DNA of 64,000 nucleotides from contig NZ_LAVL01000025.1 in NCBI RefSeq assembly GCF_001083785.1, forward strand, positions 1 through 64,000. The letters run 5' to 3'. This document shows, piece by piece, positions 1 to 64,000 of this stretch (position 1 is the stretch's first letter; every line of letters starts with the position of its first letter). The notes under the pieces are model-generated. The model was given only the letters and a program-made list of their open reading frames with translations. It did not search any database and was not told the DNA's origin. The position numbers and the translations under genes are program-made. This DNA is from Nonomuraea sp. SBT364 (GTDB lineage: Bacteria > Actinomycetota > Actinomycetes > Streptosporangiales > Streptosporangiaceae).

Positions 1-2289
1 GGGGAGATGCTGGCCGAGGTCGGGGAGACGGCCGGGGCGCGGGAGGCGTTCGGGCGGGCGGCCGAGCTGGAGCCGGGCGCCGCCGGGGCGACGCTGGTGC
101 GGGCCGGGGTGAGCCTGGAGAGGGCGGGCGATCTCGACGGGGCGCGGATGGCCTTCGAGGGCGCCGCGCGGGACGCGGACGACTGGGCGGCCGTCGCAGG
201 CCGGGCCCGGCTGGGGACGGCGAGCGCCGACGAGCTGCCCTGGGGGCTCCTGGCGGTCGGGGACGACGAGGGCGCGCTGGCCGCGCTGGGCGTGGTCGCG
301 GGCGGGCGGGAGGCGGCCGAGCTGATGCTGGCGCTGCACCGCGAGGACGTCGGCGCCGTGCGGCGGCTGCTGACCGAGCGCCCGTCGGCCGGGGCGTTCG
401 CCGAGACGCTGAAGGCGGCGCGCGAGATCGAGGACGTGACCGAGGAGCTGTACCGGCTGGTCGTCGAGCTGGCGGAGCCGGCGCAGGCGGCCGAGGCGAG
501 GATCGGGCTCGGACGGCTGCTGTCGGACGCGGGCCAGCACTGCCGGGCGGAGCTGTGCCTGCTGCCCGCGACCGGGGAGGCGGCCACGGCGGTGGCGGCG
601 TGGCGCGCCGTCGGGGTCGCCCGGCAGCGGCGCGGGGACCTGCCCGGCGCCGTGGAGGCCGTGCGCGCCGCCATGCCGGACGCGGCCCTACAGCTCGCCG
701 GGCTGCTGGAGGAGCTCGGCGACGTGGCCGGCGCGCGGGCGGCGCTGGAGGCGGGGGCGGCGGCCGGTGAGCTGGAGAGCCTGCGCCACCTGCTGGTGCA
801 TCTGCTGGAGCAGGGCGAGTACGACGCGATCCCGGCGGAGGCGGAACGGGCCACCGGAGCGGGGGATCCGCAGACGGTGGCCATGGGGTACTGGGTGTGG
901 GGTGACGCCTGCCGGTCCACCGGTGATCTGGCGGGCGCGGTGAAGCTGTACCGGCGGGCGATGGAGGCCGGGGACCCGGACGTGGTGCCGGGCGTGCGCG
1001 GGGACCTGGCGCAGGCGCTGCGGGCGCAGGGCGACGGCGGCGCGGCGGCCGAGCAGGCGTGGCTGGCCATCGAGACCGGCGACCCGGAGACCGCCGGACG
1101 GGCGGGCGTCAACCTGGGCTGCTGGCTGCACGAGGACGGCGACCCGCTGGGCGCGTCCGACGCCTTCGCCGCGGCGGCCCAGGCGGCCCCGGAGGACGCC
1201 GGGTCCGACGTGGCGCGGACGGCGCTCGGGAACCTGGCGGTGCTCGCCCGGCAGGCCGCCGAGCGGGCCGAGCACCAGCTGGCCGTGCAGATCCTGTCGC
1301 GCATGGGCAGGCACGCCGCCGAGACGGCGCGGGAGCTCGGCGGCGCGTGCGACGACCCCGCCGCCGTGCGGGCGTACTTCGAGCTGGCCGGGCACGGGTC
1401 GCTGACCGAGCTGGAGGTCGCCGGGCGGCTCGCGGAGCTGGGCGAGACGGCCCAGGCGCGGGCCGTGTACGAGCGGCTGGGCGCGGACGCCGACGCCGAC
1501 GTGCGGTTCGTGGCCGGCGGCAGGCTGCTGGAGCTGCTGGACGAGCAGGGCGACGAGGACGCCTTCTACAGCCTGGCCGAGCGGCAGGCCGGTGACGCCG
1601 ACAGCCCGGCGCGCGGGGTGTTCGGCAGCCTGCTCGGCATGCTGCAGGAGCGGCAGGGCGACACCGAGGCGTCGCTGCGCACGCTGCGGGCGGCGGCGGC
1701 GACGGGCGCGCCGGCCGCGCTCGCCACGCTGGCGCAGGCCCTGGTCGGCGACGGGCAGGTGGCCGAGGGCCGGCAGGTGTACGAGCGCGTGGTCGCCGGG
1801 GACGACGCGGAGCTGGCCGTCCGGGCGATGGTGGCGATCGGGCACACCCACCACGACGACGACCCCGAGCGCGCCCGGGCGTGGTACGTCAGGGCCGTGG
1901 AGGCCGGGGAGGGGCACGCCGGCGCGCTCGGCGCGATGTACCTGGGCGCGCTGGCCAAGCGGGTGCGCGACTTCCCCGAGGCGCTCGGCTGGTACCAGCG
2001 GGTCATCGACGCGGGCGACCCGGAGTCCGGCATGGCCGCGGCGCACCTGGGCGAGCTGTGCTACTGGCTGGGCGACCTCGACGGCGCGCTGCGCTACTAC
2101 GAGCTGACGCTCGGCCTGACCGACCGGCCCGAGCTGGTCGCCGAGGCGGCCTGCCGGGCGGGCGAGATCCGCTACCGGCACGGCGACCTGGCCGCCGCCC
2201 GCGCTCTGCTCGGCCGGGCCGCGGAGACGGGCGACGCGACGTTCGCGGGGGAGGCGGAGATCCTCCTGGGCAAACTTGCGGTTGATTAA
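1..2289 (+). CDS. TPR-repeat protein, 5' end outside window
   Basis: An open frame enters from the left edge; the first ATG in the window (position 7) is internal, so the true start is probably upstream. The ~760 visible residues are Ala/Gly/Glu-rich, with repeated units of about 34 residues of the type A-x-x-x-L-G-x-L-L-x-x-x-G-D-x-x-G-A, typical of tetratricopeptide or Sel1-like helical repeats. No catalytic domain, signal peptide or membrane segment is seen. TPR arrays are protein-interaction scaffolds and the partner cannot be named. The stop at 2289 is only 11 bp before the TetR operator. The domain class is clear; the role is unknown. Confidence 0.8.
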   Translation, partial: GEMLAEVGETAGAREAFGRAAELEPGAAGATLVRAGVSLERAGDLDGARMAFEGAARDADDWAAVAGRARLGTASADELPWGLLAVGDDEGALAALGVVAGGREAAELMLALHREDVGAVRRLLTERPSAGAFAETLKAAREIEDVTEELYRLVVELAEPAQAAEARIGLGRLLSDAGQHCRAELCLLPATGEAATAVAAWRAVGVARQRRGDLPGAVEAVRAAMPDAALQLAGLLEELGDVAGARAALEAGAAAGELESLRHLLVHLLEQGEYDAIPAEAERATGAGDPQTVAMGYWVWGDACRSTGDLAGAVKLYRRAMEAGDPDVVPGVRGDLAQALRAQGDGGAAAEQAWLAIETGDPETAGRAGVNLGCWLHEDGDPLGASDAFAAAAQAAPEDAGSDVARTALGNLAVLARQAAERAEHQLAVQILSRMGRHAAETARELGGACDDPAAVRAYFELAGHGSLTELEVAGRLAELGETAQARAVYERLGADADADVRFVAGGRLLELLDEQGDEDAFYSLAERQAGDADSPARGVFGSLLGMLQERQGDTEASLRTLRAAAATGAPAALATLAQALVGDGQVAEGRQVYERVVAGDDAELAVRAMVAIGHTHHDDDPERARAWYVRAVEAGEGHAGALGAMYLGALAKRVRDFPEALGWYQRVIDAGDPESGMAAAHLGELCYWLGDLDGALRYYELTLGLTDRPELVAEAACRAGEIRYRHGDLAAARALLGRAAETGDATFAGEAEILLGKLAVD

Positions 2290-2300
2290 ATGACGCCATA

Positions 2301-2331
2301 GTCTCACCTAGTCAAACATTTGAGGTGAGAC
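2301..2331. promoter_or_regulatory. Nested palindromic operator before the TetR gene
   Basis: A perfect 9-bp inverted repeat (GTCTCACCT at 2301-2309, AGGTGAGAC at 2323-2331) encloses a second one (TCAAA / TTTGA at 2312-2323). The right arm includes the ribosome binding site of the TetR gene that starts at 2333. This is the arrangement expected of an autoregulatory TetR operator; binding by this protein is inferred. Confidence 0.7.
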
Positions 2332-2332
2332 G

Positions 2333-2995
2333 ATGGCCAAGGCAGGACGACCACCCCTGGATCCGGCGCGCCAGCTCGAACGGGCGCACCGGATCCTCGA
2401 CGCCGCCGCCGAGCTGATCCTTCGCTGGGGCTACGACAAGACCACGATCGACGACGTGGCCGGGCACGCCGGCGTCGCCAAGGGCACGATCTACTTGCAC
2501 TGGCGCACCCGCGACGCGCTCTTCGCCGCGCTGCTGCGCCGTGAGCGGGTGCTGATGGCGCAGGAGGTGCGCGCGGCGGCCCCCGCCACGCTTCGGGAGC
2601 TGGTCCGCGAGCTGGCCGCCGCGCTGCTGCGGCGTCCGCTGATGAAGGCGCTGCTCACCGGCGACCGCGAGGTGCTGGGCAAGCTTCGCGCGCAGAAACC
2701 GGACATCCCGGCGGCGCCGCTGCTCACCGACGCCTTCGAGGACTATTTCGGCAAGCTGGACCGGCAGGGCGCGCTCCGGGCCGGACCGGCGGGGCCCGAG
2801 CGGCTCGCGGTCGTCGGGGGGGGGGTCTTTCGGGGTCTGTTTTTCCCCGCCGCGGTGCTCCCGCCCCCGCCCCCCCGCCCGGCCTGTTCCGAGCGCCGCC
2901 CCGGGTTGTCTCGGGCCGGGATTGCCGCCTGCTGCGGGGTGGCGTTTCGCAACCGGCTCGTCTGCCCATCGGGAGCCCATTTCATGGCGGGCTGA
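2333..2995 (+). CDS. TetR/AcrR family regulator, 3' end probably frameshifted
   Basis: Residues ~15-60 form a canonical TetR N-terminal HTH (ILDAAAELILRWGYDKTTID, then VAKGTIYLHWRTRDALFAAL). Conserved-looking sequence continues to about residue 165 (GPERLAVVGG). Beyond a run of ten G (2816-2825) the frame becomes an unlikely Pro/Arg/Cys-rich tail next to poly-T and poly-C runs. A +/-1 frameshift, genuine or from sequencing, therefore probably destroys the ligand-domain C-terminus. The start ATG at 2333 follows GAGGTGAG. The palindrome overlapping the ribosome binding site suggests autoregulation. No obvious target operon sits beside it, and the ligand is unknown. Confidence 0.75.
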   Translation: MAKAGRPPLDPARQLERAHRILDAAAELILRWGYDKTTIDDVAGHAGVAKGTIYLHWRTRDALFAALLRRERVLMAQEVRAAAPATLRELVRELAAALLRRPLMKALLTGDREVLGKLRAQKPDIPAAPLLTDAFEDYFGKLDRQGALRAGPAGPERLAVVGGGVFRGLFFPAAVLPPPPPRPACSERRPGLSRAGIAACCGVAFRNRLVCPSGAHFMAG

Positions 2996-3306
2996 AAACC
3001 GTCCCCAGCTTCGCCGGACGCCAATCAGAAATGGCCCACCGAGCCACCGCATCTGCCACTCCACCCCCAAATGACGGGCTGCCACAACCGTCTCGCCCGC
3101 AGACCGGTCGGCGGGCGGCGGCGAGCTCAACCCCGTCGCACGGACGGTATTAAGGACGGGCCCGATCGGGCGAAGGTCGACAAGGAAGATCGCGGCCTCG
3201 ATTTGCATCGTGAGCTGGGCGAACGGGGCGAAAGCCCGCCTTTTCCGACGAGTGAACCGATGCTTGCCCTGCGCACTAGTAGCGCTTGACGGTATAAAAA
3301 GGATGC
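2996..3306. other. Gene-poor stretch after the TetR gene
   Basis: There is no convincing ORF here; a 72-codon frame at 3071-3289 has no family resemblance. Base composition is less GC-biased than the flanks, and there is a short GGGC-GAAA-GCCC hairpin near 3225. The TTGAC followed by an A/T-rich stretch near 3286-3300 could serve as promoter material for the gene at 3307. With the homopolymer tract at 2816-2880, it may mark a decayed gene end. Confidence 0.4.
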
Positions 3307-3651
3307 ATGAGATGGCGAGACCGCTACGGCCTTCGGCGGCAGCGCGGCCCGAAGATCGCTAAGTTCGATCGTGAGGCGACGGACGCCGACATCGAAGCGC
3401 TGATCGCCTTCGCCCGGTCGCGGCGTGGCGTGGAGTTCTACGTCGAGCCCGAGACGTTCGCGACCGACACCACCGCCGTGGCCGTCGCCGACGACGGGGA
3501 GTGGACGCGGCGCCGGGTCGGCTCGCCGTCTGTGATCCACAAGGTGGCGCGCGATCTCGCTCTCCCAGTCTACGACGTGCAGCTGACCGGGTATCCGCCC
3601 CGGATGCGGGCCTACAACGAGCGACGGCGGCGCGAGGAGGGCGGCCTTTGA
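3307..3651 (+). CDS. Conserved actinobacterial hypothetical protein, 114 aa
   Basis: A small basic soluble protein without signal peptide or membrane segment. The N-terminus is RWRDRYGLRRQRGPKIAKFD; the middle has FYVEPETFATDTTAVAVADDGEWTRR and the end VYDVQLTGYPPRMRAYNERR. Proteins of this kind recur in actinomycete genomes under names such as oxidoreductase, but nothing here supports an enzyme assignment. The ~190 bp that follow (3652-3843) hold short frames rich in Arg and Pro without recognisable homology. Confidence 0.6.
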   Translation: MRWRDRYGLRRQRGPKIAKFDREATDADIEALIAFARSRRGVEFYVEPETFATDTTAVAVADDGEWTRRRVGSPSVIHKVARDLALPVYDVQLTGYPPRMRAYNERRRREEGGL

Positions 3652-3897
3652 CCCGCGGCCGCACCCCGTTCCCGAACGCACGCCGACAGGCACCGGCCCG
3701 ACCGAGGAACGGCAGCGGCTGCGCGAGGCGAAGCCCCTGCGGCAAGCCGTGCGCGGCGGGTCCCCGTACCGGGCCTCGCGAGACAGACCCAGGCGTGCCA
3801 GTGAGCAGTATCCGAGTAGTGACCCGATGACCGATCTCGGACGGTGAAGCCGTTGGGCTTGGCCACCGTGGAGGCGGTGATCTCTGGGAGGTGGCGG

Positions 3898-4680
3898 ATG
3901 GCCGAGGGGGTGCTCAAGCACGGACTGCCGTACTACACGGTGGGCGCGGGCAGACCGCTGGTGGCGCTGCGCTGGTTCGCGCCGGAGCACGCCAACCCCA
4001 CGGGATGGGCGCGCAGGGCCGAGCTCAGGGTGATGAGCCCGCTCGGGCGCCACTTCGCGGTGTACGCGGTCAACCGCGCACCCGGGATGGCGGCGGGCAC
4101 GACCATGGCGGGGATCGCCGCCCAGCACGCCGAGGCCCTGGCCGAGCGGTTCGGCGAGCCGGTGGATGTGCTGGGCATGTCGTCCGGCGGGTCGGTGGCG
4201 CTGCAACTGGCCGCCGACCACCCGGAAGTCGTCCGGCGGCTGGTGGTGGCCGGAGCCGCGTACACGCTGACTCCGCGCACCCGCGAGGTCCAGCGGCGAT
4301 ATACCGAGGCGGTGGCGGCCGGCCGCCGGGGCGCCCACCATCAGGCGCCCGTGGTCGGCAGGACCGCGCTCACCCGGGCGCTGATCCGGCCCATGATGTG
4401 GGTCGCCGATCCCCTGATGCGCCCGGCCGATCCTCTGGACATGCTCCACTTCGCCCAGGCCGAGGACTCCTTCGACGTCCGCGACCGGCTCGCCGGCATC
4501 AGCGCGCCCACGCTGGTCGTCGGCGGTGAGCGGGATCTGGCCTACCCGGTGGAGCTGTTCGGGCAGACGGCCGAGCTGCTGCAGGACGCGCGCCTGGTCC
4601 TTTACCCGGGCACGAGCCACCTTGGCACGTTCTCCCACAAGCGGTTCGCCGGCGACGTGGCGGAGTTTCTGGGCGGCTAG
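3898..4680 (+). CDS. Alpha/beta-hydrolase fold protein
   Basis: An alpha/beta hydrolase of about 260 residues. The nucleophile elbow is GMSSG (in VLGMSSGGSVALQLA), the acid candidate is in VVGGERDLAYP and the histidine is in YPGTSHLGTF. A longer frame begins at GTG 3844, but the ATG at 3898 has GGGAGGTGG immediately upstream and starts right before the first strand, so it is preferred. The substrate cannot be told; members include esterases and haloperoxidase-like enzymes. The stop overlaps the convergent DUF4192 gene by 4 bp. No signal peptide, so probably cytosolic. Confidence 0.85.
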   Translation: MAEGVLKHGLPYYTVGAGRPLVALRWFAPEHANPTGWARRAELRVMSPLGRHFAVYAVNRAPGMAAGTTMAGIAAQHAEALAERFGEPVDVLGMSSGGSVALQLAADHPEVVRRLVVAGAAYTLTPRTREVQRRYTEAVAAGRRGAHHQAPVVGRTALTRALIRPMMWVADPLMRPADPLDMLHFAQAEDSFDVRDRLAGISAPTLVVGGERDLAYPVELFGQTAELLQDARLVLYPGTSHLGTFSHKRFAGDVAEFLGG

Positions 4681-5744
4681 GCGCATGCCGGGTCGCTTTC
4701 GCCGAGGCAGCCGAGCAGGGGGACGAGCCAGCCTATGTGGGCCTCGCCCATCGCGGTGTCGAGCTCGGCCGGTGTCGGGAGGCGGGCGCTGACCATGCCG
4801 GGTGAGAGCAGGTTCTGCAACGCGTGCATGAGCAGGTTGGCCATCGAGTAGTGCGGGTCGGCGGTCAGGGCGCGTTCGAGGGCGATGGTGGCGGTGATGC
4901 TGTCGCCGGCTCGCCAGGCGGCCATGGCCAGCAGCGTGGCCACCGGCGGGACGTAGGGAGGTTCGAGGCGGCGGGTGAGGTCCTCCCAGAGGGCGGCGTG
5001 GGAGTCGTCCATGAGCGTCCAGGCTTCGTCGCGCACCCTGATGACGGTCAGGTCGAGGCCGAGCCGGGAGGCGTCGGCGTCGCTGAGCCGGCTGCCCGCG
5101 TCGAGGGCCGCGTGAAGTCTGGCCAGGCCGTCGGTCACGAAGCGCCGGGCGAAGACGTCGGGGTCGGGGGCGGCGGCCAGTGCGGCTGTCAGGTCGGCGA
5201 CGGCTTCGGAGGTCGCCCTGCGCATCGCCGTCCGGACGGAACCGGTGACGGGGGCGAGGGTGCGTTCGAGCGCTTGGCGGTCGGGGAGGGCGACCATGCC
5301 GCGCACGGTCGCCTCGGCGGCCACCCGGCTCGACATCGGGTCGTACGGGGTGCCTTCGGGCGGGCAGCAGCGGGGGCTGTCGCAGACGTAGGACCAGTAG
5401 CGGCCGTCCTCCGCCCGCATGGCCTCGGCCACCTCCACGCCCGCTCTGGCCGCCACGGCTCTGGCCTCGTCGACGGCCGGGGTGACCCGCTCGCCCGGGC
5501 CGTAGCCGATGACGACGATCTGGGCCAGCTCCTCGCGGGCGACCAGGGGCACCAGCGGCTCCAGGGTGCCGGGCGGGAAGGGCAGGCCCCAGCGGGCCGC
5601 GACCTTGGCCTGGCCGTCGGCGAGACCTATCACGATGAGGCTGTCGGCCGGGTGGAACCCCACCAGGTAGGGCACGGCGGCCAGGATGTCGGCGGGGCTG
5701 GTCAGGGTGAGGCAGGGCTCGGAGGTGTTCGTCGTCATGGGCAT
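4677..5744 (-). CDS. DUF4192 domain-containing protein
   Basis: About 355 residues. The N-terminal motif SPADILAAVPYLVGFHPADS is characteristic of the actinobacterial DUF4192 family, followed by LIVIGLADG and the CDSPRCCPPEGTPYDP segment. DUF4192 proteins are widespread in Actinobacteria without an established function. The frame is open to 5876, but the region before MPMTTNTSEP is not conserved-looking, so the ATG at 5744 (or 5738) is chosen; no strong ribosome binding site is seen for either. It is predicted cytosolic and lies downstream of the EI24 gene on the same strand. Confidence 0.8.
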   Translation of the reverse strand: MPMTTNTSEPCLTLTSPADILAAVPYLVGFHPADSLIVIGLADGQAKVAARWGLPFPPGTLEPLVPLVAREELAQIVVIGYGPGERVTPAVDEARAVAARAGVEVAEAMRAEDGRYWSYVCDSPRCCPPEGTPYDPMSSRVAAEATVRGMVALPDRQALERTLAPVTGSVRTAMRRATSEAVADLTAALAAAPDPDVFARRFVTDGLARLHAALDAGSRLSDADASRLGLDLTVIRVRDEAWTLMDDSHAALWEDLTRRLEPPYVPPVATLLAMAAWRAGDSITATIALERALTADPHYSMANLLMHALQNLLSPGMVSARLPTPAELDTAMGEAHIGWLVPLLGCLGESDPACA

Positions 5745-5873
5745 GGAGGATGCCGGGGACGAGGGCCCGCGGGGCGGGGTGCAACAGGTTCTGTGGACGG
5801 GCGGCGAGGCGGGGAGGCGGCTGTGGACAAGCACCGGCAGCACACGCCAGTGCCCCGGCGCCCGCGCCGCAAG

Positions 5874-5892
5874 CACCGGCCGGCGGCCGGTG
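5874..5892. terminator. GC hairpin between EI24 and DUF4192 genes
   Basis: An 8-bp perfect stem CACCGGCC / GGCCGGTG with a 3-nt loop lies in the 258-bp gap between the EI24 stop (6003) and the DUF4192 start (5744). It has no T-run. It could be a weak terminator or processing hairpin for the EI24 transcript. Confidence 0.35.
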
Positions 5893-5947
5893 AGTGGGCG
5901 GCCGGTGGGAAGCGGGCACGGGCAGCGGAACCGAGCCGCCAGGCCAC

Positions 5948-5974
5948 CAGCGAGGCCAGCGAGGCCAGCGAGGC
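5948..5974. repeat. Three tandem copies of a 9-bp unit
   Basis: CAGCGAGGC is repeated three times head-to-tail in the non-coding gap downstream of the EI24 gene. No function is evident; replication slippage is the simplest explanation. Confidence 0.7.
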
Positions 5975-6002
5975 CGGGTCTAGCCGCAGGTTCCCATCGT
6001 GA

Positions 6003-6761
6003 TCAAGGGCGCTCGGCCGCCGGGGCCGGGGGGCCGGGCGAGAGACGGTGCCGGACGAGCAGGGCCGCGCCCGCGACCGCCGCCGGCATCGCGAGTACCG
6101 CCACGAACGGCACCAGGAACAGCACGAACACCACCACCCCGAACCCGAGCGACGCCGCCTTGTTCCCCCGCAGCAGCGCGAACCGCTGCTTCCTGACGAG
6201 CCCCCGCCGCTCCAGCGCCAGCGTGGTCAGCTCGACCGTGAGGAAGAACCCGGACACGGCCGCCCCCAGCACCGGCACCACCGTCTGCCCGATCACCGGC
6301 ACGAACCCCAGGAAGAACAGCGGGATCGTGAACAGCAGCACGTACCCCAGCGTGACGAGGCTGTCGCGGATGGAGCGCGGCAGCGTGCGCCACCACGGCT
6401 GCTCCTCGGCGTCGGGCAGCGGGTCGGCGGCGGCCGACAGCTTCTCGTAGAACGGCTCCCCGATGGCGAGCGTGAGCGCGGCGAAGGTGAGCACGGCCAG
6501 GGCGAGCCCGCCGAGGAAGAGCGCGACGGCGACAGCCGTGCGGAACGCCTCGCGCCACGACCAGGAGTCGGCGAACGGCGTCAGGAACTCGGCCAGCGTG
6601 GTGGCGTTCGTGCCGAGGAGGAACAGCGCCGCCACGTAGACGGCGAACGCGATGATCGCCGGGATGAGCCCGAACAACCACCACCGCCCGTTTCTGGCGG
6701 CCCAGCCCACACCTTGCAGGAAGAAGCCGACGCCGGTGGCGAAGTCGCGCAATGATCGCAT
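6003..6761 (-). CDS. EI24 / CysZ-like membrane protein
   Basis: 252 residues with at least four hydrophobic segments (WWLFGLIPAIIAFAVYVAAL, then TAVAVALFLGGLALAVLTFAA, LGYVLLFTIPLFFLGFVPVI and FGVVVFVLFLVPFVAVLAMP). The pattern FATGVGFFLQGVGW at the start and LAIGEPFYEKLS in the middle matches the EI24 family, which includes the sulfate permease CysZ. No cysteine-biosynthesis genes are adjacent, so sulfate transport is only a possibility. It lies 10 bp downstream of maf and is likely cotranscribed with it. Confidence 0.82.
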   Translation of the reverse strand: MRSLRDFATGVGFFLQGVGWAARNGRWWLFGLIPAIIAFAVYVAALFLLGTNATTLAEFLTPFADSWSWREAFRTAVAVALFLGGLALAVLTFAALTLAIGEPFYEKLSAAADPLPDAEEQPWWRTLPRSIRDSLVTLGYVLLFTIPLFFLGFVPVIGQTVVPVLGAAVSGFFLTVELTTLALERRGLVRKQRFALLRGNKAASLGFGVVVFVLFLVPFVAVLAMPAAVAGAALLVRHRLSPGPPAPAAERP

Positions 6762-6771
6762 GTCGCAAACG

Positions 6772-7353
6772 CTAGCGCCAGAGCGGCGTTACCGCGTAGC
6801 CGAGCTCGTCGAGCAGGGAGCGGAGCAGCGGCAGCGACAGGCCGAGCACGTTGCCGTGGTCGCCCTCGATGCCGTCGACGAACCAGCCGCCGCGGCCTTC
6901 GATGCTGAACGCCCCGGCGAGGTTGAGCGGCTCGCCGGTCTCGGCGTAGGCGGCGATCTCCTGCTCGGTGGGCTGGCCGAAGTGGACGACGGTGGTGGCC
7001 ACCTCGGCGGCCTGTCGGCCGGTCGGCACGTCGATGACGCAGTGGCCGGTGACGAGCCTGCCGGTGCGCCCGCGCATGAGCCGCCAGCGCTCGACGACCT
7101 CCTGGGCCGAGGCGGGCTTGCCGTAGGCGCGTCCGTCGAGCTCCAGGATGGAGTCGCAGCCGATGACCAGCCCTTCGTCCAGCCCGGCGGCGACCGTGGT
7201 GGCCTTGGCCTTGGCCAGCACGAGGCTGAGCGCGGCGGGCGAGTGGGCGGTGAACGCCTCTTCGTCGACCCCGCTCACGATCACCTTGGGGTCGAGACCG
7301 GCGCTGCGCAGCAGGGCCAGGCGGGCGGCGGAAGCTGAGGCCAGAACGATCAC
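6772..7353 (-). CDS. maf: Maf-family nucleotide pyrophosphatase
   Basis: 193 residues starting [19 protein letters not shown], the Maf signature (LASxSxxRxxLL). Also present are the VSGVDEEAF segment, the catalytic-site block [12 protein letters not shown] and the conserved GPxxxAGAFxIEGRG-type region ([19 protein letters not shown]). Maf proteins hydrolyse dTTP, UTP or modified nucleotides to monophosphates and affect septum formation. The protein is full-length, cytosolic, and lies upstream of the EI24 gene in the same direction. Confidence 0.93.
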
Positions 7354-7369
7354 CGGATCAGCCTACCGG

Positions 7370-7909
7370 TCACCATTCGGGGTGCGGTGACCGCGTACGC
7401 GCGGACGGCTCGCCGAGGAGCTCGGCGAGCAGGGGTTCGAGGGCGCCGGGGGCGGCGGCACGCTCGCGGTGCAACTCCCCGGTCATCTCCTGGGTGGTCA
7501 TGTCGGCCCGTTCGGCCCGGTCGGCGAGCAGCGACATGATCATGGGGGCGAGCAGGAGCAGCACCTTGACCAGCGCGGCGGAGTCGAGGCCGGACAGGTC
7601 GGCGAGCGCGTCGGCGGCCTGGTCGACGCCCTGGCCGCCGAGGACGTGGGCGAGGATGTTCTGCCCGTCGCGGGCCAGCGTCGCGACGTCTCCGTTGAAG
7701 GGGTCGGCGTCGACGTGCTCGTCGAGGGCGGTGCGCAGCGCCTCGGCCCCGTCGGGGTGCTCGGAGCTGCGCGCCATGCCGGCCACGATGACGCCGGTCG
7801 CCGCCTGAAGGACCTCGCGCACCGTGGCCTGGTCGGTGCCGAGCATCCCGGCGAGCTGCTCCAGGCCGGGATCGCCGAGCTCGGCGACGAGCTGGTCCGT
7901 CAGTGTCAC
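7370..7909 (-). CDS. DUF937-like small protein
   Basis: 179 residues from a GTG at 7909 with an ideal GGAGGA site 5 bp upstream; the longer frame to 8110 overlaps ftsH and is not used. The sequence (LVAELGDPGLEQLAGMLGTD ... ILAHVLGGQGVDQAADALADLSGLDSAALVKVLLLLAPMIMSLL) is Ala/Leu-rich and helical, and resembles the DUF937/YidB-type helical domain. The function of that family is not established. It lies between ftsH and maf on the same strand. Confidence 0.7.
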   Translation of the reverse strand: MTLTDQLVAELGDPGLEQLAGMLGTDQATVREVLQAATGVIVAGMARSSEHPDGAEALRTALDEHVDADPFNGDVATLARDGQNILAHVLGGQGVDQAADALADLSGLDSAALVKVLLLLAPMIMSLLADRAERADMTTQEMTGELHRERAAAPGALEPLLAELLGEPSARTRSPHPEW

Positions 7910-7977
7910 GCCAGTCCTCCCGATCGTCGTTCCGGAGGTCGTTCCCCGGTGCGGGCCGAGCCTACGTCGGGCCCTCG

Positions 7978-9885
7978 CTAACTTTTGGCCAAACCGGCGG
8001 CGCCGTAGGCGGTGGCCTCGTCGAGGGTCTCGTGCTTCAGGAGGGCGGCCACGATGCCTTCGAGCTTGTCGCGGTTGTCGCGCAGGATGCGCACCGCGTT
8101 CTCGTAGCATTCGTCGACGATCCGCCGGGCCTCCTCGTCGACGATGGCGAGCGTGGCGGGCGAGGCCTGCGGCTGACCGTCGTTCGGCAGGATGGTGAGC
8201 GGGCCGACCCTGGCCGACATGCCCCAGCGCCCGACCATGCCGCGGGCGATCATGGTGACCTGTTCCAGGTCGTTCTCGGCGCCGGTGGTGATGACGCCGA
8301 ACACCACGTCCTCGGCCGCCATGCCGCCGAGCGCGCCGGTGATGCGGCCGCGCAGATACTGCTCGTCGTAGGCGTAGCGGTCGGTGTCGGGGGTGGACAG
8401 CGTGACGCCGAGCGCCCGGCCGCGCGGGATGATGGAGATCTTCCTGACCGGGTCGGCGCCGGGCTGCAGCATGCCGAGCAGGGCGTGCCCGGCCTCGTGG
8501 TAGGCGGTGCGGGTGCGCTCGTCCTCGGGCATCACGATGCTGCGGGCGGCGCCGAGCTGCAGCTTCTCCAGCGCGTCGGCGAAGTCGGCCATGCCGACCT
8601 TCTCCTTGCCGCGCTTGGCGGCCAGCAGCGCCGCCTCGTTGACGAGGTTGGCCAGGTCGGCGCCGGTCATGCCGGGCGTGGTCTTGGCGAGCCGGTCCAG
8701 GCTCACCTCGCCGTCGAGGGGCACTCCCCTGGAGTGCACGCCCAGGATCGCGGTGCGGCCGGCCTGGTCGGGCAGGCCGACCTGGACGGTGCGGTCGAAG
8801 CGGCCGGGGCGGAGCAGGGCCGGGTCGAGGACCTCGGGGCGGTTGGTGGCGCCGATGACGATGACGCCTTCGGCCCCGGAGAAGCCGTCCATCTCGGTGA
8901 GGATCTGGTTGAGCGTCTGCTCGCGCTCGTCGTGGCCGCCGATGCCGCCCGCGCCGCCGCGCGCCCGGCCGATGGCGTCGATCTCGTCGATGAAGACGAT
9001 GGACGGCGCCACCTTGCGCGCCTCCTCGAACAGGTCGCGCACGCGGGAGGCGCCGACGCCGACGATCATCTCGATGAACTCCGACGCGCTGGCCGAGAAG
9101 TACGGCACCTTGGCCTCGCCGGCCACGGCCCTGGCGAGCAGCGTCTTGCCGGTGCCGGGAGGGCCGGCGAGCAGCACGCCCTTGGGCAGCTTGGCGCCGA
9201 GCCTGCGGTACTTGTCGGGGTCCTTGAGGTAGTCGACGATCTCGACGAGCTCGTTCTCCACCTCGTCGATGCCCGCCACGTCCTCGAACGTGACCCGCAC
9301 CTGCCCCGCTTCAACCGGTTTGGCGGCCTTTGACTTGCCCAGGCCGCCGAGCCCGCCGCCGCCCATCATGCTGGCGCCGCGGCGCATGATCCAGATCCAC
9401 AACCCGGCCAGCAGCAGGACAGGCAGCAGTGCCAGCAGGAGGTTGAGGAAGAAGCCTCGGCCCGACGTGAGCGGCTCCGCCTTGATCTCCACGCCCGCCG
9501 CACTGAGCTGCTGCGAGAGCTGGTCGGTGTTGGCGAAGGTGGGGATCTCGGTGCGGAAGTCCGTGTAGGACTGGTTGCCGCTGCCGGGGTCCTTGGCGGC
9601 ACTCTTGAGATGGCCCTCGACCGACAGGCCGGTGGCGTAGATCTCCTTGACGTTCTTGCCGTTCACCTGCTTGGTGAACTCGGTGTAGGAGACCGTCTCG
9701 ACCTGGCTGCTGTCGAAGAAGGACGAGACGAAGAAGAACGCCGCGTAGACGACCAGCAGGGTGATGGCGAACCGCCACCAGTTGATCTTCGGGCGGCCAC
9801 CTGGGGTGCCGGGCAGCCCTTCCGCCCGCCAGGGCGGCTTGACCTTGCCCTTCTTCGGCACCTGCGGCGATCCAGTCCGTTCCAC
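7978..9885 (-). CDS. ftsH: ATP-dependent zinc metalloprotease FtsH
   Basis: A 635-residue membrane-bound AAA+ protease that degrades misfolded membrane and short-lived regulatory proteins. From the chosen start it has an N-terminal helix (~38-56), a periplasm-side domain and a second helix (~145-167). The AAA module has Walker A GPPGTGKT (~241-248), Walker B IVFIDEID and the [23 protein letters not shown]. The protease has zinc motif HEAGH (~463-467) with a later acidic ligand in ENDLEQ. The ATG at 9969 overlaps the next gene; GTG 9885, preceded by GGGGGAG, is preferred. It lacks the long disordered C-terminal tail of some actinobacterial FtsH proteins. Confidence 0.95.
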
Positions 9886-9920
9886 GGCGTCACTCCCCCA
9901 TATCGCCGCAATGATGATCT

Positions 9921-10817
9921 CTAGCCTAGGACACGCACCCCGGAGACCACGCGCGTGATGTCGCGCCACCTCTTTCTCTGCGTGTCAGGCACTGTCACAA
10001 ACGCCAAACCCGGCTTGGCCATTCCGCCGTCGGCCACCACGACCGCGGCCCGCGAGCTGCGCTTGCCGTAGGAGACCTGATAGACGAGCATCCAGCCGCG
10101 CTTGACCGGCTGGGAGGCCAGCCAGCGGATCTTCGCGCCCTCGGGGTGGTGGTTGAGGGTCCAGCGGGCGGCCAGCAGCGCCGTGTCGCGGGCCGACTTC
10201 TGCGGCTCGATCGGCACCGGGCAGCTCACCAGCATGCCGCGCCGGCTGTCGCCGCGCTGCTTGGGCAGCACCTGCTTGCTGGTGAACGGGGCGGCGCCGT
10301 ACGTCTTCCACGGGCGGCCCAGGTCCGGCAGGGCGAGGCCGGTGCGCTTGTCCCTGATGACGCGCTTGGCCGGGGCGGGCAGCTTCAGCCGCCTGACCTT
10401 GCCGGGGAGTCTCGGCAGGCGGGCGTCGGCGTGCAGGGCCTCCATGGCCGTGTAGCCGGGAGCCAGCGAGGCGCCCGGCTCGGGGGTGGGCCGGGCGATG
10501 GGGGTGGAGTCGACGGCGACGGGCGTCGGCGCCGGGTCGAGGGAGGCGGGCGGAGCGGACGAGGCGGGGGCGGCCGATGGCGCGGCGATCGGCCGCCGCC
10601 CGTCCTCGTCCGAGCCGGAGGGGAGCACCAGCACCACCGCGACGACGGCGACCACCACCACGGCCGCGGCCGCGGCGAGCCAGCGGTAGATCACCCCCAT
10701 GCGCAGGTCCCCGATGCGGGAGCGCTTGGGCGGAGGGCTGCCAGGCCGGATCTTGGTCTTCACTCGGGCACCCTCTGTCCCGTCTTCCCCATCGAGCACG
10801 ACCGGAGCGTACGGCAT
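9921..10817 (-). CDS. Membrane-anchored hypothetical protein
   Basis: 298 residues. A basic cytoplasmic leader is followed by a single transmembrane helix ([20 protein letters not shown], ~46-65) and a Pro/Ala/Ser-rich linker. The ~190-residue extracytoplasmic domain contains [28 protein letters not shown] and [21 protein letters not shown]. No enzyme motif is recognised. GTG around 10763 (VKTKIRPGS) is an alternative start. It lies 35 bp upstream of ftsH in the same direction, so it may be cotranscribed with it. Confidence 0.65.
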
Positions 10818-10864
10818 AACAGGCCATTAGGTGGTGGAAGCTATGGAAGTGTCATCATGACAGC

Positions 10865-11833
10865 GTGGAACAGGTAGAGCTCCGCTTCGACCACGCGTCC
10901 CGGGCGGCTCAGACGCACACCAACCTGTCGGCGATCCGGCAGAGCCCGTACGGACTGTGGGTGGCCGGCGACGAGACCGCCACCTTCGAGCACCTGACAT
11001 GGACCGGCGACCACTACGGCGACCAGCGCGGCTACCGGCTGACCGACTATGTGGACCTGCCGGCGGGCCCGGAGGACGAGGCCGACATCGAGGGCCTGGC
11101 CAGGGCGGACGGCTTCCTGTGGCTGACCGGCTCGCACGGGCTCAAGCGCAAGAAGGTCAAGTCGAAGGACCCCGACCGGGCCGCCGAACGGCTGGCCACG
11201 GTGGTCAGGGAGGAGAACCGGTTCATCCTGGTCCGGCTGCCGCTGGACCCGCGGACCGGCACGCCGCTGCCCGGCGCGATCATGGCCGGTCCGCGCGAGC
11301 TCACCGGCCATCTGCGCGACGACCCGCACCTGGGGCCGTTCCTGGGGCTGCCGGGCAAGGACAACGGCTTCGACGTGGAGGGCATCGCGGTCACCACCGG
11401 CCGCGTCTACCTGGGGCTGCGCGGGCCGGTGCTGCGCGGCTGGGCGGTGGTGCTGGAGCTGCGGCCGCAGGAGGCGGGCCGGGGCCGGTTGAGCCTGGCC
11501 GAGCCGTACCGCAAGCACTTCCTGGACCTGGGCGGGCTCGGGGTGCGGGACATGTGCCCGGACCGGGGCGCGCTGCTGCTGCTGGCCGGGCCGACCATGG
11601 ACCTCGACGGGCCGGTGCGGGTGGTGCGCTGGCGGCTCGGCGCCAGACGGGAGCGCCTGGTGCCGGCCGACGAGCTGGAGACGGTGCTGGAGCTGCCCCA
11701 CGGCGTCGGGTGCGACCATCCGGAAGGGCTGGCGCTGCTGGACGACGGGCGGCTGATGGTGGTCTACGACAGCCCGTCGCCGGCGCGGATCACGCCGGCG
11801 GGCGGGGTGCTGGCGGACGTGTTCACGATCTAG
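10865..11833 (+). CDS. DUF3616 domain-containing protein
   Basis: 322 residues from a GTG. The sequence looks like a beta-propeller-type protein: NLSAIRQSPYGLWVAGDETA, then DIEGLARADGFLWLTGSHGLKRKK and FDVEGIAVTTGRVYLGLRGP, which matches DUF3616. The repeated DxEGxA-x(3-8)-G-x-L/V-Y/W units suggest blades. Function is not established. No signal peptide is seen. Its 3' end overlaps the convergent peptidyl-tRNA-hydrolase-like gene by 11 bp. Confidence 0.8.
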   Translation: MEQVELRFDHASRAAQTHTNLSAIRQSPYGLWVAGDETATFEHLTWTGDHYGDQRGYRLTDYVDLPAGPEDEADIEGLARADGFLWLTGSHGLKRKKVKSKDPDRAAERLATVVREENRFILVRLPLDPRTGTPLPGAIMAGPRELTGHLRDDPHLGPFLGLPGKDNGFDVEGIAVTTGRVYLGLRGPVLRGWAVVLELRPQEAGRGRLSLAEPYRKHFLDLGGLGVRDMCPDRGALLLLAGPTMDLDGPVRVVRWRLGARRERLVPADELETVLELPHGVGCDHPEGLALLDDGRLMVVYDSPSPARITPAGGVLADVFTI

Positions 11834-12482
11834 CGACGCGTCCGTGCAGCCAGGGCGCGTCGGCGACGAACGTGCACGAACCCGGCTCGATCTCGGTGAA
11901 CCCGGCATCGCGGACCACCGGCAGCCCGGCGGCGGCCATGGCGTCGAAGGACTCCCTCCCGGCGGCGCGCACGGACACGGTCAGGCCGCTCGCCCGCCAG
12001 GCGTCGCGCCCGGCGGCGTCGCTGGCCCACCAGGCGAGCTGGGCGGCGTGCCCGGCCTGCGCCATGGCCTTGCCCGCGGACATGGCCAGGCGGGAGTTCT
12101 CCCAGAGGACCGGCGGCCCGGCCGGCCCCGGCTCACGCGTGTCGGTGAGCTCGGTGCCGGACACCTGCAGCCGGGCCAGGTCGCGGGGCCAGTCGTCCAG
12201 CGGCACCGGCGGGTGGACGCGCACCTCGGCGCTGCGGTGCTCGACGGTGCGGCCGGGCAGCGCGAGCGCCCTGCGCCACTCGGCGCCCCTGGCCCGCCGC
12301 ACCACCTTGCGGATCTTGCCGGTGGACTGCCACGCGTGCAGCTCGGCGGCCCACTCACCGGGGTCGTCGAGCAGGCTCAGCACGGCGGAGGCGGCCGCCT
12401 CCAGGGCGTCGGTGCGCTCGGGGGGCGTGGCCCGTTCGATCCGCACCACCAGGGGGAGGACCATCAGCTCTGCGTCGTTCAT
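11823..12482 (-). CDS. Peptidyl-tRNA hydrolase (Pth2-like domain)
   Basis: 219 residues. The C-terminal half carries the Pth2-type segment LAMSAGKAMAQAGHAAQLA and a following beta-rich part ending FTEIEPGSCTFVADAP. The N-terminal ~100 residues are actinobacterial and of unknown role. Pth2-fold enzymes cleave peptidyl-tRNA to recycle tRNA, but these actinobacterial proteins are divergent and the activity is inferred. Its ATG overlaps the stop of the upstream MFS gene by 4 bp, indicating translational coupling. Confidence 0.75.
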   Translation of the reverse strand: MNDAELMVLPLVVRIERATPPERTDALEAAASAVLSLLDDPGEWAAELHAWQSTGKIRKVVRRARGAEWRRALALPGRTVEHRSAEVRVHPPVPLDDWPRDLARLQVSGTELTDTREPGPAGPPVLWENSRLAMSAGKAMAQAGHAAQLAWWASDAAGRDAWRASGLTVSVRAAGRESFDAMAAAGLPVVRDAGFTEIEPGSCTFVADAPWLHGRVARS

Positions 12483-13744
12483 CGCCTCTTACTATGCCTG
12501 ATGGCCAGTGACATGCCGGTGGCCAGCAGGCAGAGGGCGCCCGACACGTACCAGGCCACGTCGTACTCGCCGAGCTGGTCGCGGGCGAGCCCGGCGCCCA
12601 CGGCGGCGATGGCGGCGCCGACCTGGTGCGCGCCGAACACCCAGCCGAACACGACGGCCCCGTCCGCGCCGTAGACGCTGCGGCACAGCGCGACCGTGGG
12701 GGGCACGGTCGCCACCCAGTCCAGTCCGTAGAACACGATGAAGATCAGCATGCTCGGCTCGGCCGTGGCCGCGAACAGGCTCGGCAGCACCATCAGCGAC
12801 AGCCCGCGCAGCCCGTAGTAGACGGCGAGGAGAACCCGGGGGTCCACCTTGTCGCTGAGCCAGCCGGAGGCGACGGTGCCGGCGATGTCGAAGATGCCGA
12901 TCACGGCCAGCAGTCCGGCCGCCATCGGCTCGGGCATCCCGTGGTCGTGCGCGGCCGGGATGAAGTGGGTGCTGACCAGCCCGTTCGTGCTGGCGCCGCA
13001 GATCGCGAACCCGCCGGCGAGATACCAGAACGGCCGCGTGCGGGCCGCCGACCGCAGCGCGGTGAGCGCCCGCACGGCGGCGTTCACGGCGGGAGCCTCG
13101 GTACGGGGCGCGTCCGGGTCGGCGCCGAGCGCGGTGGTGCCCACGTCCTCGGGCCGGTCGCGGAGCAGCCACCAGACGAACGGCACCACGGCCAGGGCCG
13201 ACCCGGCGACGGCCAGCGAGGCCACCCGCCAGCCCGGCCCCTGCGCCAGCTGGGCGAGCACCGGCAGGAAGATGAGCTGCCCGGTGGCGCCGGCGGCGGT
13301 CAGCACCCCGGTGACGAGCCCGCGGTGCCGGACGAACCACCGGTCGGTCACCGTGGCCGCGAACACGAGCGCCATGGACCCGGTGCCGAGCCCGACGAGC
13401 ACGCCCCACAGCAGCAACAGGTGCCAGCCGGCCGTCATCAGGACCGTCAGCCCGCTGCCCACGGCGACGAGGAGCAGCGCCAGCGAGACGACCCGGCGCA
13501 TGCCGAAGCGGTCCATCAGCGCGGCGGCGAACGGCGCGGTCAGGCCGTAGAGCACCAGGTTGACCGAGACGGCCAGCGAGATCACGCTCTTGCCCCAGCC
13601 GAACTCCTCCTGCAGCGGCGTGATCAGCACGCCGGGGGTGGCGCGGAAGCCGGCCGCGCCCAGGATGGCGACGAACGCGACGGCCGCGACGAACCAGGCC
13701 CTGTGCAGCCGGGCCGGCCTGGTGGGGGTGGTGCTCAAGGTCAT
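12479..13744 (-). CDS. MFS transporter
   Basis: About 421 residues with twelve hydrophobic segments, an MFS loop 2-3 motif (LMDRFGMRRVV) and a central cytoplasmic loop near residue 205. The start ATG at 13744 has AGGA 8 bp upstream and is preferred over the ATG at 13762. The opening segment FRATPGVLITPLQEEFGWGK resembles monocarboxylate/oxalate-formate type MFS proteins; the substrate is unknown. It is divergent from a GlxA-type regulator 72 bp away, which is its likely regulator. Confidence 0.85.
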   Translation of the reverse strand: MTLSTTPTRPARLHRAWFVAAVAFVAILGAAGFRATPGVLITPLQEEFGWGKSVISLAVSVNLVLYGLTAPFAAALMDRFGMRRVVSLALLLVAVGSGLTVLMTAGWHLLLLWGVLVGLGTGSMALVFAATVTDRWFVRHRGLVTGVLTAAGATGQLIFLPVLAQLAQGPGWRVASLAVAGSALAVVPFVWWLLRDRPEDVGTTALGADPDAPRTEAPAVNAAVRALTALRSAARTRPFWYLAGGFAICGASTNGLVSTHFIPAAHDHGMPEPMAAGLLAVIGIFDIAGTVASGWLSDKVDPRVLLAVYYGLRGLSLMVLPSLFAATAEPSMLIFIVFYGLDWVATVPPTVALCRSVYGADGAVVFGWVFGAHQVGAAIAAVGAGLARDQLGEYDVAWYVSGALCLLATGMSLAIRHSKRR

Positions 13745-13815
13745 GCGCCAATCCTGATTCATCAGGACGAATGACCGCGAGTGGCCGGTTGGCCATGATG
13801 TGAAAGAATCCGGCC

Positions 13816-14793
13816 ATGCCGCAACAGATGGCGCATCGGATCGTGGTCGTCGTGCTCGACGAGTTCGCCCCGCTCGATCTGGGCGTTCCCGGCCAGGTGT
13901 TCTGGACCGCGGAGTCGCCGGCCGGGGAGAAGCTGTACGAGGTGGTGACCTGCTCGCCCGGCCGCGCGCCGGTGCGCTGCTCGGCCGGCTACAGCGTGCT
14001 GCCCGACCACGGCCTCGACGTGCTCGACAGCGCCGACACGGTCCTGGTCACGGGCGTGCACGGGGGCCAGGTGCTGCGTGACGGCACGATCCCGGGCGAG
14101 CTGCGCGAGGCGCTGCGCGGGCGGCCCCGGGTGATGTCGATCTGCACGGGCGCGTACGTGCTGGCGGCGGCGGGGCTGCTCGACGGCCGGCGGGCCACCA
14201 CGCACTGGCGTGACGCCGCCCGGTTCGCGGCCTTCTTCCCGCAGGTCAAACTCGACCCAGACGTGCTGTTCATCGACGACGGCGATGTGCTCACCTCGGC
14301 GGGGGTGGCGGCCGGGCTCGACCTGTGCCTGCACGTGATCAGGCGCGACCACGGCAGCGAGGTGGCCAACCGCGCGGCCAGGCGGTGCGTCATGCCGTCG
14401 TGGCGGGAGGGCGGCCAGGCCCAGTACATCGAGCGTCCGCTGCCGCCCGCCGGCGGCGGCACCGGCGGCGGCACCGGCACCGCCGCCACCCGCGACTGGA
14501 TGCTGTCCCGGCTGGACGCGCCGCTCGACCTGGAGGCGCTGGCCGGGCACGCCGGGATGAGCGTGCGCACGTTCACCAGGCGCTTTCGTGAGGAGACCGC
14601 GATGAGCCCGGCCCGCTGGCTGATCAGGCAGCGAGTCGAGCACGCCCGCCGCCTGCTGGAGACGACCGACCTGGGGGTGGAGGAGGTGGCGCGGCGGGCC
14701 GGCTTCGGTTCGGCCGTCTCGCTGCGCCAGCATCTGCACGCCGCCGTCGGGGTTTCGCCGCTGGCCTATCGGCACACGTTCCGGCGTGCCTAG
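13816..14793 (+). CDS. GlxA-family regulator (DJ-1/PfpI + AraC HTH)
   Basis: 325 residues. Residues ~7-180 form a DJ-1/PfpI-like domain (VVVVLDEFAPLDLGVPGQVF; elbow SICTGAYVLAAAGLLDGRRA with a Cys; THWRDAARFAAFFP). After a Gly-rich linker, residues ~225-325 hold a double AraC HTH (LAGHAGMSVRTFTRRFREET, VARRAGFGSAVSLRQHLHAA). GlxA-type proteins are transcriptional regulators, mostly activators, with a non-enzymatic sensor domain. Divergent orientation to the MFS gene suggests it controls that transporter. Confidence 0.9.
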   Translation: MPQQMAHRIVVVVLDEFAPLDLGVPGQVFWTAESPAGEKLYEVVTCSPGRAPVRCSAGYSVLPDHGLDVLDSADTVLVTGVHGGQVLRDGTIPGELREALRGRPRVMSICTGAYVLAAAGLLDGRRATTHWRDAARFAAFFPQVKLDPDVLFIDDGDVLTSAGVAAGLDLCLHVIRRDHGSEVANRAARRCVMPSWREGGQAQYIERPLPPAGGGTGGGTGTAATRDWMLSRLDAPLDLEALAGHAGMSVRTFTRRFREETAMSPARWLIRQRVEHARRLLETTDLGVEEVARRAGFGSAVSLRQHLHAAVGVSPLAYRHTFRRA

Positions 14794-14831
14794 AATCGCC
14801 CGGAAAGATCCACTACGAGAGGGGTGGTCGC

Positions 14832-15650
14832 GTGAGCGGCTCCGAGCAGGCGCCCGCCGGGATCGACGTGCGGGTGCCGAGCGTCGCGCGCATGTACGAC
14901 TACTACCTCGGCGGCAAGGACAACTTCGCCGCGGACCGCGAGGCCGCCGAGCAGATGATCGAGATCGGCCGCCAGATGGGCAACGACGCCCGCGAGATCG
15001 CCCGCGCCAACCGCGCCTTCCTGGGCCGGGCCGTCCGCGTGCTGACCGAGGCCGGCGTCCGCCAGTTCGTCGACATCGGCGCGGGCCTGCCCACGCAGGA
15101 CAACGTGCACCAGGTGGCCCGGCGGCACGCCCCCGACTCGCGTGTCGTCTACGTGGACAACGACCCCATCGTGCAGGTGCACGCGCGGGCGCTGCTGGCC
15201 GGTGACCCCGCCGCCATCGCCGTGGAGGGCGACCTGACGGACCCCGACGCGATCTTCGGCGACCCGCGCGTCACCGGCCACCTGGACCTGACGCGCCCGT
15301 ACGCCGTCCTCATGGTGGCGGTGCTGCACTTCGTCCCGGACGACGCCGAGGCGGCCCGGGTCACCGCGCGGATCCGCGAGCGGCTGGGGCCGGGCTCCCA
15401 CCTGGTGCTGTCGCACATCTACGCGGGCGACGCCGACGACGGGGTGGCGCGCTCCGGCCAGCAGGTCTACGCCACGACGGCCGCGGGCGGCATCGCGCGG
15501 CGCGACCGTGACCAGATCGCCGGCTTCTTCGGCGACCTCAAGCTGCTGGAGCCGGGCCTCGTCCCGGTCGCCGACTGGGACCCGCAGGCGCCGCCGGCTA
15601 AGGCCGACCTGACGCGGCCCGGCATCCTGGCGGGTGTGGCCCGCGCCTAG
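14832..15650 (+). CDS. SAM-dependent methyltransferase (PF04672)
   Basis: 272 residues from a GTG preceded by GAGAGGGG. The N-terminal signature VPSVARMYDYYLGGKDNFAADR is diagnostic for the actinobacterial PF04672 group. Motif I is FVDIGAGLPTQDN, and VVYVDNDPIVQVHARALL supplies the acidic SAM-ribose contact. These Rossmann-fold methyltransferases are very numerous in actinomycetes, usually with unknown substrates. A paralogue is at 52183-53010 in this window. It follows the GlxA regulator by 38 bp. Confidence 0.9.
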   Translation: MSGSEQAPAGIDVRVPSVARMYDYYLGGKDNFAADREAAEQMIEIGRQMGNDAREIARANRAFLGRAVRVLTEAGVRQFVDIGAGLPTQDNVHQVARRHAPDSRVVYVDNDPIVQVHARALLAGDPAAIAVEGDLTDPDAIFGDPRVTGHLDLTRPYAVLMVAVLHFVPDDAEAARVTARIRERLGPGSHLVLSHIYAGDADDGVARSGQQVYATTAAGGIARRDRDQIAGFFGDLKLLEPGLVPVADWDPQAPPAKADLTRPGILAGVARA

Positions 15651-15659
15651 CCGAGCCGG

Positions 15660-15837
15660 GCGCGGGCATCGGGTGGACGATGCCCGCCTGTTTCCTGACC
15701 GAGCTGTGCGCGCCGTCGCGGCCCACCGGGGAGCGGGTGCGGATCTCGCCCGATCCAGCCACGCGGACGGCGACGCCCTCGGCGTCCCGGGTGAAGCCGG
15801 CGACCTCGCGGCCCCGGGCGACGGCGTCCGTGATCAC
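15660..15837 (-). pseudogene. Remnant of an FAD-dependent monooxygenase
   Basis: Just after the TetR stop, one frame reads VITDAVARGREVAGFTRDAE and then RTRSPVGRDGAHSSVRKQAG. This strongly resembles the central part of PheA/TetX-type FAD monooxygenases, where the consensus runs ...LVGxDGxxSxVRKxxGI. Neither the N-terminal GxGxxG FAD-binding segment nor the C-terminal substrate domain is present; both sides are cut by neighbouring genes. The GTG at 15837 overlaps the TetR stop, which may preserve an ancestral junction. Boundaries are approximate. Confidence 0.55.
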
Positions 15838-16451
15838 CGGGCGCCTCCGGCGGGGGCGGGCACGGCGGCCGCGAGGGCGTCGATCGCCTCGCGGAGCAGG
15901 GGGACCAGCGCGAGCGGCGGGTCGGCGTGCAGCCAGTGCCCGACCGCCGCCTGCACGGCGGCCGTCACCGAGGCCGCCACCAGGTGCGGGTAGAGGTCGC
16001 GCGTCACGTCGGTGCCGGTGCGTGCCGCCACGGCCGCCGCGAACTCCCCGTCGGCGGCGAACGCCACCTTCAGCGACTCGGCCCGCATGGTGGAGTCGCC
16101 CGTGAGCAGCCGCATCGCGGCCAGCAGCGCCGGGTCCGGCGGCTCGGACGCCCGGCCGCCGTCGCCCCACGGCTCGGTCATCGCGTGCCCGATCGCCTCC
16201 CACAGCGGCTCGTCCCCGGGCCGCTCCCGGAGCACCTCGGCGGAGCGCCGCACCCGGTCGGCGTGCCGCGCGGCGAGCGCCTCGTACTTGCTGGAGAAGT
16301 AGTTGTTGAACGTCCGCGGTGACACCCCGGCCTCGGCCGCGATGTCCTCGACGCGTACGTGCTCCATCCCGCGCTCCAGCGCGAGCCGGAGCGCGGCCAG
16401 CGTCAGCGCCTCCCTGGTGGCCTGTTTCTTGCGTTCCCGCAGTCCGCTCAT
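15834..16451 (-). CDS. TetR family transcriptional regulator
   Basis: 205 residues from ATG 16451. The HTH is at residues ~10-57 (ATREALTLAALRLALERG, VRVEDIAAEAGVSPRTFNNY, FSSKYEALAARH). The C-terminal part is helical, as in AcrR-type ligand domains. The frame is open upstream to 16691, but that part is out-of-phase sequence inside the aldolase gene. It lies 47 bp downstream of the aldolase gene, and overlapping palindromes fill that gap, so it likely represses itself. The gene that once followed it survives only as an FAD-monooxygenase fragment. Confidence 0.88.
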   Translation of the reverse strand: MSGLRERKKQATREALTLAALRLALERGMEHVRVEDIAAEAGVSPRTFNNYFSSKYEALAARHADRVRRSAEVLRERPGDEPLWEAIGHAMTEPWGDGGRASEPPDPALLAAMRLLTGDSTMRAESLKVAFAADGEFAAAVAARTGTDVTRDLYPHLVAASVTAAVQAAVGHWLHADPPLALVPLLREAIDALAAAVPAPAGGAR

Positions 16452-16460
16452 GCGGCCAGC

Positions 16461-16499
16461 ATATTGCTGATCACGCAATATTGCGTATTCCGCAATAAT
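16461..16499. promoter_or_regulatory. Composite TetR operator (overlapping palindromes)
   Basis: This A/T-rich island between the aldolase stop and the TetR start has four ATTGC/GCAAT half-sites. ATATTGC (16461-16467) faces GCAATAT (16475-16481) around a TGATCA core. GCAATATTGC (16475-16484) is itself palindromic. AATATTGCG (16477-16485) faces CGCAATAAT (16491-16499). The spacing suits two adjacent regulator dimers. Confidence 0.65.
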
Positions 16500-17263
16500 C
16501 AGTCGAAGAGATCCGGCTGCTCCCGGATGATCTGGTCGTGCAGCGGCTGGAAGCTCACCCAGCCCGCCAGCTCGGTGCCGACCTGCCCGTGGGTGAGCTC
16601 GGCGTTGGCGGGCTCGATGGGCACGACCTGCCCGGCGGCCTTGGCGACGAGCTGCACCTGGGCCGAGCGTTCCATGGTGACGAACCACCACACGGCCGAG
16701 TCCACCGTCTCACCCACCGTGAGCAGGCCGTGGTTGCGCAGTACGACGGCCTTGTTGCCGCCGAGCGCGGCGGCGATGCGCTTGCCCTCCTCCACCTCGG
16801 TCACCACGCCCGTGTAGTCGTCGAACAGCGCGTTGTCCCGGTAGAACGCGCAGGCGTCCTGGGTGATCGGCTCGATGGTCTGGCCGAGCGCCGACAGGGC
16901 CCGGCCGTACACCGAGTGGCTGTGCGCCGCCGCGACGACGTCCGGCCTGGCCTGGTGCACCTGCGAGTGGATGGCGAACGCCGCCCGGTTGACCGGCCGG
17001 CCGCCCTCGACGACGTTGCCGTCGTGGTCGACGAGCAGGAGGTCGCTGACCGTGATGTGCTTGAACGACATGCCGAACGGGTTGACCCAGAAGTGGTCGG
17101 TCAGCTCCGGGTCGCGGGCCGTGATGTGCCCGGCGATCCCCTCCTCGAAGCCGAACTTGCCGAAGATGCGCAGCGCCGCCGCGAGCCGCTGCTTACGGTG
17201 CAGCCGCTCCTCCTCCAGGCTGTCGAACGTCGGAGGCAGACGGAAGTCGAGGTTGTCCGGCAT
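16499..17263 (-). CDS. Class II aldolase/adducin family protein
   Basis: 254 residues from ATG 17263, preceded by GGGGAG at close spacing. This is the class II aldolase/adducin fold: EEGIAGHITARDPE near the start, zinc-ligand histidines in VVAAAHSHSVYGRALSALG and a further one in AVVLRNHGLLTVGETVDSA. Family members are aldolases, epimerases and decarboxylases; the EPITQDACAFYRD segment is common in the actinobacterial hypothetical branch. The substrate is not evident. The downstream TetR is the candidate regulator. Confidence 0.88.
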   Translation of the reverse strand: MPDNLDFRLPPTFDSLEEERLHRKQRLAAALRIFGKFGFEEGIAGHITARDPELTDHFWVNPFGMSFKHITVSDLLLVDHDGNVVEGGRPVNRAAFAIHSQVHQARPDVVAAAHSHSVYGRALSALGQTIEPITQDACAFYRDNALFDDYTGVVTEVEEGKRIAAALGGNKAVVLRNHGLLTVGETVDSAVWWFVTMERSAQVQLVAKAAGQVVPIEPANAELTHGQVGTELAGWVSFQPLHDQIIREQPDLFD

Positions 17264-17412
17264 GGCTCTCCCCTGAGTTTCAGAACCCGGTTCTGAGCGC
17301 ACACTAACGCGGGTCCGGCACGAAGGACATGCTCGATGCCCTACGCGTACCGATGCCATCAAAAATAGACATATACATTAAGGGCTCCCTTTCTTGCGCA
17401 GCGGGTGTTATT

Positions 17413-17440
17413 TCCCCTATCAGGTAACCCGTATAGGGGA
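17413..17440. promoter_or_regulatory. Inverted repeat upstream of the kinase unit
   Basis: TCCCCTAT (17413-17420) and ATAGGGGA (17433-17440) form a perfect 8-bp inverted repeat. The 12-nt spacer contains the palindrome GGTAACC. It lies about 85 bp before the two-gene kinase unit in an A/T-richer region (17330-17460), so an operator or promoter-proximal element is plausible. The rest of the 17264-17525 gap shows no gene. Confidence 0.45.
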
Positions 17441-17525
17441 TCTGTAACCGCACAACAATCGCCATTGGCGCGTTCCGCAGGGAAGATGGCGAATGTCCCT
17501 TCGCAGGGTTGGGCGGTGATCGATC

Positions 17526-18155
17526 ATGAGTCCCTGGGCCGAGGACGAACTGGCCCGCGGCTGGCACAGCGCGTCCCACCTACGGCAATCCTTGCTGGCC
17601 GGGCATCCGGTGCCACGGCTCCCGCCGCAGACCGTACGTCTGCACCCCGACGAGATCCTGCACGGAGATACCGAGCTGGGCCACGAGGTGTGGTACGGCA
17701 TGGACGTCACATATACCCATTCGACGACCGCTTTCGGCGGGCCCGTGTTGTTCACCGCCGGCCTGCTGGCGAGCGCGGCCGGAAATGCCCGCCGGCGACG
17801 CCGGGCCGAGGCCATGGCCGCTCAGCAATGGCGGTTCCAGGGCCACAACCGCACCATGCTGACCAACCACCGGCTCATGGCCTTCGCCGCGGACCGGTGG
17901 ATCACCTGGGAACACCGGGCCATCGTGGAGTTGTGGCCGGCCCCGCAGAACTTCACCTTCACCCTGATCTTCAGCGGCATCGACCCGCTCCGGCTCACGG
18001 GGCCCGGCGCGCCATGGTTCAGCGTTCTCCTCGCGTTCCAGCTCTACGGCCCCGCGTTTCTCGCGGAACGCCCCGAATTCCAGAGCATGGGCGGCCGCGC
18101 GCTGTCACCCGGGCAGGGCCAAGTGATCGAAGAGCGTCGCGAGCGCGGCACCTGA
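17526..18155 (+). CDS. Small protein with one membrane segment and PH-like domain (putative)
   Basis: 209 residues; no family recognised with confidence. There is one hydrophobic segment around residues 72-88 (GPVLFTAGLLASAAG), followed by a basic cluster (ARRRRRAEA). The beta-strand-rich C-terminal domain (MLTNHRLMAFAADRWITWEH, then NFTFTLIFSGIDPLRLTGPG) is reminiscent of bacterial PH-like domains (inference). It ends 30 bp before the kinase-membrane fusion gene in the same direction, so the two are probably cotranscribed. Confidence 0.6.
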   Translation: MSPWAEDELARGWHSASHLRQSLLAGHPVPRLPPQTVRLHPDEILHGDTELGHEVWYGMDVTYTHSTTAFGGPVLFTAGLLASAAGNARRRRRAEAMAAQQWRFQGHNRTMLTNHRLMAFAADRWITWEHRAIVELWPAPQNFTFTLIFSGIDPLRLTGPGAPWFSVLLAFQLYGPAFLAERPEFQSMGGRALSPGQGQVIEERRERGT

Positions 18156-18185
18156 GGAGACTCGGCAGGAGGAACCCGACCCTTC

Positions 18186-20327
18186 ATGACCTCCATACAC
18201 GCGACCGAGTTCGAGGACCTGCTCCTGTCCTTGGTCAAGGGGACGGCCGGCTCCCCGCAACTGGAGGGACTGCTCAGCACCGACGAGCGGTCCCGCCGCG
18301 ACGGGGCCTTCTCCTTCCTGCGCAACATCATGGACCACATCTCCGACTACGAGTACCAGCAGAACGATGTCACCTTCATCGAGGCCTGCGATCGCGCCAT
18401 TGCGGAACTGACGGGGGAAGCGGACGCGTCGCGGCTTCCCATCGCGGGAATCCTGGCGCTGATAGCGCTCAACGCCAAGCTGCTCGAGAGACGATTCGCC
18501 CGCCCGGACCGCGCCCTGCACAGGGCTGCCGACGCCTACTGCAGGAACCTGTTCACGACGACAGCCATCAAGCAGGTCGTCCACATCATCTACGGGCCGG
18601 CGGAAACGGAGGGAACCGCGTTCGAAAGGACGAGCTGGCGCCAGATCAACCCGGACACCTTCGACTACCACAGGGCCGGCACGACGTCGTTCATCCTCAA
18701 GGCGACCACCACGGAGCCCATCGACGAGTCCGGCGCCGAGCGCAAACTCGCCGTCAAGTGTGTGCTGTTCCCTTGGAACAAGCTGACCGCCATCGCCCAG
18801 GCGACCGACGAGTACGCCCGCGTCTACGGTGGCGCGCGGACACCGTCGCTGGTGGTGCATCCGATCGCCTCGACGGAGCGCTGGATCCTCATGCCCTTCC
18901 AGGAGGGGCGGACTCTCAGCGAGCAACTGGCCGCCATGGAGGACCGCACGCCGCCGGCTCCCCTCCCGGAACGGCTGGCCGCGTGCAGGGAGATGGCGGG
19001 CAGGCTAACCACGGCCTTGCACCGGCTCGCCTCCGAGGCTCCGGTCGATCCGGCGAGGCAGGAGAGCCAGCACTTGGACCTTTCGCCGAGCAACATCCTC
19101 ATCGCGGCGGAGTCGGGCGACATCAAGTTCATCGATCTGGGTGCGAACCATCTCTACAGCCGCCAGGTCGGCATCGCGGATCACGACGACTCCGTCTACA
19201 TCGCCCCGGAGGTGAAGAACAAGGGAACGTCCCCCTCCGCCGACGCCTACTCGGTGGGGATCATCCTCATTCAGATGATCTGTGGCTACCCTCCCCGCGA
19301 CGGCCGCGCCCCGGACGAGATCTGGCAGCTGAGCCCCGACCTGGGACGCGCGCTCGAGGACCTCATCGAGGAGGATCACCACAAGCGGCTACTCCTCCTC
19401 CCGGACGGTCCGGCGACCTTCGCGCTGATCGGCACGTTTCTCGACCATGCCATTGAGCTGGCGCAGAAGGAGCCCGACGCCAGCGCTTCCGAGCACAGAA
19501 GGCGGCTCGCACGCGCGCTTCCGACCTCGATCGAGGTGTCCACGCAGTATTCCCAGTGGAGGCTCAGCAAGCGACTCGACATCGTGCGGGCCGAAGACGG
19601 GTACCTGCTCCTCTTCGCCTTCCTTGCGACCGCGTGCTGGTGGTTCATCCTGGCGAAGACGGCGTTGTTCAAGCTGGACGACATCGTGACGCTCGAAATG
19701 GACGACCTGCCGCGCGGGGTCGAGCTCGCCGCGCAGATCATCGCGCTGAGTCAGGGACTGATCGGTGCCAAGTTCTATCAGACCATCCTGGCCAGGCTGA
19801 CGGCCCGGCGAGTTCCGGGCACTCTGGCCAGAATAACCGAGGCCAGTATCAGGCTCATGCCCTTCGTCGCCCTCCTCACCACCATCACGTCGGTCTTCTG
19901 GATTCCGGCGCTGTGGGCGTGGGGTTGCGCGGTCGGGGCGGCCCTCGTGGCCGTGTGCAACTGGCTGACCCTGACCCTCACCACGCGCATGTACCAGGCC
20001 GGGCTGGAGGCTGGGCTGTCCACCGTCCCGCCGGTGGGCGAGCTCCGGGCGCGTGGCTACGAGCAGTGGTGGTGGACGATGCTTCTCTACGCCGTCGTCA
20101 TCACCGTCATCGCGGCAGGGTTGCAGACGGGTCTGATGAAGGACCTCTGGGCGTACGTGTTCGGCCTGGTGCTGATCAGTGTCGGCATCCATTACATCTC
20201 GAAGTTCGTCGTGGCCGGGCCCGGTGTCCGGGCGGAGCTCGCCCGGGCCTTCGCCGCGGGCGAGCGGGTGGCGATTCTCGACGCCCGTGAGGGAGGTCAG
20301 GTCAAGCAGTGGCCCCCGCGCTGGTGA
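18186..20327 (+). CDS. Atypical protein kinase fused to C-terminal membrane helices
   Basis: 713 residues. After a helical N-terminal region of ~150 residues comes a protein-kinase-like domain. It has a VAIK-type lysine in LAVKCVLFP (~K191) and a catalytic loop HLDLSPSNILI (~296-306), where HLD replaces HRD but Asp298 and Asn303 remain. The metal loop is IDLG (~316-319) instead of DFG, and there is an APE motif (~340-342). No clear glycine-rich loop is visible. From ~470 on there are about six membrane helices (~473-490, 510-527, 556-574, 575-598, 630-648, 655-675) and a short cytosolic tail. This is unlike PknB, which has one helix and PASTA repeats. GC is somewhat below the flanks. Confidence 0.75.
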   Translation: MTSIHATEFEDLLLSLVKGTAGSPQLEGLLSTDERSRRDGAFSFLRNIMDHISDYEYQQNDVTFIEACDRAIAELTGEADASRLPIAGILALIALNAKLLERRFARPDRALHRAADAYCRNLFTTTAIKQVVHIIYGPAETEGTAFERTSWRQINPDTFDYHRAGTTSFILKATTTEPIDESGAERKLAVKCVLFPWNKLTAIAQATDEYARVYGGARTPSLVVHPIASTERWILMPFQEGRTLSEQLAAMEDRTPPAPLPERLAACREMAGRLTTALHRLASEAPVDPARQESQHLDLSPSNILIAAESGDIKFIDLGANHLYSRQVGIADHDDSVYIAPEVKNKGTSPSADAYSVGIILIQMICGYPPRDGRAPDEIWQLSPDLGRALEDLIEEDHHKRLLLLPDGPATFALIGTFLDHAIELAQKEPDASASEHRRRLARALPTSIEVSTQYSQWRLSKRLDIVRAEDGYLLLFAFLATACWWFILAKTALFKLDDIVTLEMDDLPRGVELAAQIIALSQGLIGAKFYQTILARLTARRVPGTLARITEASIRLMPFVALLTTITSVFWIPALWAWGCAVGAALVAVCNWLTLTLTTRMYQAGLEAGLSTVPPVGELRARGYEQWWWTMLLYAVVITVIAAGLQTGLMKDLWAYVFGLVLISVGIHYISKFVVAGPGVRAELARAFAAGERVAILDAREGGQVKQWPPRW

Positions 20328-20419
20328 CCAGGCCGCCGACGCATGACGCACGCCTTCACCTGACCCGCTCGCCGCGCCGCCGTCTCGACTCTCCTGCGCA
20401 TGATCCCTAAAATGCGCGG

Positions 20420-21829
20420 ATGCGGAAATTATCCCTACTCCTCCTGGCCACGGCGCTGACCGCCACCAGCGGCGGCGTCGCATCGGCGGCCCCCACGGCC
20501 CCGCCGATGGACCTGGCCCCCTATGCGAAGGGGCGCTCGCAACCGGTCCAGGACCCGGTCTACCCCGCATACGGCAACCCGTCGATCGACGTGCTGCACT
20601 ACGGCCTGGAGCTGGGCTGGCAGCCGTCCGGGCGGAGCCTGACGGGCACCGCCACGCTCACCGTCCGGGCGGTGGAGCGGCTCAGCGAGATCCGGCTCGA
20701 CTTCGGCCGCGCCCTCAAGATCGACGAGGTGACCGTCGGCGGCAAGGCGGTCAAGCCCCGGCACCACAAGGACGACCTGACGATCCCGCTGCCCGCCCCG
20801 CTCGCCGCCGACCAGGGCGCCCGGGTCGTGATCCGCTACCACGGCGTGCCGAAACCCCACAAGTCCGGGCAGCGGCGTATCGACCTCGAACTGCTCGGCC
20901 TGCGCTCGGCCGCCGACGGTTCCGCCTGGGCGCTGCAGGAGCCCTTCGGCGCGTTCACCTGGTTCCCGGTGAACGACCACCCGTCGGACGAGGCGCTCTA
21001 CGACGTCGCCATCACCGTCCCCAAGGGCTGGGCGGGTGTCTCGCACGGGAAGTACCTGGGCAAGAGCGAGAAGGGACGCGAGGCCACCTACCGCTGGCAG
21101 TCGACCGAACCCGTCGCCAGCTACCTCACGCTGTTCACCGCCGACAGGTACCGGCTGCACCGGGACAAGGGTCCCCGCGGCATCCCGATCACCTACTGGA
21201 CGCGTAAGGAGGACGACAGGATGCTGCGGGTGGCGCGCGGCTTGCCGGACCTGATGCGCTGGATGGAGAAGAAGGCGGGACCGTACCCGTTCCCCAGCGC
21301 CGGGGTGGTCGCCACCAGCGAGTCCGGCATGGAGACCCAGCAGATGATCGCCCTCGGCGGGCACTACATGCGCCCCCGGATCGTGCTGCACGAGCTCGCG
21401 CACCACTGGTTCGGCAACAGCGTCGGCCCGCGCACCTGGAAGGACGTGTGGCTGAACGAGGGCTTCGCCATGTACTTCGAGATGCAGTGGACCGCCGACC
21501 ACGAGCCGGGCACGATCGAGGACTTCATGTCCGGCCTGCGCGTGCGCGAGAAGCACATGCGCCAGGAGATGGGCCCGCCGGGTGACTACCGGCGCGACTG
21601 GTTCGCGGGCAGCAACGTCTACTACGCGCCCGCGCTGATGCTGCACGAGATCCGCAAGCAGATCGGCGACGAGAGGTTCTTCGCCATGACCCGCGCCTGG
21701 GTCCAGGAGCACCGCAACACCGGCCAGGACCGGGCGTCCTTCACCGCCTGGGTCAACCACCACACGGGCACGGACTTCACCGCGCTGATCGACGCCTGGC
21801 TCGACTCCAGGACCAGCCCCGAGAGCTAG
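20420..21829 (+). CDS. M1 family metallopeptidase, secreted
   Basis: 469 residues with a Sec signal peptide (MRKLSLLLLATALTATSGGV, cleavage near ASA-AP). The gluzincin motif HELAH is at 324-328 with the third zinc ligand Glu347 (WLNEGFAMYFE). The preceding SESGMETQQMI block is the M1 exopeptidase-type GxMEN region, here as GMETQ, a deviation at the substrate N-terminus site. It lacks the large C-terminal ERAP-like domain, so it is a compact M1 form. Codon 4 is a rare TTA. A hairpin terminator follows directly. Confidence 0.9.
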   Translation: MRKLSLLLLATALTATSGGVASAAPTAPPMDLAPYAKGRSQPVQDPVYPAYGNPSIDVLHYGLELGWQPSGRSLTGTATLTVRAVERLSEIRLDFGRALKIDEVTVGGKAVKPRHHKDDLTIPLPAPLAADQGARVVIRYHGVPKPHKSGQRRIDLELLGLRSAADGSAWALQEPFGAFTWFPVNDHPSDEALYDVAITVPKGWAGVSHGKYLGKSEKGREATYRWQSTEPVASYLTLFTADRYRLHRDKGPRGIPITYWTRKEDDRMLRVARGLPDLMRWMEKKAGPYPFPSAGVVATSESGMETQQMIALGGHYMRPRIVLHELAHHWFGNSVGPRTWKDVWLNEGFAMYFEMQWTADHEPGTIEDFMSGLRVREKHMRQEMGPPGDYRRDWFAGSNVYYAPALMLHEIRKQIGDERFFAMTRAWVQEHRNTGQDRASFTAWVNHHTGTDFTALIDAWLDSRTSPES

Positions 21830-21836
21830 CCGGTGG

Positions 21837-21859
21837 CGCCGCCTCCGAGCGAGGCGGCG
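21837..21859 (+). terminator. Terminator hairpin after M1 peptidase gene
   Basis: A perfect 9-bp stem CGCCGCCTC / GAGGCGGCG with a 5-nt loop starts 8 bp after the stop codon. There is no long T-run, as is common for actinobacterial terminators. Confidence 0.65.
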
Positions 21860-21919
21860 TCAGCGGCCGTCAGGCGGGCGGGAGAAAACGCTCTTTCGGC
21901 AGAGCGGCGAGTGAAAGGG

Positions 21920-21992
21920 TGGAGCTATGGGGATTCGAACCCCAGACCTCCTCCATGCCATGGAGGCGCGCTACCAACTGCGCCATAGCCCC
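21920..21992 (-). tRNA. tRNA-Ala (GGC)
   Basis: The reverse strand folds into a standard 73-nt cloverleaf. The acceptor stem is GGGGCTA / TAGCTCC with discriminator A, and the D-loop contains AGTTGGTAG. The anticodon stem CCTCC / GGAGG encloses loop ATGGCAT (anticodon GGC), and the T-loop is GGTTCGAATCC. No CCA is encoded. Confidence 0.95.
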
Positions 21993-22085
21993 TTGCGATG
22001 CGTGCATCAGTCTAACGGACTCCGCTCACCTCTCTGTACGCCTTTATCCGGCGGCGCACTCCGCAGCGCGCCGCCGGACAGCGTT

Positions 22086-23594
22086 TCAGGAGGTGACCGC
22101 GCCGGCCTTGCCGATGAGGTCGGCCAGCTCGCTCACCATCGGGTCCTCCGCCGCGCCGGACAGCCGCCTGGCGTGCTCGCCCAGCGCGGGCAGGTCGAGC
22201 CCGAACGCCTCCCTGTCCCGCATGTAGAGGGCGAACGCGGCGGCCACCACGTCGACCTGCAGGCGCAGGGGGGCGCCCCGCCACAGGGCCTCGGACAGGT
22301 CGCCGACGCTCACCGCGCCGCTCGCCTCGCTGGGCACGCGGGTGTCGGGGTCCTGCCAGCGCACGGTCGCGGTGGCGAGCTGGCCCTCGGCGCCGGCCTT
22401 GAGTCGTACGGAGTACAGCGCGGTGACGGCATGCCCGGGGCCGATCTCGCCGCCGTCACGCGAGTCGTCGCGGAACTCCTCGGTGTCCAGGGCGCGGTTC
22501 TCGTAGCCGAGGAGCTGGTAGCTCTCCACCACCGACGGGTTGAAGACGACCTGCGCCTTGGCGTCGCGGGCGCGCAGCTCGATGCTGGCGGGCAGCTGGG
22601 TGGCGAAGATCTTGTCGGCCTCCTCCTGGGTGGAGACGTACACGGCCGCGCCGTCGCCGTTGTCGGCGAGCTGTTCCATGAGCTCGTCGCCGTACTCGCG
22701 GCCGACGCCGACGGTGAGAAGGGTGATCTGCCGTCCGGCGTGCTCCTTGACCCGGTCGAGAATCGCCTGCCATGCGGTGCTGCCCTGGTTGGCCAGGCCG
22801 TCGGAGAGCAGGATGACGCGGTTCGTGGCGGCGGGGCGGTGCGCGGCGGCCGCTTCCCGGTAGCCGAGGACGAGACCGGACTCCAGGTTCGTGCCGCCTT
22901 CGGTGCTGAGCTCGTCGACGGCCCGGTGCAGGTCGTCCCTGGCGGTGAGCGGGGTCATCGCCGCCAGCACCCGGGCCTCTTCGCTGAAGGCCACGATGGA
23001 GACCTGGTCGCCGGGGGCGAGCTGGTCGAGCAGCGTGTGCAGGGCCTGCTTGACCAGGTCGAGGCGGCCGGTCTCGGCCATGGAGCCGGAGACGTCGACG
23101 ACGAAGGTGAGGTTGGCGGGGCGCCGGGCCTCGGCGGACGAGCGGCGGGTCTGCAGGCCGACGCGCAGGACGGCCCGGCCCGGCTCGTCCAGCAGGGCGC
23201 CGTCGGTGTGGACGGTGAAGCCGTCGTCCCGGGGTTCGGCGTAGTCCTGCTTGAAGGAGTTGACGAACTCCTCCGGGCGGATCCCGCCGGGCTCGGGCCA
23301 GCGGCCCTCCTGGAGGGTGCGGCGCGTGTAGGCGTACGAGGCGGTGTCCACGTCCAGGGCGAAGGTGGAGATCTGCGCCCGCGTCGTGTCCTTCTCCTGG
23401 TCCTGCCGGTCTTCCCGGCTCTCCTGGTTCTCCCGGCTTTCCTGGTTCTTCTGGTCCTGGCCGGTGGTCGCCCGGGGTACTTCTTGGGGGGCCGCTCGTT
23501 CGCCGGCGCTGGGCCGGCCTCCCGGGCCGCCGCACGCGGCGAGCGCGAGCAGCCCAGCGATTGCGACAGTTGCCATCAAAGGACGAAATTTCAT
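22086..23594 (-). CDS. VWA-domain lipoprotein (YfbK-like)
   Basis: 502 residues. A lipoprotein signal peptide ends in lipobox LAAC (Cys21). A hydrophilic linker (~45-68) consists of near-repeats of QESREN-type units, from short DNA repeats at about 23393-23460. The VWF-domain N-terminal YfbK-type region (STFALDVDTASYAYTRRTLQ) precedes a VWA domain with intact MIDAS DVSGS (~167-171). The C-terminal part matches the DUF3520 region of the same family. It is predicted to be surface-anchored. Such proteins probably mediate metal-dependent adhesion; the partner is unknown. It is divergent from the asparagine-synthase-like gene. Confidence 0.88.
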   Translation of the reverse strand: MKFRPLMATVAIAGLLALAACGGPGGRPSAGERAAPQEVPRATTGQDQKNQESRENQESREDRQDQEKDTTRAQISTFALDVDTASYAYTRRTLQEGRWPEPGGIRPEEFVNSFKQDYAEPRDDGFTVHTDGALLDEPGRAVLRVGLQTRRSSAEARRPANLTFVVDVSGSMAETGRLDLVKQALHTLLDQLAPGDQVSIVAFSEEARVLAAMTPLTARDDLHRAVDELSTEGGTNLESGLVLGYREAAAAHRPAATNRVILLSDGLANQGSTAWQAILDRVKEHAGRQITLLTVGVGREYGDELMEQLADNGDGAAVYVSTQEEADKIFATQLPASIELRARDAKAQVVFNPSVVESYQLLGYENRALDTEEFRDDSRDGGEIGPGHAVTALYSVRLKAGAEGQLATATVRWQDPDTRVPSEASGAVSVGDLSEALWRGAPLRLQVDVVAAAFALYMRDREAFGLDLPALGEHARRLSGAAEDPMVSELADLIGKAGAVTS

Positions 23595-23730
23595 CAGCTA
23601 TTGCCACCTCCAGGCCCTATGACGGCCCTGGCCCCCGGGGTGGCCGGGCCGGTGACGTAAGCGACGGCAAACCGCGATCCACGCGTGATCGATTGTGGTG
23701 AACCGGTGATATCCGGTAGGCATTGTCGTC

Positions 23731-25515
23731 GTGCGCGTCTATTTGGGGTTGGCCGCAAAGGGCCACGAGATTCCCGCCCGTGTCCTGGACAGGGTCCGAT
23801 CCGTTATCGAGACCGCCTTCCCGGTGCCTGCCGAGGTGATCCGGGGCGGCGAGTGGCACGGCCGGGAGGTGTCGCTGTTCGGCTGGTCGAACGAGCCCGA
23901 CGACTCCCGGCAGCCTCCGCTGATCTCCGAACGCGGCGGCCGCGTGCTCGGGCTGAACGGCCACCTGGCCGATCCGGCCGACGCCGCCCGGCTGCTGGAC
24001 GATCCGTCGGCAGGCGACGTGGGCGGCTGCTTCTCCGCCTGGGTGGCACGCGACGGCGAGCTGGCCGCCGCGACCGCGATCAACCGCGTCTGTCCCGTCT
24101 TCTACGCCGAGACGCCCGACCTGCACGTGGTGGGCAGCCGGGCGCTGCTCGTGCACCTGGCCGCCCGGCAGGACGACCGGATCGACCACGACGTGCCCGC
24201 CCTCCAGACGATGATCCGGCAGGGCTTCTTCCTGTCGGACGAGACGCCGTACCGGGGAGTGACGGCGCTGCGCCCGAGCTCGCGGATCGACGTGCGGGAC
24301 GGGCGCCGGACGATCACCGAGACCCCGCTGCCGCAGGCGGCGGGCTGGCCCGACACGGCGCGGCGCAAGCGGGCGGCGATCGGCGAGCTGGCCGACGCGC
24401 TGCTGGCGACCGTGGCCCCGCTGCGCGACCTCGGCGAGCCGGTCAACCTGGCGCTGACCGGCGGGCGCGACACCCGCATCCTGGCCGCGCTGCTGCACGC
24501 CGCGCGGGTGCCGTTCCGGGTCACCACGAACGGCCTCGACACGCATCCGGACGTGATCCTGGCCCGGCAGATCGCCGCCCGGCTCAAGGTCGAGCACACC
24601 GTGATCGCCCCGCAGCAGACCGCCGAGCGTGACGCCGTGCTGGTGGAGCACCCGCTGAGCCGGGCTTGGGAGACGCTGCGCACGTGTGAGGGGATGACCT
24701 CGGCGTACGAGACGATCGTGAGCTACCTCCCGTACTCCAGCAAGGCCACCATGTCCGGGCAGAGCGGCGAGACGCTGCGGGCGGGCAGCCTGAACCTGCT
24801 CCAGACCGACCTGAGCGACAAGGCCCTGCTGCGCCGCATCAACAACACGTTCTACAAGGACGAGAAGCTGTTCACCGCCGAGGCGAACGAGCACGCCCGC
24901 GAGCTGGCCAAGCCCTGGCAGGCCCGGCCGGACCGGCTGGAGGCGCTCGACCACATCTACATCTGGTACAAGGTCGGCCGCTGGCAGGCCAGCGCCCGCG
25001 CGGGGTCGCTGCGGCGGGGCGACCCGGTCCGCCCGTTCCTGGACAACCGGGTGGTACGGGCCGCGCTGGCGCTGGACCAGGGCTGGCGGCTCTCGGAAGA
25101 GGTGATTTATTCGCTCATCTTGAGATTCGCCCCGGAGCTGCGGGACGTCCCCATCGAAGGCAAGCCGTGGCGGTTCGTCGAAGGGATGGCGCCGCGACGC
25201 TGGTGGGAGCGGACGCACGTGCCCCCGCCGCACATGCCGACGGCCAAGACCGGCGGCGGCTGGAGCTGGCGGACCAGCCCCGGCCCCGAGCTGACCGACG
25301 TGCTGCGGCAGCAGGTGCTCGGCAACCTGGACGCGCTCACCCCGATCGTGAACCCGGACGAGGTGCGCGCCCTGTTCGCCGACCCGGTGGTCAAGAAGCC
25401 CGCCACCGCCTGGCACCTCTACACGGTCAGCACGCTCCTGACCGGCGCGTACCCCGGCAAGGAGCCCGAGGGCCTGGAGCGCATCGCCGTGTCCAAGCCC
25501 GCACCGAAGCCCTGA
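23731..25515 (+). CDS. Asparagine-synthase-like protein lacking the glutaminase Cys
   Basis: 594 residues. The C-terminal half has an AsnB-type PP-loop, TGGRDT (~243-248) in place of SGGxDS, followed by RILAALLHAARVPFRVTTNG. The PP-loop normally binds ATP and adenylates a carboxylate. The N-terminal ~190 residues resemble an Ntn-type glutaminase fold but begin MRVYLGL with no Cys2, so glutamine hydrolysis is unlikely. Lasso-peptide cyclases and other ATP-dependent amide-forming enzymes share this layout, but no precursor or protease gene is adjacent. The GTG start at 23731 is the best available; its ribosome binding site is weak. Confidence 0.75.
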   Translation: MRVYLGLAAKGHEIPARVLDRVRSVIETAFPVPAEVIRGGEWHGREVSLFGWSNEPDDSRQPPLISERGGRVLGLNGHLADPADAARLLDDPSAGDVGGCFSAWVARDGELAAATAINRVCPVFYAETPDLHVVGSRALLVHLAARQDDRIDHDVPALQTMIRQGFFLSDETPYRGVTALRPSSRIDVRDGRRTITETPLPQAAGWPDTARRKRAAIGELADALLATVAPLRDLGEPVNLALTGGRDTRILAALLHAARVPFRVTTNGLDTHPDVILARQIAARLKVEHTVIAPQQTAERDAVLVEHPLSRAWETLRTCEGMTSAYETIVSYLPYSSKATMSGQSGETLRAGSLNLLQTDLSDKALLRRINNTFYKDEKLFTAEANEHARELAKPWQARPDRLEALDHIYIWYKVGRWQASARAGSLRRGDPVRPFLDNRVVRAALALDQGWRLSEEVIYSLILRFAPELRDVPIEGKPWRFVEGMAPRRWWERTHVPPPHMPTAKTGGGWSWRTSPGPELTDVLRQQVLGNLDALTPIVNPDEVRALFADPVVKKPATAWHLYTVSTLLTGAYPGKEPEGLERIAVSKPAPKP

Positions 25516-25537
25516 ACAGGCCCTGAACAGCCCCTCA

Positions 25538-26038
25538 TCAGGCCAGAGCCCGCTCCTCCACCCGGATCCGCACCGTGAGCAGCGCCGCGTTGGCCACCGT
25601 GAAGGCCAGCGCGGTCAGCCACGCGGTGTGCACCAGCGGCAGCGCGATCCCTTCGACGACCACCGCGACGTAGTTGGGATGGCGCAGCCACCGGTACGGC
25701 CCCGACCCGACGAGCGGCACGCCGGGCAGCACGACCACGCGCGTGTTCCAGCGCCTGCCGAGGCTGGCGATGCACCACCAGCGCAACCCCTGGGCGAGCA
25801 GCACGAGCGCGAGCATCGGCCAGCCGAGCGCCGGCAGGAACGGCCGGTCCAGCAGCCACACCTCGGCGGGCGCAGCGACCAGCAGGCTCACGTGCGCCGC
25901 GACGATCCACGGATAGTGCCGCCTGCCGTACTCGATCCCGCCCCTCGACCGCGCCCAGGCCAGGTTGCGGCGGGCCACCACCAGCTCGGCCAGCCGTTCG
26001 AGGACGACCAGCCCGATGAGGACGAGGTAGGCGCTCAC
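25538..26038 (-). CDS. Isoprenylcysteine carboxyl methyltransferase-like membrane protein
   Basis: 166 residues with several membrane helices and the ICMT-family signature GPYRWLRHPNYVAVVVEG near the C-terminus, which forms the SAM site. In Streptomyces, a protein of this type (SrsB) sits beside a type III PKS (SrsA) and O-methylates the alkylresorcinol product. The same pairing here suggests tailoring of the neighbouring PKS product. Its ATG overlaps the PKS stop by 4 bp (26035-26038), so the two are translationally coupled. Confidence 0.85.
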   Translation of the reverse strand: MSAYLVLIGLVVLERLAELVVARRNLAWARSRGGIEYGRRHYPWIVAAHVSLLVAAPAEVWLLDRPFLPALGWPMLALVLLAQGLRWWCIASLGRRWNTRVVVLPGVPLVGSGPYRWLRHPNYVAVVVEGIALPLVHTAWLTALAFTVANAALLTVRIRVEERALA

Positions 26039-27054
26039 CAGTGCAGCAGCAGCATCTCGGCGGAGAACCCGGGCCCGAGGGCGAGCAGCACGGCCGGCTC
26101 CCCGGTGCGCCCGCGCGTCTGCTGCAGCACGTGCAGGACGGACACCGACGACAGGTTGCCGTGTTCGCGCAGCGACCGCCAGGTCACCTCCAGCGCCTCG
26201 GGCGGCAGCGCCAGGTTCGCCACGATCTTGTCGATCACCTTGGGGCCGCCCGGGTGGCAGACCCAGGTGCCGACCTGGTCCGGGGTCAGCCCGTAGTCGG
26301 CGAGGAAGGCCCTGATGTCACCGGCCAGCACCGACTCCACGAACGCGGGCAGCTCGGCGTCCAGCACGATGCGGAAGCCGTGCCCGCCCACCTCCCAGCC
26401 CATCAGGTGCTCGGTGTCCGGGTACAGCTTGCTGCGCGTGGCCACCACCTCGCGGCCCCGGCCGTGCCCGGTGGCGACGACGGCCCCGGCGCCGTCGCCG
26501 AACAGGCCGCTGGCCACCAGGTTGGCGACCGAGGTGTCGTCACGCTGGATGGTCAGCGAGCACAGCTCCACGCAGACGAGCAGCGCCACCTGCTCCGGCC
26601 AGCCACGCAGGTAGTCGTGCAGCCGTGACAGCCCCGACGCCCCCGCCGCGCACCCCAGCCCGAACACCGGGATCCGCTTCACGTCCGCGCGCAGCCCCGC
26701 GCGCTTGGCCAGGCGGGAGTCCAGCGACGGCGTCGCCAGCCCGGTCGTGGAGCAGAACACCAGGTGGTCGACCTTCTCCGGCGGCAGCCCGGCCTTCTCC
26801 AGCGCCCCGGCGATCGCCCGCTCCCCCAGGTCGAGGGCGATCTCGACGTACATCTCGTTCGCCTGCTCGAAGGAGTCGAGCTTGGGATAGTCCTCGAGCG
26901 GCAGCGCCAGGTTCCTGCCGGTGACGCCGGTGGCGCTGTGGAAGCGTTTGAGCAGCTCCCCGTCCGCCGCCGTGAGCTCGGAGAACGCCTCGGTGATCTC
27001 CTCCTGCTCGTAGCGGTGGCCTGGCAGAACGGTCTGCACGCCCTTTATGTACAT
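26035..27054 (-). CDS. Type III polyketide synthase
   Basis: 339 residues of chalcone/stilbene-synthase fold. The catalytic triad is in place: Cys135 (FGLGCAAGASG), His267 (WVCHPGGPK) and Asn300 (REHGNLSS). The GDGAGAVV and LGPGFSAEMLLL blocks are also intact. It makes pyrones, resorcinols or related polyketides from malonyl-CoA extender units; starter and chain length cannot be read from motifs alone. It is an operon with the downstream ICMT-like methyltransferase, and divergent to a GlxA-type regulator 43 bp away. No SrsC-type hydroxylase is nearby. Confidence 0.93.
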   Translation of the reverse strand: MYIKGVQTVLPGHRYEQEEITEAFSELTAADGELLKRFHSATGVTGRNLALPLEDYPKLDSFEQANEMYVEIALDLGERAIAGALEKAGLPPEKVDHLVFCSTTGLATPSLDSRLAKRAGLRADVKRIPVFGLGCAAGASGLSRLHDYLRGWPEQVALLVCVELCSLTIQRDDTSVANLVASGLFGDGAGAVVATGHGRGREVVATRSKLYPDTEHLMGWEVGGHGFRIVLDAELPAFVESVLAGDIRAFLADYGLTPDQVGTWVCHPGGPKVIDKIVANLALPPEALEVTWRSLREHGNLSSVSVLHVLQQTRGRTGEPAVLLALGPGFSAEMLLLHW

Positions 27055-27097
27055 GACCAGTTCTCTGCCGCTGAGAGGCGCGGGCTAACATCCGGGC

Positions 27098-28090
27098 ATG
27101 CCGCCGACGTCCGCCCGCCCGCCCGCCGTGGCCGTTCTCGCCTTCGACGGCATGTCACCGTTCGAGCTCGGCTGCGTGGTGGAGATCTTCGGCCTGCCCC
27201 GGCCGGAGCTCGGCGTGCCCTGGTACGACCTGAAGGTGTGCGCCGAGACCACCGGGCCGCTCCGCGCCGTCGGCGGCTTCACGCTGCGGGCCGAACACGG
27301 GCTCGACACGCTCGCCTCGGCCGGCACGGTGATCGTGCCCGGCGTCGCCGACGTGCGCGGGCCCGTCTCCGAAGCCCTCGTCACCGCGCTGCGACGGGCC
27401 CACGGCCGCGGCGCCCGGATGGTGTCGATCTGCTCCGGCGCGTTCGCGCTCGCCGCCGCCGGCCTGCTCGACGGGCGCGAGGCCACCACCCACTGGAAGT
27501 ACGCCGCCCTGCTCCGCGAACGCTTCCCCGCCGTCGAGGTCAACCCCGCCGTGCTGTACGTGGACGGCGGCGACGTGCTGACCAGCGCCGGCAGCGCGGC
27601 CGGCCTCGACCTGCTCCTCCACCTGGTACGCGCCGACCACGGGGCGAACGTGGCCAACGCGGTCGCCCGCCGCCTGGTCATCCCCCCGCACCGGGAGGGC
27701 GGCCAGGCGCAGTTCGTGGAAGCGGCGGTGACGCCCGTCGGTGAGGACGGCGCCGTGGCCAGGGCGATGGCCTGGGCGCTGGCCCACCTCGCCCGGCCCA
27801 TCACCGTGGCGGACCTCGCGGGGGTGGCGCACCTGTCGCAGCGCTCCTTCATCCGGCACTTCAAGCGGCAGACCGGCACCAGCCCGCTGCGCTGGGTGAT
27901 CGCCCAGCGGATCGCGGCCAGCCTGCCGCTGCTGGAGACGACGGGCGCGCCGGTGGAGGAGGTCGGCGCGGCCGTCGGCTTCGAGAGCCCCGTCACCTTC
28001 CGGCACCACTTCACCCGCGCCATGCACACCTCCCCCTCCGCCTACCGCCGCACCTTCGCCTTCCCCCGCACGGGCACCCCACCTTCCTGA
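27098..28090 (+). CDS. GlxA-family regulator (DJ-1/PfpI + AraC HTH)
   Basis: 330 residues with the same layout as the regulator at 13816. A DJ-1/PfpI domain (VAVLAFDGMSPFELGCVVEI; elbow SICSGAFALAAAGLLDGREA; THWKYAALLRERFP) is followed by a double AraC HTH (LAGVAHLSQRSFIRHFKRQT, VGAAVGFESPVTFRHHFTRA). It is divergently transcribed from the type III PKS operon and is the most likely local regulator. A hairpin follows the stop. Confidence 0.9.
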   Translation: MPPTSARPPAVAVLAFDGMSPFELGCVVEIFGLPRPELGVPWYDLKVCAETTGPLRAVGGFTLRAEHGLDTLASAGTVIVPGVADVRGPVSEALVTALRRAHGRGARMVSICSGAFALAAAGLLDGREATTHWKYAALLRERFPAVEVNPAVLYVDGGDVLTSAGSAAGLDLLLHLVRADHGANVANAVARRLVIPPHREGGQAQFVEAAVTPVGEDGAVARAMAWALAHLARPITVADLAGVAHLSQRSFIRHFKRQTGTSPLRWVIAQRIAASLPLLETTGAPVEEVGAAVGFESPVTFRHHFTRAMHTSPSAYRRTFAFPRTGTPPS

Positions 28091-28118
28091 TCTGTTCTGC
28101 CGAACGTCGCCTTCCGGA

Positions 28119-28150
28119 AGGGGGCGCCAGCTCCCAAGGAGGCGCCCTCT
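28119..28150 (+). terminator. Terminator hairpin after glxA-type gene
   Basis: AGGGGGCGCC (28119-28128) pairs with GGCGCCCTCT (28141-28150) over nine of ten positions across a 12-nt loop, about 30 bp after the stop. Confidence 0.55.
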
Positions 28151-28192
28151 CCGATGACAAGTCACCTGAGGAGAGGGGAGGCCATGGTCCGT

Positions 28193-28408
28193 CTATGGGC
28201 GGCGTGAGCTGGGCGGACGGCCTATGCCACGCATGGGCCATGCAAGATCGTCCTCGGTAAGGATCTCCTGGAGCCGTTCGACGAACGCGGCGAGCAAGGC
28301 CTGGACGCGACGGTTGACTCTCCGCACCAGCAGCACGAATCCGGCACAGTACGCCTTTGCGGTCAGCTCGATCTGCGCGAGTAGCAACTGTGCACGCCGT
28401 TCAGCCAT
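28193..28408 (-). CDS. Possible small helical protein, 71 aa
   Basis: A short frame (AERRAQLLLAQIELTAKAYC, then RRVNRRVQALLAAFVERLQE) of amphipathic helical character that overlaps the 3' end of the DUF6461-like gene by 46 bp. No family is recognised and there is no good ribosome binding site. It lies in the lower-GC patch and could be real or chance. Confidence 0.25.
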   Translation of the reverse strand: MAERRAQLLLAQIELTAKAYCAGFVLLVRRVNRRVQALLAAFVERLQEILTEDDLAWPMRGIGRPPSSRRP

Positions 28409-28968
28409 TTCGCGTCGATCTCGCGCCCGGTGATCCGGCCTGCCAGCCGTAGCGCGGATGTGACGCTGACCTCGATGGTCACGGGGTTCTCGATACCGTC
28501 ATCATCTGGGTTGTCCAACTGGAAGAACAGTCCCTCCATGAGTGGGTCGAGGGCGTGCGGGTCTGCGCCTCCTCGCTCGTCAGGCCAGTCGATGAGAAAG
28601 CAGGTGACGATGACCCCGTCGACAGCCCAGTCGAGGCGGTAGTTGTTGTGGCCGCATTTGATACTGAGCGCTCGCGTGCCACGCGACACTTCCTGAAGGA
28701 AGGACAGCGGCGAAGGGTAAAGACCGAACAGTAAGGCCTGCGCCCAGCCGTTGGCCGTGCCGGCCCACATGCTGGGACCTGGCCCGACCTCGGGTCGCGG
28801 CATGTTGTTGATGTCGCACCGAAACGCGCTGGCCGGGTCGCCGCCCAGGCGACGGCACAGCTCGTTGCCGCCCATTTCCTCCGCCCACACCAAGTGGAAG
28901 CCCGAGTATTCCTCGCTATCCAGGTCGAAGGAAACCAGCAGGTCGTATAGATCGGTCGGATGAGGCAT
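28363..28968 (-). CDS. DUF6461-like protein, candidate immunity protein
   Basis: 201 residues, acidic and soluble. The segments GFHLVWAEEMGGNELCRRLG, then SFLQEVSRGTRALSI and a C-terminal MEGLFFQLDNPDDDG, resemble actinobacterial DUF6461/SMI1-like small proteins (family match by eye, moderate). It sits 67 bp downstream of a NucA/NucB-type nuclease domain on the same strand. GC is about 60 %, clearly lower than the flanks, and codon choice is relaxed. The position and acidity fit an immunity protein for the nuclease; this is inference. Confidence 0.6.
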   Translation of the reverse strand: MPHPTDLYDLLVSFDLDSEEYSGFHLVWAEEMGGNELCRRLGGDPASAFRCDINNMPRPEVGPGPSMWAGTANGWAQALLFGLYPSPLSFLQEVSRGTRALSIKCGHNNYRLDWAVDGVIVTCFLIDWPDERGGADPHALDPLMEGLFFQLDNPDDDGIENPVTIEVSVTSALRLAGRITGREIDAKWLNGVHSCYSRRSS

Positions 28969-29035
28969 GAGAACCTTTCGACGACATGGAGAACAGGTGC
29001 CCGACCACGCGGTCCGGCACCTGTTCCCTGGGCAG

Positions 29036-29632
29036 CTACTTGACGCTGACCCAGAACTTGCTGCTGTTCACCACTCGATAACGAGCGTAGAAGAGCCAGA
29101 GATCTCGTCCGGCCACCTGGTTGTGCGCCGTCTTGACTGCACGCGCCGAGGCGTTCTCGAAGCGTTGCCACTTGCCATCGACCAGCAGTCCGTCGCCGGC
29201 CCCCTCCTTCGTCGAGGCGAACGGGAACTCATCGCACTCCTGATCTCGTTGCGGCCAACCTGAATAGTGGGCCAGGCAGGCTTTCCTGGTCCAATACCGG
29301 TTTTTGCCTCGCATCTTCTTCCCGTCCGCGGCCAGCGCGCCCTCGTTCATTTTGGTCAGCGCCTTCCCGGACGGATTCTCAACGCCCCCGGGAAGAGAGC
29401 GAGGTGTGTCGTAGACCTTTGAGGGGCGCTCTCTACTGGCGTGATGAGGTTCGCGAAGACCACCATTCGCCCAGGGCACCAGCGAGTCATCGACTACACC
29501 TGCGCCTGCGCCGCGCCCCCTATGAGTACCTGACCGCCGGAGGTCGGTACCAGTTCCGGCCGGAACTCCGGAGTGACCCCAAGGTCGCCCGTTACACCGG
29601 TCCTTGGCATCGATCCAGAGCCGACGATCCAT
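29036..29632 (-). CDS. NucA/NucB-type nuclease domain, probably truncated
   Basis: The C-terminal ~110 residues contain CDEFPFASTKEGAG (~133-146), the signature of the NucA/NucB deoxyribonuclease domain, with upstream RKACLAHYSGWPQRDQE and downstream ENASARAVKTAHNQVAGRDL. The N-terminal ~60 residues of this frame look non-homologous. The natural start is unclear: protein-like sequence in another frame just upstream (29494-29600) suggests a frameshift or loss of a longer N-terminal part. NucB-type domains occur as secreted nucleases and as toxin tips in polymorphic toxins. GC is lower than the flanks. Confidence 0.55.
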   Translation of the reverse strand: MDRRLWIDAKDRCNGRPWGHSGVPAGTGTDLRRSGTHRGRGAGAGVVDDSLVPWANGGLREPHHASRERPSKVYDTPRSLPGGVENPSGKALTKMNEGALAADGKKMRGKNRYWTRKACLAHYSGWPQRDQECDEFPFASTKEGAGDGLLVDGKWQRFENASARAVKTAHNQVAGRDLWLFYARYRVVNSSKFWVSVK

Positions 29633-29701
29633 GGCGGCTGCCGCTCACGGGACAGGCTCGCTGATGGGGTGGGCGCCGCGTCCCGCGAGGGCTCCGGGTC
29701 G

Positions 29702-30790
29702 TCAGCGGTGGGTGAGGCGCCAGAGGGTGGTGATCTCGCCGGAGCGGGCGGCGCTGAGGGGGTCGGCGGGGTCGGCGGCGCGCCGGTGCGGCGGGCGGGT
29801 GTCGATGCGGTCCTTGACGCGCAGCCCCGCCGCCTCGACCGCCGCCCGCAACTCGCCGGGCCCACGCAGCCCGAGGCGCTCGGCCAGGTCGGACAGCACC
29901 AGCCAGCCCTCCCCGCCCGGCTCCAGGTGGTCCCCGAGCCCGTCGAGGAACCCGGACAGCATCCGCCCGCCCGGGTCGTAGACGGCGTGGTCGAGGGGCG
30001 AGACGGGCTGGGCGGGCAGCCAGGGCGGGTTGCACACGACGAGCGGCGCCCGCCCCGGCGGGAACAGGTCGGCCCGCAGCACCGAGACCTGCCCGCCGAG
30101 CCCGAGCCGGTCGACGTTCTCACAGGCGCAGGCGACGGCCCGGGGGTCGAGGTCGGTGGCCACCACGCGTTCGACGCCGCGCCGGGCCAGGAGGGCGGCC
30201 AGCACCCCGGTGCCGGTGCCGACGTCGAAGGCGGCGCGCCCGGACGGCAGCGGCGCCTCGGCGACCAGTTCCACGTACTCGCCCCGTACCGGTGAGAACA
30301 CCCCGTGGTGCGGGTGGATGCGGCCCCCGAGGGCGGGCACCTCGACGCCCTTGCGCCGCCATTCGTGCGCGCCGATCACGCCGAGCAGTTCGCGGAGCGG
30401 CGTCACGGCGGGGCCCGTCGCGGGGCCGTACACCTCCTCGCACGCCTCGCGGACGTCCGGGGCGCGGCGCAGCGGGATCGTGTGGCCGGCGGCGAAGGGG
30501 ATGAGCAGCATGCCGAGCGTGCGCGCCCGCTGCGACTGGGCCTGGCGGTAGCGGTGGAAGCCGGCCCCGGCGGGCGCGGGGTTGCAGCGGCGGGCCAGGG
30601 CGCGCAGGAGCTGCCTGGCGTTGTGGAAGTCGCCCCGCCACAGCAGCGCGGTGCCTTCGCAGGCCAGCCGGTAGGCGGTGGCGGCGTTCATCCGGTCGTC
30701 GGCCACGGCCACCCGGGAGGGCGGGGGCGCTCCGGCCGCCGACCGCCAGGGCGCTTCACGCTCTCGTCCTGCTTCGGTCCACCGAATCAT
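29702..30790 (-). CDS. Class I SAM methyltransferase (N5-glutamine/RNA-type)
   Basis: 362 residues. The C-terminal Rossmann domain has motif I FDVGTGTGVLAALLARRG and the acidic residue in VVATDLDPRAVACACENV. Motif IV is NPPW (CNPPWLPAQP), found in PrmC/HemK, RsmC and RlmG-type enzymes that methylate amide or exocyclic amine nitrogens. The N-terminal ~170 residues are an accessory domain. The target (release factor, rRNA or other) cannot be decided. The start at 30790 has AGGG at short spacing; an internal start at 30691 is possible. Confidence 0.85.
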   Translation of the reverse strand: MIRWTEAGREREAPWRSAAGAPPPSRVAVADDRMNAATAYRLACEGTALLWRGDFHNARQLLRALARRCNPAPAGAGFHRYRQAQSQRARTLGMLLIPFAAGHTIPLRRAPDVREACEEVYGPATGPAVTPLRELLGVIGAHEWRRKGVEVPALGGRIHPHHGVFSPVRGEYVELVAEAPLPSGRAAFDVGTGTGVLAALLARRGVERVVATDLDPRAVACACENVDRLGLGGQVSVLRADLFPPGRAPLVVCNPPWLPAQPVSPLDHAVYDPGGRMLSGFLDGLGDHLEPGGEGWLVLSDLAERLGLRGPGELRAAVEAAGLRVKDRIDTRPPHRRAADPADPLSAARSGEITTLWRLTHR

Positions 30791-30858
30791 CAGGCCCTGA
30801 CCGTTTCACGGCCCGGGGCGCCCTGGCGAGCGGTTTTCCGCGGTGCTACTTTCTATAC

Positions 30859-31284
30859 ATGTATAAAAACAAAGAGCGACTGGTCGCCCTGGGCGACGAG
30901 CTGGTGAAGCTGCACGACGGGTTCCGGCGGCAGCTCGCCGGCCTGCGAAACGGCGCGCCGGGTGCGGCGGAGCTGCGCGAGCACTGCCTGACGTTCTGCG
31001 AGGCGCTGCACGCGCACCACGCGGGCGAGGACGCCGTGCTCTTCCCGCACCTGGACGGCGAGCACCCGGAGCTGGCCGGTGTGCTGAGCCGGCTGCGGCA
31101 GGAGCATCACGTGGTGGCCGAGCTGCTCGCCCGGATCCGCGCGCTGCTCGACGGCGGCGGCCCGGCCTCGATCGGGCCGGAGCTCGACCGGCTCGCCGCC
31201 GAGCTGGAGGCGCACCTCGACTACGAGGAGGAACAGCTCGTCCCCCTGCTCAACCGCATGACCACGGTCCCCGAGGGGCTCTGA
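30859..31284 (+). CDS. Hemerythrin HHE domain protein
   Basis: 141 residues, all-helical, with hemerythrin-like iron ligands: LHDGF near the N-terminus, LHAHHAGEDAVLFPHL in the middle, LRQEHHVVAELL next and HLDYEEEQLVPLL near the end. Such proteins bind a di-iron centre and take part in O2/NO sensing or detoxification. It is cytosolic and single-domain. It is convergent with the DUF3224 gene, 5 bp apart, with no terminator visible between them. Confidence 0.88.
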   Translation: MYKNKERLVALGDELVKLHDGFRRQLAGLRNGAPGAAELREHCLTFCEALHAHHAGEDAVLFPHLDGEHPELAGVLSRLRQEHHVVAELLARIRALLDGGGPASIGPELDRLAAELEAHLDYEEEQLVPLLNRMTTVPEGL

Positions 31285-31289
31285 GCGGG

Positions 31290-31688
31290 TCAGGACTCCA
31301 GCGTGTAGTCGAACACGTAGGAGTGGGCGCCGTCGGAGCCGACGTCGATCGTCATCTCGCCGCGGAGCCCGGTCAGCTCGCCGGTGCCGGAGTCGGGGAC
31401 GACGCTGACGCGCAGCGACTGCCGGCCACGGTCGCTGACCGCGTTGTGCTGGACGACGAAGGTGCCCTTGCGGCCCTGCAGGACGCCCTCGACGCGCTCG
31501 ACGGCCACGTACGACCTCGACTCCGCCACCGGCGTGGACACCACCACGAGATGGACGACGCTGGTGGCGGTGAGGTCACCGTGGAAGGTCTTGCTCATCG
31601 AGACGTGCCCGAGCGAGACGCCGTCGCGGTCGTCGAAGGGCGGCTTGGCGTCCCAGTCAGCGGTGTCGAAAGGTCCTCGTGCGATCAT
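31290..31688 (-). CDS. DUF3224 domain-containing protein
   Basis: 132 residues. GVSLGHVSMSKTFHGDLTAT near the start and YVAVERVEGVLQGRKGTFVV followed by VVPDSGTGELTGLRG are the DUF3224 hallmarks (allene-oxide-cyclase-like beta-barrel fold). Function is not established. A long frame extends far upstream (to 33161), but that part is a shadow of other genes; ATG 31688 is the natural start. Confidence 0.88.
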   Translation of the reverse strand: MIARGPFDTADWDAKPPFDDRDGVSLGHVSMSKTFHGDLTATSVVHLVVVSTPVAESRSYVAVERVEGVLQGRKGTFVVQHNAVSDRGRQSLRVSVVPDSGTGELTGLRGEMTIDVGSDGAHSYVFDYTLES

Positions 31689-31723
31689 GCGTCCAGCATG
31701 CCGGTGATACCTGTCAGATCCGG

Positions 31724-32506
31724 TCAGGTACCGGCGAGTCGTTCCACGACCGGCGCGAAGGCGTCGAGGCGGTCGGCCGGGACGGTCACGTAGGAGATGC
31801 CGAGCTTGTCCCTGCGCCTGATCAGCGTCTCGGCGATCCGGTCGGCGGTGCCGGGCAGCACGCCGACGGCGTCGTCGCCGGGCGGGCCGAACCGGGCGGC
31901 CAGCCAGGAGGGCAGTTCCTCGCCGACGGCGGCCACGTTGACGTTCAGCTCCAGTTCGCCGTAGCGGTCCCCGGCCAGCTCGTACAGCTCGTCGAGACGG
32001 GCGGCGAGCTGCGTCTCGGTGGCGTTCGGGGGCAGCGCGACCGCGACCGTGGCGGCCCGCGCGGCCGCCACGCGCAGCAGCCGGGAGCCGGCGGCGGCGA
32101 TGAGGATCGGCACGTCCGCGACGGCGTCGGCCGTCGCGGCCACCCGATCGATCCGCTGGGCGGGGGTGCCGAAGTCGGCGCCGAGCCGCGCGGCGTCGGC
32201 CTCGGCGTGCGGCCGGCCGGCGCCCAGGCCGAGCTCGAAGCGGCCGCCGCTGAGCTCGTGCAGCGTGGCCGCCTCCCAGGCGACGGCCTGCGGGTGACGG
32301 AGGGGTGCCGACAGCACGTACGTGCCGACGCGCAGCGTGGTGGTGACGCTCGCGGCGGCCGCGCAGGCGGCGAACGGCGACAGCGTGCCCAGGGTGTCGG
32401 GGACCAGCAGCGTCGAGTAGCCGAGGCTCTCGGCCCGTCGCGCGAGCCCGGCCCAGTCGGGCGCCCGGCCGGAGACGACGCCGAATCGGAAGGCATGGGG
32501 GATCAT
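31724..32506 (-). CDS. LLM class (F420-type) oxidoreductase
   Basis: 260 residues of luciferase-like TIM-barrel fold: FRFGVVSGRAPDWAGLARRA, LGYSTLLVPDTLG, VGTYVLSAPLRHPQAVAWEA and the typical LSGGRFELGLGAG. This subgroup in actinobacteria mostly uses coenzyme F420 rather than FMN. The substrate is unknown. It lies between the VAO-type oxidase (90 bp upstream) and the DUF3224 gene on the same strand. Confidence 0.9.
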   Translation of the reverse strand: MIPHAFRFGVVSGRAPDWAGLARRAESLGYSTLLVPDTLGTLSPFAACAAAASVTTTLRVGTYVLSAPLRHPQAVAWEAATLHELSGGRFELGLGAGRPHAEADAARLGADFGTPAQRIDRVAATADAVADVPILIAAAGSRLLRVAAARAATVAVALPPNATETQLAARLDELYELAGDRYGELELNVNVAAVGEELPSWLAARFGPPGDDAVGVLPGTADRIAETLIRRRDKLGISYVTVPADRLDAFAPVVERLAGT

Positions 32507-32596
32507 GTCTCAACGATCGCCCGCCGGCCGCCGTGGCGCATCGTCCGCCGGACCGGTCCCGGTGTACGCCGGCGGACGCAAGCCCGCCCGCCCGCG

Positions 32597-33796
32597 CTAC
32601 TCCCCCAGCAGTAGACGGGTGAAGTCGTTGCCGAAGCGGCCGTGCGGGTCGTAGCGCCGCACCAGCTCGCGGAACCGGTCCGGGCACGACGGCCACCGGG
32701 TGAACAGCTTGCCCCAGTGCGGCCTCGGGTCGAACGGCGCCAGCGTGTCCTCGACCAGCTTGATCACCGGCAGCACGGCGGCGGTGTCCTTGATCCAGGT
32801 GAAGTGCACGGCCACGCTGTCGCGCCCGTAGGAGGGGCTGAGCCACAGGTCGTCGGCGGCGACCGTGCGCACCTCGGCGATCTGCAGCACCGGCCGGATC
32901 AGGTCGCCGGCCCCGCGCAGCTCGCGCAGCGCGTCGGCGGCGTGCTCGCGCGGAATCAGCCACTCCGACTGCAGCTCGTCGCCGGCGCTGCTGGGCGGGG
33001 CGTCGGGCCGGAAGTGCGGCAGCCGCTCGTGCCACGGCCCCGGCACGCCGAGCTGCCCGGTGCAGCTTCCGGGCGGCATGCCCGGCACCGGGTGGCGCGG
33101 CCCGTCCGCCGCCACGGTGCCGAACCACTCGGCGGGCAGCTCGGTGTCGCGCTTGATCCACGCCCGGGTGTCACGCCAGTCGGTGAACAGGCTCACGCTG
33201 TAGCCATCGGCCATGAGCTCGCCGAACGGCGCGTCGTCCGGCACACTTTCGCGCACGTACTGCCGCAGTTCGAAGGCGGGCACCAGGTCGAGCGTCAGCG
33301 CGGTGACCACGCCGAGCGCGCCGAGCGACACCACCGAGCCGGGGAAGCCGGCCTCGCCGCGCCGCAACGTGACGAGCGAGCCGTCGGCCGTCATCAGCTC
33401 CAGCGCCGACACGGCCGCCGACAGGCTCGCGTTGGCGACGCCGGAGCCGTGCGTGCCGGTCGCGACGGAGCCCGCCACCGAGATGTGCGGCAGCGACGCC
33501 AGGTTGGCCAGCGCCAGCCCGCGCGCGTGCACCTCGCGGGCGAGCGTCGCGTACGTGGTGCTCGCGCCGACGCGCACCCGCGCCGCCCCGCTGTCGACCT
33601 CCACGAGGTACGGCATGCGGTCGAGCGACACCAGTTCGCCGGTGGTGTCGGCGACGTCGTTGAAGGAGTGCCCGCTGCCCAGCGCCCGCACCCGGGACGC
33701 GCCGGTGACGGCGCGCCTGAGCTCGTCGAGGGAGGTGGGGCGGTGCAGGTGGCTTGCCCGGAACGAGGTGTTTCCAGCCCAGTTGGTCAGCGTCAC
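32597..33796 (-). CDS. FAD-linked alditol oxidase / aldonolactone oxidase-like
   Basis: 399 residues from GTG 33796 behind GGGAGGGTGGGG. The N-terminal FAD domain has RVRALGSGHSFNDVADT and the VATGTHGSG block, the C-terminal domain ends with PHWGKLFTRWPS and DPHGRFGNDF, all typical of alditol oxidase/D-arabinono-1,4-lactone oxidase (VAO fold, ALO domain). It would oxidise sugar alcohols or lactones with O2. It starts 20 bp after the araA stop, so it may be read with the arabinose operon, which fits a pentitol or arabinonolactone substrate (inference). Confidence 0.88.
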   Translation of the reverse strand: MTLTNWAGNTSFRASHLHRPTSLDELRRAVTGASRVRALGSGHSFNDVADTTGELVSLDRMPYLVEVDSGAARVRVGASTTYATLAREVHARGLALANLASLPHISVAGSVATGTHGSGVANASLSAAVSALELMTADGSLVTLRRGEAGFPGSVVSLGALGVVTALTLDLVPAFELRQYVRESVPDDAPFGELMADGYSVSLFTDWRDTRAWIKRDTELPAEWFGTVAADGPRHPVPGMPPGSCTGQLGVPGPWHERLPHFRPDAPPSSAGDELQSEWLIPREHAADALRELRGAGDLIRPVLQIAEVRTVAADDLWLSPSYGRDSVAVHFTWIKDTAAVLPVIKLVEDTLAPFDPRPHWGKLFTRWPSCPDRFRELVRRYDPHGRFGNDFTRLLLGE

Positions 33797-33816
33797 GGCC
33801 CCACCCTCCCACACGG

Positions 33817-35283
33817 CTAGAACCCCTGGGCCAGGCGGTAGTAGGCCTGGTTCCAGCGCAGTTCCTTGGTGAACCGCTCGGTCGTGGTCTCGGCGTCGAT
33901 GATCACCAGTTCCACGCCGAGCATCTCGGCCAGGTCGGTCAGCTCCTCGCGGCCGACGGCCATGGACAGCACCGTGTGGTGCGGCGCGCCGGCGGTGAGC
34001 CACGACTCGGTGGAGGTGCGCAGGTTCGGGCGCGGGCGCCACACGGCGCGGGCCACCGGCAGCTTGGGCAGCGGCTGCGGCGGCGTCACCAGGTCGATCT
34101 CGTTGGCGACCAGGCGGAACCGGTCGCCCATGTCGGCCAGGCCGATCACGATGCCGGGACCGGGCTCGGCGTCGAACACCAGCCTGACCGGGTCCTCCCG
34201 GCCGCCGATGCCCAGCGGGTGGATCTCGCACGACGGCGTGCCGGAGGCGATCGACGGGCAGACCTCCAGCATGTGCGCGCCCAGGATGAGCTCGTTGCCG
34301 GGGGTCAGGTCGTAGGTGTAGTCCTCCATGAAGGACGTGCCGCCGGGGGTCCCCTTGTCAGACATCGCCTTCAGGGTGCGCAGCAGCACCGAGGTCTTCC
34401 AGTCGCCCTCGCCGCCGAAGCCGTAGCCGTCGGCCATGAGCCGCTGCACGGCCAGGCCGGGGAGCTGGCGCAGGCCGCCCAGGTCCTCGAAGTTCGTGGT
34501 GAACGCCTTGAATCCGCCGCCCTCCAGGAAGTGGCGCAGGCCCAGCTCGATCCTGGCGGCGTAGCGCAGCGACTCGTTGCGCTCGCCGAGCAGCTCGGGG
34601 GCCACGGTGTACTGCTCGGCGTACTCCTTGACCAGCGCCGTCACGTCCGCGTCGGAGGCGGCGTCCACGGCCTCGACCAGGTCGTTGACGCCGTAGGTGT
34701 TGACCGAGACGCCGAAGCGGAGCTGCGCCTCGACCTTGTCGCCCTCGGTGACGGCCACGTCGCGCATGTTGTCGCCGAACCGGGCCAGCTTGAGCGTGCG
34801 CACCTCGGCCACGCCCTTGGCCGCCCGCTCCCAGGCCAGGATGCGCTCGCCCACGGCGGGGTCGCTGACGTGCCCGGCCACGGTCTTGCGCGGCACGCCC
34901 AGCCGCGTCTGGATGTGGCCGAACTCGCGGTCGCCGTGTGCCGCCTGGTTGAGGTTCATGAAGTCCATGTCGATGGAGCTCCACGGCAGCTCCACGTTGG
35001 CCTGCGTGTGCAGGTGAAGCAGCGGCTTGCGCAGCGCGTCGAGCCCGGCGATCCACATCTTGGCCGGGGAGAAGGTGTGCATCCAGGCGATGACGCCGGC
35101 GCAGGAGTCGTCCGCGTTCGCCTCCAGCATGACGCGCCGGATCGCCGCCGCGTCGGTGAGCACGGGCTTCCACTCGACGGCCACCGGCAGCGCCCCGGCG
35201 ATGCGCTGCGACTGCTCGGCGACCTGGCGCAGCGTGTCCTCGCCGTACAGCCCCTGGCTGCCGGTCAGAAACCAGATGTTCAA
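33817..35283 (-). CDS. araA: L-arabinose isomerase
   Basis: 488 residues; converts L-arabinose to L-ribulose. Recognised by [20 protein letters not shown] at the start, [20 protein letters not shown] and [14 protein letters not shown], all standard AraA blocks, and full length. The start is a TTG at 35283 with AGGAG 6 bp upstream; TTG overlaps the araD stop as TTGA, so translation is coupled. It is the last ara gene of the operon, downstream of araD. Confidence 0.97.
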
Positions 35284-35927
35284 CGCGGGCTCCTCTGTCC
35301 GTAGACGTTCTGATAGCGGTCGTACAAGCGGTCGATGTCGTCCTGCGCGATCGGCAGCGGCTCGCCGAGCTGGCGGGAGACGTGCACGGTACGGGCCACG
35401 TCCTCGCACATCACGGCCGCCTTCACCGCGGCCTTCGGGTCCTTGCCGATGGTGAACACGCCGTGGTTCTTCATGAGCACGGCGGGCGAGCGGTGGCCCT
35501 TGAGCGTCTCGACGATGCCCTGGCCGATGGAGTCGTCGCCGATCAGCGCGAACGGCCCGACCGGGATCTCGCCGCCGAACTCGTCGGCCATCGCGGTCAG
35601 CACGCACGGGATCGCCTCGCCGCGCGCCGCCCACGCCGAGGCGTAGGTCGAGTGGGTGTGCACGACGCCGCCCACCTCGGGCAGGTTGCGGTAGACATAG
35701 GCGTGCGCGGCCGTGTCGCTGGACGGGGCGTGCGCCCCCTCCACCAGGTTGCCGTCGAGGTCGCACACCACCATGTTCTCCGGCGACAGCTCGTCGTAGG
35801 AGACGCCGGAGGGCTTGATGACGAACAGGTCCTCGCCCGGGATCCGGCCGGACACGTTGCCCGCGGTCCAGGCCACCAGGTTGTAGCGGACCAGCTCGGC
35901 GTGCAGGTCGCTGACGGTCTTCCTCAT
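35280..35927 (-). CDS. araD: L-ribulose-5-phosphate 4-epimerase
   Basis: 215 residues of class II aldolase fold that convert L-ribulose-5-phosphate to D-xylulose-5-phosphate. Substrate-binding residues are in WTAGNVSGR and [12 protein letters not shown], zinc histidines in [13 protein letters not shown] and the third in [12 protein letters not shown]. Its ATG overlaps the araB stop by 4 bp, and its stop overlaps the araA TTG. This gives a tightly coupled araB-araD-araA unit. Confidence 0.97.
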
Positions 35928-37600
35928 GCGCTCGCCTCGTTCCTGATCGCGCGCAGCTTGTGCAGCGCCTGTCCGTCGCCGAAGTGCTCGTGCAGGTTCC
36001 GGTACTCGGCGTACAGGCGGTCGTAGGCGTCCGCCCTGGCCTCGTCCGGCACGTACGCGGCCTCCGTGCGCTTGCCCATGGCCGCGGCGGCGGCCTCGAT
36101 GTCGGCGTACGCGCCGGCCGCGACGGCGGCGTGGATCGCCGAGCCGAGCGCCGGGCCCTGGTCGGAGCCGATCACCGACAGCGGGCGGCGCAGCACGTCG
36201 GCGTAGACCTGCATGAGGAAGGGGTTCTTCAGCAGGCCGCCGGCCACAACGAACTCCTCGACCGGGACGCCGGACTTCTCGAACGTCTCCACGATCATGC
36301 GGGCGCCGTAGGCGGTGGACTCGATGAGCGCCCGGTAGACGTCCTCGGGCCTGGTGGCGAGGGTCTGGCCGATGATGACGCCGGACAGGTTGTGGTCCAC
36401 CAGGACGGACCGGTTGCCGCCGAACCAGTCGAGGGCGACCAGGCCGTGCTGGCCCACGGCCTGCTTCTCGGCCAGCGAGGTCAGGTACGCGTGGACGCTG
36501 ACGCCCTCCCCGGCGGCCCGCTCGGTGTAGGCGGCGGGCACGAACGCCTCGACGAACCAGGCGAAGATGTCGCCCACGGCCGACTGCCCCGCCTCGTAGC
36601 CCCACAGGCCGGGCACGATGCCGTCGCGCACGACGCCGCACATGCCGGGCACCTCGGCGAGCCGGTCGCTGGGCATGATGTGGCAGGTCGAGGTGCCCAT
36701 GATGGCCACCATCTGGCCGGGCCGGACGGCGTCGGCGGCGGCGGCGGTGACGTGCGCGTCGACGTTGCCGACGGCCACGGCGACGCCCTCGGGCAGCCCG
36801 GTCCACTCGGCGGCCCCGGCGGACAGCGTCCCGGCGAGCGCGCCGAGCGCGGCCAGCCGGACGCCGTCGCCCGCGAGCTCGCCGACCGGCCCGGTGGCGA
36901 GCTTGCCCGTGAAGTCCGCGAAGCCGGGGTTCAGCTCGGCGAGGAAGTCGGCCGACGGGTAGGCGCCGTCCTGGAAGATCCCCTTGTAGCCCGCGGTGCA
37001 GATGTTGCGGCTCTCGACGCCGGTGAGCTGCCAGATGATCCAGTCGGCGGCCTCGATCCACCGCTCGGTCCGCCCGTACACCTCCGGGTCCTCCTCCAGG
37101 ACCTGCAGGGCCTTGGCGAACTCCCACTCGGAGGAGATCTTGCCGCCGTAGCGCGGCAGCCAGCTCTCCCCGCGCCGGGCGGCCAGCGCGTTGATCCGGT
37201 CGGCGTGCGGCTGGGCGGCGTGGTGCTTCCACAGCTTGGGCCAGGCGTGCGGCCGCTCGGGGGTCTCGAAGCAGAGCGGCGTGCCCTCGGCGGTGGCGGG
37301 CAGCACGGTGCAGGCGGTGAAGTCGGTGCCGATGCCGATCACGTCGGCGGGCGAGACGCCGGCCGCCGCGACGGCCGCCGGCACGGCGATCCGCAGCACG
37401 TCGATCCAGTCCTGCGGCGACTGCAGCGCCCAGTCGGGCCCGAGGCGCGTGTCCGAGCCGGGCAGCGCCCGCTCGATGACGCCGTGGGCGTATTCGTGGA
37501 CGGCGCTGCCCAGCTCCGCGCCGTCGGCCACGCGGACCACCACGGCGCGGCCGGACAGCGTGCCGAAGTCCACGCCGACCACGAACTTGTTAGCGTTCAC
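35924..37600 (-). CDS. araB: Ribulokinase
   Basis: 558 residues of FGGY kinase fold that phosphorylate L-ribulose. The ATP-binding opening is [16 protein letters not shown]. Further blocks are [32 protein letters not shown] and the MGTSTCHIM phosphate loop, with [15 protein letters not shown] near the end. The GTG at 37600 has GGAG 6 bp upstream and is preferred; an in-frame ATG at 37612 has no ribosome binding site. A LacI-type operator overlaps the start codon. It lies 43 bp downstream of lacI1. Confidence 0.95.
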
Positions 37601-37602
37601 AT
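37587..37602. promoter_or_regulatory. LacI-type operator over the araB start codon
   Basis: TTGTTAGCGTTCACAT, a CpG-centred imperfect palindrome of the same type as six other sites in the window. It covers the araB GTG and first codons, so bound repressor would block transcription of araBDA from a local promoter or act as a roadblock inside the operon. Confidence 0.75.
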
Positions 37603-37643
37603 GTGACTCCATGGGGGTTCGATGGGGACGGTGCCACGCGCTT

Positions 37644-38672
37644 CTATCCTGCGGCAGCGGCGGTCGATGCGGTGCTGGACCTGACGACGAAACCGGGCGG
37701 CACGATCAGCCGCTCGGCCGGGCCCGGCTCGGCGTCGATCTGCCGGAGCAGCATCTCGATGCAGTGCCGGCCCACCACGTCGAAGTCCTGCCGGACGGTG
37801 GTGAGCGGAGGCGAGAAGAACGCCGACTCGGGGATGTCGTCGAAGCCCACGACGCTGATCTGGCCGGGCACCTTCACTCCTTCCTCGGAGAGCGCGCGCA
37901 GCACGCCGAGCGCCATCTGGTCGTTGGCCGCGAAGACGGCGGTGACCCCGTCCATCGCGGCCAGGCTCCGGCCCGCCTCGTAGCCGGCGCGCGGGCTCCA
38001 GTCACCGGCCAGGGGCTCCGGCACCGGCCGGCCGGCCGCCTCCAGCGCCTCGCGCCAGCCCTGCAGCCGGCCCTCGGTCTCCAGCCAGCCCGCCGGGCCG
38101 CTGACGTGCCAGACCGTCTCGTGGCCGAGGCCGAGCAGGTGGCGGGTGGCCATCCTGGCGCCCTCGGCCTGGTCGATGCGGACCACCGGGATGTCGGCCC
38201 GGTGGGTGGCCTCGACCGCGACGGCGGGGGTGCCGGTCGGCAGGCTCTCCAGCGCCTGGCTCGCCGAGTGCTGCGGCGCGACCACCACGACCCCGTCGAC
38301 GCCCTGCTCGGTGAGATAGTCGATGGCGTCGCGCACGCTGGCGGCGTCGATCGACTTCAGGCTGACGATGCTGACGAAGTAGCCGGCCGTCCTGGCCGCC
38401 TGCTCGATGCCGTAGATCGTGCTGGCCGGCCCGTACAGCGTGGTGTCGAAGCTGACCACGCCGAGCGTCCGCGAGCGCCTGGTGACCAGGGCGCGGGCGA
38501 CCAGGTTGCGCCGGTAGCCGAGCCGGGTGATGGCCGCCTCGACCCTGGCGCGGGTGTCGGCCCGGACGTTCGGGTGGTCGTTGAGCACACGTGAGACCGT
38601 CTGGTGCGACACGCCCGCCTCCTTGGCCACGTCGGCCATGACGGGCAAGCGTCGCTTGGGGATCGGTCCCAC
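37644..38672 (-). CDS. LacI family repressor 1 (arabinose operon)
   Basis: 342 residues from a GTG behind AAGGAG. The LacI HTH is VMADVAKEAGVSHQTVSRVL, followed by the hinge helix (NLVARALV) and a periplasmic-binding-protein-like effector domain (GYFVSIVSLKSIDAASVRDA, AVFAANDQMALGVLRAL, PPLTTVRQDFDVVGRHCIEM). It is about three-quarters identical by eye to lacI2 at 47475-48485, with identical recognition-helix residues, so both should read the same operator. It is embedded between mmsB and araB, in an operon it probably represses. The likely effector is arabinose or a derivative. Confidence 0.92.
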   Translation of the reverse strand: MGPIPKRRLPVMADVAKEAGVSHQTVSRVLNDHPNVRADTRARVEAAITRLGYRRNLVARALVTRRSRTLGVVSFDTTLYGPASTIYGIEQAARTAGYFVSIVSLKSIDAASVRDAIDYLTEQGVDGVVVVAPQHSASQALESLPTGTPAVAVEATHRADIPVVRIDQAEGARMATRHLLGLGHETVWHVSGPAGWLETEGRLQGWREALEAAGRPVPEPLAGDWSPRAGYEAGRSLAAMDGVTAVFAANDQMALGVLRALSEEGVKVPGQISVVGFDDIPESAFFSPPLTTVRQDFDVVGRHCIEMLLRQIDAEPGPAERLIVPPGFVVRSSTASTAAAAG

Positions 38673-38715
38673 GGTCTCTCCTTCCGTCGGCTAGCAGATC
38701 GTAGTGGGCGCCCCG

Positions 38716-39978
38716 TCAGCCCGCGGCACCCGCCCTGCGCTTGGTCCACACGTCGAAGGCGACGGCGGCCAGCAGCACGGCGCCCTTGACGAGCATGACC
38801 CGCTCACTCGGGGAGCCGATCAGGGACATGCCGTTGTTGATCACGGCCATGATGAGCCCGCCGGTGATCGCGCCGACGACCTTGCCCACGCCGCCCTGCA
38901 CGGCCGCGCCGCCGATGAAGGCGGCGGCGATCGCGTCGAGCTCGAAGCTGTTGCCCGCCGTCGGGCCCGCCTGGTTGAGGCGGCCGGCGAAGATGATGCC
39001 GGCGATCGCCGACAGCACGCCCATGTTGACGAAGATCCAGAATACGACCTTCTTGACCTTGACGCCCGACATGACGGCCGCCTGCAGGTTGCCGCCGATG
39101 GCGTAGATCTGCCGGCCGAAGACCGTGCGGTTGGCCATCAGCGAGTACGCCAGCACCAGGATCGCCAGCAGCACCAGCACCCAGGGCAGGTTGTGGAAGC
39201 GGGCGAGCTGCACGACCAGGAAGAGGATGACGGCCGCGCCGGCGGCCATCTTGAGCGCGAACAGCGCGATGGGCTCCACGCTCTGGCCGTAGCCGGCCCG
39301 CGCCGCGCGCGAGCGCCACTGGGCGGTGACCATGCCGGCGATGGCGATGACGCCGATCAGGAGGCTGAACAGGTCGGCGCCGCCGAGCGGGCCGAGGCCG
39401 ATGTTGCCCAGGTAGCCGCTGGTGAAGCCGTTGGCCAGGGTGCGGACCTGGTCGGGGAACGGGCCGATGCCGCGGTTGCCGAGCACGGTCAGCGTCAGCG
39501 CCCTGAACAGCAGCATGCCTGCCAGCGTCACGATGAACGCGGGGATGCCGAAGTAGGCGATCCAGTATCCCTGCCAGGCCCCGATGAGCCCGCCGGCCAC
39601 CACGGTGAGCAGCAGCGCGAGCGGCCACGGCATGCCCATGTTGACCATGAGCACCGCGGCCAGGGCTCCGGTCACCGCGACCACGGAGCCCACCGACAGG
39701 TCGATGTGCCCGGCGATGATGACCAGGATCATGCCGATCGCCAGGATCAGCACGTAGGAGTTCTGGACGATGATGTTGGAGATGTTCTGCGGCGTGAGCA
39801 GGGCCCCGTCGGTGAGCACCGAGAACAACACGACGATGAGCGCGAAGGCGATGTAGATGCCGCTGGCCCGCAGGTTGAGCGACAGGCCGCCGAGTGACAC
39901 CCGGCCCGGCCGCCGGGGTTCCCCTCCCCCGCCGCCCTGAGCGCCGGCCTTGACGCCGGCGGGCGTGATGCTGCTCAT
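38716..39978 (-). CDS. mmsB: Monosaccharide ABC transporter permease
   Basis: 420 residues with about ten or more membrane helices. It contains the LAIGMILVIIAGHIDLSVGS block diagnostic for RbsC/XylH/MmsB-type permeases and a Gly-rich cytoplasmic N-terminus. As MmsB it forms the channel for arabinose/xylose/galactose-type sugars with MmsA and ChvE, which precede it. It starts 5 bp after the mmsA stop with GGAG nearby. It is followed at 43 bp by lacI1. Confidence 0.93.
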   Translation of the reverse strand: MSSITPAGVKAGAQGGGGGEPRRPGRVSLGGLSLNLRASGIYIAFALIVVLFSVLTDGALLTPQNISNIIVQNSYVLILAIGMILVIIAGHIDLSVGSVVAVTGALAAVLMVNMGMPWPLALLLTVVAGGLIGAWQGYWIAYFGIPAFIVTLAGMLLFRALTLTVLGNRGIGPFPDQVRTLANGFTSGYLGNIGLGPLGGADLFSLLIGVIAIAGMVTAQWRSRAARAGYGQSVEPIALFALKMAAGAAVILFLVVQLARFHNLPWVLVLLAILVLAYSLMANRTVFGRQIYAIGGNLQAAVMSGVKVKKVVFWIFVNMGVLSAIAGIIFAGRLNQAGPTAGNSFELDAIAAAFIGGAAVQGGVGKVVGAITGGLIMAVINNGMSLIGSPSERVMLVKGAVLLAAVAFDVWTKRRAGAAG

Positions 39979-39983
39979 TGGAG

Positions 39984-41513
39984 CTACTCCTGTCCCTTGG
40001 TCATGAGATGCATGAGGCGTTCCTGCGTCGCGTCCCGGCGCGGCACCTCACCGGTGATGCGGCCCTCGGAGAGGGTGTAGATGCGGTCGCACAGGCCCAG
40101 CAGTTCGGGCAGTTCCGACGAGATCACCAGCACGGCCCTGCCCTCGTCGGCCAGCCGGTTGATGATCGTGTAGATCTCGTACTTGGCCCCGACGTCGATG
40201 CCCCGGGTGGGCTCGTCGAGGATGAGCACGTCGGGCTCGGTGAGGATCCACTTGGAGAGCACGACCTTCTGCTGGTTGCCGCCGCTCAGCTTGCCGACGA
40301 CGCTCGACACGCTGGGGGCCTTGATGTTCATGCTCTTGTGGAAGCGCTCGGCGACCGCGTACTCCTGGTGCTCGTCGACCCACCCGCGGCGGGACAGCCC
40401 GGAGAGCCCGGCGGCCGAGACGTTGCGCTTGATGTCCTCGATGAGGTTGAGGCCGTAGCGCTTGCGGTCCTCGGTGGCGTAGGCGAGGCCGTGCCGGATG
40501 GCGTCCTGGACGGTGCGGATCTCGATCGGCTTGCCGTCCTTGAACACCTTGCCGGAGATGTTCACCCCGTACGTCCTGCCGAACAGGCTCATCGCCAGCT
40601 CGGTGCGGCCCGCGCCCATGAGCCCGGCCAGGCCCACGATCTCGCCGCGGCGCAGCGTGAGCGCGGCGCCGTCGACCACCTTGCGGCCCGGCTGGCTGGG
40701 GCTGTAGACGGTCCAGTCCTCGATCCGCAGCACCTCCTCGCCGATCGTCGGCTCGTGCGGCGGGTAGCGGTTGTCGAGGGCGCGGCCGACCATCCCGGAG
40801 ATGATCCGGTCCTCGGTCACCGCGTCGGTCGCCATGTCGAGGGTCTCGATCGTGCGGCCGTCGCGGATGATCGTGACGGAGTCGGCGATCGCGGTGACCT
40901 CGTTGAGCTTGTGCGAGATGATCACGCAGGTGATGCCCTCGTCGCGCAGCCCGCGCAGCAGGTCGAGCAGGTGGGCCGAGTCGTCGTCGTTGAGCGCGGC
41001 CGTCGGCTCGTCCAGGATGAGCAGCTTCACCTCCTTCGACAGCGCCTTGGCGATCTCGACGAGCTGCTGCTTGCCGACGCCGATGTCGGAGACGACGGTC
41101 GTCGGGTTCTCGCGCAGGCCGACGCGCTCCATGAGCTGGGCGGCCTCGAAGTTGGTGCGGTTCCAGTCGATGAAGCCGCGCCTGGCCCGCTCGTTGCCGA
41201 GGAAGATGTTCTCGGCGATCGACAGCTGCGGGCTGAGAGCCAGCTCCTGGTGGATGATGACGATGCCGGCGTGCTCGCTGTCACGGATGCCGCCGAACTC
41301 GCACGTCTCGCCCTCGAAGCGGATCTCGCCCTCGTAGGCGCCGTGCGGATAGACGCCGGACAGCACCTTCATCAGCGTCGACTTGCCGGCGCCGTTCTCG
41401 CCGCAGATCGCGTGGATCTCGCCCCGCCGCACCGACAGGGTGACGTCCTGCAGCGCCTTCACGCCGGGGAACGTCTTGGTGATCCCGCTCATCCGCAAGA
41501 TGTGGTCGGTCAT
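39984..41513 (-). CDS. mmsA: Monosaccharide ABC transporter ATP-binding protein
   Basis: 509 residues with two ABC cassettes. The first has Walker A GENGAGKS and Walker [14 protein letters not shown]. The second has signature LSGGNQQK and [20 protein letters not shown]; its Walker A is degenerate ([14 protein letters not shown]), as is usual for sugar importers of the CUT2 class. It energises uptake through MmsB. A strong hairpin separates it from the upstream chvE gene, probably lowering its expression relative to chvE. Confidence 0.95.
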
Positions 41514-41537
41514 GTCTCAAGCCCCTCGCCCCGGAGG

Positions 41538-41564
41538 GCCCCGGGGGCGTGCCGCCCCCGGGGC
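41538..41564 (-). terminator. Intercistronic hairpin chvE/mmsA
   Basis: An 11-bp perfect stem GCCCCGGGGGC / GCCCCCGGGGC with a 5-nt loop lies in the 57-bp gap between the chvE stop (41571) and the mmsA start (41513). It has no T-run. It is likely an attenuator or mRNA-stabilising hairpin giving more binding protein than ATPase. Confidence 0.75.
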
Positions 41565-41570
41565 GCGCTC

Positions 41571-42686
41571 CTACTTGAGCTGGTCCTCGGTGTAGTAGTT
41601 GCCGCCGATGATGACGTCCTTGTAGTTGCTCTCGTCCACGATCACCGGGTCGAGCAGGTACGAGGGGACGACCTTGTTGCCGTTGTCGTAGTCCTCGGTG
41701 TTGTTCACCTCGGGCTTGCCGCCCTTGAGCACGGCGTCGGCCATCTTGACCGTGACCTCCGCGAGCTTGCGGGTGTCCTTGAAGATGGTGGAGTACTGCT
41801 CGCCGGCGACGATCGACTTGACCGACGCGAGCTCGGCGTCCTGGCCGGTCACGACCGGGTAGGGCTGGCCGCTGGTGCCGTAGCCGCTGCTCTTGAGCGC
41901 CGACAGGATGCCGATCGACAGGCCGTCGTACGGGGAGAGCACGCCGTCGACCTTGGCGTCGCCGGTGTAGGTCTTGGTGAGGATGTCTTCCATGCGCTTC
42001 TGCGCGGTGGCCGGGTCCCAGCGGAGGATCGCGGCGGTCTTGAAGTCGGTCTGGCCGCTCTTGATCTTCAGCGTGCCGTCGTCGATCTTCGGCTGGAGCA
42101 CCGACATGGCGCCGTTCCAGAAGAACGTGGCGTTGTTGTCGTCGGGCGAGCCGCCGAACAGCTCGACGTTGAACGGGCCCTTCTCGCCCTTGTCCACGCC
42201 GAGGCCCTGCAGCAGCGAGGTCGCCTGCTGGACGCCGACCTTGAAGTTGTCGAAGGTGGCGTAGTAGTCGACGTTGGGGCTGTTGCGGATCAGCCGGTCG
42301 TAGGCGATGACCGGGATCTTGTTGTCGGCCGCCTGCTGGAGCTGGGAGGTCAGCGCGGTGCCGTCGATCGAGGCGACGATCAGGAGCTTGGCGCCCTTGG
42401 TGATCTGGTTCTCGATCTGGTTGGCCTGCGTGGGGATGTCGTTCTCGGCGTACTGCAGGTCGACCTTGTAGCCGAGGGCCTCAAGCTGCTTCTTGACGTT
42501 GTCGCCGTCGTGGATCCACCGCTCCGACGACTTGGTCGGCATGGTGACGCCGACCAGCGCCCCGGCGCTGCCGCCCGCGCCCGCGGACGGCTCGGCGTCG
42601 ATGGTCTTCTGGGCGGAGCCGCAGGCCGTCATGGTGGCGGCGAGCGCGATGGCGGACACCACGCCCCCGATTCGTCCCAACCTCAT
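41571..42686 (-). CDS. chvE: Multiple-sugar-binding lipoprotein ChvE
   Basis: 371 residues. A lipoprotein signal peptide with lipobox TAC (MTACGS) is followed by a type 1 periplasmic-binding fold. [20 protein letters not shown] is the ChvE/XylF-type ligand-pocket start; [20 protein letters not shown] and the [18 protein letters not shown] segment are also typical. It delivers pentoses or galactose-type sugars to MmsAB. First gene of chvE-mmsA-mmsB-lacI1-araBDA. An operator lies 80 bp upstream. Confidence 0.95.
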
Positions 42687-42765
42687 CCTTGACTCTCTCC
42701 TCGTATGGGGGTTGCGGTGCTAAACCGTGATAAACCGGAACAAAGTTCGCGTTCGTCCTGGCTGA

Positions 42766-42781
42766 TTGTTATCGCTAACAA
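42766..42781. promoter_or_regulatory. LacI-type operator upstream of chvE
   Basis: TTGTTATCGCTAACAA has perfect 6-bp arms (TTGTTA / TAACAA) around TCGC. It is the only such site in the 157-bp gap between yjfF and chvE, so it probably controls the whole chvE-mmsAB-lacI1-araBDA transcript. Confidence 0.8.
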
Positions 42782-42843
42782 CTCCGCTGTCAATGGCTGA
42801 ATATAACCTCCCGGAAACGTTGCGGTAACCACAGGTGAGCAGG

Positions 42844-43830
42844 TCAGGGGCGTGTCCGGGCCGAGAACAGGCGCTGCAGCAGGATGAAGGCGAACAGCAG
42901 GAGACCGATGAAGATCTTCGTCCACCACGAGCTGAGCGTCCCCTCGAAGCTGAGGATCGTCTGGATGAGCCCGAGCACGAGCACGCCCAGCACGGTGCCG
43001 AGCAGGAACCCGGTGCCGCCGGTCAGCAGCGTGCCGCCGATGACGACCGCCGCGATGGCGTCCAGCTCCATGCCGACCGCGTGCAGGCCGTACCCGGAGA
43101 GCATGTAGAACGACAGCAGCACCCCGCCGAGCGCCGAGCAGAAACCGGAGATCGTGTAGACGGCGATCTTCGTCCGGCCCACCGGCAGCCCCATGAGCAG
43201 CGCCGACTGCTCGCTGCCGCCGGTGGCGTAGACCGCCCGGCCCAGTCGCGTGTAGTGCAGCACGTACGCCGCGACGAGCACCACCACGGCGGCGATGAGC
43301 ACGCTGGGCGAGATCCACAGGTCGGCGAACAGGTCGATCCTGGTCTGCGCGAACGCGGTGAACGTCGGGTCCTCGATCGGGACGGAGTCCGTGCCGATCG
43401 TGTAGCACAGCCCCCTGGCCAGGAACATCCCGGCCAGGGTGACGATGAACGGCTGGATGTCGAAGGCGTGCACCAGATAGCCCATGACCAGGCCCAGCCC
43501 CGAGCCGATGAGCAGCACCAGCGGCACCACCAGGTACGGCGGCCAGCCGGGCCCGGCCATCAGGGTCGCCGAGATCATCGTCGACAGCGCCACCACCGAG
43601 CCCACCGACAGGTCGATGCCGCCGGTCAGGATCACGAACGTCATCCCGACGGCCACGACCAGCAGGAACGCGTTGTCGATGAAGACGTTGAGCACCACCT
43701 GCCCGCTGGCGAAGCCGTCGTACCTGATCCCGCCCACCACGAACATGGCCGCGAACAGGCAGGCCGTCACCAGGACCGGGACGTACTTGGCGGGGATGAC
43801 CCGCCCGCCGCCCAGGGAGAGCGTCGTCAT
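42844..43830 (-). CDS. yjfF: Furanose-type sugar ABC permease YjfF
   Basis: 328 residues from ATG 43830, overlapping the ytfT stop by 4 bp. It is a CUT2 permease with AVGMTFVILTGGIDLSVGSV and the YjfF-like opening IPAKYVPVLVTACLFAAMFV plus GGIRYDGFASGQVV. With YtfT it forms the heterodimeric channel of the YtfQRT-YjfF system, which takes up galactofuranose in E. coli. Here the arabinose context points to arabinofuranose or arabinofuranosides (inference). Confidence 0.9.
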   Translation of the reverse strand: MTTLSLGGGRVIPAKYVPVLVTACLFAAMFVVGGIRYDGFASGQVVLNVFIDNAFLLVVAVGMTFVILTGGIDLSVGSVVALSTMISATLMAGPGWPPYLVVPLVLLIGSGLGLVMGYLVHAFDIQPFIVTLAGMFLARGLCYTIGTDSVPIEDPTFTAFAQTRIDLFADLWISPSVLIAAVVVLVAAYVLHYTRLGRAVYATGGSEQSALLMGLPVGRTKIAVYTISGFCSALGGVLLSFYMLSGYGLHAVGMELDAIAAVVIGGTLLTGGTGFLLGTVLGVLVLGLIQTILSFEGTLSSWWTKIFIGLLLFAFILLQRLFSARTRP

Positions 43831-44845
43831 GCCGTCACCCGAACCTTCTCCTCGGCCGGGCGGGCGGAGGGCGGCCGCCGCCGGCGATGGAACACCTTGT
43901 CGCGGAAGGCCGGCGACTGCACGAGGCAGACCACCGCCACCACGAGGGCCTTGAACAGCAGCGTGGTCTCGGGCGGCACGCCGATCGAGTAGATCGTCGT
44001 GGTCAGCGTCTGGATGATGAGCGCGCCGAGCACGGTGCCGCCGAGCGAGAACCGGCCACCGGCCAGCGACGTGCCGCCGATGACCACGGCCAGGATGGCG
44101 TCCAGCTCGATCCAGAGCCCGGCGTTGTTGCCGTCGGCGCTGGACACGTTCGAGCTGATCATGAGCCCGGCGACGCCGGCGCACAGGGCGGCGAACGCGT
44201 AGACCATGACGATGATGCCGCGCGAGCGGATGCCGGCCAGCCTGCTGGCCTCGGCGTTGCCGCCGACCGACTCGATGAGCAGGCCGAGCGCCAGCCGCCG
44301 GGTCAGGAACGCGGTGATCGCCAGCACCGCCAGCACGATGAGCACGCCGAACGGCACGGTCAGCCAGTAGCCGCCGCCGATCAGCTTGTAGGCCGGGTCG
44401 TTGACGGTGATGATCTGCCCGTCGGTGATGAGCTGGGCCAGGCCGCGCCCGGCGACCATGAGGATCAGCGTGGCGATGATCGGCTGGATGCCGATCCCGG
44501 CCACCAGGAACCCGTTCCACGCGCCGAGCAGCACGCTCAGCCCGAGCGCCAGCACAATCGCGATGAACACGCCCTGGTCCTGGCTGATCTGCAGGCACGC
44601 CAGCGCACCGGAGATCGCCACCACGGAGCCCACCGACAGGTCGATGCCGCCGGTCGCGATCACGAGCGTCATGCCGAGCGAGACCAGGATGAGCGGCGCG
44701 CCGAAGCGCAGGATGTCGATCAGGCTCCCGTACAGGTGCCCCTCGCGCACCTCGATCGACAGGAAGCCGGGGATGAAGGCCACGTTGACCAGCAACAGCG
44801 CGGCCAGGATCAGGAGCGGCCAGATCAGCCGTCGCATCGCCGCCA

Positions 44846-44849
<4 letters not shown>
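43827..44849 (-). CDS. ytfT: Furanose-type sugar ABC permease YtfT
   Basis: 340 residues, multi-helix CUT2 permease. SLGMTLVIATGGIDLSVGSV is the family block; AIVLALGLSVLLGAWNGFLV and GNAEASRLAGIRSRGIIVMV are further typical segments. GTG 44849 overlaps the ytfR stop (GTGA), so this start is preferred to ATG 44846. The basic C-terminus ends with RRRRPPSARPAEEKVRV. It is coupled at both ends to ytfR and yjfF. Confidence 0.9.
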
Positions 44850-46354
<1,505 letters not shown>

Positions 46355-46381
46355 ACGGCGTCCCTCTCCTTGGTCACGTTC

Positions 46382-46410
46382 CCGGGGCCGCCCCGGCGGG
46401 GCGGCCCCGG
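46382..46410 (-). terminator. Intercistronic hairpin ytfQ/ytfR
   Basis: A 13-bp perfect stem CCGGGGCCGCCCC / GGGGCGGCCCCGG with a 3-nt loop lies within 7 bp of the ytfQ stop and ahead of ytfR. There is no T-run. It is analogous in place to the chvE/mmsA hairpin, and likely causes partial termination or protects the ytfQ mRNA 3' end. Confidence 0.8.
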
Positions 46411-46416
46411 CGCGGG

Positions 46417-47400
46417 TCAGTACTGGCGGCTGGGCAGGGCCTGCTTGGCCTGCTCCTGGGTGAACGTGGTCTCCTCGGTCACCACGCGGGGCGGCACCTG
46501 CTCGCCCTTGACGACCTTCTTGGCCAGGTCCATCAGCTGCGGGCCGAGCAGCGGGGAGCACTCGACGATGTAGTTGATCTTTCCGTCGGCGAGGGCCTGC
46601 ATGCCGTCCTTGACGGCGTCCACCGTGATGATCTTGATGTCGGTGCCGGGCGTCTTGCCCGCGCCCTCGATCGCCTCGATCGCGCCCAGGCCCATGTCGT
46701 CGTTGTGCGCGTACAGCACGTCGATGTCCGGGTTGGACTTCAGGAAGGCCTCCATGACCTCCTTGCCCTTGGCCCGGGTGAAGTCACCGGTCTGCGAAGC
46801 GATGATCTTGAACTTCGGGTCCGCCCCGATGACCTCGGCGAAGCCCGCCTTGCGGTCGTTGGCCGGCGCCGAGCCCGTCGTGCCCTGCAGCTCGACGATG
46901 TTGACCGGGTCCTTGGCGTCCTTGTACTCCTCCACCAGCCACTGGCCGGCCTTCTTGCCCTCCTCGACGAAGTCCGAGCCGAGGAAGGTCTTGTACAGAC
47001 TGGTGTCCTTGGAGTCCACCGCGCGGTCGGTCAGGATGACCGGGATCTTCGCGTTCTGCGCCTCCTTGAGCACGGTGTCCCAGCCCGACTCCACCACCGG
47101 CGAGAAGGCGATCACGTCCACCTTCTGCTGGATGAAGGAGCGCAGGGCCTTGATCTGGTTCTCCTGCTTCTGCTGGGCGTCGGAGAACTTCAGCTCGACG
47201 CCCGCGCTCTTGGCCGACTCCTGCACGGACTTGGTGTTCGCAGTACGCCAGCCGCTCTCCGCGCCTACCTGGGAGAAGCCCATGACGATCGAATCATCGC
47301 CTGCGCCGGTGCCGGTGCCGGCACTGGTGGTGCCGTCACCGCCGCCGCAACCGGCCAGCACCACGGCGGCCGCCACTAGCAAAGAGATCTTCTTCAACAC
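46417..47400 (-). CDS. ytfQ: Furanose-type sugar-binding lipoprotein YtfQ
   Basis: 327 residues. Signal peptide MLKKISLLVAAAVVLAGC has lipobox LAGC (Cys18) and is followed by a short Gly/Thr linker. The type 1 binding fold begins IVMGFSQVGAESGWRTANTK, the YtfQ signature; VDVIAFSPVVESGWDTVLKE and LYAHNDDMGLGAIEAIEGAG follow. In E. coli YtfQ binds galactofuranose; here arabinofuranose is plausible. First gene of ytfQ-ytfR-ytfT-yjfF, with an operator 23 bp upstream and lacI2 74 bp upstream. Confidence 0.94.
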   Translation of the reverse strand: MLKKISLLVAAAVVLAGCGGGDGTTSAGTGTGAGDDSIVMGFSQVGAESGWRTANTKSVQESAKSAGVELKFSDAQQKQENQIKALRSFIQQKVDVIAFSPVVESGWDTVLKEAQNAKIPVILTDRAVDSKDTSLYKTFLGSDFVEEGKKAGQWLVEEYKDAKDPVNIVELQGTTGSAPANDRKAGFAEVIGADPKFKIIASQTGDFTRAKGKEVMEAFLKSNPDIDVLYAHNDDMGLGAIEAIEGAGKTPGTDIKIITVDAVKDGMQALADGKINYIVECSPLLGPQLMDLAKKVVKGEQVPPRVVTEETTFTQEQAKQALPSRQY

Positions 47401-47422
47401 TGGGGGGGTGTCCTTTCTGGAA

Positions 47423-47438
47423 TTGTGAGCGCTAACAA
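47423..47438. promoter_or_regulatory. LacI-type operator upstream of ytfQ
   Basis: TTGTGAGCGCTAACAA lies 23 bp before the ytfQ start in the lacI2-ytfQ gap, CpG-centred with one arm mismatch. Confidence 0.8.
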
Positions 47439-47474
47439 GGAAGGGACGACGCCCTTCCGCCAGCCGCCCGGCAG

Positions 47475-48485
47475 TCAGCGCCGGGCGGTGCTGGCACGAC
47501 GCACGAAGGCCGGGGGCACCACGAGCCGCTCGTGCTCGCCGCCGCCCTCAATCTGGCGCAGCAGCACCCCGATGCTGTGCCGGCCGACCGCGCCGAAGTC
47601 CTGCCTGATGGTGGTGAGCGGCGGCGAGAAGAACTCCGACTCGGGGATGTCGTCGAACCCGACGACGCTCACCTGAGCCGGCACCTTCACCCCCCGCTCG
47701 GTGAAGGCCCGCAGCACGCCCAGTGCCATCTGGTCGTTGGCCACGAAGACCGCGGTGACGTCCCGCAGGCTCGCCAGGCTGCGGCCCGCCTCGTATCCGG
47801 AACGCGGGCTCCAGTCGCCGGCCAGCGGCTCGGGAGCCTGCCGGCCGGCCGCCTCCAGCGCGGCCCGCCACCCGGCGACCCGGCCCTCGGCCTCCAGCCA
47901 GTCGGACGGCCCGCGCACGTGCCAGACCGTCTCGTGGCCCAGCGAGAGCAGGTGCTCGGTGGCGAGCCTGCCGCCCTCGACCTGGTCCACGCAGACCACC
48001 GGCACGTCACCGGCCTCGCCGCCCTCGACCGCCACGGCGGGGACGTCGAGCGGCAGGTCGGCCAGCGCCCGGGCGGCCGAGCGCTGCGGCGCGACCACCA
48101 CGATCCCGTCGACGCCCTGGTCGGCCAGGTAGTCGAGGGCGTCGCGGACGCCGCTCCTGTCGATGGACTTGAGGCTGACGATGCTGACGAAGTAGCCGGC
48201 CGCCCTGGCCGCCTGCTCGATGCCGTAGACCGTGCTGGCGGGCCCGTACAGGGTCGTGTCGAAGCTGACCACGCCGAGCGTGCGCGAGTGCTTGGTGACC
48301 AGCGCGCGGGCGACGAGGTTGCGGCGGTAGCCCAGCTTGTCGATCGCCTCCAGGACCCTGGTACGGGTCTCCCCGCGCACGTTGGGATGCTCGTTGAGCA
48401 CGCGGGAAACTGTCTGGTGGGACACTCCGGCCTCCCTGGCCACGTCGGCCATGACAGGTGGGCGCCGCCCCTGAATGGATGCCAC
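47475..48485 (-). CDS. LacI family repressor 2 (furanose importer / GH51)
   Basis: 336 residues. The HTH VMADVAREAGVSHQTVSRVL is followed by HPNVRGETRTRVLEAIDKLG and an effector domain with ASTVYGIEQAARAAGYFVSI, AVFVANDQMALGVLRAF and PPLTTIRQDFGAVGRHSIGV. It is a close paralogue of lacI1. Unlike lacI1 it has an operator 31 bp upstream of its own start (autoregulation) and sites just downstream (ytfQ) and on the divergent side (GH51). It likely governs ytfQRT-yjfF and the secreted arabinofuranosidase, and may compete with lacI1 at all sites. Confidence 0.92.
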   Translation of the reverse strand: MASIQGRRPPVMADVAREAGVSHQTVSRVLNEHPNVRGETRTRVLEAIDKLGYRRNLVARALVTKHSRTLGVVSFDTTLYGPASTVYGIEQAARAAGYFVSIVSLKSIDRSGVRDALDYLADQGVDGIVVVAPQRSAARALADLPLDVPAVAVEGGEAGDVPVVCVDQVEGGRLATEHLLSLGHETVWHVRGPSDWLEAEGRVAGWRAALEAAGRQAPEPLAGDWSPRSGYEAGRSLASLRDVTAVFVANDQMALGVLRAFTERGVKVPAQVSVVGFDDIPESEFFSPPLTTIRQDFGAVGRHSIGVLLRQIEGGGEHERLVVPPAFVRRASTARR

Positions 48486-48515
48486 AACCGTGCTCCTTTC
48501 CGGGCCTGGGAAAGA

Positions 48516-48531
48516 CTGTGAACGTTAACAA
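48516..48531. promoter_or_regulatory. LacI-type operator upstream of lacI2
   Basis: CTGTGAACGTTAACAA is CpG-centred, 31 bp before the lacI2 start and oriented into the divergent GH51 promoter region. Confidence 0.75.
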
Positions 48532-48627
48532 CCGGTCCCGTCAAGCGTCGGTTCGATTACGGCCGCACAACAGGCCGGGGAGCTTGACGGGGAGGCGCGG
48601 GGGTCCTTAACTAGGCGGCGTTCTCCG

Positions 48628-48643
48628 TTGTTAACGCTCACTA
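48628..48643. promoter_or_regulatory. LacI-type operator, distal GH51 site
   Basis: TTGTTAACGCTCACTA lies with its centre exactly 20 bp upstream of the next site (48648-48663). This phasing of about two helical turns would let two repressor dimers sit on one face. Confidence 0.78.
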
Positions 48644-48647
48644 CGTT

Positions 48648-48663
48648 ATGTTAACGCTAACAA
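48648..48663. promoter_or_regulatory. LacI-type operator, proximal GH51 site
   Basis: ATGTTAACGCTAACAA, the most symmetric copy (core TGTTA-ACGC-TAACA), ends 22 bp before the GH51 start codon. Confidence 0.8.
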
Positions 48664-48685
48664 CACTCTGAGGAGCCCCCCACTC

Positions 48686-51600
48686 ATGAGACGACTCGCC
48701 TTATCCGTGCTGCTGGCGGCGGGCGTGCTGACCGCTCCGGCCACCCCCGCGGCCTCCGCCGCCCAGCCGGACGCCGCCGGGCCGAACGCCGCCGCGGCGG
48801 CCGGGCCCGTTCCGGAAGGCGCGGTGGTCGACCAGTTCGACGCGGCCGCGCTCGGCCCGGACTGGACCGTGCTGGCCCCCGACGACTCCCGCTGGTCGCT
48901 GACCGGCGGCGCGCTGCGCGTCCGGTCGCTGCCCGGCGACACCTACCAGGGCGTCAACACCGCGCGGAACCTGTTCCTGCTGGACGTGCCGGCCGGCGAT
49001 TTCGAGGTGGTCACCGAGGTCAGCGCCGCCGTCGCACTGGACTTCCAGAACGCGGGCATCCTGGCCTGGCAGGACTGGGACAACTACGTGCGCACCGGCC
49101 TGGCCCACGTGGGCTCGTCGGGCGGCGTGGTGATCGAGACCGACACCGAGGTGAGCGCCGCCTTCACCGCGGGCTTCGCGGCCCGGACCGGCTCCACCGG
49201 TGAGACGCTCAAGCTGGCCAGGACCGGCGACCGGTTCACCGCCTCCTACTGGGACGGCTCCGCCTGGGTCCAGGCCACCCAGGTGACCGCCGACCTGGAC
49301 GTCAAGCAGGTCGGCCTGTACGCGCTGTCGGCGCAGAACGGCGCCGAGATCACCGCCGACTTCGGCTACTTCGCGGTCAAGGCCGCCGAGGGGCGCCCGG
49401 TGGTCCCGCAGGGCCCGTTCACGCTGCGCGCCGCCGGCGAGCGGCGCTACCTGAGCGCGGACCGTACGGGATCGGTCCTGGCGTCGGCGAAGCCGCCGAT
49501 GACGAGCCTGGCGGTGACCGCCGAGCCGCGCGGCGACGGCGTCGCGCTGAAGGACCTGGCCACCGGCCGCTACCTGACGGCCGGCCGGGACGTCCGGCTG
49601 GACCCCACCGGGTCGGTGTTCACGCTGCGGGACGCGGGCGGCGGCAAGGTCACGGTGAGCTCGGGCGGCCGGAGCCTGTCGGTGCGCGGCGACCGGCTCG
49701 TCACCGGCGACGAGCCGGCGAAGTTCCTCGTCGAGGGCTACACCTCCGGCAAGCTGACCGTCGACGCCCGCGCGAAGGGCACCGAGGTCAGCCCCGACCT
49801 GTACGGAGTGTTCTACGAGGACATCAACCACGCGGCCGACGGCGGGCTGTACGCCGAACTGGTGCGGAACCGCTCGTTCGAGTTCAACTCCACCGACGAG
49901 CCCAGCTACACCGGGCTGACGGCGTGGAGCGAGGCCGAGCGCGGCGGCACGGCCACGCTCGCGGTCGGCGGCGACCGGCCGCTCAACCCGAACAACCGCA
50001 ACTACCTGCGCCTGGACGTCACCGGCGAGGCCGGTGTGAGCAACGCGGGCTTCAACAGCGGCCTGCCGCTGAAGCGCGGCGAGTGGTACGACCTGTCGTT
50101 CTGGGCGCGCTGCGACACGGCGGGCCCGGTGACGGTCACGCTGGAGAGCGGCGCGAGCGTGCTCGGCACCGCCCGGGTGCCGGTCAAGGCGGGTGGCTGG
50201 GCCAAGTACACCGCCCGGATCAGGGCGAAGGCCACCACCGACGCCGGCCGGCTGGTGCTGCTGGCCCCGCAGGGCCGTACCGACCTGGACATGGTCTCGC
50301 TGTTCCCGCGTGACACCTTCAAGGGCAGGCCGAACGGCATGCGCGCGGACCTGGCCGAACTCGTCGCCGAGCTGAAGCCGCGCTTCCTGCGCTTCCCGGG
50401 CGGCTGCGTGACCAACGTCGGCACGTACGCCCCGTACACGGAGAACCAGGACCGGCGGCGCATCTACCAGTGGAAGGAGACGATCGGCCCGGTCGAGGAG
50501 CGGCCGGCGAACTTCAACTTCTGGGGCTACAACCAGAGCTACGGGATCGGCTACTACGAGTACTTCCAGTTCGCCGAGGACATCGGCGCCGAGGCGCTGC
50601 CGGTGCTGTCGGTGGGCGTCAACGGCTGCGGCGAGAACCGGCCGCTGACGGACGAGGCGGGGCTGGCCCGCTGGGTCCAGGACACGCTCGACCTGATCGA
50701 GTTCGCCAACGGCCCGGCGTCGTCGGAGTGGGGCGCCAAGCGGGCCGCGATGGGGCATCCCAAGCCGTTCGGGATGAAGTACATCGGGCTCGGGAACGAG
50801 GAGATCTACCCGGAGTTCTTCGCCAACTATCCCCGGTTCGCCGACGCGATCAGGGCGAAGTATCCGGACATCCAGATCATCAGCAACTCGGGCCAGACCT
50901 CGCAGGGCGCCTGGTTCGACCGGATGTGGGACTTCGCCCGGGAGCAGAAGGCCGACCTGGTCGACGAGCACTACTACAACAACCCCGAGTGGTTCCTGAC
51001 CAACAACCACCGCTACGACTCCTACGACCGTGAGGGGCCGCAGGTGTTCGTCGGCGAGTACGCCTCGCGCGGCAACACGTTCTACAACGCGCTCAGCGAG
51101 GCGTCGTTCCTGACCGGGATCGAGCGCAACGCCGACGTGGTGAAGCTGGCCGCCTACGCGCCGCTGCTGGCCAACGTCGACTACGTCGACTGGGCGCCGG
51201 ACCTCATCTGGTTCGACAACGACGAGGCGTACGGCTCGCCCAGCTATCACGTGCAGCGGCTGTTCTCCCGCAACGTCGGGGACCGGGTGCTGCCGAGCGC
51301 GTTCGCGGGCGACACCCGGCCGGTCGAGGACATCTCGGGCGCGATCGGGGTCGGGGCATGGAACACGCAGGTCCGCTACGACGACGTCAGGGTGACGGCC
51401 GCCGACGGCACCGTGCTGCTGGAGGACGACTTCGCGGCCGGAGCCGGCGGGTGGACGCCCGGCCTCGGCACCTGGGCGGTCCAGGACGGCGCCTACGTCC
51501 AGACCGCGCAGGTCGAGGACGCCAGGTCCACCGCCGGGTCGGCGGACTGGTCGAACTACACGGTCGAGGTGACCGCGCGCAAGACCGGCGGCGCCGAGGG

Positions 51601-52132
51601 CTTCCTGGTGATGTTCGGCGTGCGCGACACGGGCAACTTCTACTGGTGGAACGTCGGCGGCTGGAACAACACCCAGTCGGCCGTGGAGAAGGCGGTCAAC
51701 GGCGCCAAGGCGTCGATCGCCACCTCGGCCACCACGGTCGAGACCGGCCGCGACCACCGGCTGAAGGTCCAGGTCTCCGGCCGGAAGATCACCACCTGGC
51801 TGGACGGCGTGAAGGTGAACGAGTTCGTCGACGACGCCGCCGTCAAGCCGCTCTACCAGGTGGTCTCCACCGACGACAGGACCGGCGACCTGGTGGTCAA
51901 GGCCGTCAACGCGCAGGACACGGCCGTGCGGAGCACGGTGGACCTGGGCGGCGCCCACGTCGGCCGGACGGCCTCGGTCACCTCGCTGACCGGGGCGCCC
52001 GCCGACGTCAACTCCATCGCCGACCCGGACCGGATCGCCCCGGTGCAGCATCGGCAGACCGGCTTCTCCGGGCGGTTCACGTACGACTTCCCGGCGAACT
52101 CGGTGACGTTCATCCGGCTCGGGCGGAGGTAG
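48686..52132 (+). CDS. Secreted GH51 alpha-L-arabinofuranosidase, multidomain
   Basis: 1148 residues with a Sec signal peptide (cleavage near ASA-AQ, ~26). An N-terminal LamG/DUF1080-like beta-sandwich (~45-232) and a fascin/beta-trefoil-like module (~243-352) precede the catalytic part. The GH51 barrel starts ~360 (SPDLYGVFYEDINHAADGGL) and carries a CBM4_9-like insert (~405-540). The acid/base is Glu705 (GLGNEE) and the nucleophile Glu791 (VGEYASRG). A second LamG-like module lies near 890-1045 before the arabinofuranosidase C-terminal beta-domain. It removes alpha-L-arabinofuranosyl units outside the cell. Codon 6 is a rare TTA. Two operators lie just upstream and a hairpin follows. Confidence 0.92.
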   Translation: MRRLALSVLLAAGVLTAPATPAASAAQPDAAGPNAAAAAGPVPEGAVVDQFDAAALGPDWTVLAPDDSRWSLTGGALRVRSLPGDTYQGVNTARNLFLLDVPAGDFEVVTEVSAAVALDFQNAGILAWQDWDNYVRTGLAHVGSSGGVVIETDTEVSAAFTAGFAARTGSTGETLKLARTGDRFTASYWDGSAWVQATQVTADLDVKQVGLYALSAQNGAEITADFGYFAVKAAEGRPVVPQGPFTLRAAGERRYLSADRTGSVLASAKPPMTSLAVTAEPRGDGVALKDLATGRYLTAGRDVRLDPTGSVFTLRDAGGGKVTVSSGGRSLSVRGDRLVTGDEPAKFLVEGYTSGKLTVDARAKGTEVSPDLYGVFYEDINHAADGGLYAELVRNRSFEFNSTDEPSYTGLTAWSEAERGGTATLAVGGDRPLNPNNRNYLRLDVTGEAGVSNAGFNSGLPLKRGEWYDLSFWARCDTAGPVTVTLESGASVLGTARVPVKAGGWAKYTARIRAKATTDAGRLVLLAPQGRTDLDMVSLFPRDTFKGRPNGMRADLAELVAELKPRFLRFPGGCVTNVGTYAPYTENQDRRRIYQWKETIGPVEERPANFNFWGYNQSYGIGYYEYFQFAEDIGAEALPVLSVGVNGCGENRPLTDEAGLARWVQDTLDLIEFANGPASSEWGAKRAAMGHPKPFGMKYIGLGNEEIYPEFFANYPRFADAIRAKYPDIQIISNSGQTSQGAWFDRMWDFAREQKADLVDEHYYNNPEWFLTNNHRYDSYDREGPQVFVGEYASRGNTFYNALSEASFLTGIERNADVVKLAAYAPLLANVDYVDWAPDLIWFDNDEAYGSPSYHVQRLFSRNVGDRVLPSAFAGDTRPVEDISGAIGVGAWNTQVRYDDVRVTAADGTVLLEDDFAAGAGGWTPGLGTWAVQDGAYVQTAQVEDARSTAGSADWSNYTVEVTARKTGGAEGFLVMFGVRDTGNFYWWNVGGWNNTQSAVEKAVNGAKASIATSATTVETGRDHRLKVQVSGRKITTWLDGVKVNEFVDDAAVKPLYQVVSTDDRTGDLVVKAVNAQDTAVRSTVDLGGAHVGRTASVTSLTGAPADVNSIADPDRIAPVQHRQTGFSGRFTYDFPANSVTFIRLGRR

Positions 52133-52142
52133 CGAGCGACGA

Positions 52143-52177
52143 GCCCGCCGCCGTCCGGGTCACGGTCGGCGGCGGGC
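52143..52177. terminator. Bidirectional hairpin between GH51 and methyltransferase genes
   Basis: An 11-bp perfect stem GCCCGCCGCCG / CGGCGGCGGGC with a 13-nt loop lies in the convergent gap. Confidence 0.7.
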
Positions 52178-52182
52178 CGGCG

Positions 52183-53010
52183 TCAGGGCTTGCGGGCCAC
52201 GCCGCCGGCGATGCAGACGCCGCCCAGGCCGAGGGGCAGTTCGACGGGCCGCTCCGGCCGCCACTGGGGCAGGTGCACCACGCCGGGCTCGACCGGCTCC
52301 AGGCCGTCGAAGAAGCGCACGATCTCGCCCAGGTCCCGGGCCCGCCCGGTGCCCAGCATCGTGAGCAGGACGCCTTCCAGCGCCCGCACCTCCGGCGCGC
52401 ACGAGCAGAAGTGCGTCAGCTGCATGTAGCTGCCCGGCGCCAGCTTCGCCTTGTAGGTGCCGACCAGTTCCTCCGGCCCCTCGTCGTCGCCCAGGTGGTG
52501 CACCACGGCCACCAGCAGCAGGCCGATCGGCCGGGAGAAGTCGAGGAAGCCCGCGACCTGCGGATGGTTGAAGATCACCTCGGGTTCGCGCATGTCCGCG
52601 GTGATGACCCGGGTGTTGTCGTTGGTCTGCAGGATCGCGCGGGCATGGGCGAGCACGATGGGGTCGTTGTCGACGTAGACGACCTTCGCGCGCGGGTTGA
52701 CCCGCTGGGCGACGGAGTGGGTGTTGTCCATCGTCGGCAGGCCGGAGCCGATGTCGAGGAACTGGTCGATGCCCTGCTCGGTCATGTACTGCACGCCCCG
52801 GAAGAGCATCGCGCGGTTCTGCCGGGCGCCCTCGCCGCCGTCGGGGAAGTGTTTCATCCCCTCGGTGGCGATGGCCCGGTCGACCGCGAAGTTGTCCTTG
52901 CCGCCGAGGAAGGCGTCATAGACCCGGGCGATGCTGGGTCTGCTCGCGTCGATCTCCGGGGGCAGATAGTCCGGGTCCTGGTGCGTCCACTTCGGGGTTC
53001 CCTCGCCCAT
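52183..53010 (-). CDS. SAM-dependent methyltransferase (PF04672), second copy
   Basis: 275 residues from ATG 53010 (GAGGTG just upstream); an ATG at 53058 is less likely. PF04672 signature: PSIARVYDAFLGGKDNFAVDR, motif I FLDIGSGLPTMDNTHSVAQR, and VVYVDNDPIVLAHARAILQT. It is homologous to the gene at 14832 but clearly diverged. It sits between the GH51 gene and lacI3 with no obvious link to sugar use. The substrate is unknown. Confidence 0.9.
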   Translation of the reverse strand: MGEGTPKWTHQDPDYLPPEIDASRPSIARVYDAFLGGKDNFAVDRAIATEGMKHFPDGGEGARQNRAMLFRGVQYMTEQGIDQFLDIGSGLPTMDNTHSVAQRVNPRAKVVYVDNDPIVLAHARAILQTNDNTRVITADMREPEVIFNHPQVAGFLDFSRPIGLLLVAVVHHLGDDEGPEELVGTYKAKLAPGSYMQLTHFCSCAPEVRALEGVLLTMLGTGRARDLGEIVRFFDGLEPVEPGVVHLPQWRPERPVELPLGLGGVCIAGGVARKP

Positions 53011-53112
53011 GGTCACCTCGTCGGTCGGCGTCGGATGGGGTTGGAGCATAGCGATCACGGCTTCGGTCCGCAGATCGAGCTGAAACTTTCATCCGGCGAT
53101 CACCCCATCCGG

Positions 53113-54117
53113 TCACATGCGTGCGGTCGAGTCCCGGATGACGAGGCGGCAGGCCATCTTGTGGACCCCCGGCGTGGCCTTCCCGTCGATGGCCGCGAAC
53201 AGGTGCTGCGCGGCCGTGCGGCCGAGCCGTTCGAGGTCCGGGTCGACGGTGGTCAGCGGCGGGCGGGTCTCGGCGGCCAGCACCTCCCAGTTGTCGTAGC
53301 CGACCACCGCGAGGTCGTCGGGCACCCGCCGGCCCAGTTCGCGGGCCGCCTCCACGAACCCGGCGGCGATCTGGTCGCTGCCGCAGAACACCGCGTCGAA
53401 CTCCGGCCCGGCGGTCAGCAGCATCTCGGCCGCGTGCCGCCCCCACCGCTGCGACCAGGTGCCCCACAGGGTCTCGCCCGCCTGCGGAAGACCGGCCGAG
53501 GCCAGCGCCGCGCCGAGCCCCTCGGCCCGGTCGCGCGCCGCCCGGTAGTCGGCGGGCCCGGTGACGTGCGCGATCCGCCGCCGCCCGAGCGCCAGCAGGT
53601 GCTGCACGGCCAGCGTCGCCCCGCCCACGTCGTCGGGCACGAACGACACGTCCGCCGGGTCGTCCGACGGCCCGTAGGCGTAGACGACCGGCACCGGCAG
53701 GTCCTTGCTGACCGACGGCCGGGGGTCGGTGCTCTCCCCCACCACGATCAGCCCGTCCACCCGGCGCGACAGCAGCGCCCGCAGATGGTGCTGCTCCCGG
53801 ATCGCGTCGCCGCGCGCGTCGCACAGCAGCACGGCCATCTCCCCCGCGCCGAACGCGTCCTCCGCGCCCATCAGCACCGGGATGCCGAAGCGGCCCTCCA
53901 GGTCGGAGGTGAGCAGCCCCACCGTGCGCGTCTGCCCCGACAGCAGGCCCCTGGCCAGCGCGTTCGGCTGGAACGCGAGCTCCTCGGCGGCCGCCAGGAC
54001 CCGCTGCCGGGTCGAGGCGCGCACATCCTGGCGCCCGTTGAGAGCCTTGGACGCCGTGGCGATCGACACCCCCGCCAGAGAGGCCACGTCACTGATGGTC
54101 GCCCGCCTAACCGCCAT
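53113..54117 (-). CDS. LacI family repressor 3
   Basis: 334 residues with HTH ATISDVASLAGVSIATASKA and hinge NALARGLL, then an effector domain (VGLLTSDLEGRFGIPVLMGA, AVFCGSDQIAAGFVEAAREL, PPLTTVDPDLERLGRTAAQH). The recognition helix (VSIATASKALN) differs from that of lacI1/2 (VSHQTVSRVLN), so it reads another operator. It is divergent from the SBP-permease-GH127-glycosidase unit 122 bp away and is its local regulator by position. A perfect ACATGG-TG-CCATGT palindrome lies between them. Confidence 0.9.
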   Translation of the reverse strand: MAVRRATISDVASLAGVSIATASKALNGRQDVRASTRQRVLAAAEELAFQPNALARGLLSGQTRTVGLLTSDLEGRFGIPVLMGAEDAFGAGEMAVLLCDARGDAIREQHHLRALLSRRVDGLIVVGESTDPRPSVSKDLPVPVVYAYGPSDDPADVSFVPDDVGGATLAVQHLLALGRRRIAHVTGPADYRAARDRAEGLGAALASAGLPQAGETLWGTWSQRWGRHAAEMLLTAGPEFDAVFCGSDQIAAGFVEAARELGRRVPDDLAVVGYDNWEVLAAETRPPLTTVDPDLERLGRTAAQHLFAAIDGKATPGVHKMACRLVIRDSTARM

Positions 54118-54171
54118 GTTCGAAACCCTTTTCAGTCACTTGCCACCTAGCCGAGACCCTAACACCCATTG

Positions 54172-54185
54172 ACATGGTGCCATGT
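54172..54185. promoter_or_regulatory. Candidate lacI3 operator
   Basis: The palindrome ACATGG-TG-CCATGT lies in the lacI3/SBP divergent gap, 55 bp before the SBP start. A second imperfect palindrome (GTTTCCGAAAAC, 54195-54206) is adjacent. The core is unlike the TGTTAACGCTCACA sites. Which of the two lacI3 binds is open. Confidence 0.5.
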
Positions 54186-54239
54186 TTCTTTTACGTTTCC
54201 GAAAACCTTTAAGTCCAACGGGGGACCGAAGGAGTCATC

Positions 54240-55496
54240 ATGAGACGACTGGCCGGGATCGCGACCCTCGCTCTGTTAACGCTCACAGCAGCGTGCGGCG
54301 GCGGCGGTGGCGCGCAGGAACCCGCCGAAGGACCGGTCACCATCACCATGTGGACCCGCGCGGCCACCCAGGCGCAGAGCGAGCGGCTGGTGGAGGCCTA
54401 CAACAAGAGCCACAAGAACCAGGTGAAGCTGACCGTCATCCCGACGGACAACTACCAGCCACGCATCGCGGCCGCGGCCGGGGCCAAGCAACTGCCCGAC
54501 CTGTTCGCGGCCGACGTCATCTTCGTGCCGAACTACACCTCCCAGGGCCTGTACCTGGACGTCACCGACCGGATCGCCACGCTGCCGTACAAGGACAGCC
54601 TCGCGCCCTCGCACATGAGGCTCGGCACGCTGGACGGCCGGCAGTACACGCTGCCGCACACGCTCGACCTGTCGGTCTGGTTCTGGAACAAGGACCTGTA
54701 CGAGAAGGCCGGGCTGGACCCCGAGCAGGGCCCCAAGACGCTCAAGGAGCTCGCCGAGCACGCGACCGCGATCGACGAGAAGCTCGGGAAAGACGGCAAG
54801 GTCCACGGCACGTTCTTCGGCGGCAACTGCGGCGGATGTTACGTCTTCACCTTCTGGCCCTCGGTCTGGGCGGCCGGCGGCCAGGTGATGGACGAGCAGG
54901 GCACCACCTCGCTCAACGACCAGAAGGCGATGACCGACGTGTTCGCCATCTGGCGCGGCCTCTACGACAAGGGCGTCACCGGGCCGACGGCCAAGGAGGA
55001 GCAGGGCCCGACGTGGACCGGCTTCTTCCCCAAGGGCGAGATCGGCGTGATGCCGATGCCCTCGACCACGCTCGGCCTCATGCCGGCGGACATGAAGATC
55101 GGCGTCGCGCCCATCGCCGGCCCCGACGGCGGCGAGTCCACGTTCGTGGGCGGCGACTCGGTCGGCGTCTCGGCCACCACGAAGAACGCGGACGCCGCCT
55201 GGGAGTTCCTGTCCTGGACGGTGTCGGACGAGGCGCAGGTCGAGGTCATGGCCAAGAACAAGGACGTGCTCGCGCGCACCGACCTGGCCGAGAACAAGTA
55301 CTCCGCCGAGGACCCGCGCGTGGTGCTGATCAACTCGCTGGTGGCCAAGGGCCAGACCCCGTACGCGCTGCGTTTCGGCCAGACCTACAACGACCCGCAG
55401 GGGCCGTGGCTGCGGCTGGCCCGCGAGGCGGTGTTCGGTGACGCCGCGAAGGTCGGCGAGCTGAACGCCCAGATCACGAAGTCGCTGCAGCAATGA
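54240..55496 (+). CDS. Sugar ABC transporter solute-binding lipoprotein (CUT1)
   Basis: 418 residues. A lipoprotein signal peptide with lipobox TAAC (Cys19) is followed by a type 1 extracellular binding domain: VTITMWTRAATQAQSERLVE, LTVIPTDNYQPRIAAAAGAK, DLSVWFWNKDLYEKAGLDPE and FVGGDSVGVSATTKNADAAW. This is the CUT1 class, which carries oligosaccharides or glycosides, unlike the CUT2 importers on the other strand. Codon 13 is TTA, inside a perfect LacI-type box (54273-54288). It is followed by two permease genes; no dedicated ATPase is present, so a shared MsiK-type ATPase is presumed. Confidence 0.93.
   Translation: MRRLAGIATLALLTLTAACGGGGGAQEPAEGPVTITMWTRAATQAQSERLVEAYNKSHKNQVKLTVIPTDNYQPRIAAAAGAKQLPDLFAADVIFVPNYTSQGLYLDVTDRIATLPYKDSLAPSHMRLGTLDGRQYTLPHTLDLSVWFWNKDLYEKAGLDPEQGPKTLKELAEHATAIDEKLGKDGKVHGTFFGGNCGGCYVFTFWPSVWAAGGQVMDEQGTTSLNDQKAMTDVFAIWRGLYDKGVTGPTAKEEQGPTWTGFFPKGEIGVMPMPSTTLGLMPADMKIGVAPIAGPDGGESTFVGGDSVGVSATTKNADAAWEFLSWTVSDEAQVEVMAKNKDVLARTDLAENKYSAEDPRVVLINSLVAKGQTPYALRFGQTYNDPQGPWLRLAREAVFGDAAKVGELNAQITKSLQQ
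54273..54288. promoter_or_regulatory. LacI1/2-type operator inside the SBP signal-peptide codons
   Basis: CTGTTAACGCTCACAG is CpG-centred, and its TGTTAACGCTCAC core equals that of the distal GH51 operator. It occupies codons 12-17 of the solute-binding protein (L-L-T-L-T + part of A). It would link this unit to lacI1/lacI2 in addition to lacI3. Confidence 0.7.
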
Positions 55497-56407
55497 CCTT
55501 GACGATCACCAAGTCCGGACGGCAGGCGGCGCGCGGGGCGCCACCTGCCCGATGGCGCGGCCGCAAGGCCCAGGGCTGGCTGTACGCGGCGCCGACGGCG
55601 GTCATCGTCGGCGTGCTGTTCCTCGCGCCGCTGGTGCTGGTCGGCTGGATGTCGCTGAACCGCTGGCCGCTGCTCGGCCCGGCGGCGTTCAACGCGCCGG
55701 ACAACTACACGAAGATCGCGAGCAATCCGCTGTTCGTGGACGCGGTGCTCTTCACGCTGAAGTACACCGCGATCACCACCGTGCTGCTGTCGGCGGTGGC
55801 GCTCGGCCTGGCGCTGCTGGTGCAGGAGCGCCGTCCGGGCGTCGGCTTCTTCCGCACCGCGTTCTTCCTGCCGGGCGCGGTCGGCTTCGCGGCGGCGGCG
55901 CTGCTGTTCTACGGGATGCTGAACCCGGACTTCGGCCCCGTCGACCCGATGCTGCAGGCGCTCGGCATCACCAGCGAGCCGGTGAAGTGGATCGGCACGC
56001 CGAACATGGCGCTGTTCTCGACGATCATGCTGGTGCTCTGGCGGTTCGCCGGGTTCAACATGCTCATCCTGCTGACCGGCCTGCAGGCCATCCCGGTCGA
56101 GGTGTACGAGGCGGCCAGGAGCGACGGCGCGAACCGGTGGCAGATCTTCACCAGGATCACGCTGCCGCTGCTGCGGCCCACGCTGGCGCTGATGCTGATC
56201 CTCAGCGTCACCGGCTCGCTGCTGGCCTTCGACCAGTTCTTCATCTTCACCAACGGCGGCCCGGACAACAGCACGGTGTCGATGGTCATGGTCGTCTACC
56301 GGGACGCGTTCTTCCGCTTCGACCTCGGCGGCGCCGCCGCGCTGTCGGTCGTGCTGCTCGTGGGCCTGGTCGGCCTGAACACGCTGATGATGAGGAGGCT
56401 GCGGTGA
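55493..56407 (+). CDS. Sugar ABC transporter permease (MalF/UgpA type)
   Basis: 304 residues, overlapping the SBP stop by 4 bp. Six membrane helices are predicted and the EAA loop is YEAARSDGANRWQIFTRITLPL (visible as VYEAARSDGANRWQIFTRIT). The basic N-terminus ends with WLYAAPTAVIVGVLFLAPLV. It pairs with the following permease to form the CUT1 channel. Sugar specificity follows the binding protein and is likely an arabino-oligosaccharide. Confidence 0.92.
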   Translation: MTLTITKSGRQAARGAPPARWRGRKAQGWLYAAPTAVIVGVLFLAPLVLVGWMSLNRWPLLGPAAFNAPDNYTKIASNPLFVDAVLFTLKYTAITTVLLSAVALGLALLVQERRPGVGFFRTAFFLPGAVGFAAAALLFYGMLNPDFGPVDPMLQALGITSEPVKWIGTPNMALFSTIMLVLWRFAGFNMLILLTGLQAIPVEVYEAARSDGANRWQIFTRITLPLLRPTLALMLILSVTGSLLAFDQFFIFTNGGPDNSTVSMVMVVYRDAFFRFDLGGAAALSVVLLVGLVGLNTLMMRRLR

Positions 56408-57168
56408 GCCGGCATCTCACGCTCGGCGCACTGGCGGTGCTGTTCCTGTTCCCGCTGGTGTGGAGCGGTTACGCCTCGCTGGAGGACCCGTCCAACTACC
56501 TGGAGATGGCGAGCTACGGTGAGGGCGTCGGCACGTACGCGGCCAACAGCGTGCTCGTCTCCGCCCTGACCGTCGGCGGCACGCTCGTCGTGTCGGCGCT
56601 CGGCGGCTACGCCTTCGCCCGCTTCGACTTCCCGGGCAAGAACCTGCTGTTCCTGGCCACCCTGGCGATCCTCATGGTGCCGTACGCGACCATCCTCATC
56701 CCGCTCTACGTGCTGCTCGGCTATCTCGGGCTGCAGAACTCGCTGGTCGGGCTGTCGCTGGTGTTCGTGATGTTCCAGCTGCCGTTCGCGCTGTTCATGA
56801 TGCGCAACGCGTTCGAGGGCATCCCGCGCGAGCTGGAGGAGGCGGCGCTGGTCGACGGCTGCGGGACGTTCCGGGCGTTCTCCCGCATCCTTCTGCACGC
56901 CGTACGTCCCGCGCTGGTCACGGTGGGGCTGTTCGCCTTCCTCGCCTCCTGGAACGACTTCTTCGCGCCGCTCATCCTGCTCAACGACGGCTCCTCGTTC
57001 ACCCTGCCGGTGGCCGTGGTCAGCATGACGCAGGGCACCTTCGGCGCGATCGACTACGGCATGCTCCAGGCCGGCGTCATGGTCATGGCCATCCCCTGTC
57101 TCATCCTCTTCATCGTCCTGCAGCGCCACTACGTGCGCGGCTTCATGTCGGGAGCATTGCGTGGCTGA
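56404..57168 (+). CDS. Sugar ABC transporter permease (MalG/UgpE type)
   Basis: 254 residues from GTG 56404, whose GTGA overlaps the preceding stop. It is a short MalG-type permease: ALGGYAFARFDFPGKNLLFL, MVPYATILIPLYVLLGYLGL and the EAA loop EEAALVDGCGTFRAFSRILL. It begins with little cytoplasmic N-terminus (SRHLTLGALAVLFLFPLVWS). A longer frame from 55552 is the shadow of the upstream permease. Its 3' end overlaps the GH127 gene by 8 bp. Confidence 0.92.
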   Translation: MSRHLTLGALAVLFLFPLVWSGYASLEDPSNYLEMASYGEGVGTYAANSVLVSALTVGGTLVVSALGGYAFARFDFPGKNLLFLATLAILMVPYATILIPLYVLLGYLGLQNSLVGLSLVFVMFQLPFALFMMRNAFEGIPRELEEAALVDGCGTFRAFSRILLHAVRPALVTVGLFAFLASWNDFFAPLILLNDGSSFTLPVAVVSMTQGTFGAIDYGMLQAGVMVMAIPCLILFIVLQRHYVRGFMSGALRG

Positions 57169-59020
57169 TCGCGTGGCTAACCCTGTCCTGCCCTCCTCCG
57201 GCGTGCTGTCCCCCCTCGGCCTCGACGCGGTACGGCTGCTCCCCGGCTTCTGGGGCGACCGGGTCGCGCTGAACCGTGAGGTCACCATCGCCCACTGCCG
57301 CGAATGGGAGGAGCGCGAAGGCTGGATCGGCAACTTCCGCGGCGAGCGGCCCCGCCGGGGACGCGAGTTCAGCGACTCGGAGATCTACAAGCTGCTGGAG
57401 GCCATGGCCTGGGCCGAGCACCCGGACCTGCCGGCGCTGGCCGAGACCGTGGCCCAGGCCCAGGAGGGCGACGGCTACCTCAACACCCGCTGGTCCGGCA
57501 GCCGCTACACCGACTTCGAGTGGGGGCACGAGCTCTACTGCTACGGCCACCTCATCCAGGCCGGGGTCGCCCGGCTGCGCATGCACGGCGAGGACCAGCT
57601 CACCCGGGTCGCGATCAGGGCCGCCGACCACGTGTGCCGCCGCTTCATGGACGGCGCCGAGACGTGCGGGCATCCCGTGATCGAGATGGCGCTGGTCGAG
57701 CTCTACCGGGCCACCGGGGCCGAGCGCTACCTGGAGATGGCGCGCCGCTTCGTCGAGCGGCGCGGCCTGCCCGCGCTCGCCGACATCCCCTTCGGCCGCG
57801 CCTACTACCAGGACGATCTGCCGGTCAGGCAGGCGCAGGTGTTCCGCGGGCACGTCGTCCGCGCGCTCTACCTGGCCTCCGGGGTGGTCGACGTGGCCGT
57901 CGAGACCGGCGACGAGGAGCTGCTGAAGGCCGTCGAGTCCCAGTGGGAGCGCACCGTCGCCCGGCGCACCCACCTGACCGGCGGCATGGGCTCCCGGCAC
58001 GCCGACGAGTCGTACGGCGAGGACCACGAGCTGCCGCCGGACCGGGCCTACAACGAGACCTGCGCGAGCATCGCCTCGATCATGCTGTCGCACCGGCTGC
58101 TGCTCGCCACCGGCGACGCCCGCTACGCCGACCTGGCCGAGCGGACCCTGTACAACATGCTCGCCACCGGGGTCGCGCTGGACGGGCGGTCGTTCTTCTA
58201 CGCCAACCCGCTGCAGGTGCGGGTGCCGGCGCAGCCGCTGGACGGGGTCAACCACGCGGCCGAGGGCGGGCTGCGCTCGCCCTGGTTCGACGTGTCGTGC
58301 TGCCCCAACAACATCGCCCGCACCCTGGCCTCGGTCGCTGCCTATCTGGCCACCTCGTCGTCCGCCGGGGTCCAGATCCACCATCACACCCCCGCCGACA
58401 TCCGCCACGGCGATCTGGCCCTGCGGGTCGAGACCGCCTACCCGTGGTCGGGCGAGGTCCGCGTCCGCGTCCTGGAGGCGGGGGCGGGTGGCGTCTCCCT
58501 CCGCGTCCCCTCCTGGGCCGCCGGGGCCACCCTGTCGTACGAGCCCGCGCCGGGGACGGCCGCCTCCCGGGAGTCCCGGCCGGTCGAGCCCGGGTACGCC
58601 TCGATCGAGCGGCGGTGGCGGCCCGGCGACGAGATCCGCCTCGACCTGCCCATGACGCCGAGATGGACCTATCCCGGCCGACGCGCCGACGCGCTGCGCG
58701 GGTGCGTCGCCGTGGAGCGCGGCCCGCTGGTCTACTGCGCCGAGTCCGTGGGCGACGAACCCCCGCTGGCCGACGTGTCAGCCGTGACGGACGCCCCGCC
58801 GGTCGAGCACCACACAGACGGCACGGGCGGCACGGGCGGCGCTGTCGAGCTGGAGATCGAGGCCGTCCACAGCCCGCCCGGCGACTACGACGCCTGGCCG
58901 TACACGACGGAACGCGAGAGCGGCGGCGGCACCCGCGCGCCGCTGCGGCTCATCCCCTACCACCGGTGGGGCAACCGCGGCCCCGCCACCATGCGCGTCT
59001 GGCTTCCCGCCGCCGAATAG
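57161..59020 (+). CDS. GH127 beta-L-arabinofuranosidase
   Basis: 619 residues, cytosolic (no signal peptide), (alpha/alpha)6 fold. The GH127 active site is intact: acid/base Glu283 (in HADESYGED) and Glu299 and Cys301 of the zinc site (AYNETCAS). The nucleophile/zinc pair Cys380-Cys381 is in DVSCCPNNIAR (HypBA1 Glu322, Glu338, Cys340, Cys417, Cys418). The opening VRLLPGFWGDRVALNREVTI is typical. HypBA1 hydrolyses terminal beta-L-arabinofuranosyl linkages of hydroxyproline-linked arabinans. The GTG start follows GGGAG and overlaps the permease stop, giving import and hydrolysis in one transcript. Confidence 0.92.
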   Translation: MADRVANPVLPSSGVLSPLGLDAVRLLPGFWGDRVALNREVTIAHCREWEEREGWIGNFRGERPRRGREFSDSEIYKLLEAMAWAEHPDLPALAETVAQAQEGDGYLNTRWSGSRYTDFEWGHELYCYGHLIQAGVARLRMHGEDQLTRVAIRAADHVCRRFMDGAETCGHPVIEMALVELYRATGAERYLEMARRFVERRGLPALADIPFGRAYYQDDLPVRQAQVFRGHVVRALYLASGVVDVAVETGDEELLKAVESQWERTVARRTHLTGGMGSRHADESYGEDHELPPDRAYNETCASIASIMLSHRLLLATGDARYADLAERTLYNMLATGVALDGRSFFYANPLQVRVPAQPLDGVNHAAEGGLRSPWFDVSCCPNNIARTLASVAAYLATSSSAGVQIHHHTPADIRHGDLALRVETAYPWSGEVRVRVLEAGAGGVSLRVPSWAAGATLSYEPAPGTAASRESRPVEPGYASIERRWRPGDEIRLDLPMTPRWTYPGRRADALRGCVAVERGPLVYCAESVGDEPPLADVSAVTDAPPVEHHTDGTGGTGGAVELEIEAVHSPPGDYDAWPYTTERESGGGTRAPLRLIPYHRWGNRGPATMRVWLPAAE

Positions 59021-59037
59021 CACCCCCGGAGATCGCT

Positions 59038-62000
59038 GTGCGCAAACCCCTGTCATGCCTCGCCGCCCTGGTGGTGACGGGCGCCCTCCTGACCGCCCCG
59101 CCCCCTGCCGTCGCCGCCGCCGACCAGCTCGGCCTGCCCGTCTTCACCGGCGCGGACCCGGTGCCCGACGAACCCGTCTCCTACCATCCCCGCAGGATGA
59201 TGAAGGAGATCTACCGCAAGGAGAAAGGCGGCGACTCGTACTGGATCGACCGCATGCTGGCCCGGCCCGGCGACGACCCGGCGGGGACGTGGCTGATGTC
59301 GCGTGGCCGGGCGGTGTTCATGAAGGAGCACGACCCGGCCGAGCTCGGCTTCGGCGGCCGTGTCGCGTACTGGGAGAGCATCGACGACCGTGACGCGTAC
59401 ACGATCTCGCTGGGCGCCGAGCTCACCGAGGACGTCGGCGAGCGGCTGCAGATGCCCAGCCACTGGATCGGCGCGTACACCGGCGACGGCCTGGCCGTGA
59501 CCGTCAAGAAGTTCATCACCCAGGAGAACGTGGCCGTCACCACGCTCGCGGTGACCAACACCGGGACCGCCCGGCGCGCCGTCCCCGTCACCGTGACCTC
59601 CCCGTACGCCAGGACGGCCGACGGGGACCAGGAGCTGACGGGCGTGGTCACGGCCAGGAACAAGCTGACCACGATCTTCCCCAGGCTCAGCGGCGACGGC
59701 CTGAAGGTCGCCGGCGGCGAGCTCAAGGGCACGCTGTCCATCGAACCGGGGCAGACCGTGCGCACCAAGGCGCAGCTCGGGTTCGTGACCGAGGAGCTGC
59801 CGGATTCGCGCAAGGAGTACGACGGCTACAAGGGGCGGTCGGCGGCCAAGGCGCTCAACCGGCACCTTCAGGACTACAACGCCTGGTGGGCGGAGAACCT
59901 GCCCTACATCGACGTGCCGGACGAGAACATCAAGAAGTTCGTCTACTACCGCTGGTGGCTGATGCGGTTCAACTTCCTGGACGCCGACATCCCGGGGAGT
60001 GACTTCCAGTTCCCCACGTCGGTGGAGGGGGCGCTCGGCTACAACAACGCGATCGTGCTGACGGTGCCGATGTTCGTGCAGGATCTCAAGTACCTGCGCG
60101 ACCCGATCTACTCGTACGGGCCGTGGGTGTCGGCAGGCGAGGTCTCGCGAAACTCGAAATATACGGATAACCCGGGCGACCCGGAGAACTGGTCGAACAG
60201 CTACACCCAGTACATCTCGGCCGCCGCTCTGGAGAGCTACCAGATCCACGGCGGGCAGCCGGCGATCCTGCGCAACCTGGCCCGCTACGCCGAGAAGGAC
60301 GTCTACGGCCAGCTCGACGCCTACGACTCCAACGGCAACGGCGTCATCGAGTACGACTGGGAGGCGATGACCGGCAACGACGCCGACGCGGTGTCGTTCC
60401 ACTACTACGACCGGGCCAACGAGCGGCTGGAGGGCGCCTACGTCTACGCCAACGCGATGGCGGCGGCGCAGGCCTACGAGCTGAGCGGCGACGCGGCCAA
60501 GGCCGCCGAGATGCGCGGCGTGGCGGACAAGGTGAAGAACGGCATCCTGACCCTGCTGTGGGACGAGGAGGCCGGCCTGTTCAAGCACCGCGACCTGCAG
60601 ACGGGCAACCTGATCCCGTGGAAGGAGTCGAACAACTACATCCCGTACGCCACGGGTCTCGTCCCCACCGATGAGCCGAAATATCGCGAAGCGCTCCGCT
60701 TGTGGGCTGATCCTGCGGAATATCCGATCTTCCCGGCGTACACCGCCAACCAGAAGGACAAGGCCGAGGCCGCCGCGCAGGGCAAGCCCGGGTCGAACAA
60801 CTTCTCCCAGATCAACTCCACCCGGAACTTCGCCCTGTTCTCCAAGGCGATGCGCCAGTACGCCTCCCCGCACATCACGGCCGAGCAGTACAAGCAGCTC
60901 CTGTACTGGAACGCCTGGTCGCAGTTCGTCGGCGGCGACACCCGCTACCCGGACGCCAACGAGTTCTGGGCGAACTGGAACCCGCGGGCCAAGACCATCG
61001 ACTACCGCTCCTGGATCCACCACACGATCCTCGGCAGCAGCAACTGGACGGTCATCGAGGACGCCATGGGCCTGCGGCCCCGCTCCGACGGCAAGGTGGA
61101 GCTGTGGCCGGTCGACATCGGCTGGGACCACTTCACCGTCAACGGCGTCGACTACCGGGGCAGCGACCTGACGATCGTCTGGGACGAGCCCGGCGACGGC
61201 GTCACCCACTACGAGGGCGTGCCGGAGGGCTACTCGATCCTCGTCGACGGCAAGCGCAAGGTCACCCTGTCGGGCCTGGACCACGCGGTCTGGGACCCGC
61301 GCACCGGCGAGGTCGAGGGCGGCACCGTGCTCCACGCCGAGCGCGGCAAGGTCAGGGCGCCCGCCGAGGTCGAGCTCACCGGCGAGCGGGTCACCGACCT
61401 GTTCCAGAAGGCCGGCGCCGACCTGGACGCGCCCGGCCCGAACCTGGTCGCGTCCGTCACCGCCTCGCACGGCGACCCGGCGGGGGCGGCCGACGGCTTC
61501 ACCGTCAACGAGCCGTACTGGAGCGCCAAGGGCTCCGGCCGGGCCGAGGACTGGCTGGAGGCGGACCTCGGCGGCACCCGGAAGGTCGACCTGGTCCGCC
61601 TGTACTTCGCCAACGACCGCAAGGAGCACGGCGAGCCCGCCTTCTACCGCGTCCAGTACCGCGACGGCGACGCCTGGAAGGACGTGCCCCGCCAGGCGAA
61701 GGAGCCCGCCTACCCGCGCGCCAACCTCAACACCGTCCGCTTCCCCGCCGTCGCGACGAGCGGCCTGCGGGTGCTGGTGACCCACCGGCCGGGGCTGACG
61801 AGCGGGCTGAAGGAGATCCAGGCGTACGCGTCCGGCGAGCGCGCCCCGTCGGCCGGCAACCGGGCCCCGTACGTGCTGGCCACCGAGGACCCGGCGTTCG
61901 ACCGGCCCGGCCAGGCCAGGCTGAACGGCGTGGTCAAGGACGACGGGCTGCCGTCGGGCACGCTCACCGCCCGGTGGACCGCGCGGGGCCCCGGCGAGAC

Positions 62001-63033
62001 GTTCTTCACCGACCCGTCGTCGCCGGGCACGGTCGTGTCGTTCACCGAACCGGGGGTGTACGAGCTCACGCTGACCGCCTCCGACGGCGCGAAACAGACG
62101 TCGGGCACGGTCACGGTGACCGCCACCGCCCCCGGCTCCCAGGTGAACGTGGCCCCGTACGCCACGCCTGCCGCCTCCTACACCTCGCCGTGGGAGAAGG
62201 TCACGGCGGTCAACGACGGCATCGACCCGCCGCGCTCCAACGACGGCGCCAACCCGCGCTGGGGCACCTGGCCGCAGCAGGGCACCCAGTGGGTGGAGCT
62301 GGCGTGGCCGTCGCCGGTGCGGGTGAACAAGGCCGGCCTGTACTTCTTCGACGACGGCGGCGGCGTCCGCGTCCCGGCGTCGTGGAAGATCCAGGCGTGG
62401 GACGGCGACTCCTTCGCCGACGTCACCGGCGTCGCGTCCTACCCGGCGGCGGCCGACGCCTACAACGAGGTCTCCTTCGACACGGTCACCACGGCCAGGC
62501 TCCGGGTGGAGCTCCAGTCCGGCGGCGCGTCGGTCGGCATCCTGGAGTGGAAGGCGTACGCGGTGCCGCCGGACGCGGTGCGGCCGGTGCACGTGCCGAC
62601 GGTGGCCGGCACGCTGCCGCGCCTGCCGGACACGGTCGAGACCCTGTACGCGGACGGCGTCCGGGGCCGGGCGCCGGTCGTCTGGCAGCAGGTCACCCCT
62701 GACCAGGTGGAGCAGGGCGGCACCAGCTTCACCGTCGCCGGGCTCGCCGAGGGCGTCACGGCGCGGGCGAGCGCCACGGTGCACGTCAGGACCACCGCCG
62801 CCGTGACGGTCACCTCGATCGCCGAGGAGACGGTCACGACCCGGGCGGGCACGGCTCCGTCGCTGCCCGCGACGGTCGTGGCGACCTACAACGACGGCTC
62901 CAAGGACAGCTCCGTCGCCGTCACCTGGGAGGCGATCGATCCCGGCCGGTACGCGGAGCCGGGCACCTTCACGGTGACCGGCACGGTGCCGGGCACCACG
63001 ATCCCCGCCAGGGCGACGGTGACAGTCACCTGA
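59038..63033 (+). CDS. Secreted MGH1-like glycosidase with discoidin and Ig-like modules
   Basis: 1331 residues from GTG 59038 behind GGAG; the frame is open far upstream, but that part is a shadow of GH127. A Sec signal peptide (PLSCLAALVVTGALLTAPPP, cleavage near AVAA) is followed by an (alpha/alpha)6 MGH1/GH63-like domain (~130-750). Typical blocks are DFQFPTSVEGALGYNNAIVL, WKESNNYIPYATGLVP and NWTVIEDAMGLRPRSDGKVE. Then come F5/8C-like (~780-920), PKD/Ig-like (~930-1020) and second F5/8C-like (~1030-1160) modules. Two Big_4 Ig-like repeats (LPATVVATYNDGSKDSSVAV type) close the protein. The linkage specificity is unknown. It is 17 bp from GH127 and likely in the same operon. Confidence 0.88.
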   Translation: MRKPLSCLAALVVTGALLTAPPPAVAAADQLGLPVFTGADPVPDEPVSYHPRRMMKEIYRKEKGGDSYWIDRMLARPGDDPAGTWLMSRGRAVFMKEHDPAELGFGGRVAYWESIDDRDAYTISLGAELTEDVGERLQMPSHWIGAYTGDGLAVTVKKFITQENVAVTTLAVTNTGTARRAVPVTVTSPYARTADGDQELTGVVTARNKLTTIFPRLSGDGLKVAGGELKGTLSIEPGQTVRTKAQLGFVTEELPDSRKEYDGYKGRSAAKALNRHLQDYNAWWAENLPYIDVPDENIKKFVYYRWWLMRFNFLDADIPGSDFQFPTSVEGALGYNNAIVLTVPMFVQDLKYLRDPIYSYGPWVSAGEVSRNSKYTDNPGDPENWSNSYTQYISAAALESYQIHGGQPAILRNLARYAEKDVYGQLDAYDSNGNGVIEYDWEAMTGNDADAVSFHYYDRANERLEGAYVYANAMAAAQAYELSGDAAKAAEMRGVADKVKNGILTLLWDEEAGLFKHRDLQTGNLIPWKESNNYIPYATGLVPTDEPKYREALRLWADPAEYPIFPAYTANQKDKAEAAAQGKPGSNNFSQINSTRNFALFSKAMRQYASPHITAEQYKQLLYWNAWSQFVGGDTRYPDANEFWANWNPRAKTIDYRSWIHHTILGSSNWTVIEDAMGLRPRSDGKVELWPVDIGWDHFTVNGVDYRGSDLTIVWDEPGDGVTHYEGVPEGYSILVDGKRKVTLSGLDHAVWDPRTGEVEGGTVLHAERGKVRAPAEVELTGERVTDLFQKAGADLDAPGPNLVASVTASHGDPAGAADGFTVNEPYWSAKGSGRAEDWLEADLGGTRKVDLVRLYFANDRKEHGEPAFYRVQYRDGDAWKDVPRQAKEPAYPRANLNTVRFPAVATSGLRVLVTHRPGLTSGLKEIQAYASGERAPSAGNRAPYVLATEDPAFDRPGQARLNGVVKDDGLPSGTLTARWTARGPGETFFTDPSSPGTVVSFTEPGVYELTLTASDGAKQTSGTVTVTATAPGSQVNVAPYATPAASYTSPWEKVTAVNDGIDPPRSNDGANPRWGTWPQQGTQWVELAWPSPVRVNKAGLYFFDDGGGVRVPASWKIQAWDGDSFADVTGVASYPAAADAYNEVSFDTVTTARLRVELQSGGASVGILEWKAYAVPPDAVRPVHVPTVAGTLPRLPDTVETLYADGVRGRAPVVWQQVTPDQVEQGGTSFTVAGLAEGVTARASATVHVRTTAAVTVTSIAEETVTTRAGTAPSLPATVVATYNDGSKDSSVAVTWEAIDPGRYAEPGTFTVTGTVPGTTIPARATVTVT

Positions 63034-63042
63034 CCCCGGGAA

Positions 63043-63097
63043 CCTCCTCCGGGCTCCGATCGTTTTCCCAGATGAACGATGCGGACTCCGGAGGAGG
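63043..63097 (+). promoter_or_regulatory. Inverted repeat able to mask the DUF4236 ribosome binding site
   Basis: CCTCCTCCGG (63043-63052) is the exact complement of CCGGAGGAGG (63088-63097), which contains the ribosome binding site of the gene at 63102. In the mRNA this could fold as a 10-bp stem. The upstream arm begins 10 bp after the glycosidase stop. Confidence 0.45.
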
Positions 63098-63101
63098 GGC
63101 A

Positions 63102-63305
63102 GTGGGCTGGCACTACCGAAAGTCGATCAAGCTAGGACCGTTCCGGGTCAACCTGTCGCGGCACGGCGTCGGTCACAGCTTCGGCAACCGCCGCTTCCGC
63201 GTCTCGTCGGGCCCCGACGGGCGCCGCCACGTCACCGTGCGCCTGCCGGGCGGCTTCCACGTGAGCAAGTCCTTCGGCAAGCGCCGCCACTACCGCCACT
63301 ACTGA
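63102..63305 (+). CDS. DUF4236 domain-containing small protein
   Basis: 67 residues from GTG 63102 directly behind GGAGGAGGGG; an ATG at 63072 in frame adds a poor leader. The sequence GWHYRKSIKLGPFRVNLSRH, then GVGHSFGNRRFRVSSGPDGR, matches the DUF4236 N-terminal motif (phage-like small basic proteins of unknown role). It is rich in His and Arg. It lies between the glycosidase and the histidine kinase gene, which is convergent with it. Confidence 0.7.
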   Translation: MGWHYRKSIKLGPFRVNLSRHGVGHSFGNRRFRVSSGPDGRRHVTVRLPGGFHVSKSFGKRRHYRHY

Positions 63306-63309
63306 GCGC

Positions 63310-64000
63310 TCAGCCCGCCGCCGGCAGCACGACGCGGAAGGCCGTCCCCTCCCCCGGCGTGCTCGACACCTCGATCCGGCCGCCGTGCGCCTCGGCGAGC
63401 GCGGCGGCGATGGCCAGGCCGAGCCCGGTGCCGCCGTTGCCGCGCGAGCGGTTCGGGTCGGCCCGGTAGAACCGGTCGAACACGTGCGGCAGGTGCTCCG
63501 GGTCGATCCCCGGCCCCTCGTCGCGCACCTCCACCACCGCCTGCCCGCCCTCCCGGCCGACCGTCACGTGGACGGCCGTGCCGGGGCCGGTGTGCGTCAT
63601 CGCGTTGCCCACCAGGTTCGCGATCACCTGGTGCAGCCGGTGCTCGTCGCCCACCGCGAACATCGGCCCGTCGGAGACGGCCAGCCGGATCGGCCGCCCC
63701 CGGTCGCGGGCGTGCGCCGCGTGCACCACGTCGCCCGCCAGCACCCGCAGGTCGACGGTCGAGCGCTCCAGGCCCGGCTCCCGGTCCAGCCGCGCGAGCA
63801 GCAGCAGGTCCTCCACCAGTACGCCCATCCGCTCCGCCTCGGCCTCGATGCGCCGCAGCAGCCGCTCGGCCTGCGGGTCGCGGTCCTTCTCGCCGTGGTG
63901 GTACAGCTCGGCGAACCCCCTGATCGAGGTGAGCGGCGTCCGCAGCTCGTGCGAGGCGTCCGCGACGAACCGGCGCAGCCGCCGCTCTGAGCGCTCCCGC
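63310..64000 (-). CDS. Sensor histidine kinase, N-terminal part outside window
   Basis: The 3' ~230 codons of a HisKA/HATPase_c kinase; the frame runs off the right edge. HisKA has the phospho-acceptor in RRFVADASHELRTPLTSIRG. HATPase_c has N-box VIANLVGNAMTHTGPG, G1-box EVRDEGPGIDPEHLPHVFDR and G2-box RGNGGTGLGLAIAAALAEAH. The domain order and sequence are of EnvZ/PhoR type with HAMP expected upstream. The response-regulator gene is probably outside the window. Confidence 0.92.
   Translation of the reverse strand, partial: RERSERRLRRFVADASHELRTPLTSIRGFAELYHHGEKDRDPQAERLLRRIEAEAERMGVLVEDLLLLARLDREPGLERSTVDLRVLAGDVVHAAHARDRGRPIRLAVSDGPMFAVGDEHRLHQVIANLVGNAMTHTGPGTAVHVTVGREGGQAVVEVRDEGPGIDPEHLPHVFDRFYRADPNRSRGNGGTGLGLAIAAALAEAHGGRIEVSSTPGEGTAFRVVLPAAG

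Follow-up and report, generated by a model that had tools for sequence, protein, structure and literature searches.

A Hanks-like kinase with a predicted six-helix membrane domain and a PH-like neighbor in an accessory block of Nonomuraea sp. SBT364

What is the role of a protein that joins a kinase domain with unusual motifs to a set of membrane helices, and does the small gene in front of it belong to the same unit? The question is raised by two genes within the 64,000-nucleotide stretch of the Nonomuraea sp. SBT364 genome analyzed here (the window). A preliminary description had read them as a pair, possibly a signaling or defense module acting on the membrane.

The gene pair and its accessory block

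The two ORFs, of 209 and 713 residues, are located where the preliminary description had placed them, on the same (plus) strand with 30 bp between them (Table 1). Both are contained in a block that is absent from a congeneric genome (G005). BLASTN aligns window positions 16499-17316 and 20381-21831 with positions 597-1413 and 1461-2915 of its contig L094, where the same two neighbors are separated by 47 bp and the 3.06-kb block is missing; the empty site is seen in this one genome. The G+C content of the block is 66.3% compared with 71.3% in the window, a value as low as that of 1.1% of stretches of this size, which bears out the earlier remark that GC is lower than in the surroundings.

The inverted repeat reported in front of the genes is present, with exact 8-bp arms and a 12-nt loop. 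However, it is no more than expected by chance, because 127 repeats of the same kind (8 bp exact, loop 3-20) start in the window, about 2 per kb, and the RNA fold of the region does not stand out from shuffled sequences (z -1.35; 22 of 200 shuffles were as good). We rejected it as an element end or operator, given this frequency and its position away from the block ends. A search for terminal repeats at the block edges returned only a 7-bp inverted match.

Table 1. Positions in the window of the two genes, their predicted domains and the surrounding block.
Feature	Position	Strand	Evidence
Small protein gene, 209 aa	17526..18155	+	ORF; AlphaFold2 pLDDT 85.8; PH-superfold matches (VIA-align, Z 8.7-10.5)
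Kinase-membrane protein gene, 713 aa	18186..20327	+	ORF; homologues 47-62% identity
PH-like domain of small protein, residues about 43-178	17652..18059	+	AlphaFold2 model, fold matches
Hydrophobic helix inside the PH-like fold, residues 73-98	17742..17819	+	Model, hydropathy
N-terminal helical domain of 713-aa protein, residues 1-140	18186..18605	+	Predicted structure, conservation
Protein kinase domain, residues about 145-427	18618..19466	+	Pfam, fold matches, alignment of 13
C-terminal membrane domain, residues about 446-701, six predicted helices	19521..20288	+	Model, hydropathy, loop charges
Accessory block with both genes	17317..20380		BLASTN against empty site in L094; GC
Inverted repeat within block, 8 bp exact, 12-nt loop	17413..17440		Arms 17413-17420/17433-17440

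Predicted domains of the two proteins

The AlphaFold model of the 713-residue protein is of moderate confidence (pLDDT 72.2; below 50 at residues 54-61, 196-199, 213-219, 292-296, 319-348, 494-510 and 705-713). It predicts a kinase fold over the range given in Table 1 (Foldseek/VIA-align, Z up to 10.8), with PknB, PknI and other bacterial Ser/Thr kinases among the best matches. The Pfam Pkinase model scores above its cut-off, covering residues 295-378 only (E 4.2e-13). The protein resembles the Hanks-type kinases PknB, PknI and Stk1 in its kinase fold and catalytic core, and differs from them in lacking PASTA repeats (Pfam) and the GxGxxG loop and in having its own helical N-terminus and six predicted C-terminal helices; the PASTA kinase family model NF033483 (NCBIfam) gives 29 bits against a cut-off of 450. 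The earlier statement that it is not of the PknB type is therefore valid for the architecture but not for the fold.

We aligned the kinase domain with 12 others from two branches, leaving out the broken copy at L014 and the contig-cut L090. K191, D298, N303, D317, E342, D353 and R401 are identical in all 13 sequences; the first five correspond to the beta3 lysine, the catalytic aspartate and asparagine, the DFG-type aspartate and the APE glutamate. The GxGxxG glycine-rich loop is absent from the alignment, which instead shows a motif in which G165, T167, S168 and I170 are invariant (13/13), and at the sequence level no invariant glutamate of helix alpha-C is found within residues 200-216. As noted earlier, HLD (296-298) stands for HRD and DLG (317-319) for DFG, and there is no clear glycine loop; the relative at L010 carries HRD. 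The label "atypical" is apt for the motifs and the N-lobe, but it does not mean inactive, as the catalytic-core residues checked are invariant. The GxGxxG loop varies among true kinases. As it is missing here, we term the kinase Hanks-like rather than a typical member. The conservation of K191, D298, N303 and D317 makes kinase activity probable. The N-lobe is atypical, and the missing loop and the lack of an invariant alpha-C glutamate leave some doubt.

The same model predicts six C-terminal helices at residues 469-493, 512-535, 546-571, 574-608, 624-648 and 654-701. Hydropathy is strong for four of them and weaker for helices 2 and 3, and an N-terminal stretch at 82-100 (hydropathy 1.52) is about as hydrophobic, so the number six remains a prediction. 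Loop charges mostly follow the positive-inside rule and mostly suit a topology with both termini inside. The fusion of a kinase to six membrane helices proposed earlier thus stands as a prediction of about six, and the membrane is a likely site of action. No known family (Pfam and profile searches), and no known domain with an assigned role, was found for the membrane domain. Matches to Herpes_UL49_5 (3 of 12 members, best E 0.015) and to Epiglycanin_C (1 of 12, best E 0.041) were judged to be chance, as was a DUF6683 match of the 713-residue protein (E 0.28). A profile of residues 1-237 found no sequence relative in the PDB, and for both ends of the protein Pfam gave no convincing match and no sequence relative of known structure was identified; the structure search with the whole model was dominated by the kinase domain and hardly sampled known folds for the helical parts. 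Within the near branch, identity to the window protein is 46-70% in the membrane domain (the 46% coming from the contig-cut L010), 52-65% in the kinase domain and 32-39% in the N-terminus; the membrane domain is thus conserved to a similar degree as the kinase domain, and the N-terminus to a lower one. The helical residues 1-140, the least conserved part, are a candidate sensor or regulatory domain.

The small protein is modeled with higher confidence. Seven strands (45-57 and 101-158) and a helix (162-174) make up the seven-stranded barrel and capping helix of the PH-like superfold, and PH, GLUE, EVH1 and RanBD chains match at Z 8.7-10.5 among the matches listed by VIA-align; Foldseek alone gave a best E of 1.6e-3, none reaching 0.001. 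In its predicted fold it is like PH-like/GRAM superfold proteins, from which it differs by an extra inserted hydrophobic helix and by having no Pfam family; one of 23 members of its family matches CSLinker (Pfam, E 0.0028). The hydrophobic segment and possible PH-like domain suspected earlier are thus both recovered. The inserted helix has moderate hydropathy (1.31 at 68-86), comes shortly after three poorly predicted residues (69-71) and is probably not a classical transmembrane helix.

Partner genes and distribution

The pair is not a conserved unit, which does not support the pairing proposed earlier. The small gene is present at none of 21 kinase loci, representing 14 distinct homologues, in the flanks available to tblastn and profile searches, and the kinase is seen beside a PH-like gene once only, in this genome. 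In the distant branch, a patatin-like phospholipase gene lies directly upstream of and overlaps the kinase in 5 of 5 loci (L086-L090), which suggests an output at the membrane and offers a testable link from protein phosphorylation to attack on membrane lipids. This patatin is weakly like the phospholipase effectors of PADLOC (category "Effector"; best E 3.4e-10); it differs from them in having a membrane kinase as partner, with no nucleotide cyclase seen adjacent by eye.

In 4 of the 23 other genomes with the small-protein family, a member adjoins an unrelated Ser/Thr kinase; three of these cases are independent because L052 and L053 look orthologous. The expected number is 0.25. A simple Poisson count with an assumed 0.9 genes per kb gives P of about 0.002 for a test framed after the loci had been viewed. 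Kinase counts are lower bounds in G000, G526, G565, G602 and G637 (69 candidates scored each), so the true expectation would be slightly higher. Two of the three independent neighborhoods are convergent rather than operonic. The remaining 19 of the 23 loci have no kinase neighbor; a TIR-caspase-like gene and a trypsin-nSTAND gene adjoin the family in single cases. Such neighborhoods, with kinases and singly with TIR/caspase and STAND genes, make the family a marker for further systems.

The kinase is rare: across the order, 8 of 345 genomes have a homologue. Within one genus (g25), 7 of 246 genomes have a family member, both branches counted, and 5 of 246 have the distant branch. A profile of the membrane domain matched 7 genomes in the genus search and 2 of 325 in the class search (own genome included), one being common to both, with open frames of 723-798 codons. 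All seven matches examined outside the window (L084-L090) also match Pfam Pkinase, the five distant kinases below its cut-off (23.7-31.5 against 31.7 bits). The closest relative of the kinase is located on a record titled as a Spongiactinospora plasmid (L009), and two homologues from another family (f20) cluster with N. corallina, which is consistent with horizontal transfer; the gene pair is probably mobile. In Actinomadura sp. DC4 the homologous gene is broken and hence dispensable. No relative of the kinase was found in PLSDB plasmids (E 1e-20) or in a phage collection (E 1e-5), and 12 stretches of viral contigs that matched a pattern yielded no confirmed relative.

Possible functions

Our best explanation, to which we give an even chance, is an accessory membrane-integral Ser/Thr kinase unit with an optional PH-like partner that has spread horizontally. 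At its core would be a catalytically competent Hanks-like kinase whose own C-terminal domain of six helices keeps it in the cytoplasmic membrane. A signal sensed by the diverged N-terminal domain, the membrane domain or both would lead the kinase to phosphorylate a target near the membrane, and the PH-like protein, probably co-expressed, may act as an adaptor, binding to the kinase, to the kinase target or to the membrane. For the kinase-membrane proteins of the distant branch, the overlap with a patatin-like phospholipase gene suggests that the output is at the membrane. A bolder and rather improbable extension is that the six-helix domain senses the membrane or perturbs it directly, and that exchangeable partners (PH-like adaptor here, patatin in the distant branch) turn against the cell's own membrane, under the control of phosphorylation, as a form of immunity. 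The literature covered was openly available journal papers, including the passages of PMC7159879 and PMC8195603 on kinases, PH domains and patatins, and among the papers listed we found no publication on such a kinase. The family, in which a kinase comes with a conserved multi-helix membrane domain of its own, is not named in the libraries searched and looks like an uncharted part of membrane signaling or defense.

It is possible, if doubtful, that the genes form an anti-phage or conflict module in which the kinase is switched on by infection or by damage to the membrane and then, with a phospholipase in the distant branch or the PH-like protein here, harms the membrane or arrests the cell. 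The rare and patchy distribution, the plasmid-titled relative, presence and absence at one site, the broken copy and the patatin partner would all fit, as would the TIR-caspase-like and trypsin-nSTAND neighbors of the small-protein family and a Phd/YefM-antitoxin-like gene immediately after the kinase in L013. However, accessory genes are often not defensive, the plasmid, phage and viral searches were negative, and no further defense gene was seen adjacent by eye in window positions 15000-24000 or in L009-L014. The PADLOC defense kinases (MADS mad6, PD-T4-6, MkoA, Stk2) share similarity from E 4.1e-14 (mad6) to 0.025 (Stk2), but it is confined to parts of the kinase domain, there is a six-helix domain here, and their partner genes were not seen by eye; the full-length MAD6 model NF047741 gives 30.7 bits against a cut-off of 460, over residues 295-431 only. 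We rejected membership in a PADLOC system on this basis.

Alternatively, the protein could be an ordinary signaling kinase from the actinobacterial expansion of Ser/Thr kinases, with a membrane anchor and an unrelated, co-imported small neighbor. The genome has at least 66 Pkinase matches, with 69 of 78 candidates scored; relatives do not keep the pair together, and the PH-like genes mostly sit beside non-kinases. This reading is unlikely, as the conserved six-helix domain far exceeds an anchor, the gene is rare, and both genes lie in one block with a short gap. A pseudokinase that assists the membrane domain as a scaffold or by sensing nucleotides would agree with the N-lobe and HLD peculiarities and with the disrupted catalytic residues reported in PMC7159879 for most kinases of certain actinobacterial conflict systems, but it is highly unlikely given the five invariant catalytic residues and the HRD of L010.

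The actinobacterial GAP1-N2 conflict systems are described in PMC7159879 as having a kinase fused to transmembrane helices, with links to PP2C genes and standalone vWA genes next to a GAP1-N2 GTPase. By eye, neither a GAP1-N2 GTPase nor a PP2C gene was recognized in positions 15000-24000. The likeness, drawn from that description only, lies in a vWA gene near the block (22086-23594); it is YfbK-like, outside the block and on the opposite strand.

The two-gene block and its empty site

The preliminary description's two open reading frames, for a small protein and for a large protein with a kinase domain (hereafter the kinase), are both present and separated by a 30 bp gap; by eye, AGGAGG stands 5' of the second start codon. 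The lower GC content reported for the region is borne out, the block that holds both genes having 66.3% against 71.3% for the window, and only 1.1% of equal stretches are equally low. An inverted repeat of 8 bp does exist but is commonplace, as about two such repeats occur per kb here and its fold is not unusual.

In a congeneric genome (G005, locus L094) the flanking aldolase (97.7% amino acid identity) and M1 peptidase (78%) genes adjoin each other. The same aligned flanks are 47 bp apart in L094 and 3064 bp apart in the window; both genes were thus gained or lost inside one block, whether in a single step or in several. The peptidase was searched in 54 congeneric genomes (E 1e-100) and found in 18 besides the window's. 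Neither gene of the pair lies near it in any of the 18 (fetched flank about 1.5 kb), and the aldolase is found within this flank in just one, G005. An 845 bp stretch on the aldolase's other side is likewise missing from L094, which marks a variable spot.

Coordinates of features in the window and in the compared loci
Sequence	Feature	Coordinates	Strand	Remarks
Window	845 bp stretch	15654-16498		By eye, TetR-like gene and apparent truncated FAD-monooxygenase piece
Window	Flank, aldolase side	16499-17316		Aligns to L094 597-1413
Window	Block	17317-20380		Absent from L094
Window	Small protein	17526-18155	+	209 aa
Window	Kinase	18186-20327	+	713 aa
Window	Flank, peptidase side	20381-21831		Aligns to L094 1461-2915
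Window	tRNA-Ala gene	21918-21992		1.5 kb from block, not at its edge
Window	YfbK-like vWA protein gene	22086-23594	opposite	1.7 kb from block
L013	Phd/YefM-antitoxin-like gene	8146-8730	opposite to kinase homologue	Directly 3' of kinase homologue
L014	Broken kinase homologue and remnant of a second copy	6001-8939		Actinomadura sp. DC4
L087	Distant kinase and patatin	8413-11818		Kinase ATG 26 nt before the patatin frame ends
L046, L047	Small-protein relative	5956-6558		Rhodococcus plasmid region
L058	TIR/caspase-like protein gene	7528-14115		2195 aa, adjoins small-protein relative
L063	Trypsin-nSTAND1-WD40 protein gene	7642-11931		Adjoins small-protein relative

Anatomy and spread of the kinase

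The Pfam Pkinase match is confined to residues 295-378. In the AlphaFold2 model (seven homologues; pLDDT 72.2, pTM 0.74) an N-terminal helical part (1-135) precedes the kinase domain and six helices follow it at the C-terminus, and residues from about 145 to 427 match kinases by fold (Foldseek, VIA-align; Z up to 10.8), with Staphylococcus aureus PknB as the top Foldseek match and Mycobacterium tuberculosis PknI and PknB among the best of VIA-align. pLDDT falls below 50 at 54-61, 196-199, 213-219, 292-296, 319-348 (the activation segment), 494-510 and 705-713. We aligned 13 sequences: the window's, eight near relatives and four distant ones, excluding L014, which is broken, and L090, which is cut. 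K191, D298, N303, D317, E342, D353 and R401 are invariant. In place of the glycine loop stands a motif whose G165, T167, S168 and I170 are invariant, and the stretch 200-216 has no invariant glutamate. Judged from sequence, the catalytic set is complete apart from the unusual N-lobe, and the protein is taken to be probably active as a kinase.

Four of the six predicted C-terminal helices reach hydropathy peaks of 1.9-2.0 and two of 1.2-1.3; the N-terminal part is also hydrophobic at 82-100 (up to 1.52). Loop charges (5 K/R ahead of helix 1, 5 D/E between helices 1 and 2, 3 K/R between 2 and 3, 2 K/R between 4 and 5, and 6 K/R with 4 D/E past helix 6) mostly fit a predicted topology with both ends inside. 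The membrane domain has no convincing Pfam family, and no PDB sequence covers it at E up to 1. In genus g25 (family f20) its profile matches 7 of 246 genomes, and in the class 2 of 325, the window's own included; one genome is shared. The matching frames span 723-798 codons, and all seven that were read (L084-L090) carry a Pkinase match; those of L084 and L085 pass the Pfam cut-off, and those of the five distant relatives fall short of it.

Near relatives (47-62% identity) occur in Nonomuraea, Spongiactinospora and Actinomadura, with six loci in GTDB contigs, and two more (L084, L085) belong to g25, as do the five distant ones. In the order, 8 of 345 genomes have a homologue, the window's own included (E 1e-60). 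Six checked locus pairs are identical (L015=L009, L017=L013, L018=L010, L019=L011, L020=L012, L021=L014), which would place the genome of the window in the same genus as the Nonomuraea loci. The L010 homologue is cut by a contig end. L014 holds one copy in two pieces plus another copy's N-terminal remnant, reflecting decay or tandem duplication. In the tree, the window kinase forms a pair (100/99) with the copy from a Spongiactinospora record whose title names a plasmid, and the g25 pair clusters with N. corallina (100/99); this suggests that the family is horizontally transferred.

The preliminary description had treated the two genes as a pair. Relatives do not keep this pairing: the small gene is absent from all 21 fetched kinase loci, representing 14 distinct homologues (tblastn E 1e-3; family profile); flanks covered at least 5 kb on both sides in most, and less in L010, L086 and L090, at contig ends or the limits of the fetched stretch. 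By eye, the genes 5' of the homologues vary between loci, the patatin of the distant branch excepted.

Patatin coupling and possible roles

The distant branch comprises kinases of 763-795 aa in five g25 genomes (L086-L090, with L090 cut at 763); for the four measured, identity to the window's protein is 25-26% over the membrane domain and 33-37% over the kinase domain. In all five, the gene directly 5' of the kinase gene encodes a patatin-like phospholipase (Pfam E 1.2e-18 to 1.4e-16), and the two genes overlap. L087-L089 represent one chromosomal site, between sigma-factor-like and serine-protease-like genes (named by eye), and L090 has the sigma-factor side in common. L087-L090 look like close relatives, so the coupling is counted in two settings, these four and L086. 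The coupling is the best hint of the family's output, which would involve a phospholipase controlled by, or working alongside, the membrane kinase. In the most likely scheme, sensing would fall to the N-terminal or the membrane domain, the kinase would then phosphorylate a membrane-located target, and the partner would tie the kinase to the membrane or target. The analysis establishes anatomy, conservation and genetics, with activity, topology and function inferred.

A role in defence is plausible because of the accessory pattern and the antitoxin-like gene after the kinase in L013. The searches gave no direct evidence for it: PADLOC similarities end within the kinase domain, and no phage or viral relative of the kinase was confirmed. 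An account of GAP1-N2 systems (PMC7159879) reports a kinase fused to TM helices, so that the general design, common to the large protein, is already known. A literature search at listing level turned up no account of this particular kinase family, of its membrane domain or of its coupling to a patatin.

The small, predicted PH-like protein

The small protein has no family in Pfam, NCBIfam or PADLOC. The earlier guess of a PH-like domain gains backing from prediction: its AlphaFold2 model (23 sequences; pLDDT 85.8) has GLUE, PH, RanBD, EVH1 and PH-GRAM-type chains among the VIA-align matches listed (Z 8.7-10.5). With Foldseek alone, the best match had E 1.6e-3 and none reached 0.001. The family occurs in 23 of 394 genomes of the class and 3 of 98 relatives, the window's own included in both, and on four plasmid records (two Rhodococcus, two Kocuria).

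An STK gene adjoins the small-protein relative in 4 of 23 other genomes (L052, L053, L055, L062), with Pfam confirming those of L052, L055 and L062; the remaining 19 have no kinase neighbour. Three cases are independent, against 0.25 expected from Pkinase counts per genome (P ~0.002, in a test made after the loci had been seen), and in two of these three the genes converge. The Rhodococcus plasmid region of L046 and L047 also carries an NRPS, genes of the shikimate branch and cmrA, a chloramphenicol exporter gene.
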